Below are positions 1 through 38,767 of a DNA stretch of 38,767 bases, in pieces. The notes beneath the pieces were generated by a model. That model did no database searches. It worked only from the letters and a program-made list of their open reading frames with translations, and was not told where the DNA came from. Position 1 is the stretch's first letter. Each line of letters opens with the position of its first letter. Location of the stretch: positions 1 through 38,767 of the IMG/VR virus record IMGVR_UViG_3300017763_002481; one strand, 5' to 3'. Made by a program: the position numbers and the translations under genes. This DNA comes from a virus.

Positions 1-882
1 ACCGAAGCAGAAGAGGACTTAGACGCATTGTGTAACGTTCTAAGCAACGATTTCGGTGTAAAGGTACATAGGCCTAACCTAAATGCTATGGACTTTACAG
101 CGAACGTTAGCAACGGCTTATGGAACACAGACCAATACGAAGCATACTGTCCACGTGATAGTGTTACTGTAATAGGTGACAAAATCATAGAAGGTGCTAT
201 GAGTTTGAGAGCTCGTTATCATGAAACATTCTTGTTTAGAGACTTATTTCAAGAGAAGATGATGAGTGGTGCTAATTGGTTACAGATGCCTAAGCCACGT
301 TTACAAGATGACTTATTTAGAATACAGCCAGGCAGAGACCCAAGTGTAAACAACAATGAACCTATATTAGACCCTGCTAACCTCATACGCATGGGTTATG
401 ATATACTGTACCTTATATCCAATACAGGCAATGAAATGGGTGCTAGGTGGTTACAGAACGCTCTAGGCCCTGAATTTAAAGTACACATGATGCATGACTT
501 ATACAGTTGGGCTCATGTTGACAGTACCATTATGCCACTAAGACCCGGACTAGTTATCCTTAATGCTAGTAGGGTTGATGCAGATAAGGTGCCTGCCATA
601 TACAAAGATTGGGATAAGATTTGGTACACAGAAGAGATGTGCGTAGGTCAACCATGCTTAGAAGATTATGCTCCAGCAAGTAGTTGGATTGGCATGAACG
701 TACTCAGCATAGATCCACAGCATGTATTAGTACCAAGTGATGAGATACCTTTAATGAAAGCAATGGAACAGAATGGCATAACACCAGTTCCAGTTCAAAT
801 GCGTCATATGAGAACACTAGCAGGTGGTCCACATTGTGTGAGCCAAGACTTAGTTAGAGAAGGCACACTTGAACAGTACTAA
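1..882 (+). CDS. Glycine amidinotransferase-like enzyme, 5'-truncated by window edge
   Basis: The frame is open from base 1, so the true start lies outside the window; the first possible internal start (TTG at 28) is probably not used. The C-terminal 293 residues follow the arginine:glycine amidinotransferase / inosamine-phosphate amidinotransferase family: a DILYLISNTGNEMGARWL segment, the catalytic histidine in HVDST (codon at 514), the NVLSID and VPSDEIP segments, and the catalytic cysteine in GGPHC (codon at 835). Family members move the amidino group of arginine to an amine through a covalent cysteine intermediate. The acceptor in this phage is unknown; glycine is only the family default. 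Family call is strong; substrate is open. Confidence 0.85.
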   Translation, partial: TEAEEDLDALCNVLSNDFGVKVHRPNLNAMDFTANVSNGLWNTDQYEAYCPRDSVTVIGDKIIEGAMSLRARYHETFLFRDLFQEKMMSGANWLQMPKPRLQDDLFRIQPGRDPSVNNNEPILDPANLIRMGYDILYLISNTGNEMGARWLQNALGPEFKVHMMHDLYSWAHVDSTIMPLRPGLVILNASRVDADKVPAIYKDWDKIWYTEEMCVGQPCLEDYAPASSWIGMNVLSIDPQHVLVPSDEIPLMKAMEQNGITPVPVQMRHMRTLAGGPHCVSQDLVREGTLEQY

Positions 883-884
883 AA

Positions 885-1052
885 ATGTTTAAATGTATAT
901 GCCATGCCGTTAAAGAACATGAAACGGATCGCTATCATCTCATAGGTACCAAGTGCGGTAAGTGTCTTTTACACCCTTTACCTAAGAAAAAGCATAAAAA
1001 GTTTAACAAAAAACACACTAAGTTATTAAAGAAACAGCGGAAAATAGCATAA
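885..1052 (+). CDS. Small cysteine-rich basic protein (55 aa), hypothetical
   Basis: ATG lies 2 bases after the amidinotransferase stop, so it is probably translationally coupled. The 55 residues start MFKCICHAVKEHE and carry a later CGKC pair, giving C4, C6, C24 and C27 plus histidines that could hold one zinc ion. The C-terminal half is very rich in lysine (KKKHKKF and similar), which suggests nucleic-acid binding. No family is recognised. A small zinc-ribbon-like nucleic-acid-binding protein is the best guess and is inference only. Confidence 0.55.
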   Translation: MFKCICHAVKEHETDRYHLIGTKCGKCLLHPLPKKKHKKFNKKHTKLLKKQRKIA

Positions 1053-1055
1053 ATA
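1048..1055 (+). promoter_or_regulatory. Candidate T4-type late promoter (CATAAATA)
   Basis: CATAAATA matches the T4 late-promoter octamer TATAAATA in 7 of 8 positions. Predicted start is about 1061, ahead of the phosphoesterase gene at 1096 and overlapping the sigma70-like promoter there. It also spans the stop codon of the small gene at 885, so a chance match is possible. Confidence 0.35.
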
Positions 1056-1060
1056 TTAGG

Positions 1061-1088
1061 TTGACTTAGCAACACATTTTGCTATAAT
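1061..1088 (+). promoter_or_regulatory. Sigma70-like promoter, leaderless arrangement
   Basis: TTGACT (1061-1066), 16-base spacer, TATAAT (1083-1088). The predicted transcription start is about 1095, one base before the ATG at 1096, so the transcript would have essentially no 5' leader. The -35 box is preceded by GG, as in other promoters of this window. Confidence 0.75.
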
Positions 1089-1095
1089 ATACAGT

Positions 1096-1836
1096 ATGAG
1101 TAACGGATTTCTAGTAGTAGGTGACATTCATAATGAAGTCACAATGATGCAACAGGCAGTAGATTTTGCTACGGCGGCAGACCTACGTTTGGTGTTTGTG
1201 GGCGACTTGGTAGACTATGGACCAGAGCCATTAGCAACTATTGAACTTGCAAATAAATTAGCAGACACTACTGATACCGTTTTCATTGAAGGCAACCATG
1301 ATAACAAAGTTGCTAGATTCTTAAAAGGTAACGACATAACTATATCACATGGTATGCACATTACTGTAAATTTACTTAAAGAAGACAAACAAGCAGGTGA
1401 GATGTTTAACAATGTCTACAGTAAAATGCTTTCATTCTTTAGAGTAAACAATACTGTAATGGCACACGGTGGTGTACATGGTGACTTTTGGACTGGTGAT
1501 ACAGAAAGTAAAAATGTTAAGTCTACATTCTTGTATGGACAAGTAGATAGAGAAGCAGGGTTCATAGAACGCAATGGCATGAACTATCCTCACAGAGTAT
1601 ACGGATGGACTGATCTTATTCCAAAAGACCACAGGGTTATAGTTGGACATGACAGAAGTCCGTTTGAGCCAATACCTCAATTTGATTCTAACATAAACGA
1701 AATTGTGTTTAGAACCAATGAACTAGGTGGCGAAGTAGTGTTTACAGACACTGGTGCTGGTAAGGGTGGATTTGTATCAGGTGTTATTTTAGACCCTTTA
1801 GGAGCAGTACTTGACACCACAACGTTCAAAAACTAG
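1096..1836 (+). CDS. Metallophosphoesterase (calcineurin-like / Ser-Thr phosphatase family)
   Basis: The 246-residue protein carries the metallophosphoesterase metal-binding motifs in order: GDIHNE near residue 9, GDLVDYG near 36, GNHDN near 66, an AHGGVHGD segment near 123 and GHD near 184. These bind the two-metal centre that hydrolyses phosphate esters; phage relatives include lambda-type protein phosphatase and diadenosine-tetraphosphatase-like enzymes. The first motif begins only 8 residues after the M at 1096, which fixes that start even though no Shine-Dalgarno sequence precedes it. A sigma70-like promoter ends 7 bases upstream. Substrate cannot be told from sequence. Confidence 0.85.
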   Translation: MSNGFLVVGDIHNEVTMMQQAVDFATAADLRLVFVGDLVDYGPEPLATIELANKLADTTDTVFIEGNHDNKVARFLKGNDITISHGMHITVNLLKEDKQAGEMFNNVYSKMLSFFRVNNTVMAHGGVHGDFWTGDTESKNVKSTFLYGQVDREAGFIERNGMNYPHRVYGWTDLIPKDHRVIVGHDRSPFEPIPQFDSNINEIVFRTNELGGEVVFTDTGAGKGGFVSGVILDPLGAVLDTTTFKN

Positions 1837-1867
1837 CCTTTTTTCAGACGTGAGCAAATTAAAACCC

Positions 1868-1875
1868 AATAAATA
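1868..1875 (+). promoter_or_regulatory. Candidate T4-type late promoter (AATAAATA)
   Basis: AATAAATA matches the late octamer in 7 of 8 positions. Predicted start is about 1881, giving a 29-base leader with a GGAGA ribosome site (1899-1903) ahead of the ATG at 1910. It lies in the only gap of this stretch, which favours a real element. Confidence 0.5.
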
Positions 1876-1909
1876 TATCAGTAACATTTTAAATAAATGG
1901 AGAAATAAA

Positions 1910-2221
1910 ATGGCAAAGAAAGATAAAGTTGAAGCAACTACAGAAGAAGTTGTTGATAACGCAGTTGATACCGGTGCTGGCGAAACTGAATTCACTGGTG
2001 AACAAGGTGCACCAGAAAGTATTTCATTAGTAGATTTAGACCGAATCGCACAAATTATCGATTTAGCATCTAGCAGAGGTGCATTCAGAGGTAACGAACT
2101 AGCATTTGTTGGTAACCTATATAACAAATTGTTTAACTTTTTGAGTACTGTAAAGGCTCAACAAGAAGCAAACGCAGAAACAGAAGGTGAAGAATCACCT
2201 CAGGAAACTGCAGGAGAATAG
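1910..2221 (+). CDS. Conserved marine T4-like phage protein (103 aa), function unknown
   Basis: A longer reading from 1811 would overlap the phosphoesterase; the ATG at 1910 has a GGAGA ribosome site and matches the low-complexity acidic N-terminus, so it is preferred. After an acidic tail (residues about 1-35) there is an ordered, mostly helical block containing DLDRIAQIIDLASSRGAF and ELAFVGNLYNKLFNFL, followed by a second acidic tail rich in E and Q. I recall similar SRGAFR...ELxxVGxLY blocks in marine T4-like phages, where they are unassigned. Probably a small late structural or assembly protein; unproven. Confidence 0.75.
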   Translation: MAKKDKVEATTEEVVDNAVDTGAGETEFTGEQGAPESISLVDLDRIAQIIDLASSRGAFRGNELAFVGNLYNKLFNFLSTVKAQQEANAETEGEESPQETAGE

Positions 2222-2222
2222 T

Positions 2223-2840
2223 ATGGCACAATTATTAAAACACGTGGGCTTATATGGTGAAAAACCATGCGTAATAGTTTTTAGAGAACTACCAGAAGAG
2301 CCAGAAAATGCATTGATTTGCATTAGCAATAGTCTTGAAGGACAATTACATGATGACGTTATGTCAGTAGTTGACAGTCAAGAAGGACAAGAGTCTAACA
2401 GCATCAGCGACGTTCTATTTAGACGTAGACTTAGCGACGGTGAGAACATGTTAGAAGCATTACATAGTAGAAAGAAACTTACTAAAGTTCCTGTCAACAT
2501 GGTAACTCTTACTCCTTTACCGAACCAATCTGTACCTTTAGAAGAAGTAAATAAAGAATTAAAGCAGATTGAAAATGGTAGCAACCCTGCACTTAAAACT
2601 GAAACAGATCCGCAAGTATTAGAATCAACAACTACTACTGCTGATATGTTAGGTGAGTCTGTACCAGAAGGTGAAGACAAAGACGCAGTTGCTAGAAATC
2701 TTTTAACTCAAGCAGAATTGTTAGAAGAAGATGCAAAAGCCATTATGGCTGATGCAGAAGCCAAGAAAGCAGAAGCATATAACATTGCTCCTGAATTGGC
2801 ACCAAAAAAAGGTCCTGGCAGACCAAAGAAAGTAGTTTAA
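2223..2840 (+). CDS. Conserved phage protein (205 aa) with AT-hook-like C-terminus
   Basis: ATG at 2223 starts 1 base after the previous stop and has an AGGAGA site (2212-2217); the longer frame from 2187 would overlap the gene before. The N-terminal ~100 residues look globular (KPCVIVFRELPEEPENALICIS; ENMLEAL). Residues about 150-195 form an alanine/glutamate-rich helix, likely coiled coil (LLTQAELLEEDAKAIMADAEAKKAEA). The end, KKGPGRPKKVV, has the PGRPKK core of an AT-hook, which binds the minor groove of AT-rich DNA. Function unknown; DNA contact through the tail is inference. Confidence 0.75.
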   Translation: MAQLLKHVGLYGEKPCVIVFRELPEEPENALICISNSLEGQLHDDVMSVVDSQEGQESNSISDVLFRRRLSDGENMLEALHSRKKLTKVPVNMVTLTPLPNQSVPLEEVNKELKQIENGSNPALKTETDPQVLESTTTTADMLGESVPEGEDKDAVARNLLTQAELLEEDAKAIMADAEAKKAEAYNIAPELAPKKGPGRPKKVV

Positions 2841-2876
2841 ATACTACAACAAACATTTAACTCGGTAGGAGAAAGG

Positions 2877-3203
2877 GTGTCGAAACACGACGTTAAGATT
2901 TTGTTGGTTGCAAAACACAGCAAAAATAAAAAGTTTGAGTCATTACTTAAGGAGGTCTTCCCCAGTGAAGTTCCAGTTGAAATGATAGATAACATACTAA
3001 TAGATTTTGTAGACGGCACACAGGCTAAGATGGATCATAGCGAACTCAAACATCCTTTGCCAACAGCACCCAATAAGACATGGGCCGCTTTGATCCAAGC
3101 CTTTACTAACGTAAAGCAAATAACTATCGTAGTTGATGTAAACAAAGTAGAATCTACAGTAGGTGGAGAAGTATCTAACTTGCTAGATAAACATTTTAAA
3201 TGA
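2877..3203 (+). CDS. Hypothetical protein (108 aa), GTG start
   Basis: The GTG at 2877 follows an AGGAG site (2867-2871) at a good distance; no ATG lies nearby in frame, so GTG is the likely start. The protein alternates strands and helices (DVKILLVAKHSKNKKFESLLKEVFP; KQITIVVDVNKVE). No known motif is visible. Its stop overlaps the next start in an ATGA arrangement, so it is coupled to the dehydrogenase gene. Confidence 0.65.
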   Translation: MSKHDVKILLVAKHSKNKKFESLLKEVFPSEVPVEMIDNILIDFVDGTQAKMDHSELKHPLPTAPNKTWAALIQAFTNVKQITIVVDVNKVESTVGGEVSNLLDKHFK

Positions 3204-3856
3204 AAATAGCAATTACTGGTCATTCAAGTGGTTTAGGTCAAGAGCTAGATGCAATTATTGATCTAACTATGAACTGTACCATTAGAGGTTACAGTAAGAG
3301 CAATGGCTGGAACATCGCAGAAGACGATGGTGAAAAAGTTATTGCTGATATATTAGATTTCAATCCAGACGTTGTGTTCAACAACGCATACTATCCAGGT
3401 ATACAAAACAGAATACTAGACAGGTTGTATAATGAATGGTCCGGTGAGGACAAAGTCATTATCAACACTGGTAGTATCAGTGGGTACCTGGGTGCAATCA
3501 TAGGTGAAGAACCAGACTATGTAAAAGACAAAAGAGCATTAGCAGAGTATTGCATACTGAACAGTTTTAACTATAAGGTAAACAATAGATGCAGAATACA
3601 ATGTATTAGTTTTGGCTTCATAGATACACCATTACTTAACCTATCAAAGGATGATAATACACCAAACATGATTCCAATCAACGAGGCGGCCTTCTTAATG
3701 CTAGATACAGCACTAAAAGAAAAGCCATATTTGATACCAGAAATGGTAGTAAATCCCATCCAAGAAGACGATGTTATGCTCAAATACTACAAAATAGCCA
3801 CAAAAAACATGCTAAAACACGTTGCTAGAAGCAATAGACACTTAAAATCTAAGTAA
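3200..3856 (+). CDS. Short-chain dehydrogenase/reductase (SDR) family protein
   Basis: Shows the SDR pattern: dinucleotide-binding TGHSSGLG near residue 7, an NNAYY segment near 61 in the place of the NNAG motif, the catalytic serine in NTGSISG near 93, and a YVKDK (YxxxK) active site near 110, followed by a GFIDTPLL segment. At 218 residues it is slightly short for an SDR. Family members use NAD(P)H to reduce or oxidise alcohols, ketones and sugars; the substrate here is unknown. Start overlaps the previous stop (ATGA). Such genes are recurrent in marine T4-like phages. Confidence 0.8.
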   Translation: MKIAITGHSSGLGQELDAIIDLTMNCTIRGYSKSNGWNIAEDDGEKVIADILDFNPDVVFNNAYYPGIQNRILDRLYNEWSGEDKVIINTGSISGYLGAIIGEEPDYVKDKRALAEYCILNSFNYKVNNRCRIQCISFGFIDTPLLNLSKDDNTPNMIPINEAAFLMLDTALKEKPYLIPEMVVNPIQEDDVMLKYYKIATKNMLKHVARSNRHLKSK

Positions 3857-3906
3857 AATCAAGCACTTACAGTCCTAAAATTTACCACTTTTTATGGTTA
3901 AAAAGG

Positions 3907-3935
3907 TTGACCTGACCACCGTATTTTGCTATAAT
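3907..3935 (+). promoter_or_regulatory. Sigma70-like promoter with GGTTGACC -35 box
   Basis: TTGACC (3907-3912), 17-base spacer, TATAAT (3930-3935). Predicted start is about 3942, giving a 25-base leader with an AGGTAGGA ribosome site before the ATG at 3967. The A-run plus GGTTGACCT around -35 recurs at 32601 and 33223. Confidence 0.8.
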
Positions 3936-3966
3936 ATGTACATAATTTAAATAAAAGGTAGGACTT

Positions 3967-4386
3967 ATGATATTAGATAACGAAGTAAAAATTGCAGGTG
4001 AGACAGTTCGCAAGGAACGTTTTGGTAAGGCATCTATAAACGATGATAACAAAACATTTACTGGTGATGTTCTTTATACCTCACAGAAAGGTAACGACTT
4101 TTCAAGTAGCATTGAAGAGAAGTTTGAAGATACTGCTCAGGTAGACGGACTTACAGTTTGGAAGTCAAACGGTGAAGTTCCTTTTACAGACATGCTGTTG
4201 GACTTTGTTCAGATTGGTGCTATCACTCTTGAACAGGCTGAGTTCTCAACATTGCAGAAGCAGAAAGATCAATCTGCATCGTTGGACACTTTGTTCAGAC
4301 ACACAGATGGTAATATTTATTTAGGCGAAGATGCTCTTGCTTATAGAGATGAGCGTCTTGCAAAAATTGAAAAGGAGACAGTATAA
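3967..4386 (+). CDS. Hypothetical protein (139 aa), first gene of a sigma70 unit
   Basis: Well supported as a gene: clear promoter, ribosome site and coupling to the next gene through TAATG. No recognised domain. The N-terminal part reads as beta-rich (VKIAGETVRKERFGKASINDDNKTF), the rest as mixed helix, with an acidic C-terminus. Its promoter suggests early expression, and its position heads a co-transcribed group with the next three genes. Function unknown. Confidence 0.7.
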   Translation: MILDNEVKIAGETVRKERFGKASINDDNKTFTGDVLYTSQKGNDFSSSIEEKFEDTAQVDGLTVWKSNGEVPFTDMLLDFVQIGAITLEQAEFSTLQKQKDQSASLDTLFRHTDGNIYLGEDALAYRDERLAKIEKETV

Positions 4387-4709
4387 TGTTGACAGCAGAA
4401 ATTCATAACGAAGCGGTACAGAATGCCGCACAGGCAACTCAAAACTACATTGACACTAACGGTGAACATCCGTTCAATTGTGGATTTGCTTGGGTATCAA
4501 TAGGTGTTAAAGGTAACACCAAAATAGGCAAGAGTTTTATTGCTCAAGGCTTTAACAAAAGTTACACTGGAGGATATCAAATTTGGAATCCAAGTGGTAA
4601 CTATACTCAAGACATGAGTGCAAAGATGGCAGGCTGTGAAGCATACGTTGAGACTGTAGAAAGTTACTTGCCAGAAGTTAAACTGTATGCAAGTTCGAGG
4701 TTAGACTAA
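4386..4709 (+). CDS. Hypothetical protein (107 aa)
   Basis: Coupled on both sides by TAATG overlaps. The sequence contains EHPFNCGFAWVSI, repeated lysine/glycine blocks and GGYQIWNPSG, with an AYVETV helix near the end. The aromatic- and glycine-rich middle looks like a small beta-sheet fold. I recall similar proteins as unassigned conserved genes in marine T4-like phages. No catalytic motif is seen. Confidence 0.7.
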   Translation: MLTAEIHNEAVQNAAQATQNYIDTNGEHPFNCGFAWVSIGVKGNTKIGKSFIAQGFNKSYTGGYQIWNPSGNYTQDMSAKMAGCEAYVETVESYLPEVKLYASSRLD

Positions 4710-5329
4710 TGCCAAAAAAGTATATCATTACTGACATTGATGGTGTTGTATTAGACTGGGAAGAAGGCTTCTCAGTTTGGATGGAACATCATGGACACCA
4801 ACTAGTTGAAGGTTATCAGTTCAAATACAACATTGGTGAAAGGTATGGTATGCCTTATGAGGCTGGTAGCAAATTGGTTAAGCAATTTAATGAGAGTGCC
4901 GCAATTGGTTTTCTCCCTCCACTTAGAGATGCACAATACTATGTAAAAGTATTACACGAAAAGCATCAATATAAGTTTGTTGCTCTAACTAGTTTAAGTC
5001 TAGATCCTTATGCTAAGGAACTAAGAACTAGAAATCTTAAGAAACTAATGGGCGAAGCATTCGAAGAAGTAATTTGTCTAGACACTGGTGCAGATAAAGA
5101 TGAGGATCTTGAGGCACTAGCAAAAGTTAAGAAGTACCAAGGTGCTTGGTGGATTGAAGACAAGCCTGAGAATTTACTTGCTGGTACTAAGCAAGGGTTC
5201 AGAGGTATACTAATGGAGCATGGACATAACATGCACAAAAAAGTCGATGGATTTGTTGCCAAAAGTTGGGACGATATCTATCAACATGTTATTGCAGAGG
5301 ATAAAGGAACTGTAAAGTATGAGCGATAA
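4709..5329 (+). CDS. HAD-superfamily hydrolase/nucleotidase-like
   Basis: HAD motif I is plain: DIDGVVLDW, with the nucleophile D9 and the acid/base D11. A motif II threonine or serine sits in VALTSLSLD, and the late WIEDKPENLLAG provides the motif IV acidic residues near 151. The order and size (206 aa) fit small HAD phosphatases such as 5'(3')-deoxyribonucleotidases, which dephosphorylate nucleotides and would fit a phage that recycles nucleotide pools. The exact substrate is not readable. TAATG coupling to the gene before; 11-base overlap with the gene after. Confidence 0.8.
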   Translation: MPKKYIITDIDGVVLDWEEGFSVWMEHHGHQLVEGYQFKYNIGERYGMPYEAGSKLVKQFNESAAIGFLPPLRDAQYYVKVLHEKHQYKFVALTSLSLDPYAKELRTRNLKKLMGEAFEEVICLDTGADKDEDLEALAKVKKYQGAWWIEDKPENLLAGTKQGFRGILMEHGHNMHKKVDGFVAKSWDDIYQHVIAEDKGTVKYER

Positions 5330-6035
5330 AATGACTTTTACCGCACGTGAATTGATTGCAATGTCAGTTGCAGTTGATCGCTATGTTGGAGGTTATGTTA
5401 AAAGGCATGAGACTGATAGGGAACATCCTATTCGTCATATGACTAACTTTAGTTACTTAATGGGTCTTGCTAAGAAGCAACCTAATGCTAAAGATATTGA
5501 AGTCCTAGACGAAGACTACATAACTGCTGACCAAATCATTGAGTACTTTGAAGGCTTGATCTTCAAAGCAATGGAACGTAATCTTAGCGAATACGAAGAG
5601 AAGATTACTGAGATTATCCGAGCAGATAATTTGAATGTTAGAGGCGGAGATAATAGAATTCCTATTGTTCCTAGCCTGCCTAATGTGTTCCGTAACAACC
5701 AAAAGCATGATGTATGGGGCGATGAAGAACGTTCTTTGCGTAAGATATCTGACTATGTTGGTACTATTAAGACTCGTGGAGACTTTGTAGGTACTGTAAA
5801 GCACGTTAGAGAAATGCGTAGGACTAACAGTTTATTGGTTGCAATTCTCACAGAAGATAACAATATTATCAAGTTCTTCTATGATTTATTCCGCGATAAT
5901 ACTATCAAAGACACTCTAAAAGTAGGTAATACTGTTACATTTAGTGGTTATGTTAAGTCACATGACGTATCTAAGTTTAGCAAGTGTAAGGAGACCTTCT
6001 TAAATAGAGTCAGTATCGACAAAGAAGATAAATAG
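5319..6035 (+). CDS. Hypothetical protein (238 aa), possible OB-fold C-terminus
   Basis: Starts inside the end of the HAD gene with an AAGGA site 10 bases upstream; an ATG at 5331 is a weaker alternative. The N-terminal half is helical (ARELIAMSVAVDRYVGGYV; ADQIIEYFEGLIFKAMER). Residues about 150-235 alternate short strands (YVGTIKTRGDFVGTVKHV; SLLVAILTEDNNIIKFFY; GNTVTFSGYVKSH), a pattern like an OB fold, which often binds single-stranded nucleic acid. That is inference; no function is assigned. Confidence 0.65.
   Translation: MSDKMTFTARELIAMSVAVDRYVGGYVKRHETDREHPIRHMTNFSYLMGLAKKQPNAKDIEVLDEDYITADQIIEYFEGLIFKAMERNLSEYEEKITEIIRADNLNVRGGDNRIPIVPSLPNVFRNNQKHDVWGDEERSLRKISDYVGTIKTRGDFVGTVKHVREMRRTNSLLVAILTEDNNIIKFFYDLFRDNTIKDTLKVGNTVTFSGYVKSHDVSKFSKCKETFLNRVSIDKEDK
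6027..6034 (+). promoter_or_regulatory. Candidate T4-type late promoter (GATAAATA)
   Basis: GATAAATA matches the late octamer in 7 of 8 positions, with a predicted start at about 6040 and a ~63-base leader to the fibre-like gene at 6103. Late timing suits a structural gene. It overlaps the stop codon of the preceding gene. Confidence 0.5.
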
Positions 6036-6102
6036 TAATACAACTTAGAACTAGTCTTTAAGACTAGACAGTATTTAAATACTGAATCGGAGTATATTAC
6101 AT

Positions 6103-7554
6103 ATGGCAGTCTTTATGAATGCCAAAGGTACATCTAATACCGAATTTATGTTTGGTAAACGTGGTGGTAAAATCTTTGGTGGAACATCGACTCCAAGCGG
6201 TGCGGCAGTAGGTGACTTGTGGTTTGATAAGTCAAATAGTGCTCTTAAACTTGCTGGTGGGTCACCCGGATCAATTACATGGTCGAACTTAACCGTTCAA
6301 GGCGGTTCAATCAGTGCGGCTGATTTAGATGTATCAGGTAACTTAACTGTCAGTGGTACAACAACTACTCTTAACACTCAAACTCTTAACGTAGAAGATA
6401 ACATTATTGTATTAAACAGCGGCTTTACTGGTGCTGATAATATTGTTGATGCTGGGTTTGAAGTTGAAAGAGGAGATGAAACCAACGTAACATTCCTATG
6501 GGACGAGTCAGAAGGTGAATGGACATTAGGTGCTGAAGTACTTAATGCTGGTGCCTTTATTGGTAACTTAACAGGTGATGTAACAGGTAATGTACAACCG
6601 AACGGCGGACCTAATAGTGTAACTGCTAATACTTTAACTGCTAGTGCAACACTAAACGTTACAGGAGCAACTATAACAGGTCTTAGTACATCAAGTGTAA
6701 GCGAAGGTTCCAATCAGTATTACACAGACGAACGTGTAGATGACAGAGTAAATACTCTTATCCAAGGTGGTAATGGTATTACATCTACATACGATGATAG
6801 TGCTGGTACACTAACACTCAGCAGAGACGCAGACTTAGAAGTAAGTGATTTTGTTGATGCGGCCTATATGGCTACTGGTGAAACTTGGGCAGATGACGAT
6901 AGTACATTTGCTACAACGGCCGCTATTGCAGATAGAATTGATGTACAAATAGCCGCAAGTGATAGTGCTGTACACATTACAGGCAACGAAATTATTACAG
7001 GTAGCAAAACAATTAGTGGTGCTACACTAACTCTTACTGCAAACAGCACGTTAGACGTAAGCAACGCAACTGTAACAGGTGCTAACAGCGACAGCATTAG
7101 CGAAGGTTCAACTAACTTATACTATAGTAATCCTAGAGCTAGAGCGGCAATCACTGTAACAGATAACTCAACTGCTGGTGATGAACTTAGTTATAATAAT
7201 TCAACTGGTGTTATTAGTTGGGCAGGTGCTAGTTCAAGTACAACTAATGTAGAAAAAGTTACTGCATTATCGTTTGGGCAACTAACAGACTACGGTGCTA
7301 TATCAGGTAGTACAACACTTACAAGCGACTTTGGTAACGTAGCATCAGCGAACCTTACATACAGCGACACAGGGTTTATATTTAAAGACTCAGGCTTACC
7401 ACAACTACCTAGTTATCTAGTTTCAACATTACCTAGTGGTGTTAGTGCAGGTGACTTAGCACTATGTACAAACGAAAATGGTGGTGCAACTGTAGTATTC
7501 TTTGATGGTAGTAACTGGCGTAGAATGTCCGATAGGGCAGTAGCAAGTAGTTAA
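6103..7554 (+). CDS. Tail-fibre-like virion structural protein
   Basis: A 483-residue repetitive beta-rich protein. The N-terminal ~60 residues (FMFGKRGGKIFGGTSTP; GDLWFDKSNSALKLAGG) resemble virion-attachment heads of marine phage fibres. The middle carries DVSGNLTVSGTTTTLNTQTLNVEDN, typical of phage appendage proteins, and two copies of a repeat centred on YYTDERVDDRV and LYYSNPRARAAI. Threonine, serine and glycine dominate. It probably forms part of a trimeric fibre or baseplate appendage that contacts the host. No chaperone or peptidase domain is seen at the C-terminus. Its stop codon shares TTAA with the convergent oxygenase gene. Confidence 0.8.
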   Translation: MAVFMNAKGTSNTEFMFGKRGGKIFGGTSTPSGAAVGDLWFDKSNSALKLAGGSPGSITWSNLTVQGGSISAADLDVSGNLTVSGTTTTLNTQTLNVEDNIIVLNSGFTGADNIVDAGFEVERGDETNVTFLWDESEGEWTLGAEVLNAGAFIGNLTGDVTGNVQPNGGPNSVTANTLTASATLNVTGATITGLSTSSVSEGSNQYYTDERVDDRVNTLIQGGNGITSTYDDSAGTLTLSRDADLEVSDFVDAAYMATGETWADDDSTFATTAAIADRIDVQIAASDSAVHITGNEIITGSKTISGATLTLTANSTLDVSNATVTGANSDSISEGSTNLYYSNPRARAAITVTDNSTAGDELSYNNSTGVISWAGASSSTTNVEKVTALSFGQLTDYGAISGSTTLTSDFGNVASANLTYSDTGFIFKDSGLPQLPSYLVSTLPSGVSAGDLALCTNENGGATVVFFDGSNWRRMSDRAVASS

Positions 7555-8249
7555 ACCTTCCACCTCAACATTAAACTATTCCTAAAGTCTCCTTCAGCAA
7601 TATTTGTAGGTGCTTGATGCCATGTGCCATCAAAATTGGGTGCAATAAACATACAGTTTGGTCTAAATGGTAAGGTTCTAGCACATTTAAAATGCTCCTC
7701 ACAATCCTTTTTAACCATATGCGGTCCACTTGTACCAGGATCTTGTACTGTATGTTCTGCTAGACTGTCGCCTATGTATTCATATAGTTTGCTACCATAT
7801 GCTACTTGGCTCATATCTTTAGGCAAATATATTAAACAACTAAGTGTAAAGACTGTGTCTTTAAAAGCATCTGTGTGTATATCATCTATCAGTAATTCAC
7901 TAGAGTCTTTCCAAAATCTTGTAGTAGGTAATACTTCCTGTCCTTCAAACGATAAACCAAACTTATTAGCAACCACATGAAAGAACTTGTTTGCCATTTT
8001 ATTAAAGTATCTAATATCTGCTTGGGATTCATTATCCATATCTAAAGCATACTCTATTCTATTACTAACCTCTAACTCTATTGGATCTTGAATCAAGCCT
8101 TCAGCAGTATCAAACTCTGTAAACTTTCTATAGTCATTTGTTTTAAGTATCTCAGGTATAAACATATGGGGCCATGGGTCATTGAGAACTTCGCTGTTCT
8201 CAACTTGGTTTATCATATGATTAAATTGATTTGTAATATCCGTAAGCAT
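7551..8249 (-). CDS. 2-oxoglutarate/Fe(II)-dependent oxygenase-like
   Basis: Last gene of a minus-strand operon. The 232-residue protein keeps the iron-binding facial triad H125-x-D127 (DDIHTDAF) and H211 (GTWHQAP), with R223 or R229 placed to bind 2-oxoglutarate (FRNSLMLRW). The LIYLP strand and GSKLY turn between them match the other two oxygenases of the window. Family members hydroxylate protein side chains, nucleic acids or small molecules. The neighbouring fibre gene makes a virion protein a possible substrate, but that is inference. It overlaps the oxygenase upstream by 29 bases in another frame. Confidence 0.75.
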   Translation of the reverse strand: MLTDITNQFNHMINQVENSEVLNDPWPHMFIPEILKTNDYRKFTEFDTAEGLIQDPIELEVSNRIEYALDMDNESQADIRYFNKMANKFFHVVANKFGLSFEGQEVLPTTRFWKDSSELLIDDIHTDAFKDTVFTLSCLIYLPKDMSQVAYGSKLYEYIGDSLAEHTVQDPGTSGPHMVKKDCEEHFKCARTLPFRPNCMFIAPNFDGTWHQAPTNIAEGDFRNSLMLRWKV

Positions 8250-9012
8250 GTTTTCTTTCCATTTGTGTGTCTAGTATAGGACTGCTATGCCAAGCATGTA
8301 TAGAACGTGGCATAAAATATACCAGTCCGCTTGTAAAAGGTAATTGATCTATGAGGTTGCAGTCTTGTCTTATCAAACTCTTATCTAGGTCTGTTTCGTG
8401 TTCTTTAGGCTTCCAAAATTGTGTACCATAGTTTCTTAATGAATCGTCAGAGGGTAAGTATAATCCAAATGTTATATCAAAGTCTTTGTAATCTATGTGT
8501 ACATCATTGACACGGAACCTTTCTGTGTCTTTCCATAACCACATGCTAGTTTTGTATTCATGTTCTAAACTAAACTTGTCTGCTATAGCACAACGTACAT
8601 ACTCATTGTCAAACACTAACTCTAGTAGCATTTGATATGCAGGATCAAAGTTCATGTCCTGTTGTAGCCTACCTTGTACTTCAATATCGTACATGTCCTC
8701 TGGCCAATTATCTATTAGGTTATCAAGTAAGTCTGGGTGTATAAAGTTTTTAATTACTAACTTATGATTACTTACTTTAGCATCTCGTATGCCTTTGAGT
8801 GCATATAAAGTGTAAGAATGAAATTGTATTTCACCTATGCTTTCTACCATACCACCTTCAAGCAGTACTGGTAGCCTTGGATACCAAGGTTCCATATCCA
8901 TAGGTATATGTGTACAACTATTCATTTGTCCACATATCTTACATTTTATTCTGGGATAGTCTGGATCGTATTCCGTTGGGTGAAAGGGTATACCGTTACT
9001 GTCTCTGGCCAT
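8221..9012 (-). CDS. 2-oxoglutarate/Fe(II)-dependent oxygenase-like with N-terminal zinc motif
   Basis: The C-terminal half has the triad H172-x-D174 (NDVHIDYKD) and H242 (AWHSSP), with R253 as probable 2-oxoglutarate anchor and GLYLP and YGTQFW in between. The N-terminus adds CKICGQ...CTH (C24, C27, C33, H35), a likely zinc site that the other two copies lack. The 263-residue length leaves a helical linker of about 110 residues between the two parts. Abuts the gene upstream with no gap and overlaps the oxygenase downstream, so the two are translated together. Substrate unknown. Confidence 0.72.
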   Translation of the reverse strand: MARDSNGIPFHPTEYDPDYPRIKCKICGQMNSCTHIPMDMEPWYPRLPVLLEGGMVESIGEIQFHSYTLYALKGIRDAKVSNHKLVIKNFIHPDLLDNLIDNWPEDMYDIEVQGRLQQDMNFDPAYQMLLELVFDNEYVRCAIADKFSLEHEYKTSMWLWKDTERFRVNDVHIDYKDFDITFGLYLPSDDSLRNYGTQFWKPKEHETDLDKSLIRQDCNLIDQLPFTSGLVYFMPRSIHAWHSSPILDTQMERKHAYGYYKSI

Positions 9013-9321
9013 TTAAATTTCTACTGATGCTTCAAAACTAAATTGCATCTCATCAAATAAATCAAATAATTCTTCTGCAATTTCATCACCCTCTTCTGGG
9101 GTAATCTCTTCGTCTAAAACAATCTCGTAAATATATAAAGCACCTTGATCATCTTCATCTGTATAAGATATCACATCGATGCCTACTTTTTCTTTACCAT
9201 CGTCGTAAGCAATTAGCAGTTTGGTTGCAACTACTTCTTGTACTATATCAAAGTACTCGATTACATCATTGTCCTCGAGTTCTTCTCTAGTAACTATTCT
9301 TACGAAATGCTTTGTAAACAT
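9013..9321 (-). CDS. Hypothetical acidic protein (102 aa)
   Basis: Its stop directly abuts the start of the next minus-strand gene. Strongly acidic (DEEITPEEGDEIAEELFDLFDE) after a strand-rich first half (TKLLIAYDDGKEKVGIDVISY). No known motif. The acidic charge and small size resemble phage proteins that mimic DNA or bind basic partners, but nothing specific supports that here. A hairpin lies upstream in the gap to the membrane-protein gene. Confidence 0.6.
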   Translation of the reverse strand: MFTKHFVRIVTREELEDNDVIEYFDIVQEVVATKLLIAYDDGKEKVGIDVISYTDEDDQGALYIYEIVLDEEITPEEGDEIAEELFDLFDEMQFSFEASVEI

Positions 9322-9335
9322 ATTTGATCCATAAT

Positions 9336-9356
9336 GTAAGGGCTCTGGGCCCTTAC
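9336..9356. promoter_or_regulatory. Intergenic hairpin (8-bp stem)
   Basis: GTAAGGGC (9336-9343), 5-base loop, GCCCTTAC (9349-9356): a perfect 8-bp stem in the gap between two minus-strand genes. No good T-run follows on either strand, so it is not a standard terminator. It may be an mRNA processing or stability element within the operon, or a weak attenuator. Confidence 0.5.
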
Positions 9357-9379
9357 TTTAACTTATACTTATCCGGTTT

Positions 9380-9772
9380 TTACTGTTTGCCGAATGCTTT
9401 TCCGGCTTCTGCAATACCGAAACTACCTAAACAAACTACAACAAATGATGTGTAAATGGTATCGGAAATCTTTAAATCCATTCCCCAAAAACCTGTTACC
9501 AAGTCTACTATACCAAATGCTAACATCATTATAAAAGATGCAAAACCAATGATACTTTTCTCATTGATGTCGTTCTCATCTCTAAACAATGCACCAAAAG
9601 AAAACTTCTCTTTGGGCTTTGCGGCCGCTGTAGCAATCTGTAATTCTTTAGAAAGTGTTTCCATCTCTCTAATTTTGTCTTGAGCCTCATCTAGTTTCAA
9701 GACCATTTCCGTGTACTTTGCGACGTCAATTTCAACGTTACCTTGACTAATTTTTTTACTTTCTTCGCTCAT
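9380..9772 (-). CDS. Membrane protein with coiled coil and two transmembrane segments
   Basis: 130 residues, first gene of the minus-strand operon. Residues about 15-50 form a charged helix with coiled-coil spacing (EMVLKLDEAQDKIREMETLSKELQ). Two hydrophobic segments follow: roughly 74-95 (IGFASFIMMLAFGIVDLVTG) and 107-125 (IYTSFVVVCLGSFGIAEAG). Size and topology would fit a holin-like or inner-membrane regulator, but the charged N-terminal domain is larger than in classic holins and no family is recognised. The late-type promoter upstream fits late expression. Confidence 0.7.
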   Translation of the reverse strand: MSEESKKISQGNVEIDVAKYTEMVLKLDEAQDKIREMETLSKELQIATAAAKPKEKFSFGALFRDENDINEKSIIGFASFIMMLAFGIVDLVTGFWGMDLKISDTIYTSFVVVCLGSFGIAEAGKAFGKQ

Positions 9773-9807
9773 CGTTTCTCCTACAAAACTCTGTTACTGT
9801 GTATATG

Positions 9808-9815
9808 TATTTATC
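9808..9815 (-). promoter_or_regulatory. Candidate T4-type late promoter (GATAAATA on minus strand)
   Basis: The plus strand reads TATTTATC, so GATAAATA lies on the minus strand. The predicted start is about 9802, giving a ~30-base leader to the ATG whose first base is 9772, with a GGAG site before it. It sits back to back with the plus-strand sigma70-like promoter at 9818. Confidence 0.5.
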
Positions 9816-9817
9816 AC

Positions 9818-9846
9818 TTGACATGGCCTAAATAATAGTGTATAAT
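9818..9846 (+). promoter_or_regulatory. Consensus sigma70 promoter
   Basis: TTGACA (9818-9823), 17-base spacer, TATAAT (9841-9846): a full consensus match. Predicted start is about 9853, with AAGGAA (9875-9880) as ribosome site for the ATG at 9887. It drives the dsbA-like gene and probably gene 43. Confidence 0.9.
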
Positions 9847-9886
9847 TGCTTACAACGGTTAAATATACACACTTAAGGAAGAACAC

Positions 9887-10150
9887 ATGGCATTTAATAA
9901 AGTTTTTAACGAAGAAGAAAAATCAAGACTAAAGAAATTAGTACAAGAAGGTGATCAAGTATTATACGAACTTGATGCACTTAACGAAGGACTCAGAGAT
10001 ACTGTGAAAGCAATCGCAGAAGAAATGGACCTCAAACCTAGCATTTTAATGAAAGCAATTAAGGTTGCTCACAAGGCTAAGTTTACAGACGAAAGAGATA
10101 ACTTTGACGAACTAGAAACAATTCTAGAAACAGTTGGCAAGACTCTTTAA
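9887..10150 (+). CDS. dsbA: DsbA-like double-stranded DNA-binding protein (T4 late-transcription helper type)
   Basis: An 87-residue, mostly helical, charged protein (LKKLVQEGDQVLYELDALNEGLRDTVKAIAEEM; AIKVAHKAKFTDERDNFDELETILETVG). Size, helix pattern and the late KAxxxDERDxFxExE segment resemble T4 DsbA (89 aa), which binds double-stranded DNA near late promoters, and the version found beside replication genes in marine T4-like phages. Here it lies just upstream of gene 43 behind a consensus promoter. Homology is judged by eye; a different small DNA-binding protein is possible. Confidence 0.65.
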   Translation: MAFNKVFNEEEKSRLKKLVQEGDQVLYELDALNEGLRDTVKAIAEEMDLKPSILMKAIKVAHKAKFTDERDNFDELETILETVGKTL

Positions 10151-10172
10151 TTTTATAAGTATAATTGGTATT

Positions 10173-10198
10173 GCGTCAGCCTAAAGTGATGCTTGGAG
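10173..10198 (+). promoter_or_regulatory. Candidate autogenous translational operator of gene 43
   Basis: GCGTCA (10173-10178), loop of exactly 8 bases (GCCTAAAG), TGATGC (10187-10192) form a 6-bp stem with one G-U pair. The ribosome site GGAG (10195-10198) follows 2 bases later, 10 bases before the ATG of gene 43. T4 and RB69 polymerases repress their own mRNA by binding a hairpin with an 8-base loop in the same place. The loop sequence differs from T4, as expected if it co-evolved. Confidence 0.5.
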
Positions 10199-10208
10199 AT
10201 AGATATAC

Positions 10209-12896
10209 ATGAGTTACGTTGATGCGTTTCATGACACAGCGAAGGACAAGATCCTCGTATCTGAAAGAGTAGATGGTAAGAGACATATTGTCACTCTACA
10301 ACCTGAATATAATTTTTATTATGCTGACCCACGTGGTAAAGCAAGAAGTGTCTATGGCGATCCTGTAACTGAAGTACGTTGCAAATCTCTAAAGGACTTT
10401 AGAAAGAACGTAGCAATCAATAAGAAAAGCGGAAAGATGTTTGAAACTGACGTCCGTCCTATCAATAAAACACTAGAAAAGAATTATCTCAATGCAGAGA
10501 TACCTAAACTACATACAGCATTCTTTGACATCGAGGTAGACTTTGATCCTGTAAAAGGATTTAGTTCACCTGAAGATGCCTTTATGCCTATTACTGCAAT
10601 AGGTGTATACTTAGACTGGATGGATGCTATGGTATGTTTAGCAGTACCACCTAAAACATTAGACTGGCAACAAGCACAAAGCATTGCAAGTAAGATGCCA
10701 GAAGTAATGTTGTTCAAAGACGAAGCAGAAATGCTTAACACATTCCTCACACTAATAGATGATGCAGACATACTAAGTGGCTGGAACAGTGAAGGTTATG
10801 ATATACCTTATACTACTAATAGAATTATCAAGATACTAGGTAAAAGCGAAACAAGACGTTTGTGTTTGTTTGGACAGTTTCCTAAAGAACGTAAGTTTGA
10901 AATGTTCGGTAGCGAAAGACAGAGCTATGACCTCATTGGTAGAGTTCACTTAGACTATTTGCAACTGTATAGAAAATACAACTATGAGGAACGACATAGT
11001 TACAGACTAGACTTTATTGGTGAAATGGAACTAGGTGAGAAGAAGGTTGTGTACGAAGGTAGTTTAGATAGACTATACAATCATGACTTTGAACGTTTCT
11101 TAGAATACAACATTCAAGACGTATTGTTGATTGCTAAGATGGATAAAAAATTACAGTTCATTGACTTAGCGAATACTATTGCACATGACAATACTGTATT
11201 ACTTCCAACCACAATGGGTGCTGTAGCAACTACAGAACAAGCAATTATAAACGAAGCACACTTACGTGGCTTCTGTGTTCCAGACAGAGATAGACGTGAG
11301 AAACATAATACACAGGCCGCTGGTGCTTATGTGGCTTTCCCTAAGAAAGGTAAGCATGAATGGATAGGCAGTATGGACATAAACAGTCTATACCCAAGTG
11401 TGTTTAGAGCATTGAATATGGCTCCAGAGACTATTGTTGGACAACTTAGACCAGAGTTCACAGACGAAGAAATAGAAAACAAACAGAAGTTAGATAAACT
11501 ATCGTTTGCTGATTCATGGCTTGGTAAGTTTGGTAGCAATGAATATGAAATGGTAATGGCTAAAGATGTTGATACTGTTATGAAACTAGATATGGAGGAC
11601 GGTACTAGTGTAGATGTTACTGGTGCTGATGTATATAATTTAGTATTTCACAGTGGTCAACCTTGGAATATTAGTGCTAATGGTACTATCTTTAAAACAG
11701 ACGTACAAGGTATTGTGCCAGGACTATTAGAGAGATGGTATGCAGAACGACAAGTGTTGCAGGGTAAGAAGAAAGAAGCAACCACAGATGCTGAGAAGGC
11801 TTTCTATGATAAGCGACAGTTAGTTAAAAAGATCAACCTTAACAGTTTGTATGGTGCGATACTTAATCCAGGCTGTAGGTTCTTTGACAAACGTATAGGA
11901 CAGAGTACTACACTAACAGGTCGTGCTATTACAAAACACATGGGAGCAGAAACAAATAGAATGTTTACAGGAGACTATGATCATACCGGAGACACTATTG
12001 TCTATGGAGATACAGACTCTGTTTACTTTTCCGCTGTTCCGTCATTGCCGAATGATGTTATCCTAGATATGCAAAGTGCTATCACATTATATGATCACAT
12101 ATCAGATACAGTTAGTGATACATTCCCACAGTTTATGAAAGACAGTTTTAATGTTCCACTTAAGATTGGTGGTGTTATTAAAGCAGGTAGAGAAGTAGTT
12201 GGTAAGAGTGGACTGTTTATTACTAAGAAGAGATATGCTATCAAGTGTTTAGACATAGAAGGATATCAACCTGAAGGTGGTAAACTAAAGATTATGGGTA
12301 TGGACATCAAGCGAAGTGATACTCCTGAGTTTGTACAGGACTTCCTTGAAGAGATACTAGACTCTGCACTAGAAGGCATGCCAGAGAAAGATGTTATACA
12401 AATGATAAAAGACTTCAAAGCAGGATTTAAAGAACTAGAACCATGGAAGAAAGGTATGCCTAAAAGGGTAAACAACTTAACCATGTACACCAAAAAGTAT
12501 AGAAAGCAGACAAACATGCAGACTAATACAAACATATACAAATTGGAAAAACTAAAAGGCGAAAAAGAGAACAAAATGATTCCTGGGCATGTTAAGGCAA
12601 GTATAGTATGGAATGACCTTAAGTATGTAAACGGTGATCAATACAGTTTAAGCATTATGGATGGTGCAAAAGTTGTAGTATGCAGACTAAGAAATAATCC
12701 TATGGGTTATACAAGTGTTGCATATCCAACAGACGAACTAAAGATTCCACAATGGTTTAAAGAATTACCTTTTGATGAAGAAGGTATGGAACAAGCAGTT
12801 CTAGATAAGAAGATACAAAACGTGTTAGGCGTACTTGGATGGGACTTGTCTAGAGCAAATGATAGTGAGGTTATGGATAATTTCTTTGAATTTTAA
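10209..12896 (+). CDS. 43: Family-B DNA polymerase, T4 gp43 type
   Basis: 895 residues, the size of T4 gp43 (898). The 3'-5' exonuclease has FFDIEVDF (D107, E109) and later exonuclease segments SGWNSEGYDIPY and EYNIQDVLLI. Polymerase motif A is DINSLYPSV near residue 390, motif B includes KINLNSLYGA, and motif C is YGDTDS near 600. The protein copies and proofreads the phage genome. It ends EVMDNFFEF, where T4-family polymerases carry the peptide that docks in the sliding clamp. The start at 10209 has a good ribosome site and a hairpin like the T4 autogenous operator. Clamp gene follows after its own promoter. No intein or split is seen. Confidence 0.98.
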   Translation: MSYVDAFHDTAKDKILVSERVDGKRHIVTLQPEYNFYYADPRGKARSVYGDPVTEVRCKSLKDFRKNVAINKKSGKMFETDVRPINKTLEKNYLNAEIPKLHTAFFDIEVDFDPVKGFSSPEDAFMPITAIGVYLDWMDAMVCLAVPPKTLDWQQAQSIASKMPEVMLFKDEAEMLNTFLTLIDDADILSGWNSEGYDIPYTTNRIIKILGKSETRRLCLFGQFPKERKFEMFGSERQSYDLIGRVHLDYLQLYRKYNYEERHSYRLDFIGEMELGEKKVVYEGSLDRLYNHDFERFLEYNIQDVLLIAKMDKKLQFIDLANTIAHDNTVLLPTTMGAVATTEQAIINEAHLRGFCVPDRDRREKHNTQAAGAYVAFPKKGKHEWIGSMDINSLYPSVFRALNMAPETIVGQLRPEFTDEEIENKQKLDKLSFADSWLGKFGSNEYEMVMAKDVDTVMKLDMEDGTSVDVTGADVYNLVFHSGQPWNISANGTIFKTDVQGIVPGLLERWYAERQVLQGKKKEATTDAEKAFYDKRQLVKKINLNSLYGAILNPGCRFFDKRIGQSTTLTGRAITKHMGAETNRMFTGDYDHTGDTIVYGDTDSVYFSAVPSLPNDVILDMQSAITLYDHISDTVSDTFPQFMKDSFNVPLKIGGVIKAGREVVGKSGLFITKKRYAIKCLDIEGYQPEGGKLKIMGMDIKRSDTPEFVQDFLEEILDSALEGMPEKDVIQMIKDFKAGFKELEPWKKGMPKRVNNLTMYTKKYRKQTNMQTNTNIYKLEKLKGEKENKMIPGHVKASIVWNDLKYVNGDQYSLSIMDGAKVVVCRLRNNPMGYTSVAYPTDELKIPQWFKELPFDEEGMEQAVLDKKIQNVLGVLGWDLSRANDSEVMDNFFEF

Positions 12897-12920
12897 TCGA
12901 AAAAAAACATGAGAATTTAC

Positions 12921-12949
12921 TTGACTTTTCTAAATAAGTGTACTACAAT
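12921..12949 (+). promoter_or_regulatory. Sigma70-like promoter before the sliding clamp gene
   Basis: TTGACT (12921-12926), 17-base spacer, TACAAT (12944-12949). Predicted start about 12956; GGAGA (12969-12973) precedes the clamp ATG at 12979. It lets clamp and transglycosylase be transcribed apart from the polymerase. Confidence 0.75.
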
Positions 12950-12978
12950 ATACAGAATAATATTCTACGGAGAAATAA

Positions 12979-13734
12979 ATGGCGAACAATTATATTAAAG
13001 ATTACTTCAAAGATGTACTAAGACATACACATAGTCTTGGTGTATTTGAAATGGTAAAGATCAAAGGCACTACTGAACTTACAGAGTTAGAGACTGTTGA
13101 CGCAGATAAAACTGTAATTCTTAAAGGTGAGAGTGTAAACCCTGTACCCGACTTTGCAGAAGCAACTGTTGGACTAAGCAGAATGAGTGTGTTAGATGGA
13201 TACTTAAAGTTTCCTGGCTTTGACAGTGAAGATGCAACTGTTGAAATACAAACACAAAATAGAAACGAAGAGGATGTACCTGTAGAGGTTGCATTCAAAA
13301 GCACAGAAGGTACTGATGCTAATTATAGATTCATGTTAGCGGATGTAATCAACCAGCAACTTAAAGACATTAAGTTTAAAGGTGCTGAGTTTGATGTAAA
13401 CATTGTGCCTTCGCAAAAGAATCTAAAAGACTTAGGATACTTTAACAGCATATTAGGAACATTTGAGGGTAACTTCAGTCCTAAGACAGAAGGCGGAGCA
13501 TTGTATTTCCACATTGGAGATGGCGGTAGCGACAGAACTAAAGTACTAATCAACAACAATGTTGATGGTGAGATTACTAATGACTGGAGTTGGCCTTTAG
13601 ACATTGTGTTAAAGATTCTTAGACTAGGAGATAACAGTAACTTAGTAATGAGTATCAACAACCAAGGACTGCTACAAATTAAAGTAGACAGTGGCTTAGG
13701 TATTTACACATACTTACTTCCAGCAAGGAGATAG
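12979..13734 (+). CDS. 45: Sliding clamp, T4 gp45 type
   Basis: 251 residues, slightly longer than T4 gp45 (228). Sequence features fit the phage clamp: an N-terminal FKDVLRHTHSLGVFEMVKI segment, alternating strands, a central ADVINQQLKDIKFKGAEFDV block, and a C-terminal LSMxx-like strand run (LVMSINNQGLLQIKVDSGLGIYTYLLP) that closes the second domain. Three copies form the ring that holds the polymerase on DNA and, in T4, also activates late transcription. Located directly after gene 43 and before the DpdA-like gene, which carries a clamp-binding-like tail. The family call rests on pattern and position. Confidence 0.85.
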   Translation: MANNYIKDYFKDVLRHTHSLGVFEMVKIKGTTELTELETVDADKTVILKGESVNPVPDFAEATVGLSRMSVLDGYLKFPGFDSEDATVEIQTQNRNEEDVPVEVAFKSTEGTDANYRFMLADVINQQLKDIKFKGAEFDVNIVPSQKNLKDLGYFNSILGTFEGNFSPKTEGGALYFHIGDGGSDRTKVLINNNVDGEITNDWSWPLDIVLKILRLGDNSNLVMSINNQGLLQIKVDSGLGIYTYLLPARR

Positions 13735-13735
13735 C

Positions 13736-13894
13736 ATGAACGAATTAGCAGAAATTTTATGTAGAATGTCGCAAGAGCAATTACACGAGTTCGCCAGAGC
13801 ATGTATTGACAAAGGCATTGCTATACCATTAGAGTTTGCACTACACACAGAACAGTTAGATGCTGACGTTGATTTTATTAAAGAGAGTGCATAA
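13736..13894 (+). CDS. Small protein (52 aa) between clamp and transglycosylase genes
   Basis: Starts 1 base after the clamp stop, with AAGGAG just upstream, and its stop overlaps the next ATG (TAATG). The sequence is a helical, acidic peptide (MNELAEILCRMSQEQLHEFA; LDADVDFIKESA). Position implies co-translation with both clamp and DpdA. No family is recognised; it could be a partner or specificity subunit of either, which is only inference from location. Confidence 0.65.
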   Translation: MNELAEILCRMSQEQLHEFARACIDKGIAIPLEFALHTEQLDADVDFIKESA

Positions 13895-15456
13895 TGGATT
13901 TAGGTAAAAGACAGTTAGACTATGCTGTATATTTGCCAGCCATTAGTAGTTTCTATGTAAAGCAAGTAGATAAGATTCTAAACAAAGACCCTGCTAATAG
14001 TAGAACGCCTGCAGGATTTGAATATGGCAACGAAGGCTTAGACTTTTTAAAAGCAAAAGACACATACTTCCATTATCCATATGGACTATACTCAGCCGGT
14101 CATGCTCACTTAGACATTGCTAAAAGTCACAAAGATGAGCCAATGATACAGGACAGAGATAGAAACGAATGTAAAGTAATACTAGGAGACTCAGGTGGTT
14201 TCCAGATTGCTACAGGCGTAATGAAAATGGATTGGGACAATGCAAAAGATCCTAACGATCCTGCTCGTACAAAGATGTGTGAGAAAATATTACGTTGGTT
14301 AGAACACACAGCAGACTGGAGTATGACATTAGACATTCCAGCCTTTGCCGCAGTTGAGCCACTAAGCAGTAAAACAGGACTAACAGAATTTAAAGACACA
14401 TTAGATATTAGTTTGCTTAACTTACATTACTTCACAAGCAATCGTGTACCAGGAGCAACTAAGTTCTTAAATGTATTAAGTGGTACTGACGAAGCAACAA
14501 GTAAAGAATGGTACGAAGCAGTTAAAAGTTTCAGTGATAAAAACTTTGTTGCACAGGCTTATGGTGATGAGAATAGAACACTAGAAGGATATGCATTCGC
14601 TGGTATCAACATGAAAGACATGAGTTGTGTACTAAACAGGATGCTAGACTTACGTGAAGATGGTTTACTTGAAGGCAAGGATTGGATACACTTCCTTGGT
14701 ACAGGTAAACTACAATGGGCATGTTTCTTAACAGCAATACAAAGACAGTTAAGAATACATGATAACCCTAACATCACATTAAGTTTTGATGCCGCTAGTC
14801 CATTTGTGAATACAGCATACGGACAAACTTATGCACACAATTTCTTTGAGCCAGGTAAGTTTGGTTACTTCATGGACAGAGCATTTGATCAACAAGAACT
14901 TGTTGGTAGTGATTTGCCTGCTCCGTTTGGACACAGTCCTGTAATGAGTAGACTCACAATGGGTGACCTATGTACTATGGGTCCAGGTGCACAAGACAAG
15001 AATGGTAACTTCAAGTTTAGTGAAGGACAACCACTTACAGACAAGCATGGTGAGCCTAAACTAGATGAACAAGGCAATCAACTATATGCAGAACGTGATA
15101 GCACTACATGGGACACACAAACATATCTTTACTATATGGGTCATAGTGTATTCAATCACATTGATGCAGTACAAGAAGCAAATAGACTTGCTGATGTAGA
15201 AGCATTTAGAGAAACATTAGATTATAAGAACTGGAGAAAGCCTACTAAGAAAAGCAGTAAGGCACAAGAAGTATCTCCATATGTTCCTGCTAATATTTTA
15301 TACTTCCAAAAGTTTGCAGAGGATTTATTTGATCCTAGCAATCCAGATCCAAGAGGTATGATAGCAGACCATAGAGAGTTCTTAACACATATAGGTTTCG
15401 CTGGAGAAGATGATGGCGATAACGAAGAAGTAATGGATACATTTTTTGAGTTTTAA
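13894..15456 (+). CDS. dpdA: DpdA-like guanine transglycosylase (TGT superfamily) with clamp-binding-like tail
   Basis: 520 residues, much longer than bacterial tRNA-guanine transglycosylase (~375). TGT hallmarks are present: the DSGGFQ substrate-binding motif (D99-Q104), the MTLDIPA segment near 144-150, and a SFDAASP segment near 297-303 where the catalytic aspartate lies. The TGT C-terminal zinc motif is not obvious. DpdA enzymes exchange guanine for a 7-deazaguanine base in DNA and occur with FolE/QueD/QueE, as here. The last nine residues, EVMDTFFEF, match the polymerase end EVMDNFFEF in all but one position, using different codons. This implies recruitment to the sliding clamp. A tRNA target is the main alternative. 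Confidence 0.85.
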   Translation: MDLGKRQLDYAVYLPAISSFYVKQVDKILNKDPANSRTPAGFEYGNEGLDFLKAKDTYFHYPYGLYSAGHAHLDIAKSHKDEPMIQDRDRNECKVILGDSGGFQIATGVMKMDWDNAKDPNDPARTKMCEKILRWLEHTADWSMTLDIPAFAAVEPLSSKTGLTEFKDTLDISLLNLHYFTSNRVPGATKFLNVLSGTDEATSKEWYEAVKSFSDKNFVAQAYGDENRTLEGYAFAGINMKDMSCVLNRMLDLREDGLLEGKDWIHFLGTGKLQWACFLTAIQRQLRIHDNPNITLSFDAASPFVNTAYGQTYAHNFFEPGKFGYFMDRAFDQQELVGSDLPAPFGHSPVMSRLTMGDLCTMGPGAQDKNGNFKFSEGQPLTDKHGEPKLDEQGNQLYAERDSTTWDTQTYLYYMGHSVFNHIDAVQEANRLADVEAFRETLDYKNWRKPTKKSSKAQEVSPYVPANILYFQKFAEDLFDPSNPDPRGMIADHREFLTHIGFAGEDDGDNEEVMDTFFEF

Positions 15457-15458
15457 TT

Positions 15459-15647
15459 ATGAGTATATTAGATAATATAAAATATTATGCAAACAAAAGT
15501 TGGTTGCTAACACTAGACTTTATAGATTGGCACAAAGACTTTACAAATGATATTGCACACAAATACAATTTATGTCCTTGGGCAATGGGCCTTATAGGTT
15601 TTGCTAAAGGTGTGTTAGTAGTATTATTATTGCAGTGGTTATTTTAA
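15459..15647 (+). CDS. Small membrane protein (62 aa)
   Basis: Begins 2 bases after the dpdA stop and ends directly before the next ATG, so it belongs to the dpdA unit. An amphipathic, aromatic N-terminal half (YYANKSWLLTLDFIDWHKDF) leads to one transmembrane segment at about residues 42-61 (GLIGFAKGVLVVLLLQWLF). It may tether or signal at the inner membrane; no family recognised. Confidence 0.65.
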   Translation: MSILDNIKYYANKSWLLTLDFIDWHKDFTNDIAHKYNLCPWAMGLIGFAKGVLVVLLLQWLF

Positions 15648-16154
15648 ATGGAAAGAGAAGGTTACACAGACGACACTAAGTTCTTCATAGGCACAGAAGT
15701 AGAGCATACTCCTGCTTATGGACAACGAACATTGTTTGTTATTGGCTTACAGAATCCTAAAGAGATATTAGCAAGGGCATTGAATAACAACTGCCCTCAC
15801 ATATACTTAGGTGCTAATCAAAGTTTCAATCCCACAAATGAAGAGCTAGTAGATTGGGACTTCATGTGTATAGAACTATTAAAGAATGATATTTGGGTAA
15901 CATTGGATTATGATGTTAAACACCACGAGAATATACTTGAAGGTGGTATGACAGAGTATGACACTTTTATACCAATGATTAGTGTTAAGTTACCTTACAT
16001 TGGTCAGTTAGGATACAACGCATGTATCAAGTTAGATGACAAAGACTTTAAAGCAACAAACCCAGGCGTATGGACACACAATGTTCATGACTTAATGGAT
16101 AGAAAAGTGTACACCGATTGGACCAAGTACACTAAGGATGAAATTATAGAATGA
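15648..16154 (+). CDS. Conserved unknown (168 aa) downstream of dpdA
   Basis: A soluble protein of mixed strands and helices: FFIGTEVEHTPAYGQRTLFVIG near the start, HIYLGANQSFNPTNEELVDW and VTLDYDVKHHENI in the middle, then MISVKLPYIGQL. The conserved-looking His, Asp and Glu residues (EVEH, DYDVKHHE) could bind a metal, but no known enzyme motif is complete. Its place right after dpdA and one small gene makes a role in deazaguanine chemistry possible (for example later tailoring of the base), purely from position. ATGA coupling to the next gene. Confidence 0.65.
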   Translation: MEREGYTDDTKFFIGTEVEHTPAYGQRTLFVIGLQNPKEILARALNNNCPHIYLGANQSFNPTNEELVDWDFMCIELLKNDIWVTLDYDVKHHENILEGGMTEYDTFIPMISVKLPYIGQLGYNACIKLDDKDFKATNPGVWTHNVHDLMDRKVYTDWTKYTKDEIIE

Positions 16155-16405
16155 ACGAAGTAGGCATATCCGATGTAATAGGACTTATAGGTGTAGCATT
16201 ATTGATTACTACCTATGCATTATTACAGTTTGATAGGATAGATCCTAAAGGTTTTTGGTATAGTTTTAACAATATGATTGTTGCTATACTAGTTACTGTA
16301 AGTTTAGTTTATAGTTTTAATTTAGCAAGTATGGTAATAGAAATATTTTGGTTCAGTTTAAGTTTATATGGGGTATGGAAATACTACACCAGAAAAAAAG
16401 GTTGA
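16151..16405 (+). CDS. Small three-helix membrane protein, CBU_0592-like family
   Basis: 84 residues with three transmembrane segments (about 7-25, 39-56 and 59-77). The signature IGLIGVALLITTYALLQ...FNNMIVAILVTVSLVYSFNLASMVIEIFWFSLSLYGVWK follows, by eye, the CBU_0592-like family of small bacterial membrane proteins, whose function is unknown. Probably taken from a bacterial host at some time. Start overlaps the previous stop (ATGA). The next promoter's -35 box overlaps its last codons. Confidence 0.65.
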   Translation: MNEVGISDVIGLIGVALLITTYALLQFDRIDPKGFWYSFNNMIVAILVTVSLVYSFNLASMVIEIFWFSLSLYGVWKYYTRKKG

Positions 16406-16430
16406 CAAATGGTGCTATTTTATATAAAAT
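16402..16430 (+). promoter_or_regulatory. Sigma70-like promoter with GGTTGACA -35 box
   Basis: TTGACA (16402-16407), 17-base spacer, TAAAAT (16425-16430; TATAAA two bases earlier is an alternative). Predicted start about 16437, only 7 bases before the ATG at 16444, with no ribosome site between: a near-leaderless arrangement. CACCA upstream and TGGTG downstream could pair around the -35 box. Confidence 0.65.
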
Positions 16431-16443
16431 AGTATATTAGATT

Positions 16444-16575
16444 ATGAAAATTAAATTAGAAATAGATATCGATACAAAAGAAGATATGGACGAGATCAAC
16501 TCTTTAGTAGAGCTTGTAACCGAATTTAGAGACAGATTGATTGCTCTACAAGACGGAGATTGGGATGATGATTGA
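16444..16575 (+). CDS. Small acidic protein (43 aa)
   Basis: Reads MKIKLEIDIDTKEDMDE and continues as a helix (INSLVELVTEFRDRLIAL) ending in GDWDDD. A sigma70-like promoter lies directly upstream, and the next gene starts inside it, which supports it as a gene despite its size. No family is recognised. The acidic tail and amphipathic helix suggest a protein-binding role. Confidence 0.55.
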   Translation: MKIKLEIDIDTKEDMDEINSLVELVTEFRDRLIALQDGDWDDD

Positions 16576-16729
16576 GGACATACTTAATTTTATTGTAGGT
16601 ACTGTTTTTCTTATTGGTGCAGGGTATTTTGCATATATGAGTAACGTACTTGTAAGCGAAAAGAAAGCAAGGTACAGAGCAGGAACACATGACTATTATG
16701 ATAATCCTATTGAGAAGGACAATGAATGA
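16565..16729 (+). CDS. Small single-pass membrane protein (54 aa)
   Basis: The start MMIEDILNF at 16565 is preferred over an upstream TTG (16541) because a GGAG site lies ahead of it. One transmembrane segment (about residues 6-25, LNFIVGTVFLIGAGYFAYM) is followed by a basic then acidic cytoplasmic-type tail (VSEKKARYRAG...NPIEKDNE). Overlaps its neighbours on both sides by a few bases. Function unknown. Confidence 0.6.
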   Translation: MMIEDILNFIVGTVFLIGAGYFAYMSNVLVSEKKARYRAGTHDYYDNPIEKDNE

Positions 16730-16839
16730 TAGACATGTTAGTTTTAATGTTTTGGAGTCTAATAGTAATTACATGGGTTTCATATGGAATGCATGTAATA
16801 AAAGAATACATAACTGTCAGATTAAAGAATGGAGAATGA
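16726..16839 (+). CDS. Very small membrane peptide (37 aa)
   Basis: Starts in an ATGA overlap with the previous gene. The peptide MIDMLVLMFWSLIVITWVSYG is one transmembrane segment, followed by a short charged end (HVIKEYITVRLKNGE). Small phage membrane peptides of this kind often act in lysis control or exclusion, but nothing here shows that. Confidence 0.5.
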   Translation: MIDMLVLMFWSLIVITWVSYGMHVIKEYITVRLKNGE

Positions 16840-16840
16840 A

Positions 16841-17251
16841 ATGATAGAACCAATGTTAAAAAAGCCAAGTTTATTTAGAAGGACTGTAATGTCCACAGTA
16901 GCAGGCTGGAGACGTGTAATGAGTGTTAAGTACAATCCACTAAAGTATATTCCAGACCCAAGTTTACAGACATACTTCATGTTAGTACTGTTTACTATTT
17001 GGAGTGTATGGTTTGGATTTTTAGCCGCAAACTACTTAGGTTGGTTTGGGTATAGCACAATAGCAAGTATAATTATACACGTTGCTATATTACTTCCATT
17101 AGCATTTACTAATGCAATCTTTGTTGATGCTGAACGTGATGGACACAAATGGTTAAAAGAATGGAAGGAAGAACAAAGCAGATACAACATAGTTGTCAAC
17201 AGATTGAAAACTAAGAACTTAACAATTTGGAATCCTAACAAGGAGGCGTAA
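16841..17251 (+). CDS. Two-helix membrane protein (136 aa)
   Basis: The ATG at 16841 has GGAGA (16831-16835) upstream and is preferred to the ATG at 16829. A basic N-terminus (LFRRTVMSTVAGWRRVMSVKY) precedes two transmembrane segments (about residues 47-66, FMLVLFTIWSVWFGFLAANY, and 72-92, TIASIIIHVAILLPLAFTNA) and a charged helix (DGHKWLKEWKEEQSRYN). The hairpin topology could fit a holin-like or superinfection-exclusion protein; unproven. Confidence 0.65.
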   Translation: MIEPMLKKPSLFRRTVMSTVAGWRRVMSVKYNPLKYIPDPSLQTYFMLVLFTIWSVWFGFLAANYLGWFGYSTIASIIIHVAILLPLAFTNAIFVDAERDGHKWLKEWKEEQSRYNIVVNRLKTKNLTIWNPNKEA

Positions 17252-17433
17252 TGGCAATATCAGATGAAATGAAAGAGCAACTTGAAATGGTTATCCAATA
17301 CGGTGACCAAGTAAAGGCAATGTATAAAGAACAAGATGACGTCGACTATGAGATTGGCGACTACGATGAACCTATCACACAACTGTTAGGTCATATGAAT
17401 GAAATTATGGAAGCCATCGACGGTGGATGGTGA
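17251..17433 (+). CDS. Small acidic helical protein (60 aa)
   Basis: Preceded by a strong ribosome site (AGGAGG, 17241-17246), so probably well expressed. Sequence is helical and acidic (MKEQLEMVIQYGDQVKAMYKE; EPITQLLGHMNEIMEAIDGGW). No motif. Its stop overlaps the next start (TGATG), placing it in the same unit as the cold-shock gene. Confidence 0.65.
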   Translation: MAISDEMKEQLEMVIQYGDQVKAMYKEQDDVDYEIGDYDEPITQLLGHMNEIMEAIDGGW

Positions 17434-17534
17434 TGAAAGAACATAGTCCAAATGGACATGTAGTTTTGAAGGAAGTACCTTTAGAATTTAACAAAGAAGG
17501 TAAGACTTCAAAAAAAGGAAAGAAAGAATGGTAA
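17433..17534 (+). CDS. Tiny basic protein (33 aa)
   Basis: Lies between two coupled genes, overlapping the stop before it and the cold-shock gene after it. Reads [19 protein letters not shown] and ends in a lysine-rich tail ([13 protein letters not shown]). It may be a real small gene or simply a leader that delivers ribosomes to the cold-shock start. Confidence 0.4.
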
Positions 17535-17725
17535 CAGGAAAAGTAAAATGGTTTAATGCAGAAAAAGGTTTTGGATTTATTACCCCAGATGACGGTAGTA
17601 AAGACGTATTTGCACATCATACAGCAATAGCAGGTGATGGGTATAAAACTTTAAATGAAAACCAAGAAGTGACATTTGATGTCACCGAAGGTGCAAAAGG
17701 ACCACAAGCAAGTAATATTGTTTAA
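17528..17725 (+). CDS. Cold-shock domain protein, CspA family
   Basis: 65 residues, the usual Csp length. Contains the RNA-binding motifs in order: [15 protein letters not shown] (RNP1 KGFGFI) and DVFAHHTAI in the RNP2 place (usually VFVH), then [18 protein letters not shown]. Family members bind single-stranded nucleic acids and melt RNA structure, easing transcription and translation. A complete phage-borne copy probably came from a bacterial host and may favour phage mRNAs. It stands in an early-type operon next to the QueD-like and Hc1-like genes. Confidence 0.93.
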
Positions 17726-17734
17726 GGAGATTGT

Positions 17735-18175
17735 ATGAGAAGTATTTGGGTAACATTTAGTAAAGAAGGTATACATAAGTATCCTGCGGCATTAGAAGAT
17801 CCTAATCTAGCAACTGGCGACGAGTATGACGTTAGTTTTCTAGGTTATCCTCATAGACACACATTCCACTTTAAAGTGTGGATTGAAGTGTTCCATGATG
17901 ACAGAGACATCGAATTCATACAGTTTAAGAGATGGTTGGAGAATCAGTATCGAGATGCTATTCTTCAACTTGATTTTAAGTCATGCGAAATGATAGCAGA
18001 TGACTTATACGAAGCGATCAACGATGAATATCCTGGTCGTTACATAAAGATTTCAGTAGCCGAAGATAATGAAAACGGTTGCGAAATGGAGTATCCAGTA
18101 TCATATGATGATGAGGATGGTCCAAGTTTTGAGGATACAGACGCAATAAACGATGTATTCGATAGTTTAAAATAA
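17735..18175 (+). CDS. QueD/PTPS-like T-fold protein (6-carboxytetrahydropterin synthase-like), divergent
   Basis: The layout follows QueD/6-pyruvoyl-tetrahydropterin synthase: an early histidine (H14), the HxH zinc pair in PHRHTFHF (H40, H42), a FHDDRDIEFIQFKRWLE helix in the place of MVMDFGDLK, an LDFKSCEMIADDLYEAI block where QueD has LDHxxLN...PTxExLA, and ISVAEDNENGCEMEY in the place of the substrate-binding VxETxxxxAxY. E110 would anchor the pterin. Differences: no cysteine a few residues before HxH, and LDH reads LDF. FolE and QueE nearby leave the QueD step as the expected missing one. Fold is likely; activity is uncertain. Confidence 0.6.
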   Translation: MRSIWVTFSKEGIHKYPAALEDPNLATGDEYDVSFLGYPHRHTFHFKVWIEVFHDDRDIEFIQFKRWLENQYRDAILQLDFKSCEMIADDLYEAINDEYPGRYIKISVAEDNENGCEMEYPVSYDDEDGPSFEDTDAINDVFDSLK

Positions 18176-18186
18176 AGGAGAAACTA

Positions 18187-18366
18187 ATGACAGAAACACA
18201 TTTACAAATTAAAGCTCTAATGGAAGAGTATCAAGCAGAACAAGATAAGTTCGAAAATGGTGGTGTTAAAGCCGCGGCAACTAGAGCAAGAAAGGCTCTA
18301 ATGGAAATCTCTAAACTTTGCAAAACAAGAAGAAATGAGATTCAAGAAACTAAAAACGGAATGTAA
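18187..18366 (+). CDS. Histone H1-like protein, Hc1 family-like (59 aa)
   Basis: The core NGGVKAAATRARKALMEISKL resembles the GNKAAGTRARKASLEL signature of the Hc1 histone-H1-like family found in Chlamydia and Bacteroidetes, whose members bind and condense DNA. A helical N-terminus (LQIKALMEEYQAEQDKF) and a basic C-terminus (CKTRRNEIQETKNG) fit that family. Ribosome site AAAGGAGA just upstream. It may coat phage DNA or displace host proteins from it. Assignment is by eye on a short motif. Confidence 0.65.
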   Translation: MTETHLQIKALMEEYQAEQDKFENGGVKAAATRARKALMEISKLCKTRRNEIQETKNGM

Positions 18367-18377
18367 GGAATATTAGC

Positions 18378-19592
18378 ATGAGAAAACTATTTTATATGGG
18401 TCTAGAAAGTTACGAAGCACGTTATACGTTGCAACTGCAAGACTGGAATGAACGAGTATTCAACTTCAGAGGAGTTGACTATGAGGTTATTACTGGTGAT
18501 GAGTTAGACAATAGCAAGGCTATTGTAACTGGTAGTGTGTTAGATGCACACGGTAGAACATATTATAGTTTATCTCAGACTATGTCCCTTATCCAAATGA
18601 TGAAGAACGGTGAACTAACAAGTGATGACGTTATCTTTTATGAAGATATGTTTACGCCAGGACTTGAATGTTTGCCTTACATCATGGACCAAAGTCCACC
18701 AGAGTTTAGACCTAAAGTTTATCTACGTTTCTTAGCACAAACAACTGACCCAGATGACTTCTTAATTAGAGAAGGTATGTTTGGTTGGATGCGTAAGTAT
18801 GAGGAAATGGTAGATGAATTTGTGGATGGTATCTGCGTGGCAAGTGAAGAGTTTGTAGCACATCTGCGTATTGCAGGACTTAAAGCACCTATCTATGTAA
18901 CAGGTTTACCATATGGTAAAGAAGAAGTTAGAGGTAGGATTGATACAAACATTCCACTAGACGAAAGGACTAAACGTGTAGGCTTTGCGGCACGTTGGGA
19001 CGATGAGAAGCAACCACATTTTTATATGGACTTAGCAGAAGCCTACTACAAAATAGATCCTGAAGTCGAGTTTGCAATCTTTTGTGGACATCCAGAACTT
19101 AAAAGTTCAGATCCAGAATATGTAAAACGTGCAATTGATTTGCAAGAAGCATATGAATTAGGCAAAGTAAGAACTGCGAACTTTAAAATCTACACAGGCT
19201 TAAAGAAAAACGATTACTATAATTTGTTAGCAGACAGTAGAGTATTATTCAATTGTGCATTACAAGATTGGGTAAGCAATACTGTCAGTGAAGCCGATAC
19301 ATTTGGTACACTTACACTATATCCAGCATATAGAAGTTTTCCAGAAGTATTTGCTAACAATGGTAATCACATGTATGTTCCATGGAGCATGGACGACGCA
19401 GTAGAAAAACTGTCCAGGATGTTTACTGATATCGAAAACAAAGATCTAAATAGATATAACATTGGAAAGATCAGTGACTACCAAGATGGAACCATAAACA
19501 GAACCCTCGATGTATTAGAGGGCAACGGAGAACAATATGCAAGGAATGGTTGGGATTTCCGTAAGCATGTTGCACAAAAGAAATATGAATGA
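18378..19592 (+). CDS. Glycosyltransferase, GT-B fold (GT4/GT1-like)
   Basis: 404 residues. The C-terminal half carries GT-B features: VGFAARWDDEKQPHFYMDLAEAY near residue 197, a YTGLKKNDYYNLLADSRVLFNCALQDWVSNTVSEADTFGTLTLYP block near 273-317 with the acidic sugar-nucleotide-binding region, and a short final helix. Family members move sugars from nucleotide donors. The GalE gene starts within its last codons and could supply UDP-galactose or a related donor. Possible acceptors are DNA, virion proteins or host glycans. In T4, DNA glucosylation blocks restriction, so modified DNA is one candidate; that is inference. Confidence 0.75.
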   Translation: MRKLFYMGLESYEARYTLQLQDWNERVFNFRGVDYEVITGDELDNSKAIVTGSVLDAHGRTYYSLSQTMSLIQMMKNGELTSDDVIFYEDMFTPGLECLPYIMDQSPPEFRPKVYLRFLAQTTDPDDFLIREGMFGWMRKYEEMVDEFVDGICVASEEFVAHLRIAGLKAPIYVTGLPYGKEEVRGRIDTNIPLDERTKRVGFAARWDDEKQPHFYMDLAEAYYKIDPEVEFAIFCGHPELKSSDPEYVKRAIDLQEAYELGKVRTANFKIYTGLKKNDYYNLLADSRVLFNCALQDWVSNTVSEADTFGTLTLYPAYRSFPEVFANNGNHMYVPWSMDDAVEKLSRMFTDIENKDLNRYNIGKISDYQDGTINRTLDVLEGNGEQYARNGWDFRKHVAQKKYE

Positions 19593-20562
19593 AGAAGCAA
19601 AAACAGTCTTAGTTACAGGCGGTAGTGGATACATTGGCGGAGTAGTTTGCAGACTACTTGTTGATGCAGGACACAATGTTGTAAACTTAGACAGAGCAAA
19701 GAAACAAATACCAGGTGTGAATCAGTATCCTTTTGATATCGACAACCACCAAGTAAAAGGTATTATCAAATTGATCAAGCCAGATACTATTATACATTTA
19801 GCGGCTGACCATGAAGTAGGTAGAAGTGTAACAGAGCCTAACGTGTTTTATAAAAACAATGTTGCTAACACAATTGACTTACTAGATCATGCTGTAGAAA
19901 GTGGAGTTAAGAACTTTATATTCAGCAGTTCAAGTTCAGTATATGGTGATATCAATACATTCCCAACAACAGAAGACACACCAAAAGCACCAGTAAGCCC
20001 ATATGGTTTAAGTAAAAGTATTATAGAAGATATACTTCCTGACTATGAAAAGGCTTACGGACTTAAATTTATAGCATTAAGATATTTCAATGCCGCAGGT
20101 GCAATGCCTGATTTAAGTCATGGTTACACACAAGACCCAGCAAGTCACATTGTTCCTATTATTGCTAGAAAAGTAATAGCAGGAGAAGATGTTGAAGTGT
20201 TTGGCACAGACTACAATACCACAGACGGTACATGTGAAAGAGATTATACGCATGTGTTTGATATTGGTACAGCACATTTATCAAGTATGAACTATCTAAA
20301 CGATGGTGGAGACAGTGGCATATTTAATATTGGTGCAGGTAATAGTCAAAGTGTTAAGCAAGTGATTGCAGAGTTTGAAACAGTTACTGGTGAAACTATA
20401 AACACTATTGAAACAGATAGAAGAGCAGGAGATCCGCCTAAGACATTTGCTGATAACACATTAGCAAAAGAAACGTTTGGTTGGACTCCTATATATGGTT
20501 TAAATGAAATAGTTGACCATTCTTACCAATGGGAACTAAAGAAAAATAAAAGCAGAAAATAG
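19585..20562 (+). CDS. galE: UDP-glucose 4-epimerase-like, NAD-dependent
   Basis: Start set at 19585 (MNEEAKTVLVTGG), which overlaps the previous stop by 8 bases; the longer frame from 19537 is unlikely. The 325-residue protein has TGGSGYIGG for NAD binding, the HLAADHEVGRSV segment, the SSSSSVYG active-site serine block, YGLSK (YxxxK) near 146, and RYFNAAGA. This is the GalE pattern: interconversion of UDP-glucose and UDP-galactose. Length is near the family norm (~338). Paired with the glycosyltransferase before it, it likely makes the sugar donor. Confidence 0.88.
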   Translation: MNEEAKTVLVTGGSGYIGGVVCRLLVDAGHNVVNLDRAKKQIPGVNQYPFDIDNHQVKGIIKLIKPDTIIHLAADHEVGRSVTEPNVFYKNNVANTIDLLDHAVESGVKNFIFSSSSSVYGDINTFPTTEDTPKAPVSPYGLSKSIIEDILPDYEKAYGLKFIALRYFNAAGAMPDLSHGYTQDPASHIVPIIARKVIAGEDVEVFGTDYNTTDGTCERDYTHVFDIGTAHLSSMNYLNDGGDSGIFNIGAGNSQSVKQVIAEFETVTGETINTIETDRRAGDPPKTFADNTLAKETFGWTPIYGLNEIVDHSYQWELKKNKSRK

Positions 20563-20591
20563 TTGACTTCTGCCAATAAAAATGGTATAAT
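20563..20591 (+). promoter_or_regulatory. Sigma70-like promoter, leaderless, inside a hairpin
   Basis: TTGACT (20563-20568), 17-base spacer, TATAAT (20586-20591). The predicted start is 20598, the A of the next ATG: a leaderless transcript. GCAGAA (20552-20557) and TTCTGC (20568-20573) can form a 6-bp stem around the -35 box, so the upstream gene's 3' end and this promoter overlap. Confidence 0.8.
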
Positions 20592-20597
20592 AGTATT

Positions 20598-21062
20598 ATG
20601 AGTATAGAACGATTGGTAGTAACAGAAGCAGATCTTAAGAACATGCTACATAGCATTGTTAGAGATATGCACACAGAAAACTACAAACCAGAAGTAATAA
20701 TAGGTCCTAACAGAGGCGGATTACAAATAGGTGTAATGTTAAGTCATTATTTTGATGTACCATTTGTACCATTACAGTGGCAAACACGTGATGGTGACAA
20801 AACAGATCATGCAAATCTTATTGCATTTGTAAACGATTACAGAGAGAAGAACATATTGCTAATAGATGATATCAATGATACTGGTAAAACATTAAACAGC
20901 ATAACTGAAACCATATATCAAGACTTTGTTTTTGATCTTAAGGTTGCTGTATTGTTTAATAAAACTACATCAACATTTGAGACTGTTGACTATTCAGCAG
21001 AAGAACTAACTCCGGACTACAATCCTTGGATAGTATTCCCTTATGAGGAGTGGTGGAAATAA
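20598..21062 (+). CDS. Purine-type phosphoribosyltransferase
   Basis: 154 residues with the PRPP-binding signature NILLIDDINDTGKTL (DD at 90-91, TGKT at 95-98) and GPNRGGLQIG near 36. Members join purine bases (hypoxanthine, xanthine, guanine) to PRPP. Size and motif spacing fit xanthine/hypoxanthine or guanine types. It heads the unit that contains folE, so it may feed guanine nucleotides to GTP cyclohydrolase or salvage guanine released by the transglycosylase; both are inference. No ribosome site precedes it, and the promoter predicts a leaderless mRNA. Confidence 0.85.
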   Translation: MSIERLVVTEADLKNMLHSIVRDMHTENYKPEVIIGPNRGGLQIGVMLSHYFDVPFVPLQWQTRDGDKTDHANLIAFVNDYREKNILLIDDINDTGKTLNSITETIYQDFVFDLKVAVLFNKTTSTFETVDYSAEELTPDYNPWIVFPYEEWWK

Positions 21063-21325
21063 TGTGCGGTGGTTATACAGGAGAGCATGATAACATGAAG
21101 AACGCAGTAATAAGAGCAGTATCTAGATCTAATAAAAACGAAGGAACGCATTCCAGCATGTATGTTGTTGACTTATACAAAAACAATGTTATGGTGGGTG
21201 TTATTGAACTTCCTGGCAAGAGTAAATACTATGCTGAAGACGTTGTTGAGAATTGGCAGACCGGAATATTAGGAGAAGACAATGAGCACATCAAAAAGTT
21301 TGAGGAATCACCTCAAGGTTCTTGA
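21062..21325 (+). CDS. Hypothetical protein (87 aa)
   Basis: The ATG at 21062 overlaps the previous stop (TAATG) and is preferred to a GTG at 21050. Contains MCGGYTGEHDN, a NKNEGTHSSMYVVDLYKNNVMVGVIELPGKSKYYAEDVVENW block that looks beta-alpha, and an acidic end. No recognised family. The next gene starts inside it in another frame behind an AGGAGA site. Confidence 0.6.
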   Translation: MCGGYTGEHDNMKNAVIRAVSRSNKNEGTHSSMYVVDLYKNNVMVGVIELPGKSKYYAEDVVENWQTGILGEDNEHIKKFEESPQGS

Positions 21326-21485
21326 GGAAAGACATAGAGAACTCGACAAGAAAGTTGCCGAGGACTACGAGCATTATCTAAATGATGATCAGTTAAATGC
21401 TGAAAAGTTAGAGAAACTCAAATTAAAGCATGAGATAGCAGATTTAATAGAACAAATAAAAGATAAGGAACAAGAAGAGAAATGA
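21282..21485 (+). CDS. DUF465/YdcH-like coiled-coil protein (67 aa)
   Basis: The sequence LKVLEERHRELDKKVAEDYEH...EKLEKLKLKHEIADLIEQIK follows the DUF465 (YdcH/SlyX-like) pattern: two helices with an HRELD signature and a K-L-K-x-x-I-A end. Members are small bacterial coiled-coil proteins of unknown function. Ribosome site AGGAGA at 21270. Overlaps both neighbours, ATGA with folE. Probably of host origin. Confidence 0.7.
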   Translation: MSTSKSLRNHLKVLEERHRELDKKVAEDYEHYLNDDQLNAEKLEKLKLKHEIADLIEQIKDKEQEEK

Positions 21486-22171
21486 GTACAAGTAATAAGA
21501 TCAAGGATAGATTAGTTGCCGCTGGTAAAAGATTTTGGGCAGGAGATAATATCTCTGACTACATAGAAGAAGGTGAGAAGCAACAACTAATAGACGAACT
21601 TTCAATTAAGTTTGAAGATGTCTTGCAAGGTCTTGTTATTGATACTGAGAACGATCCTAACAGTAACGGCACAGGCAAACGTCTTGCTAAGATGTATATC
21701 AATGAACTAATGGCAGGTAGGTATGAATCTATACCAGTTGCAACTGCTTTCCCTAATGACAGCGAAGATAGATATGAAGGCATGTTGGTTGTGCGTAGCG
21801 AACTAACAAGTATGTGTTCACACCATCATCAGATAGTTAGAGGTGTTGCATACATTGGTATTATTGCTAGTGATAAACTAATTGGCCTAAGCAAGTACAC
21901 AAGGATTGCACAATGGTGTGCAATGAGAGGTACACTACAAGAAGAACTTGCTAACGATATAGTTAGAGAAATACAGAAAGCCACAGGTGCAGAGCATTTG
22001 GGTGTGTATGTACAAGCAACACACGGTTGCGTAGAGAATAGAGGTGTTAAGGCACATAGTAGTCTTACACAAACAACTGTATTAAAGGGTGCATTCAAAG
22101 ATGACCCAGGTACAAAGAAAGAGTTTATGGATAACATAAAGTTACAACAATCATATGCGGGTGACAAGTAA
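21482..22171 (+). CDS. folE: GTP cyclohydrolase I (FolE)
   Basis: 229 residues, near the family norm (~222). Zinc ligands are present: C112 and H115 in TSMCSHHHQ and C183 in HGCVENRG. The GLSKYTRIAQWCAMRGTLQEELANDI helix and the final HSSLTQTTVLKG strand are typical. It converts GTP to 7,8-dihydroneopterin triphosphate, first step of both folate and 7-deazaguanine (preQ0) synthesis. With QueE 0.5 kb downstream and a QueD-like gene at 17.7 kb, the 7-deazaguanine route is the likely use. ATGA overlap with the gene before. Confidence 0.95.
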   Translation: MSTSNKIKDRLVAAGKRFWAGDNISDYIEEGEKQQLIDELSIKFEDVLQGLVIDTENDPNSNGTGKRLAKMYINELMAGRYESIPVATAFPNDSEDRYEGMLVVRSELTSMCSHHHQIVRGVAYIGIIASDKLIGLSKYTRIAQWCAMRGTLQEELANDIVREIQKATGAEHLGVYVQATHGCVENRGVKAHSSLTQTTVLKGAFKDDPGTKKEFMDNIKLQQSYAGDK

Positions 22172-22699
22172 GTGATATTAAAAAGAAACAAAGCATGGGT
22201 ATTACAAAAAGGATTAGTTCCTATTGATGCTGTATGCGATATGGTTGCAATGGGTAAGGATCTGCAAGATATCTTGCGTAGATTTTCTATACTTAACAAC
22301 AACGATATATTCGAATGTATAGAATTTTATGCACAAAATACTATTGTTCCTGACCATGATCCAGAGTCTTTAATATCATTGGTAAATACTGATCCAGAAG
22401 AAATTATTATTGAGGTAACAAATATAAATCAAACTGTATACTTGAAGTTAGTTGAACTGGGTAAAAGATATCACCCTGAGCAACAAGACTTTCATGTGTG
22501 TATGAATTTAGGTTTAAAGGTTGTATGTTTACATAACGTACAAAAGATTGAAAGTAACGCAAGTGAAATGCAAGATAGGCTACATAAAGCAGTACATCAA
22601 GCAATTCATAGATCAGTCCCAGAAGTATATGAGGACTTAGATAGAACAAAAGAAGATCTCGATTACGACGACTTCATTAAAAGAGAAAAGAATATATGA
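22172..22699 (+). CDS. Unknown protein (175 aa) between folE and queE
   Basis: Begins with GTG directly after the folE stop and ends in an ATGA overlap with queE, so it is translated with both. It is mostly helical, with RRFSILNNNDIFECIEFYAQN, a EEIIIEVTNINQTVYLKLVELGKRYHPEQQDFHVCMNLGLKVVC block and a helical charged end. No conserved catalytic set for QueD or QueC is visible. Its position makes a role in the same pathway possible, though unproven. Confidence 0.65.
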   Translation: MILKRNKAWVLQKGLVPIDAVCDMVAMGKDLQDILRRFSILNNNDIFECIEFYAQNTIVPDHDPESLISLVNTDPEEIIIEVTNINQTVYLKLVELGKRYHPEQQDFHVCMNLGLKVVCLHNVQKIESNASEMQDRLHKAVHQAIHRSVPEVYEDLDRTKEDLDYDDFIKREKNI

Positions 22700-23580
22700 A
22701 ACTAAGGTATAGTGAAGCATTTTATTCAGTGCAAGGAGAAGGTAGGTTTGTTGGCGTACCAAGTATTTTCCTTAGAACTTTCGGATGTAATTTCGAATGT
22801 GCAGGTTTTGGTCAGCCCAAAGGCAACTTGATTCCTGTAACTGAAATGCCATATAATACCGATCCTTTAGCGGATAAAGAACATCCTAATGCTTATAAGA
22901 GCATTGAAGAACTTCCAGTCACTCCAGTAGGATGTGATTCTAGTGCTAGTTGGAGCAAGAAGTATAAACACTTACAGATGACTAAATCTGTTGATGAGGT
23001 GATTGATCACATCACTAGTTTACTTCCCAACAGCACATTCACCGGCCAACACGGTGAAGACATACACCTGGTGATCACAGGTGGTGAACCGCTACTAGGG
23101 TGGCAACGTGTTTGGCCGACTCTCTTAGACGAGTGTGTGAAACGTGGGTTAAAGAATGTAACATTCGAAACTAACGGAACACAACTTGTTAAGAGCGATC
23201 TTATATCGTACTTTAACCTAACACAACCTAACCTACATGTAACTTGGAGTACAAGTCCTAAGTTATCTATCAGTGGTGAGACTACTGAAGATGCATGTAA
23301 GCCAGACGCATTGGCTACTATGAACCATGTAGATAATAGTTTCTTATACACAAAGTTTGTTGTACGTGATGCAGAAGACTTTGATGAAGTTGATATGTTT
23401 GTACAAAATTATAAAGATAACGACATAGAACTTGACAGCATATTCTGTATGCCCGAAGGTGCTACATTAGAACAACAATCACTAACAGAAAAAGAAGTTG
23501 CAGAAACATGTATGCAAACAGGATATAAGTTTAGTCCTAGATTGCATATTAGTTTGTTTGGTAACGCATGGGGTACATAA
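22696..23580 (+). CDS. queE: 7-carboxy-7-deazaguanine synthase (QueE), radical SAM
   Basis: QueE hallmarks: YSVQGEGRFVGVPSIFLRTFGCNFEC at the N-terminus and TGGEP (129-132) for SAM binding. The radical-SAM cysteines are C31 and C35 as usual, but the third is delayed: position 38 is F and C80 (GCDSSASW) is the likely third ligand, giving Cx3Cx44C. At 294 residues it is longer than bacterial QueE (~220), mainly from this insertion. The enzyme contracts 6-carboxytetrahydropterin to 7-carboxy-7-deazaguanine (CDG) using a [4Fe-4S] cluster. I recall similar split clusters in other marine phage QueE proteins. Confidence 0.9.
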   Translation: MKLRYSEAFYSVQGEGRFVGVPSIFLRTFGCNFECAGFGQPKGNLIPVTEMPYNTDPLADKEHPNAYKSIEELPVTPVGCDSSASWSKKYKHLQMTKSVDEVIDHITSLLPNSTFTGQHGEDIHLVITGGEPLLGWQRVWPTLLDECVKRGLKNVTFETNGTQLVKSDLISYFNLTQPNLHVTWSTSPKLSISGETTEDACKPDALATMNHVDNSFLYTKFVVRDAEDFDEVDMFVQNYKDNDIELDSIFCMPEGATLEQQSLTEKEVAETCMQTGYKFSPRLHISLFGNAWGT

Positions 23581-24035
23581 TGCAAGAGCTTTGGCATAAA
23601 CATATTTGGAAGATTACATTTGTAATATGTTTGCCATTGATATCAGCATGGGCATTTGCAGATGAAATTGTAGGCTATACTGAACACGGTGTGGCTGTGT
23701 ATGAAAGCGAATTACAAACAAAACCCACCGAAGTAACCAAACGTATAAAGATACCTGCACACCGCATTAGAAGTTATGAGAGTGTAGACTTTAGCACAAT
23801 TATTGTACATGTTAGAACAAAGGGCATAGATAAAAGTTATGAACTAAAAACAGCAGGATGTTTTGATATAGACTGGGCACATCAAATATCATTTGATTCA
23901 TTTAGTTCAATGTATATTAGAGTTGGAGATAAAATTAGATATCAAACACTAACTCCTAGTTGGAGATACTCTGGAAACTATTGTGTAATAACAAAGATTA
24001 CAGAAGTCAACATTGAGGACGATGATGTACGTTAA
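23580..24035 (+). CDS. Exported protein of unknown function (151 aa)
   Basis: Starts at the ATG that overlaps the queE stop (TAATG). The N-terminus has a signal peptide: charged start (MQELWHKHIWK), hydrophobic core (ITFVICLPLISAWAF) and a likely signal peptidase I site after AFA, before DEIVGY. The mature part is beta-rich with two cysteines (AGCFDID, NYCVI) that may form a disulfide. Probably periplasmic. No family recognised. Confidence 0.65.
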   Translation: MQELWHKHIWKITFVICLPLISAWAFADEIVGYTEHGVAVYESELQTKPTEVTKRIKIPAHRIRSYESVDFSTIIVHVRTKGIDKSYELKTAGCFDIDWAHQISFDSFSSMYIRVGDKIRYQTLTPSWRYSGNYCVITKITEVNIEDDDVR

Positions 24036-24198
24036 GGCTTGTAGTGAATGTGAAAAGTTTGTAACAGGTAATCCTGTTTATCACACACCAAACTATGAGC
24101 ATGTATTCTGCGATGCATATTGTAGCAACGCATGGTATAGCAAAACATTTGTAAAGATGGATGCTAAGAAAGACCAAACGGAGAGTAATAATGATTGA
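24022..24198 (+). CDS. Small zinc-binding protein (58 aa)
   Basis: The start at 24022 has GAGGA upstream and overlaps the previous gene. The sequence holds CSEC (residues about 8-11) and CDAYC (about 30-34) with histidines between, a treble-clef-like set of four cysteines. The tail is acidic and hydrophilic. Such small zinc proteins often bind nucleic acid or adapt host complexes; no specific family is recognised. Confidence 0.6.
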   Translation: MMYVKACSECEKFVTGNPVYHTPNYEHVFCDAYCSNAWYSKTFVKMDAKKDQTESNND

Positions 24199-24367
24199 TG
24201 GAGTAGTATTGGTAGCAATAATAGTGCCAGTAGTAATAACTTTATTTGTGTTTATGGTACAACTTATGAATGGTAATGTTGGATCGAAAGGTATAACACA
24301 ACCTTATAAAACAAAAAGCGGTACAACAAGGACTGCTAAAAAAGAAAGAAGTGAGTATATAGTATGA
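24191..24367 (+). CDS. Small membrane protein (58 aa)
   Basis: Start at 24191 chosen because GGAGAG lies just upstream; an earlier in-frame start would overlap the zinc-protein gene. One N-terminal transmembrane segment (MIDGVVLVAIIVPVVITLFVF) is followed by a basic, hydrophilic tail (KTKSGTTRTAKKERSEY). ATGA overlap with the next gene. Function unknown. Confidence 0.6.
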   Translation: MIDGVVLVAIIVPVVITLFVFMVQLMNGNVGSKGITQPYKTKSGTTRTAKKERSEYIV

Positions 24368-24879
24368 GTAAGAAAACAAAATTACCTTTTAGTATGATGC
24401 CTGCTAGTTGGGGTCTGAAAGGAAAGGCACGAGCAAGAGCAGAAGCAGAATACTATTACGAAGGTGTAGAACTAGAAAAACAATTAGCATTTATTGATTG
24501 TGATACTGATCACGATAAAAGTATTGCTGAACTTGATGTTGAACTTAAAGAAGGTGTAATAGATGAGCAACAATATGATAAGAAAGTTGCAACTATTAGG
24601 AAAGAACCTTGGGTTGAAGTTAAAAAGTTAGAAGTAAATCCAGAAGATGCTAAAGCAGGATACATGGAACTAGATTGGAACGACGAGTTTGTTGCAATGC
24701 TACAAGAGAATGGATACACTGGTGAGAGTGATGAGAGTGTAGTAAACAAATGGTTCAATGATGTATGTAGAACTGTTTTAATGCAGGAAATAGAAGACCA
24801 AGACTATGGATTACAACCACAAGGTGATGTAATTAAAGTTACAAACCCTGATGTAACAATGGAGGGACCAAATGACTGA
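24364..24879 (+). CDS. Conserved hypothetical (171 aa), marine T4-like phage type
   Basis: Starts in an ATGA overlap. The opening KLPFSMMPASWGLKGKARARAEAEYYYEGVELEKQLAFID is distinctive; the rest is acidic and helical (AELDVELKEGVIDEQQYDKKVATIRK), then EFVAMLQENGYTG...VNKWFNDVCRTVLM. I recall related openings among conserved marine T4-like phage proteins, without a function. No catalytic motif visible. Confidence 0.7.
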   Translation: MSKKTKLPFSMMPASWGLKGKARARAEAEYYYEGVELEKQLAFIDCDTDHDKSIAELDVELKEGVIDEQQYDKKVATIRKEPWVEVKKLEVNPEDAKAGYMELDWNDEFVAMLQENGYTGESDESVVNKWFNDVCRTVLMQEIEDQDYGLQPQGDVIKVTNPDVTMEGPND

Positions 24880-25138
24880 AGATAATAACCCAAATAAAAT
24901 TGCTAAACAGAAGTTAGCAACACTGGTAAACAGTTATATTGCTCCTCAAATAGCAAGTTTTGTTAAAAAACTAAGTGATGTTGAGCTTGTAGAACTACTT
25001 AAAAGTTTTAAGACCATGAATATTGATCTAATAAATGACTTGACAAAAGAGGCAAATTCGCGTAAAATAATGAGTGATAGTTGGGAAGATGAAAGTCCCT
25101 TTGATAAACTTATAGAAGGTGGAATAGCAGACAAATGA
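24872..25138 (+). CDS. Hypothetical helical protein (88 aa)
   Basis: Overlaps both neighbours. Helical and charged: KQKLATLVNSYIAPQIASFVKKL, VELVELLKSFKTMNIDLINDL, then an acidic end (WEDESPFDKLIEGGIADK). The DESPFDKLI tail looks like a short linear peptide motif. The ATGA overlap with the nuclease gene suggests the two are made together. Confidence 0.6.
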   Translation: MTEDNNPNKIAKQKLATLVNSYIAPQIASFVKKLSDVELVELLKSFKTMNIDLINDLTKEANSRKIMSDSWEDESPFDKLIEGGIADK

Positions 25139-26127
25139 ATTATTTACTTGTAGATGGATTAAACATGTTCATGAGAGCCAAGCACGTTGGTGGCAGAGGC
25201 AATGACATAGATACTAAGATTGGTATGGCAATGCATATCATGTTTAACAGCATCAACAAGTGTTGGAGAGAGTTTGACGGCGACCATGTTGTATTGTGTT
25301 TAGAAGGACGTTCATGGCGTAAAGACTTTTACGAGCCTTACAAGAAGAATAGAAGAGTAATTGCTGATCAACGTAGTGTCAGAGAACAAGAAGATGATGA
25401 ACTATACTTTGAAGCATATGATGATATGGTACAGTTCTTTTCTAACAAAACTAATTGTACTGTATTGAGATGTGAACAAGCAGAAGCAGATGATATGATT
25501 GCTATTTGGACACAACAACATCCTAACGATAACCATTATATTATTAGTACAGATAGTGACTTCTATCAGTTACTAGCACCTAATGTAACGCAGTATAACG
25601 GCACAACGGATCAAGTAGTTACATTAGAAGGTTGGAAAGATTTAAAGACTGGAGATACTGTTATAGATAAGAAGACAGGCGAACCTAAGAAGCCAATCGA
25701 TCCCAAGTTTACATTGTTTGAAAAGTGTGTTAGAGGCGATAGTTCAGACAATGTGTTTAGTTCCTACCCAGGTGCTAGACTTAAAGGCACTAAAAACAAA
25801 ACAGGTATCACAGAAGCATTTGAAGATCAAGATGCTGGTGGATACAATTATAATAACTTTATGTTACAACGTTGGGTTGATCATGAAGAAGTAGAGCACA
25901 GAGTTAGAGATGACTTTGAGCGTAATAAGATTCTAATTGATCTCACAGAACAACCAGATGAGATTAAAGAGCTCTGCATAGAGCGAATGAATGAACAGAA
26001 GAAGAGTGAAGTTGTACCACAAGTAGGTATACACTTTATGAAGTTCTGTGCTAAATGGAACCTACAACGTATGAGCGAGGCGGCTCAAACATACGCACCT
26101 ATGTTAAATGGGAAGTGGGATGAGTAA
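25135..26127 (+). CDS. rnh: 5'-3' exonuclease / flap nuclease (T4 RNase H type)
   Basis: 330 residues, near T4 RNase H (305). Acidic metal-binding motifs appear in order: LLVDGLNMFMRA (D7), CLEGRSWRKDFYEPYKKNR (the basic clamp/arch region), CEQAEADDMIAIW, STDSDFYQLL and VRGDSSDNV. The enzyme removes RNA primers and 5' flaps from lagging-strand fragments. Together with polymerase, clamp and ligase it completes fragment processing in this window. The region after GDSSDNV gives the usual helix-hairpin-helix-like DNA-binding stretch. Start overlaps the previous stop (ATGA). Confidence 0.88.
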   Translation: MNYLLVDGLNMFMRAKHVGGRGNDIDTKIGMAMHIMFNSINKCWREFDGDHVVLCLEGRSWRKDFYEPYKKNRRVIADQRSVREQEDDELYFEAYDDMVQFFSNKTNCTVLRCEQAEADDMIAIWTQQHPNDNHYIISTDSDFYQLLAPNVTQYNGTTDQVVTLEGWKDLKTGDTVIDKKTGEPKKPIDPKFTLFEKCVRGDSSDNVFSSYPGARLKGTKNKTGITEAFEDQDAGGYNYNNFMLQRWVDHEEVEHRVRDDFERNKILIDLTEQPDEIKELCIERMNEQKKSEVVPQVGIHFMKFCAKWNLQRMSEAAQTYAPMLNGKWDE

Positions 26128-26284
26128 ACTAAACGAGGACATAGACACTATGATTGAGGAAATCAAACAACCAAAGGCTACTAAAAAGTATATTTACGAG
26201 TCGCCTGATAAAGGTAAAACTGTCTACAGACGAGAGTTTGGGTCAGATGTCCGTGAACTTGTTAAGGAGAAAACAAATGATTAA
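26120..26284 (+). CDS. Small conserved phage protein (54 aa)
   Basis: Overlaps the nuclease end by 8 bases (GGGATGAGTAAA) and the next gene's start by 8. Reads MSKLNEDIDTMIEEIKQ, then PKATKKYIYESPDKGKTVYRREFG. I recall close relatives of this short sequence as unassigned genes in marine T4-like phages. Basic middle, acidic N-terminal helix. Confidence 0.65.
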   Translation: MSKLNEDIDTMIEEIKQPKATKKYIYESPDKGKTVYRREFGSDVRELVKEKTND

Positions 26285-26804
26285 ATTCAAAGAGCAGGTT
26301 AAACTGCAAAAGATAAGCGAAGATGCTTGGATAGTAAACGATGATACAAAACGTGTAGGTATTCTACATAAGACTGTGCAGGATAAATTTACATACTTGG
26401 ATAAAACCGAGACAGTAATTTTTGAAAACGATACAGAAGTAAAAGAATTCTTTAAGAACGAGTTTGTATTTGATGAAGGCACAGAGTTAGATGTAACTCA
26501 GCCAGCAACATTCTATATTAAAGGCTATCCAGTTGATTATCTAAATCCAATACCAGTAGATCCAAGTGATCCAGACTACCTAGAGCATATACCGTTGTTC
26601 TCTAAAACAGAAAACAGTAAGATTTATTATGCGGCAGGTTGGTATGCTGTAAACTTCGAGAAGGGTTGGAAACATGCAAACTGTCCTAAACTTAATACGT
26701 TAGTTATGTATGGTTATGAAGGACCATTTAAGACTAATATGGAACTTAAACAAAGACTAAAAGTTCTTAATAAGTTAAAGAGACAGGCTCAAAAAAATGT
26801 CTAA
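26277..26804 (+). CDS. Hypothetical protein (175 aa)
   Basis: The ATG at 26277 follows AAGGAG (26264-26269); an earlier in-frame start at 26154 lies inside the preceding genes. Beta-rich N-terminal part (QKISEDAWIVNDDTKRVGILHK; KFTYLDKTETVIFEND) and a C-terminal part with YYAAGWYAVNFEKGWKHANCPKLNTL and a basic final helix. I recall it as a conserved unknown of marine T4-like phages. No motif. Confidence 0.7.
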   Translation: MIKFKEQVKLQKISEDAWIVNDDTKRVGILHKTVQDKFTYLDKTETVIFENDTEVKEFFKNEFVFDEGTELDVTQPATFYIKGYPVDYLNPIPVDPSDPDYLEHIPLFSKTENSKIYYAAGWYAVNFEKGWKHANCPKLNTLVMYGYEGPFKTNMELKQRLKVLNKLKRQAQKNV

Positions 26805-26988
26805 TGACCTTAGTAATTTAGATAAATTTATACATAGGGTCAATGCTTTGAGAGAAGCAAAGGTATCCGAAACATCATTTGATGTTGCATTCTTAGGCAA
26901 AGTTATTGATGAACTGCAACCTAGTAAGCAAGTTAAAGTCAAAGAAGATGTAAACATCACAATACGTGATGGAGGCAAATTTAAATAA
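26797..26988 (+). CDS. Small hypothetical protein (63 aa)
   Basis: Starts 8 bases inside the previous gene and overlaps the next start by one base (TAATG). N-terminal helix (SNLDKFIHRVNALREAKV), then VAFLGKVIDELQPSKQVKVKEDVNITI, ending in a beta strand and basic residues. No family recognised. Confidence 0.6.
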   Translation: MSNDLSNLDKFIHRVNALREAKVSETSFDVAFLGKVIDELQPSKQVKVKEDVNITIRDGGKFK

Positions 26989-27338
26989 TGGTTGAAATAG
27001 TTCCTAGGAAAATACGAGAAATGCTATCACGAGTAACAGGAACTACACCACAAACATCTGGTATACATTTACACGAAGACAAAGACTGGAGAGACGGTTG
27101 CGGTTACAATGTAATATGTAAATACGATGTTATATATGATAGCGGAACATATACAGGTAGAGATGAAGAGTGGGCTGATGTAGGCATTCCACATGGTATT
27201 CTTCACATGATAAATAATAAGTGCCCAGGTAACTTCGGATGGAGATTTGATGTAGAAGGCACTACCAAATATGCAATTATATCGTTTGACGACAAGGAAT
27301 ATGCATTTTGGTTTAGATTAAAACATAGTAAACAGTAA
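26988..27338 (+). CDS. Hypothetical protein (116 aa)
   Basis: TAATG coupling to the gene before. A basic start (KIREMLSRVTGTT) leads to an aromatic, mixed-sheet body (DWRDGCGYNVICKYDVIYDSG; GNFGWRFDVEGTTKYAIISF). Two or three cysteines and many Trp/Tyr residues suggest a compact fold. No known motif; function unknown. Confidence 0.6.
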   Translation: MVEIVPRKIREMLSRVTGTTPQTSGIHLHEDKDWRDGCGYNVICKYDVIYDSGTYTGRDEEWADVGIPHGILHMINNKCPGNFGWRFDVEGTTKYAIISFDDKEYAFWFRLKHSKQ

Positions 27339-27347
27339 AGGACAAAC

Positions 27348-27578
27348 ATGAAAGTAGAAATTTATAGCAAACCGGCATGTCCGTTTTGTGTACAAGCAAA
27401 AAATTTAGCAGAACAAAAAGGTTATGACTTAACATATAAAATGTTAGACGAAGACTTCAGCAGAGAACAGTTATTTGAAGTATTCCCCACAGCAAGAACA
27501 TTCCCACAAATCATTGTAGACGGTGATAAAATTGGTGGATTCACTGAATTCAAAGCACTGGTAGACAGTAAAGAATAA
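27348..27578 (+). CDS. grx: Glutaredoxin
   Basis: 76 residues with the active site CPFC near residue 11 (YSKPACPFCVQAKNLA), the cis-proline strand TFPQIIVDG and the final GGFTEFKALV. This is the classic small glutaredoxin, which uses glutathione to reduce ribonucleotide reductase or protein disulfides. T4 NrdC has a comparable role. Ribosome site AAGGA just upstream. Its stop overlaps the next ATG. Confidence 0.95.
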   Translation: MKVEIYSKPACPFCVQAKNLAEQKGYDLTYKMLDEDFSREQLFEVFPTARTFPQIIVDGDKIGGFTEFKALVDSKE

Positions 27579-28189
27579 TGACTACCCATGATGAAGATCA
27601 AGCATTTATAAGGCGGCACTTTGTAGATCTTCAAAATGGTAGAGCACTTGTTATAGGTGCTAACGAAGGATTCAATAATCCATCTTACAGTTTAATAGAA
27701 AAGGGTTGGACAGCAGTATGTTGTGAGCCTAACCCTTTTGCCCTAAGCAACTTTATAACTAATCAAGCCGAATACCTTGAGCAAATTACATTTGTAAATT
27801 GTGCTATAACACCTACAGCAGGCAGAGTAACACCATTTTATCTAGCAGAAAGAAATGCAATGTCCAGCCTAGATAAGGATTGGTTAGAGTTACAAGTAGA
27901 AAGAGGTGTATGTCCAGAAGATCAAGCAGTTCAACAAGAGATTTTGACACACACTTTAAGTTTTCAACAGTTATTAAACTATGTAGGTGTAGACTTTGAC
28001 TTGGTTGTAATAGATGCAGAGGGTCAAGATAGTCAGTTATTAGGTGCAATTGATTGGAATCAATTACATAAATGCACAATGGTGTGTGTAGAAGATATAT
28101 ATGATGGTGCGAAATGGCTCGAAGATGTAGGCTTTAATTTAGTTCTTAAGTCCAACCATAACTATTTCTACAAAAGAGTTTTAGACTAA
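27578..28189 (+). CDS. FkbM-family methyltransferase
   Basis: The SAM-binding motif I is GRALVIGANEGFNNP near residue 22, followed by AVCCEPNPFALSNF (motif II acidic residue), NCAITPTAGRVTPFY and DLVVIDAEGQDSQLLGAI, the FkbM-type IDxEGxE block. FkbM enzymes methylate hydroxyls of sugars and natural products. With sulfotransferase, epimerase and glycosyltransferase genes in the window, methylation of a glycan is plausible. TAATG coupling to glutaredoxin. Confidence 0.8.
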   Translation: MTTHDEDQAFIRRHFVDLQNGRALVIGANEGFNNPSYSLIEKGWTAVCCEPNPFALSNFITNQAEYLEQITFVNCAITPTAGRVTPFYLAERNAMSSLDKDWLELQVERGVCPEDQAVQQEILTHTLSFQQLLNYVGVDFDLVVIDAEGQDSQLLGAIDWNQLHKCTMVCVEDIYDGAKWLEDVGFNLVLKSNHNYFYKRVLD

Positions 28190-28202
28190 TTAAAACATGT
28201 TT

Positions 28203-28224
28203 TTATCAGTTTTTTTGATAAATA
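28203..28224 (+). promoter_or_regulatory. Hairpin with overlapping late-promoter candidate (GATAAATA)
   Basis: TTATCA (28203-28208), 7-base loop (G then six T), TGATAA (28216-28221) form a 6-bp stem after the methyltransferase gene. GATAAATA (28217-28224) uses its right arm and matches the T4 late octamer in 7 of 8. Predicted start about 28230, with an AGGAGA site before the ATG at 28246. No T-run follows the stem, so it is not a strong terminator. Confidence 0.5.
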
Positions 28225-28245
28225 AGTGTATAGGAGACTATACAC

Positions 28246-28557
28246 ATGAGCAGACCAAAACCGACAATATTGCTAGAAGCAGTACATAAGGACACATACA
28301 AGGCAGAGCAGATCCTTAAGGCTGAAGCAATTTATAGTGTCTTTTATAAAAGCAATCCTATAAACTTTAGAACTTTAAACAAACTTATCAGTTACCCAGG
28401 TCCTAAGTATAAGAAGGTATCTTTTAGTAATAGCGGACATGCATTTAACCTAGCAGATAAACTTAATAAAACTTTCCAAACAGATGAGTTTACAGTGGTA
28501 AAACTTACTCAAGGAGAAGTAATAAATGAGGAAGATCTCACTTCACCGAACGAGTAA
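28246..28557 (+). CDS. Conserved phage protein (103 aa), function unknown
   Basis: Opens MSRPKPTILLEAVHKDTYKAEQIL and contains FYKSNPINFRTLNKL, a basic YPGPKYKKVSF stretch and NSGHAFNLADKLNKTF. I recall close relatives in marine T4-like phages, always unassigned. Basic surface patches suggest nucleic-acid contact. The next gene starts 32 bases before its end behind a GGAG site. Confidence 0.7.
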   Translation: MSRPKPTILLEAVHKDTYKAEQILKAEAIYSVFYKSNPINFRTLNKLISYPGPKYKKVSFSNSGHAFNLADKLNKTFQTDEFTVVKLTQGEVINEEDLTSPNE

Positions 28558-29125
28558 ACAGTTACTTAACTCTACTCCATATTCCTTTGACGACGAAACA
28601 CTTTATGTTTTTAAAGACATCTTTGACAACGAAATATTGAGAGCCTTACATAGTTTTAAAGTAAATAATCAATCTAAACTCGTTCCACAACAAGAAGACA
28701 AACAAAGAATAGGATGGGATTGCAATGAAGATATACCCGGCTGTCCTTTTGATGAAGGAGACTTTGCAGTAATATTAGAAACCATAAACGATCTATGCAA
28801 TACTAATTTTACACATACAAGTTTAGCATTATGGGAAGACACAGACGGTTATAAGATAGATAAACATGTAGATAACAAAAGTTTTACAGCGGCTATGCAA
28901 ATATTTCTACCTACATATGGTGAAGCAATGGCAATACAAGACAGCGAACCTTTGCGTAATACAGGCACACAATTTTATAACAATAATCCGGAAGGCATGA
29001 TTCAAGTACCTTTCATACCTAATACAGGATACTTCATAACAAACTCTCAAAAAGTATTTCACAGTAGTGGAGAACCAGTACCACAAGGATTTATTAGATC
29101 CAGTGCGTATTTTATATTCAAATGA
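28526..29125 (+). CDS. 2-oxoglutarate/Fe(II)-dependent oxygenase-like (third copy)
   Basis: 199 residues with H114-x-D116 (DKHVDNKSF), H179 (VFHSSG) and R191 (GFIRSSAYF) as the iron and 2-oxoglutarate residues, and QIFLP and NTGTQF in between. The layout matches the two minus-strand oxygenases near 8 kb, and NTGTQF/HSS are closest to the copy at 8221. It is the shortest of the three and has no zinc extension. Substrate unknown; virion proteins, host surface or modified DNA are options. Its stop overlaps the next start (ATGA). Confidence 0.72.
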   Translation: MRKISLHRTSKQLLNSTPYSFDDETLYVFKDIFDNEILRALHSFKVNNQSKLVPQQEDKQRIGWDCNEDIPGCPFDEGDFAVILETINDLCNTNFTHTSLALWEDTDGYKIDKHVDNKSFTAAMQIFLPTYGEAMAIQDSEPLRNTGTQFYNNNPEGMIQVPFIPNTGYFITNSQKVFHSSGEPVPQGFIRSSAYFIFK

Positions 29126-29484
29126 TAGAGCAAACACTACAATGGCAATTAGCAAACAAACTCCAAAAACTATATGATACTCTAGAGAAGTACGAAGTAG
29201 CAGAAGTTTGCTATATGATATTTAAAAACTTTGCATACAACCAGGACAAAGTAAGTGGTTTACGTTTAACCAAACTAGGCTACAATTTATTAAAGCCACA
29301 TTACGACTCACATGATTTCACAGCAGATGAGGGAATACACAAGAAACTATTACTGGTTTTACACAAACAAATGAAATGGCCTTACTATTTAGATAAAAAG
29401 AAATTAGTACTGTTTAACGACGATGATGCCATGTGGTTAAAGATGACTGGCTCTGTCGAAAAATTTGCAAAAGGCTTAGAATAG
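29122..29484 (+). CDS. Conserved phage protein (120 aa), function unknown
   Basis: Starts in an ATGA overlap. Mostly helical: QWQLANKLQKLYDTLEKYEVAEVCYMIFKNFAY, LRLTKLGYNLLKPHY, KLLLVLHKQMKWPYYLDKKKLVLF. The LTKxGxxLLKxxY block is recalled from marine T4-like phages and looks like a small helix-turn-helix-type fold, but no DNA-binding motif is certain. A late promoter follows immediately. Confidence 0.65.
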   Translation: MIEQTLQWQLANKLQKLYDTLEKYEVAEVCYMIFKNFAYNQDKVSGLRLTKLGYNLLKPHYDSHDFTADEGIHKKLLLVLHKQMKWPYYLDKKKLVLFNDDDAMWLKMTGSVEKFAKGLE

Positions 29485-29486
29485 GG

Positions 29487-29494
29487 TATAAATA
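29487..29494 (+). promoter_or_regulatory. T4-type late promoter, exact TATAAATA
   Basis: TATAAATA matches the T4 late octamer in full. The usual start, 13 bases after its first base, is 29500, the A of the next ATG: a predicted leaderless late transcript. The gap between the two genes is only 15 bases, so the match is unlikely to be chance. Confidence 0.7.
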
Positions 29495-29499
29495 TAACA

Positions 29500-30561
29500 A
29501 TGGCGTCAAGTATAAATCTCAATAGATTATTTCCTTTAACAAACAAACTGGCTTTACCTGAAGTCTGTCATCCTAACTGGGGAGACTTAGGTGTAAATGG
29601 CAAGGTAGAAAGAACAGCAGACGGTTTTGTTGTTCAATGGATACCAACTGACAGTTACGAAAGATATCAAACACATGGCAACAAAGACTACGACGAAAGG
29701 TCTATGTACAAATTAAACAAACATTGTTTTAGAGCAGACGACTTTAAGTCAACAAGACATAGTAAGAAAAAGAAAATAATGTTTGCTGGTTGCAGTCATA
29801 CATTTGGTATTGGTGTAGATCAACACGAAACTTATGCTGATATTATATGCAAAGAATATGATGCTGTCAACTGGAATATAGGTGCAGGTGGTATTGGTAA
29901 TGAAACAATAGTACTAAACATTACACAAATGATTGATAACGGTTACATACCAGATATATTATATGTGCAATGGAGTTACCTACACAGACAATTGATGATA
30001 ACCGATAACGATATACATAGCACACTATCAACAAAAGCATTTGCTGGTAAGCCTGACAGTAGATACCATAGTCCGTATTTTGATTCTTACTGTGACTACA
30101 TGAAAAACAAGATAAATAATGCAACATGGGATGACTCTGTAACATCTTTAAATAATCAACTTGACGAACTAGAAGATTATGATATTGAGGATGATTTAAA
30201 AACGTTATACCATTGGGATGGTAAAGTTGATGAGGTTTTTGACCATAAATCAAATAAAGCAGGAGAATACTTTGCAACATTTGGTTCTAAAGCATTACTA
30301 AATCAATACTATCTATTAAGAGAGAACGTTATAAACTTATGTAAATTGCATAACATAGTTCTCAAAGAGATACATGCAGACATGGAGTCAGCAGAGTTCT
30401 TAGCAGAAACTGTTATACCTAATAAGGGTTATACAACTGGTGATGTACCAGTAACTTTAGATAGTTTAAGTACAGACTTTGGCAGAGATAATCAACACTA
30501 TGGTAAAGAATCTAATAAAGCATGGGCAAAATATTTAATGGATCATACAAATGAAAAATAA
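29500..30561 (+). CDS. SGNH-hydrolase-like protein
   Basis: 353 residues. SGNH block I is AGCSHTFGIG (S99, with H100 next to it), block II is NIGAGGIGNET near 127, and block V is DNQHYGKESNKAW near the end (Asp and His of the triad). Family members are lipases and carbohydrate or acyl esterases. The N-terminal 90 residues do not match the core and may bind a partner. The exact late promoter in front and overlap with the radical SAM gene suggest both act late, perhaps on glycans or the host envelope. Substrate is not readable. Confidence 0.7.
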   Translation: MASSINLNRLFPLTNKLALPEVCHPNWGDLGVNGKVERTADGFVVQWIPTDSYERYQTHGNKDYDERSMYKLNKHCFRADDFKSTRHSKKKKIMFAGCSHTFGIGVDQHETYADIICKEYDAVNWNIGAGGIGNETIVLNITQMIDNGYIPDILYVQWSYLHRQLMITDNDIHSTLSTKAFAGKPDSRYHSPYFDSYCDYMKNKINNATWDDSVTSLNNQLDELEDYDIEDDLKTLYHWDGKVDEVFDHKSNKAGEYFATFGSKALLNQYYLLRENVINLCKLHNIVLKEIHADMESAEFLAETVIPNKGYTTGDVPVTLDSLSTDFGRDNQHYGKESNKAWAKYLMDHTNEK

Positions 30562-32428
30562 CGTATACCTATTTCAAGTACAATATGCTATTGAAATAAG
30601 CGATAAGACAAACTATTATTTGCCTTATTCTATTGGGTGTATCGTTGCCTACGCAAAACAGTTCGTAGACATCAGAGATAATTGGAACTTTGGTGAACTA
30701 TTTTTTAAACGTGAAGATCCTGTAGAGGTTGTTAAAAGACTAGACAATCCTAAAGTATGTGCATTCAGTAGTTATGTGTGGAACGAAGTAATAAGCCAAG
30801 AGATTGCAAAAGAAGTTAGAAAACAATACCCAGACTGTATTATTGTTTGGGGTGGTCCGCAAGTAGGACCTGAGGATTATGATCTAGACTGGTGCGATAT
30901 TGTTATCAAAGCAGAAGGTGAACGCAACTTTGTAAACATTCTCAGAGATATAGATGCTGGCAAAGAGTTACCACAAACATATACAAGTGATAGAATAGAT
31001 AAACTAGACGAGTGTCCTAGTCCTTATTTGGAAGGTGTGTTTGATGATATCATTGCTTCACACCCAGAAGCCGTATTTGCAATGACCTTAGAAACAAACA
31101 GAGGATGTCCATTCCAATGTACATTTTGTGATTGGGGTAGTTTAACCTATGCTAAAATTAAAAAGTTTGATCTAGATAAAGTTGTAGGTGAATTAGACTG
31201 GGCAACACAAAATCCAATTGGTTACCTTTGGGTAGCAGATGCTAACTTTGGTGTGTTTAAAGCCAGAGATATTGCTATTGCTAACTTAATAAAGTATGCA
31301 TGTGATCATCCTGACAGTGGCATAGATGCTGTAAACATTCAATACTATAAGAACAGCACAGAAATATCATTTGAAATAGCAAGGATACTAGGCAAATATA
31401 ACAGAGGTATGACGTTAAGTGTGCAAAGTATGACAGAAGAAGTATTAGTTGCTATTAAACGTGACAACTTAGAAATAAACGACTTAACAAAACTACTTAA
31501 ACAGGCTAGAGAATATAATGTGTTAGCATACAGTGAAGTTATATTACCTTTACCAGAAGAATCATTAGACAGTTTTAAAACAAGCATAACACAATTATTA
31601 GAGTGTGGTCAACATAATGCTATCGAAATGTGGATGGGACAACTACTTAAGAACAGTGAACTAGGTTCCAAAGAGCATATAGAAAAATATGGCATAGGTT
31701 GGGTAGAAGCATACGATTATAATTATTATCATAACCCATTAGATTGGAATGAAAAACGTGAGAAAATAAACCTCATAAACAAAACAAACACCATGTCTAC
31801 ACCTGAAGTAACAAAAGCATACATGTATGGCTGGATGATATTACAGTTGCACACACAGGGTTATACGCAACTTGTAAGCAGGTATTTAAGAGGTGTACAC
31901 AATATACCATATAGACAATTCTACGATAGACTGTATGAACTATTACAAATAGATGATAAATTAAAAGTTATATTTAACTTTGTTGAACAGTTTGAAAAAG
32001 CATACATCACTACAGGTGAGTTACCGGATCCAAACGATATAGATCCAACTATCGAAGTGCCTAAACTAGGCGGACATTTTACAGCACAAATGAGTATGGA
32101 CATGATATACAAAAATAGACAAAGTATATATGCTCTAGCAGAACAAATTGTAAACGAATTAGGTTTTACTAACGAAAGCATAATCAAAATGAATAGAGAC
32201 CATTTGTATGAAGATAACAAAGAGTATCAATCAACTTATCATAGTGATTACGATATAGAAGAATGGACTCCCGGACAATTTGAGTATGAATTAGAGCCAT
32301 GTATTTCTAAAAAATGGGTTACACAATCTATTGTGTCTGCTAAAGTCAACTCTGCAAATAAACAGATCGAAGCAATACAACAAAGACGCAGAGGTCTAAA
32401 AAATCACTATAAAAAACTTGACAACTGA
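30551..32428 (+). CDS. B12-binding-domain radical SAM protein
   Basis: 625 residues. The N-terminal ~150 residues have the cobalamin-binding-domain-like fold pattern (CAFSSYVWNE; IIVWGGPQVGPED), and the canonical iron-sulfur motif CPFQCTFC (C186, C190, C193) follows in ETNRGCPFQCTFCDWG. The rest has radical SAM barrel features (SVQSM; EVILPLPEES). Such enzymes often methylate unreactive carbons or rearrange molecules using cobalamin. Phage copies are uncommon. The start overlaps the SGNH gene by 11 bases, so the two are translationally linked. The last 250 residues match nothing known to me. Confidence 0.85.
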   Translation: MKNNVYLFQVQYAIEISDKTNYYLPYSIGCIVAYAKQFVDIRDNWNFGELFFKREDPVEVVKRLDNPKVCAFSSYVWNEVISQEIAKEVRKQYPDCIIVWGGPQVGPEDYDLDWCDIVIKAEGERNFVNILRDIDAGKELPQTYTSDRIDKLDECPSPYLEGVFDDIIASHPEAVFAMTLETNRGCPFQCTFCDWGSLTYAKIKKFDLDKVVGELDWATQNPIGYLWVADANFGVFKARDIAIANLIKYACDHPDSGIDAVNIQYYKNSTEISFEIARILGKYNRGMTLSVQSMTEEVLVAIKRDNLEINDLTKLLKQAREYNVLAYSEVILPLPEESLDSFKTSITQLLECGQHNAIEMWMGQLLKNSELGSKEHIEKYGIGWVEAYDYNYYHNPLDWNEKREKINLINKTNTMSTPEVTKAYMYGWMILQLHTQGYTQLVSRYLRGVHNIPYRQFYDRLYELLQIDDKLKVIFNFVEQFEKAYITTGELPDPNDIDPTIEVPKLGGHFTAQMSMDMIYKNRQSIYALAEQIVNELGFTNESIIKMNRDHLYEDNKEYQSTYHSDYDIEEWTPGQFEYELEPCISKKWVTQSIVSAKVNSANKQIEAIQQRRRGLKNHYKKLDN

Positions 32429-32445
32429 AGCAAAATCAGTATAAT
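32418..32445 (+). promoter_or_regulatory. Consensus sigma70 promoter at the end of the radical SAM gene
   Basis: TTGACA (32418-32423), 16-base spacer, TATAAT (32440-32445); both hexamers match consensus. It overlaps the last codons of the radical SAM gene and points to a ~115-base stretch that ends at a terminator. Predicted start about 32452. Confidence 0.85.
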
Positions 32446-32451
32446 AAGCAG

Positions 32452-32568
32452 TATGTTATCGCAATATAATGACAGCAGATTATGATAACATCTATACGAT
32501 GAATGATATATGATATCGAGTCGATACGGAAAAAACCCTCAAAATGTGCTGATTTTGGGGGTTTTTTT
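32452..32568 (+). ncRNA. Candidate small RNA (about 115 nt), own promoter and terminator
   Basis: A consensus promoter starts this stretch and a strong terminator ends it; no gene of normal size fits between. Foldable parts: TGTTATC (32453 region) with GATAACA (32484 region), an inner ATAAT/ATTAT stem, then TATCG-AGT-CGATA just before the terminator. The only reading frame from the start is a 10-codon peptide (MLSQYNDSRL, 32453-32485), which could make it a leaderless small peptide mRNA instead. No tRNA-like structure is present. Targets unknown. Confidence 0.55.
32530..32568 (+). terminator. Rho-independent terminator
   Basis: AACCCTCAAAAT and ATTTTGGGGGTT form a 12-bp stem (one G-U pair) with a 6-base loop, flanked by an A-run before and seven T after. 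It should stop transcription from the upstream promoter, and the A-run may let it work on the other strand as well. Confidence 0.92.
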
Positions 32569-32600
32569 GTGGAAAAACGTAAATTTGCCACATTTTTTGG

Positions 32601-32629
32601 TTGACCTTACCACTAAATAATTGTATAAT
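32601..32629 (+). promoter_or_regulatory. Sigma70-like promoter with GGTTGACC -35 box
   Basis: TTGACC (32601-32606), 17-base spacer, TATAAT (32624-32629). Predicted start about 32636, giving a 26-base leader with AGGAG (32651-32655) before the ATG at 32662. Confidence 0.85.
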
Positions 32630-32661
32630 AGTTGTATAAATTAAGCAAGTAGGAGTACTTT

Positions 32662-33195
32662 ATGAAGAAGAAAATTGGAATATTAGCAATGGTTGTAGCA
32701 AGTTTAGTTGTTGCTACAGAAATTGAAGCAAGTCAAACAACATTGCATGTGACTGATGTTAAAGCAATCAGCAAAAACGTAACAAAATATGATTACGTTC
32801 CTTTCACAGAAGAAGTTTGTTATGTATACAGACGTAACTCTAGAGGAGTTCTTGAGAAAATCGTAGATAACGGTTTTGGTTCTACTGGTGGAATGGTTGG
32901 TACTGGTGTTGGTGTTGCTATTGTAGATGAACTAGGTGGTAATGATGCCGCTAAAATTATAGGTGGTCTACTTGGTAACAAAATTGGTAACGATTTCTCT
33001 GAAAAGAAAAGCAAAAACAAGAACAACTGTGAGTTAGTTACCAAGCACAAAAGACAAGCATATACTGAAACAATAGTTGATCACTACAGAGTAACAGGTA
33101 CTTTAGGTGATGTAATTGGTCCAGTAGCAACGGTTAGACGTAACTTTGAGCCTATGGAAGGTGATGAGATTAGGGTAAACGTTAAAGTTTGGTAA
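32662..33195 (+). CDS. Exported glycine-zipper protein
   Basis: 177 residues with a signal peptide (MKKKIGILAMVVASLVVATEIEA, likely cut after EAS or EA) and a glycine-zipper helix pair (GSTGGMVGTGVGVAIVDELGG; AAKIIGGLLGNKIGNDF), like the 17-kDa-antigen/2TM glycine-zipper proteins of bacterial envelopes. Two cysteine-containing blocks (EEVCYVYRR; NNCELVTKHKRQAY) flank it. Probably sits in the outer membrane or periplasm and may alter the host envelope, for example in superinfection exclusion. The gene has its own promoter and terminator, so it is separately controlled. Confidence 0.75.
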   Translation: MKKKIGILAMVVASLVVATEIEASQTTLHVTDVKAISKNVTKYDYVPFTEEVCYVYRRNSRGVLEKIVDNGFGSTGGMVGTGVGVAIVDELGGNDAAKIIGGLLGNKIGNDFSEKKSKNKNNCELVTKHKRQAYTETIVDHYRVTGTLGDVIGPVATVRRNFEPMEGDEIRVNVKVW

Positions 33196-33214
33196 AAAAA
33201 CCAAAAAAAGTGGT

Positions 33215-33243
33215 AAAAAAGGTTGACCTAGTCAGCCTTTTTT
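33215..33243 (+). terminator. Rho-independent terminator overlapping the next promoter
   Basis: Six A, GGTTGAC, loop CTA, GTCAGCC, six T: a 13-bp stem with one G-U pair and a T-run, starting 20 bases after the glycine-zipper stop. The left arm contains the -35 box of the next promoter (33223), so one sequence ends one unit and starts the next. A smaller hairpin (TTTGG/CCAAA) spans the stop codon. Confidence 0.85.
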
Positions 33244-33251
33244 CGTATAAT
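33223..33251 (+). promoter_or_regulatory. Sigma70-like promoter embedded in terminator
   Basis: TTGACC (33223-33228), 17-base spacer, TATAAT (33246-33251). Predicted start about 33258, then a 27-base leader with an AGGAGA site to the ATG at 33285. It fixes the start of that gene, since the longer reading frame would run through the promoter. Confidence 0.85.
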
Positions 33252-33284
33252 ATATGTATATTAAATAAAAAGGTAGGAGATTTT

Positions 33285-33701
33285 ATGTATATAATAGTAA
33301 ACAAAAAGAACGATTCGATACACAGTGAACCAACTCGTAGATCATATCGTTCAAGTCAGTATAAAACTGAAGCGGCGGCTAAGGCTGGTATTACTAGGAC
33401 TGTTAAGTTCTATGACAAGGCTAAGGCACAGGTTGCCGAAGTTGTTGCTGAAGGTAAGTCAGAGTATCATGCTCCAATGTATAATGCATTCAGAGATGCA
33501 ACTGATAAGGACTTAGGCAGAACTCATTGTGCAGACAAAAATAACTACAGAGTTATGCATGTTGAAGAGTATGCTCTAATCGAGCCAATGATTACTAAGA
33601 CTGGTATTGCACCAGGAACTGGTAAAGAAATTACTGTAACGTATTCAATCAATCAACCTCACTATATGAATCCACTTAGTGAAACTTACTGGAGTGCATA
33701 A
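33285..33701 (+). CDS. Conserved hypothetical (138 aa)
   Basis: Start set by the promoter and AGGAGA site; the frame from 33189 is rejected. A beta start (MYIIVNKKNDSIHSE) precedes SYRSSQYKTEAAAKAGITRTVKFYDKAKAQV, a basic surface stretch, then EYHAPMYNAFRDA and EVTVTYS-like strands. I recall similar early genes in marine T4-like phages. No function known. Probably an early host-takeover protein, judging only by its strong promoter. Confidence 0.7.
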   Translation: MYIIVNKKNDSIHSEPTRRSYRSSQYKTEAAAKAGITRTVKFYDKAKAQVAEVVAEGKSEYHAPMYNAFRDATDKDLGRTHCADKNNYRVMHVEEYALIEPMITKTGIAPGTGKEITVTYSINQPHYMNPLSETYWSA

Positions 33702-33703
33702 TT

Positions 33704-34069
33704 ATGCTAGGCAATTTTAAAATTATTGATGTAAACGAGAGAATGGCAAACGGCACTTCTCTCGTTGGTCACATCACTGAGGACTATTCAACACTTGTAG
33801 AAGTGTTTGGTCCTCCTCACTTTGATCAACCAAGTGGTGACAACAAAGTTCACACTGAATGGAACTTGGAATTCACTGTTCAAGAAGAAGGCGAAGAAGA
33901 TACTGAAACAGTTATCGCTACCATCTACGATTGGAAAGAAGAGTCAGCCAATGTGGCAAGGACTACTCCTAAGTACCAATGGCATGTTGGTGGTTTCAAC
34001 AAGTTTGATGCCCTCGAGTGTATTTCACAAAGAATCCTTGATCACTATAGGCAATTTGGTAACAAATAA
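33704..34069 (+). CDS. Conserved phage protein (121 aa)
   Basis: Begins 2 bases after the previous stop. Carries LVEVFGPPHFDQPSGDNKVHTEWNLEF and ATIYDWKEESANVA...YQWHVGGFNKFDALE, a pattern I recall from many marine T4-like phages, where it is unassigned. The aromatic Trp/His-rich core suggests a compact beta fold. TAATG coupling to the next gene. Confidence 0.75.
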   Translation: MLGNFKIIDVNERMANGTSLVGHITEDYSTLVEVFGPPHFDQPSGDNKVHTEWNLEFTVQEEGEEDTETVIATIYDWKEESANVARTTPKYQWHVGGFNKFDALECISQRILDHYRQFGNK

Positions 34070-34239
34070 TGAATGTGTTACAAGAACTAAACGCACTAAG
34101 CATTCGTAAGCCTCTATCAGAAGCAGAGGTTAGAAGCATTGTTGGTGCCCCTACTCTGGAAGAGGAGCAAACTTGTTCATGTGGTGAGGATGTAGATACA
34201 TGTCCTGATGCATATGAACACATGACACACGGAGCATAA
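34069..34239 (+). CDS. Small cysteine-rich protein (56 aa)
   Basis: Overlaps the previous stop (TAATG) and ends just before the ligase ATG. The N-terminal helix (NVLQELNALSIRKPLSEAEVRSI) is followed by CSCGEDVDTCPDAYEH, a tight cysteine/histidine group that could hold one zinc ion. Function unknown; its place ahead of the ligase gene could reflect a role in DNA repair. Confidence 0.6.
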   Translation: MNVLQELNALSIRKPLSEAEVRSIVGAPTLEEEQTCSCGEDVDTCPDAYEHMTHGA

Positions 34240-34240
34240 T

Positions 34241-35512
34241 ATGGACCCATGGCATATAATTCAAGAACTAGAAAGCAATAACAGTTCTTTATTCAAGCAA
34301 GACGTTATCAAACAAAACATTGATAACGCAGAATTTGTTAAAGGTGCAAAGTATTGTCTTGATCCTCTTGTGACATTTGGTGTTAAAGATATACCAGTAA
34401 GCGACACACAAGGTGACGGTATTGGTTCTGCTATGTTCTATGAACTTGCAGACAAGTTAGTAAGCAGAGAACTAACTGGACATGCGGCTCGTGATGCTAT
34501 TCAAGAACTATGTGATACTGCATGTATCGACGAGTGGAACGATTGGTATAGAAGAATACTAATCAAAGACCTACGTTGTGGTACTGGTGCTAAACTAATA
34601 AACAAAGTTCAAGCAGACACTATTCCACTATTTGGCTGTATGTTAGCACATGACGGTGCTAAACATCCTAAGAAGATTGCTGGTGTTTGCTATGTTGAAT
34701 ACAAGTACGATGGCGTAAGAGTAATTGCTATTGTGCAAAACGGTAGTGCTACATTGTATTCACGTAATGGTAAACTGTTAGAAAACTTCCCACACATCAA
34801 CGAAGCACTCAGCAAGCCTGAGTTTGAAGGCTTAGTGTTTGATGGTGAGGTAATGAGTGAGGACTTCCAAACACTTATGAGACAAGTGCATAGGAAAGAA
34901 GGTGCTCAAACAGAAGATTCATACCTAGCAGTATTTGATATGCTCACACTTAGAGAATTCAATGAAGGATACACACCAATCAATGCTATTGATAGACGTG
35001 ACAGGATTGAGCAACTAAGTGGACTGTTTAACTACAGAATACAGTTAGTTGAAGCAACACTTATGAACTTAGACTTAGATGAAGGGCAGGCTCAGTTCCA
35101 AGCAATGAACAAACGTGCATTAGAAGAAGGCTATGAAGGCTTAATGATTAAACCCGCACACGAAGGTTATAAGTGTAAGCGAAGTCACGCCTGGCTTAAA
35201 ATTAAACCTTTCATTGAAGTAACTCTCAAGGTGGTAGCACTAGAAGAAGGTACAGGAAAGAATGAAGGTTTGCTAGGCGCCTTAGTTGTAGAGGGAGAGG
35301 ACGACGGAAAGTTCTTCCATCTCAATGTAGGCTCTGGTCTTACTGATGAGAACAGAGAACAAATTTGGGCAGACCAAAACAATGTGATTGGTCAGTTAGT
35401 TGAGATAAGAGCAGATGCGGCAACTCAAAGCCAAGACGCAGATGACACATGGAGCCTAAGGTTCCCAAGGTTTAAGACCTTTAGAGGTTTTGAACTAGGA
35501 GAGAAACTATAA
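34241..35512 (+). CDS. 30: ATP-dependent DNA ligase (T4 gp30 type)
   Basis: 423 residues (T4 gp30: 487). Nucleotidyltransferase motifs are in order: motif I EYKYDGVR with the AMP-accepting K155, motif Ia SRNGKLLENFP, motif III VFDGEV, motif IV GYEGLMIK and motif V WLKIKPF, followed by an OB-fold region (TLKVVALEEGTGKNEGLLGALVVE). A helical N-terminal DNA-binding domain precedes these. It seals nicks between Okazaki fragments after the RNase H-type nuclease has cleared primers. Shorter than T4 ligase but all catalytic parts are present. Confidence 0.93.
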   Translation: MDPWHIIQELESNNSSLFKQDVIKQNIDNAEFVKGAKYCLDPLVTFGVKDIPVSDTQGDGIGSAMFYELADKLVSRELTGHAARDAIQELCDTACIDEWNDWYRRILIKDLRCGTGAKLINKVQADTIPLFGCMLAHDGAKHPKKIAGVCYVEYKYDGVRVIAIVQNGSATLYSRNGKLLENFPHINEALSKPEFEGLVFDGEVMSEDFQTLMRQVHRKEGAQTEDSYLAVFDMLTLREFNEGYTPINAIDRRDRIEQLSGLFNYRIQLVEATLMNLDLDEGQAQFQAMNKRALEEGYEGLMIKPAHEGYKCKRSHAWLKIKPFIEVTLKVVALEEGTGKNEGLLGALVVEGEDDGKFFHLNVGSGLTDENREQIWADQNNVIGQLVEIRADAATQSQDADDTWSLRFPRFKTFRGFELGEKL

Positions 35513-35685
35513 TGTATGATAAACCAGAAAACGCACAACTGTCTAGAAGGGAAAGGATTTTACTTGACCCACTAGGTGCAAGTAAAAAAAGCGATAAGGC
35601 TAACAAAGTCAAAAATGAGAAGGAAGGTTCTTTCTATGGCTACAACGAAAAGTCTAGACATTACGAACACGGGTTGGACGACTAA
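35512..35685 (+). CDS. Small charged protein (57 aa)
   Basis: TAATG coupling to the ligase stop. Basic, hydrophilic sequence (SRRERILLDPLGASKKSDKANKV; GSFYGYNEKSRHYEHGLDD) without predicted structure. Likely disordered. No family recognised. Confidence 0.55.
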   Translation: MYDKPENAQLSRRERILLDPLGASKKSDKANKVKNEKEGSFYGYNEKSRHYEHGLDD

Positions 35686-35777
35686 TGATTACTGATCTAG
35701 TGTTTATATCTATTTACTTTGGTTATCTAGGATTACTCAGCATTGGTACTAGTATTATTATTTGGGAAATGTTATAA
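35685..35777 (+). CDS. Tiny membrane peptide (30 aa)
   Basis: TAATG overlap with the gene before. The whole peptide is hydrophobic (DLVFISIYFGYLGLLSIGTS and beyond), one transmembrane segment. Small size and coupling make it plausible, but the region could also be a spacer. Confidence 0.4.
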   Translation: MITDLVFISIYFGYLGLLSIGTSIIIWEML

Positions 35778-35779
35778 AG

Positions 35780-36349
35780 ATGAGCTTCTTGTCTTCTTAC
35801 TTTAATGCTATTAGAAATTCACAGTTTTTTGTGTCTAATAAAGTATTGTATTGTGCAATACCTAAAAACAATACAAAGTATTGGATGAGCATATTTCAAC
35901 ACAGAGCTAATTCAGATGGTGACGTTAGTGTCCTACCAGATACTGATTATAGTTTTACTGTAGTAAGAGACCCACACGATAGACTTATTAGTGCTATGAA
36001 AACGTTTTGTAAACGAACACGAAGCCACCTAGATTGGACGGAAGAACAAAATTTAGAATGGATGATGGATGAGTGGGAAGATATAGCAAAGGACAAAGAC
36101 ATACTTAAAGATGAACAATTTATCACACACTTTATGCCTCAACATCTGTTCATAGAAGCATACGACTTTGATGATATAATCCCTTTTACAAATCAAGTGC
36201 AACTACTAGCAAAGTTAGGCAAGTACGGCATTGAGACAAGGATGGGATTAGTTCAACAACCATTACCAACATCATGTGATGCTAGAATAAAAAGTATTGT
36301 ACAAGAATATTATTCACAAGATTTAGAACTGTGGGAGTCAATAGCATAA
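35780..36349 (+). CDS. Sulfotransferase-like protein (first of three)
   Basis: Start at 35780 (MSFLSSYF) is preferred over a TTG at 35762. The PAPS-binding 5' loop is YCAIPKNNTKYW near residue 25 and the 3'-phosphate motif is FTVVRDPHDRLISA near 60, the two hallmarks of the sulfotransferase 2 group. Members move sulfate from PAPS to sugars. The 189 residues are short for the family. Two related genes follow at 37.7 and 38.3 kb. Confidence 0.72.
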   Translation: MSFLSSYFNAIRNSQFFVSNKVLYCAIPKNNTKYWMSIFQHRANSDGDVSVLPDTDYSFTVVRDPHDRLISAMKTFCKRTRSHLDWTEEQNLEWMMDEWEDIAKDKDILKDEQFITHFMPQHLFIEAYDFDDIIPFTNQVQLLAKLGKYGIETRMGLVQQPLPTSCDARIKSIVQEYYSQDLELWESIA

Positions 36350-36507
36350 TGTTTGTTAAGTTAAGAGATTGGTTAGACATCTGTAAAGTACATTGGAAAG
36401 AGATCTTTGCTATGAGCTTTATGTTACATTTTGTTATGGATCTACTGTTTATAGGTCCGTTATTCTTTTTATTAGGATACTTTTTTGGTATCAGCATGGA
36501 GCACTAA
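36349..36507 (+). CDS. Small membrane protein (52 aa)
   Basis: TAATG overlap with the sulfotransferase stop. A charged N-terminus (MFVKLRDWLDICKVHWKEIF) precedes one long hydrophobic segment (about residues 28-48, FVMDLLFIGPLFFLLGYFFG). May anchor a complex to the inner membrane. No family recognised. Confidence 0.6.
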   Translation: MFVKLRDWLDICKVHWKEIFAMSFMLHFVMDLLFIGPLFFLLGYFFGISMEH

Positions 36508-36508
36508 T

Positions 36509-36631
36509 ATGAATTTATTAGAAATACGAAAAGGGCAAGTAGAAACACTTGCAAAGTTTTACAAAGGACTATTCTTTGGGTTGTTGTTCTCAGCACCCAT
36601 TTGGGGATTGATCCTTTGGTTTGTTTTATAA
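36509..36631 (+). CDS. Tiny membrane protein (40 aa)
   Basis: Begins 1 base after the previous stop. Short charged start (MNLLEIRKGQVETLAKFYKG) and one transmembrane segment (LFFGLLFSAPIWGLILWFVL). It ends directly before the structured RNA element. Confidence 0.5.
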   Translation: MNLLEIRKGQVETLAKFYKGLFFGLLFSAPIWGLILWFVL

Positions 36632-36634
36632 TAG

Positions 36635-36736
36635 GGGCGAAAGCTCGGGCGAGGGACAGGTTCACGAAACAACACCAGTCCACAATTTAATTCACGACAT
36701 GCGTGTAAACTGTGAACCATCCCGCCAAACTTTTTT
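36635..36736 (+). promoter_or_regulatory. Structured RNA leader, wcaG-motif-like, before an epimerase gene
   Basis: No gene fits here and base composition rises in G+C. Parts: GGGC-GAAA-GCTC (36635-36646), a GNRA-loop hairpin; then a long interrupted stem joining GGC/GCC (36648-36650 with 36724-36726), GGGA/TCCC (36653-36656 with 36720-36723) and GGTTCAC/GTGAACC (36659-36665 with 36712-36718); an inner CACG/CGTG hairpin (36693-36705); then a T6 run at 36731. The wcaG RNA motif is known from marine phages and metagenomes upstream of wcaG-type epimerase genes, just as here. I could not compare to its consensus, so identity is inferred. Confidence 0.6.
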
Positions 36737-36755
36737 CAACATCACGAAAGGCTAG

Positions 36756-36763
36756 GATAAATA
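36756..36763 (+). promoter_or_regulatory. Candidate T4-type late promoter (GATAAATA), leaderless arrangement
   Basis: GATAAATA matches the late octamer in 7 of 8 positions and lies exactly 13 bases before the A of the next ATG (36769), as at 29487. A transcript from here would be leaderless and would skip the structured RNA. Confidence 0.5.
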
Positions 36764-36768
36764 TTGGT

Positions 36769-37692
36769 ATGAAGATCTTTATTACAGGTGCAGACGGTTT
36801 CATTGGAAGCCACTTAGTAAAACAACTAGCCGAGCATGAGTTACATTTCCTACAACATGACCTCCGACAACATGAACTGGTAGCCAATCAATTGAAGGCT
36901 ATAAACCCTCAGGTTATCGTACACTTAGCGGCAAGGACAGAAGTAGAACAAAGTTTTTACGAACAAACAACGTTTAGTGACATCAACTATGTAGGAACAG
37001 TAAACCTCATAGAAAGTGCTAAACAATGTACTAATTTAGAAAACTTTGTGTTTGCAAGTACCATGGAAGTATACGGGTGGCAACCAATATCAGATCTCAT
37101 CAAAGATAGAAACGAAACAGAAGAAGACATATGGGCATTTGATGAAGAAACAATACCTAACCCTAATGCTCCTTATTCAGTAGCCAAGTATGCATGTGAA
37201 AAGTATTTAGAGTATGCAAACAGAAGTTATGGCTTTCCTTATACTATTATACGTCAAACTAATTCATATGGTAGAAAGGACAACGATTTCTTTGTTACTG
37301 AACGAGCAATAACCCAGATGCTGGGAAACACTTCAGATATCTACATGGGATATGCTGAACCATACAGAAACTTTATCTATGTAGATGATTTAGTTGACGC
37401 ATGGTGTACTGTTATCACACAACCTGATGCAGTTAAGAATCAACTGTTTTGTTTAGGACCACCTAATGCTGTAAAGATTAGACATTGGTTAAGGACTATT
37501 GCAGACAAAATAGGTTGGGGTGGAGAGATACATTGGAACACTAGACCACCTAGACCTGGTGAAATATATCTGTTAAACAGCAAACATGATAAACTCACAG
37601 CCGCTACAGGATGGGAGCCTAAGGTAGATATGGACACAGGATTAGACCGAACCATAGCACATTGGCGAGATAATCTTGATAGTAAGTCATAA
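36769..37692 (+). CDS. NAD-dependent sugar epimerase/dehydratase (WcaG family)
   Basis: The ATG at 36769 directly begins MKIFITGADGFIGSHL, the Rossmann NAD-binding motif, so longer starts are rejected. Other marks: HLAARTEVEQSF, FASTMEVYG, YSVAKYACEKYLEYA (YxxxK), and RNFIYVDDLVDAW. The 307 residues fit the UDP- or GDP-sugar epimerase/dehydratase group. It may make a sugar nucleotide for capsule, virion or DNA glycosylation. A structured RNA lies upstream and may control it. Confidence 0.88.
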   Translation: MKIFITGADGFIGSHLVKQLAEHELHFLQHDLRQHELVANQLKAINPQVIVHLAARTEVEQSFYEQTTFSDINYVGTVNLIESAKQCTNLENFVFASTMEVYGWQPISDLIKDRNETEEDIWAFDEETIPNPNAPYSVAKYACEKYLEYANRSYGFPYTIIRQTNSYGRKDNDFFVTERAITQMLGNTSDIYMGYAEPYRNFIYVDDLVDAWCTVITQPDAVKNQLFCLGPPNAVKIRHWLRTIADKIGWGGEIHWNTRPPRPGEIYLLNSKHDKLTAATGWEPKVDMDTGLDRTIAHWRDNLDSKS

Positions 37693-38305
37693 GAATCGTT
37701 TTGTATTTGTAAAAACTCGCAAGACAGGTGGATCAAGTATAGAACATGCACTCAGTGAATTCTGCTCAGGCAAAGACGTACTCACACCACTACCACCAGA
37801 AGTAAAGATCCCATATTTGCCACGTAATTACATGTTAAATGATCAAATGATTGACCCTCATTGCAGTGGTAAATGGATACTGGAAAACTTTCCCGATACC
37901 AAAGACTATACATGGTTTACTGTGGAGCGACATCCATATACCAAAATGATCAGTGCATTTTATTATTTAAAAAACAGTATAGTAAACAATCCCGATGCCC
38001 AAGCACAATTTCACAATAACTTTAACTTTGATGTGTTCTTAAAACATGGACATGCCAGTGGTGGATGGCCTATAGATGATGGTTTATGGTGTGTTGAAGG
38101 CAAACCTATTGTGGATGGCATACTGAGGTTTGAACACTTAGCAGATGATTTTGCCCAATTAGGTAAATTATTACAGTTACCATTAGAATTAAAGCATAAA
38201 TTAAATAAAGGTAATTACGATAATTATCAATTAAATGATATTCAAAAGAAAAGAATTATGAAATTATTCCATAATTCAAATAAATTCACTGGATATGGCC
38301 ACTAA
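37676..38305 (+). CDS. Sulfotransferase-like protein (second of three), TTG start
   Basis: Overlaps the epimerase end by 17 bases and begins with TTG, since the PAPS loop FVKTRKTGGSSIEHAL begins within 15 residues. The 3'-phosphate motif is FTVERHPYTKMISAFYYL near 85. 209 residues with a final helical block (LNDIQKKRIMKLFHNSNKF). A near-complete sulfotransferase 2 pattern. Codon use near the end is unusually AT-rich (many TTA, AAT, ATT). Confidence 0.72.
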   Translation: MIVSHKNRFVFVKTRKTGGSSIEHALSEFCSGKDVLTPLPPEVKIPYLPRNYMLNDQMIDPHCSGKWILENFPDTKDYTWFTVERHPYTKMISAFYYLKNSIVNNPDAQAQFHNNFNFDVFLKHGHASGGWPIDDGLWCVEGKPIVDGILRFEHLADDFAQLGKLLQLPLELKHKLNKGNYDNYQLNDIQKKRIMKLFHNSNKFTGYGH

Positions 38306-38767
38306 GTTTAGTACTAAATTAAATAATTCAGGTAATATATTAGGACCAATTACAGAATATTATCGAGAATTCTACCCTGGTGAAGTGTTAGGGTATATAT
38401 CAATTACCAAAACCGGTTCAAAAGTATTCAGAAAAATCATTTATTCAGACCTTAACAGAGATGAATTAAGTGATAAATGCACACAATACTTCACAACTAT
38501 TCGTAATCCACATCAACGTTTATTGAGTGGCATATTAGAATATCAAAGACGATTGTTCTTAAAGCAAATAAACCCCTCAGACGATATACAATTAAGTACC
38601 AAACGACCCTTATTTCCCTGGCAAGACTTCGATGCAGAAGCAATTAGTGATGTAAACACACTACTGTATTACCTATTAAACACAGGATTAGCACCCTTTG
38701 ATGAGCATTTAGAACCGCAAGTAAACTTCTTTGATGTGAGTAAGATCAATAATAAACCTGTGTTAGC
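38295..38767 (+). CDS. Sulfotransferase-like protein (third of three), cut by window edge
   Basis: Begins 11 bases inside the previous gene (MATKFSTKL) and remains open to the right edge, so it is 3'-truncated here. Visible: the loop GYISITKTGSKVFRKII and the FTTIRNPHQRLLSGILEY motif, matching the other two copies in order and spacing. At least 157 residues are seen. Three adjacent copies point to expansion by duplication or successive gain. Confidence 0.62.
   Translation, partial: MATKFSTKLNNSGNILGPITEYYREFYPGEVLGYISITKTGSKVFRKIIYSDLNRDELSDKCTQYFTTIRNPHQRLLSGILEYQRRLFLKQINPSDDIQLSTKRPLFPWQDFDAEAISDVNTLLYYLLNTGLAPFDEHLEPQVNFFDVSKINNKPVL

Follow-up and report, generated by a model that had tools for sequence, protein, structure and literature searches.

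In bacteriophage T4, the C-termini of gp43, gp55 and gp33 are interchangeable hydrophobic-acidic epitopes that bind the sliding clamp gp45, and gp55, as a ligand of gp45, tracks along DNA (PMC2988020). Ligands of PCNA carry the PIP motif Qxx[I/L]xxFF and those of the beta clamp the consensus QL(S/D)LF (PMC9690074), the latter occurring, for example, in transposases (PMC4549789, PMC9690074). DNA-modifying enzymes recruited by a clamp are already known as a kind: DNMT1 is recruited to PCNA by a PCNA-binding motif (PMC9690074), and, T4 alpha-glucosyltransferase (alpha-GT) binds gp45 (Sommer 2004, cited therein), yet the dominance of alpha-glucosylation is set mostly by expression and not by the gp45 interaction (PMC13216743). 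Phage DpdA (9g, CAjan) and DpdA2 (nt-1) are TGT-type enzymes encoded with 7-deazaguanine genes, and the DpdAs of 9g and CAjan act on DNA (PMC6884629). The modified G in DNA amounts to ~32%, as dPreQ0, in CAjan, ~28% in Rosebush, ~1.7% in Dp-1 and ~0.1% in nt-1. In E. coli, plasmids are modified by 9g DpdA even though the replisome of the phage is absent (PMC6884629).

In this study, a DpdA-like transglycosylase gene was analysed in a viral genome fragment of 38,767 nt (IMG/VR record IMGVR_UViG_3300017763_002481, positions 1 to 38,767), which as a whole is called the window. Similar to the T4 epitopes, a hydrophobic-acidic C-terminal peptide on a flexible linker is common to otherwise unrelated proteins of one phage, here the transglycosylase and the DNA polymerase, and a PCNA-type clamp gene adjoins. 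Different from T4, the putative client is a base-exchange enzyme, the motif reads FFEF/LFDF instead of LDFLF, and in most relatives of the window family it lies ~30 residues from the protein end. This internal place is not unusual, since the T4 gp55 epitope also precedes the end by a few residues (SLDFLYEAND at the C-terminus). The window enzyme resembles T4 alpha-GT as a presumed phage DNA-modifying enzyme paired, by putative binding, with a phage clamp, and resembles DNMT1 as one that a clamp peptide would direct to replicated DNA; however, alpha-GT has no such C-terminal motif and adds glucose to hmC without base exchange, and DNMT1 is a eukaryotic methyltransferase of hemimethylated CpG. 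With the phage DpdAs it shares the TGT-type fold, as predicted, and in part the accompanying 7-deazaguanine genes. The 9g-type dpdA likewise adjoins clamp and polymerase genes and encodes a C-terminal LF motif, but its clamp is of another class, neither DpdA1 nor DpdA2 has detectable similarity to the window family, and the motif is missing from the DpdA2 of nt-1, itself a phage of the T4 type (Straboviridae).

A predicted TGT-fold enzyme encoded beside the polymerase and clamp genes

The genes and peptides of the replication locus are listed below.

10209 to 12896, + strand: family-B DNA polymerase, T4 gp43-like (Pfam DNA_pol_B, E 1e-33; phrog_262, E 1.5e-194)
12867 to 12893, + strand: putative C-terminal clamp peptide of the polymerase, EVMDNFFEF, analogous in position and character to the T4 gp43 end KASLDFLFG
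12979 to 13734, + strand: PCNA/gp45-type sliding clamp by its structure model, 251 aa
13894 to 15456, + strand: predicted TGT-fold (DpdA-like) transglycosylase, 520 aa, with the motifs D99-S-G-G-F-Q104 and F298-D299-A-A-S-P
15403 to 15426, + strand: predicted disordered linker of the transglycosylase, residues 504-511
15427 to 15453, + strand: putative clamp-binding peptide EVMDTFFEF of the transglycosylase, residues 512-520, with a short helix predicted at 513-517

An AF2 model of the transglycosylase, built with 31 relatives, reached a pLDDT of 88. Foldseek searches with this model returned TGTs at all of ranks 1-17 (best E 8e-6), and VIA matched it to the T. maritima TGT 2ash with a Z of 20.4 and an rmsd of 4.4 over 304 residues. 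Residues D99, S100, G101, G102, Q104 and D299 are invariant among the 31 relatives, and both motifs, DSGGFQ and FDAASP, hardly vary within the family. The Asp of DSGGFQ is presumably the general base and the second Asp the nucleophile, as judged by motif and by analogy with TGTs. As judged from the model, the window protein has the TGT-type (beta/alpha) barrel fold of the TGT/DpdA superfamily, in agreement with the original prediction of a DpdA-like transglycosylase, though no sequence profile matches it: searches in Pfam, PHROG, NCBIfam and PADLOC gave no match, and a profile search against the PDB returned nothing for this protein or for the clamp, TGT and PCNA being recognised by fold alone. 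A P0007-based scan of viral contigs gave no match. By sequence or profile similarity, the family fell outside NF041059, PADLOC DpdA, DpdA1 and DpdA2, with hhalign probabilities of 0.2% to 9g DpdA1 and 0.9% to nt-1 DpdA2. The comparisons and the model suggest that the protein works like a clamp-recruited DpdA, rather than belonging to DpdA1 or DpdA2.

The gene that separates the polymerase from the transglycosylase had no match in Pfam or NCBIfam and matched, among PHROG families, solely an 'unknown' one. The monomer model of its product (pLDDT 91) shows a two-domain clamp fold, with a Foldseek match to PCNA at E 3e-11 and a VIA Z of 17.7 over 227 residues. Because the model of this intervening gene matches PCNA, the claim that a clamp gene lies between the other two holds.

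The polymerase and the transglycosylase share a C-terminal peptide

The polymerase ends in EVMDNFFEF and the transglycosylase in EVMDTFFEF, positioned as originally predicted and differing at one place. Over all pairs among the 80 window ORFs, a C-terminal match of 8/9 has a chance expectation of ~3e-6, and chance was rejected as the source of the shared tail; the runner-up pair matches at 5/9. Residues 504-520 of the transglycosylase all have a pLDDT below 50 in the AF2 model, corresponding to the flexible linker of a T4-type epitope, and the hydrophobic-acidic peptide at their end is shared with the tail of the phage's own polymerase. Among window-clade transglycosylases, the pairwise identity is 92% for the last 4 residues vs. 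45% for the 10 residues preceding the 9-mer, indicating that the tail is under selection while the linker drifts. Among the real genes of the window, no further clamp client with the same tail was found besides the polymerase and the DpdA-like protein.

The motif is widespread among relatives

Relatives of the window transglycosylase, 64 from viral contigs and then 80 by profile search, were compared together with their polymerases and clamps. In the window clade the motif is at the extreme C-terminus, and in other relatives it lies inside an acidic tail. MAFFT, unprompted, aligned the internal motif with FFEF (TFGSLFETE, NSFGSFFEQE, EFNNLFSVE), ~25 acidic residues following it. Such internal motifs also resemble the tail of the accompanying polymerase, as TTFGSLFETE vs. 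a polymerase ending in NTFHSLFDFDD in L021, and NEFNNLFSVE vs. one ending in TNTFNSLFSFD in L053. A tree computed from 77 core domains shows the motif in its internal position as the widespread form, the acidic end having been lost in the window clade. A survey of phage DpdA proteins for the same tail, which the original prediction had proposed, found sister clades without the terminal tail, yet with the motif internal in the last 55 residues; the idea that these clades lack the tail, which would have counted as a refutation under the original prediction's own criterion (related proteins without the tail in identical gene neighbourhoods), was therefore rejected.

A weight matrix made from polymerase tails only, with a threshold of at least 9.7 bits, recognised 61% of 79 distinct DpdA-like tails, compared with 0.55% of the ends of 1274 other ORFs, and 52/79 DpdA-like tails scored above their own shuffled tails (p < 0.05). 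Run on all ORF tails in the relatives, the matrix gave scattered matches only. The motif state of transglycosylase and own polymerase was FF/FF in 38 cases and LF/LF in 25, with several I/V/M variants, two discordant pairs and four without motif; under stricter labelling, 5/77 relatives (L040, L041, L043, L044, L116) are without motif or have MW instead. Both polymerase FF/LF switches inferred on the tree are mirrored in the transglycosylase; these joint switches represent no more than one or two independent events, too few for a sign test on independent pairs to reach significance.

In L040, L043, L044 and L116, LF/FF is replaced by MW(G/H), and their polymerases retain LFDF or LFGF; this may reflect a loss or a variant mode of binding.

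Cultured phages of the window family

In Pseudomonas phage Paride, the DpdA-like protein carries an internal NSFNSLFDVDA vs. a polymerase ending in HFDSLFGW. In Vibrio phage 2.275.O, the transglycosylase, only ~35% identical and over part of its length, ends in NNNDLFGW vs. NNTDLFDW in the polymerase, and xLFxW ends occur in its whole genome in the polymerase, DpdA and one 74-aa protein, with no others. Downstream of its dpdA come a gene resembling preQ0 reductase, one for queuosine biosynthesis (QueC) and then FolE. The DpdA of Phosso ends in VEGLF, a weak though compatible match, and the gene lies at a distance from those of polymerase and clamp.

The 74-aa protein of 2.275.O, NVP2275O_204 (L260:1713-1937), has a zinc-finger-like CxxC...H...C, ends in LMLSSLFEW and is a candidate third clamp client. 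In Paride (L066, OR805295), the relative of the window transglycosylase is unannotated (11995-13617), and an annotated homing endonuclease gene interrupts the polymerase gene (5605-10831). Pseudomonas jumbo phages of the PA5oct/Paride type also encode a QueE-like and two QueD-like proteins; no mention of DNA modification was found in the papers searched for it.

A second DpdA family encoded beside a beta-type clamp

Polymerase, beta-type clamp and dpdA genes are consecutive in Enterobacteria phage 9g. In profile searches, the family of the 9g clamp was matched to the beta clamps of bacteria (PDB, E 7e-7) and to the processivity factor phrog_947, and a clamp gene lies within 1.2 kb of the 9g-type dpdA in 74/79 loci. 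A (Q)xLF-type motif, terminal or a few residues from the end, was present in 76/77 intact 9g-type DpdAs. The terminal residues are LF in 66, LY in 3 and FF in 1 of them, and the remaining ones but one have LFD, LFDE, LFT or QDLF/QDLY near the end, the exception being that of mycobacteriophage Hedgerow. Among other ORFs of these loci, such endings occur in ~1/798 (two of the three matches were DpdA itself). Compared with the beta-clamp pentapeptide QLxLF, the terminal L-F of 66/77 and its near variants agree, and Q1 and L2 match in part: some proteins end in QxxLF (QPELF, QPGLF, QMELF, QRRLF), but most have xQELF, with Q shifted by one relative to the bacterial consensus. Beta-clamp binding by these proteins is putative.

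The motif is absent from the DpdAs of the actinophages Typha, CRB2, Nicole72, Finch and Hedgerow, in which no clamp gene was seen beside dpdA. When tails were set beside the reported modification levels (the Seuratvirus tail being taken from SLUR25 in place of CAjan), Dp-1 has RQRRLF, and nt-1 and Hedgerow, a Rosebushvirus related to Rosebush, have none. Modification levels do not simply follow tail presence, and because Rosebush is heavily modified and the Hedgerow DpdA is without tail, heavy modification does not depend on the tail in all lineages.

In 9g-type loci, e.g. L142-L151, the final dpdA codons CAG GAG (for QE) resemble a Shine-Dalgarno sequence for the gene that overlaps downstream, which suggests that translation is coupled in the direction of the clamp gene.

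Genes for preQ0 synthesis

Of the pathway to preQ0 (FolE, QueD, QueE, QueC), FolE and a putative QueE were found in the window, itself a genome fragment, ~6-8 kb downstream of the transglycosylase gene.

21482 to 22171, + strand: FolE, GTP cyclohydrolase I, the first step to preQ0 (PF01227, E 4e-37; NCBIfam FolE, E 1e-40)
22696 to 23580, + strand: divergent QueE-like 7-carboxy-7-deazaguanine synthase (TIGR04349, E 2e-11; TIGR03365, E 4e-11; both below the curated cut-offs)

QueD was present in 7/18 related records, all from relatives with large sequences, whereas Vibrio phage 2.275.O alone had a strong QueC match.

Proposed clamp recruitment and its alternatives

Base exchange in DNA by a DpdA-like protein that is recruited to the clamp through EVMDTFFEF is probably the correct, and the best, reading of this locus. 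It builds on the modelled folds, the motif with its conservation and its tracking of the polymerase tail, the order of the genes and the 9g-type parallel, and would add to them clamp binding, DNA as the substrate and coupling to replication. As a short linear motif at the end of a flexible linker, EVMDTFFEF would dock in the peptide pocket of the phage's own PCNA/gp45-type clamp, the same pocket that the polymerase tail would use. The clamp would tether the TGT-fold enzyme to DNA carrying loaded clamps, where it could swap guanines for a 7-deazaguanine provided by the phage FolE and QueE together with other phage or host enzymes. As far as sequence comparison goes, the predicted recruitment via the tail appears well supported by the family-wide motif, the polymerase tracking, the cultured phages and the second DpdA family. 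The original prediction, which also had the enzyme act right behind the fork, is partly supported. Against the reading stand the 5/77 relatives without motif or with MW, the few independent joint switches, nt-1 DpdA2 without motif, the tailless Hedgerow DpdA beside the heavy modification of Rosebush, and the activity of 9g DpdA on plasmids. That last activity and the expression-set dominance of T4 alpha-GT limit the strength that such tethering may have, and since plasmid modification proceeds without the phage replisome, phage-clamp recruitment is not needed for catalysis.

Other origins of the tail were considered. It had been claimed that the two tails use different codons for most residues, and that selection on the protein rather than recent copying keeps them alike. 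Codons differ for E, V, F and E, that is, 4/8 shared residues, but the other four have the same codon in both genes, one being Met, which has no codon choice. With 21/27 nt identical in the 27-nt tails vs. 7/33 in the 33 nt preceding, the codons alone are insufficient against a recent gene conversion, without functional meaning, that carried the 3' end of the polymerase gene over to dpdA. Selection on the protein is instead upheld by conservation over relatives: those at 76-87% identity have different motif-conforming tails (e.g. EVINEFFEF in DpdA and ETMQQFFEF in the polymerase), and the motif, internal in outgroups, is older than the window clade, a distribution by which copying was rejected as scarcely credible. 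For the 9g family, the terminal motif might be a DNA-level feature, its QE codons serving as the Shine-Dalgarno sequence of the overlapping downstream gene, since they are CAG in 34/42 and GAG in 41/54 cases and the next ATG mostly overlaps the stop or follows directly. This constraint was rejected as the cause of the motif, as it explains the QE codons but not LF, and is very improbable: the conserved L and F are outside the site, LF is kept in four cases without an ATG within 25 nt, and internal motifs of the window family are left without account. The Leu uses six codons about evenly (CTC/TTA/CTA/CTG/CTT/TTG = 14/12/11/11/10/8) and the Phe both, so that the selection on LF is at the protein level. 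Hydrophobic C-termini can act as protease signals, and the tail might accordingly be a degron, an oligomerisation element or the site of another partner that resembles the polymerase tail by hydrophobic-acidic convergence. This is improbable, although less so than the Shine-Dalgarno origin; the internal place of the motif in most relatives is incompatible with a C-terminal degron, and the motif follows the form of the polymerase's own and is ~100 times rarer in other ORFs.

Two further alternatives concern the substrate and the timing. The window enzyme might modify tRNA like an ordinary TGT, its tail having another purpose, as its fold matches are tRNA-modifying TGTs and no report of DNA modification by the window family was found in the literature. 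The fold matches point to tRNA TGTs chiefly because the solved structures of the fold are TGTs, and an enzyme for tRNA would have little use for a motif that binds the replication clamp or for a gene next to those of polymerase and clamp. The DpdAs of the parallel cases, 9g and CAjan, act on DNA (PMC6884629), making the tRNA substrate unlikely. A stronger contender, though still short of an even chance, is that the tail binds the clamp for tracking along clamp-loaded DNA or for local concentration, with modification being post-replicative and free of strict fork coupling. The tracking of gp55 as a gp45 ligand in T4 (PMC2988020), the T4 alpha-GT case (PMC13216743) and the plasmid modification by 9g DpdA without phage replication all favour it. 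Against it, the polymerase-clamp-dpdA order in two unrelated lineages suggests co-expression with the replisome, which is compatible with tracking too.

Clamp-recruited base exchange, if correct, offers such an enzyme a route to phage DNA, and perhaps a means of modifying new DNA and not host DNA. It also gives one explanation, drawn from sequence, of why two lineages have their polymerase, clamp and dpdA genes in this order, and it predicts DNA modification for a large unannotated family that includes 'hypothetical proteins' of the PA5oct-/Paride-type Pseudomonas jumbo phages. The surprise lies in the recurrence of this arrangement in two lineages whose clamps are of different types; the literature searched, which covered few subscription journals, had no instance of a DNA base-exchange enzyme with a clamp peptide. 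The chances are about even that base exchange coupled to replication is a general, convergent design, in which a DNA transglycosylase is tethered to the phage's own clamp by a peptide suited to the clamp type, with PCNA-type clamps taking Psi-x-x-[FL]-F and beta-type clamps (Q)xxLF, in at least two TGT-fold lineages without detectable sequence similarity, and in which DpdAs relying on the host clamp do without the peptide.

Other genes of the window

Upstream of FolE, 20598-21062 encodes a purine-type phosphoribosyltransferase-like protein (PF00156, E 2e-14) that might perform a base-salvage step, and the ORF between FolE and the QueE-like gene (22172-22699) has a weak DUF433 match and is a possible pathway accessory. 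Towards the end of the window, the successive ORFs 35762-36349, 37676-38305 and 38295-38765 contain, as judged by eye, the sulfotransferase-like motifs VRDPHDRLISAM, VERHPYTKMISAFYY and IRNPHQRLLSGIL.
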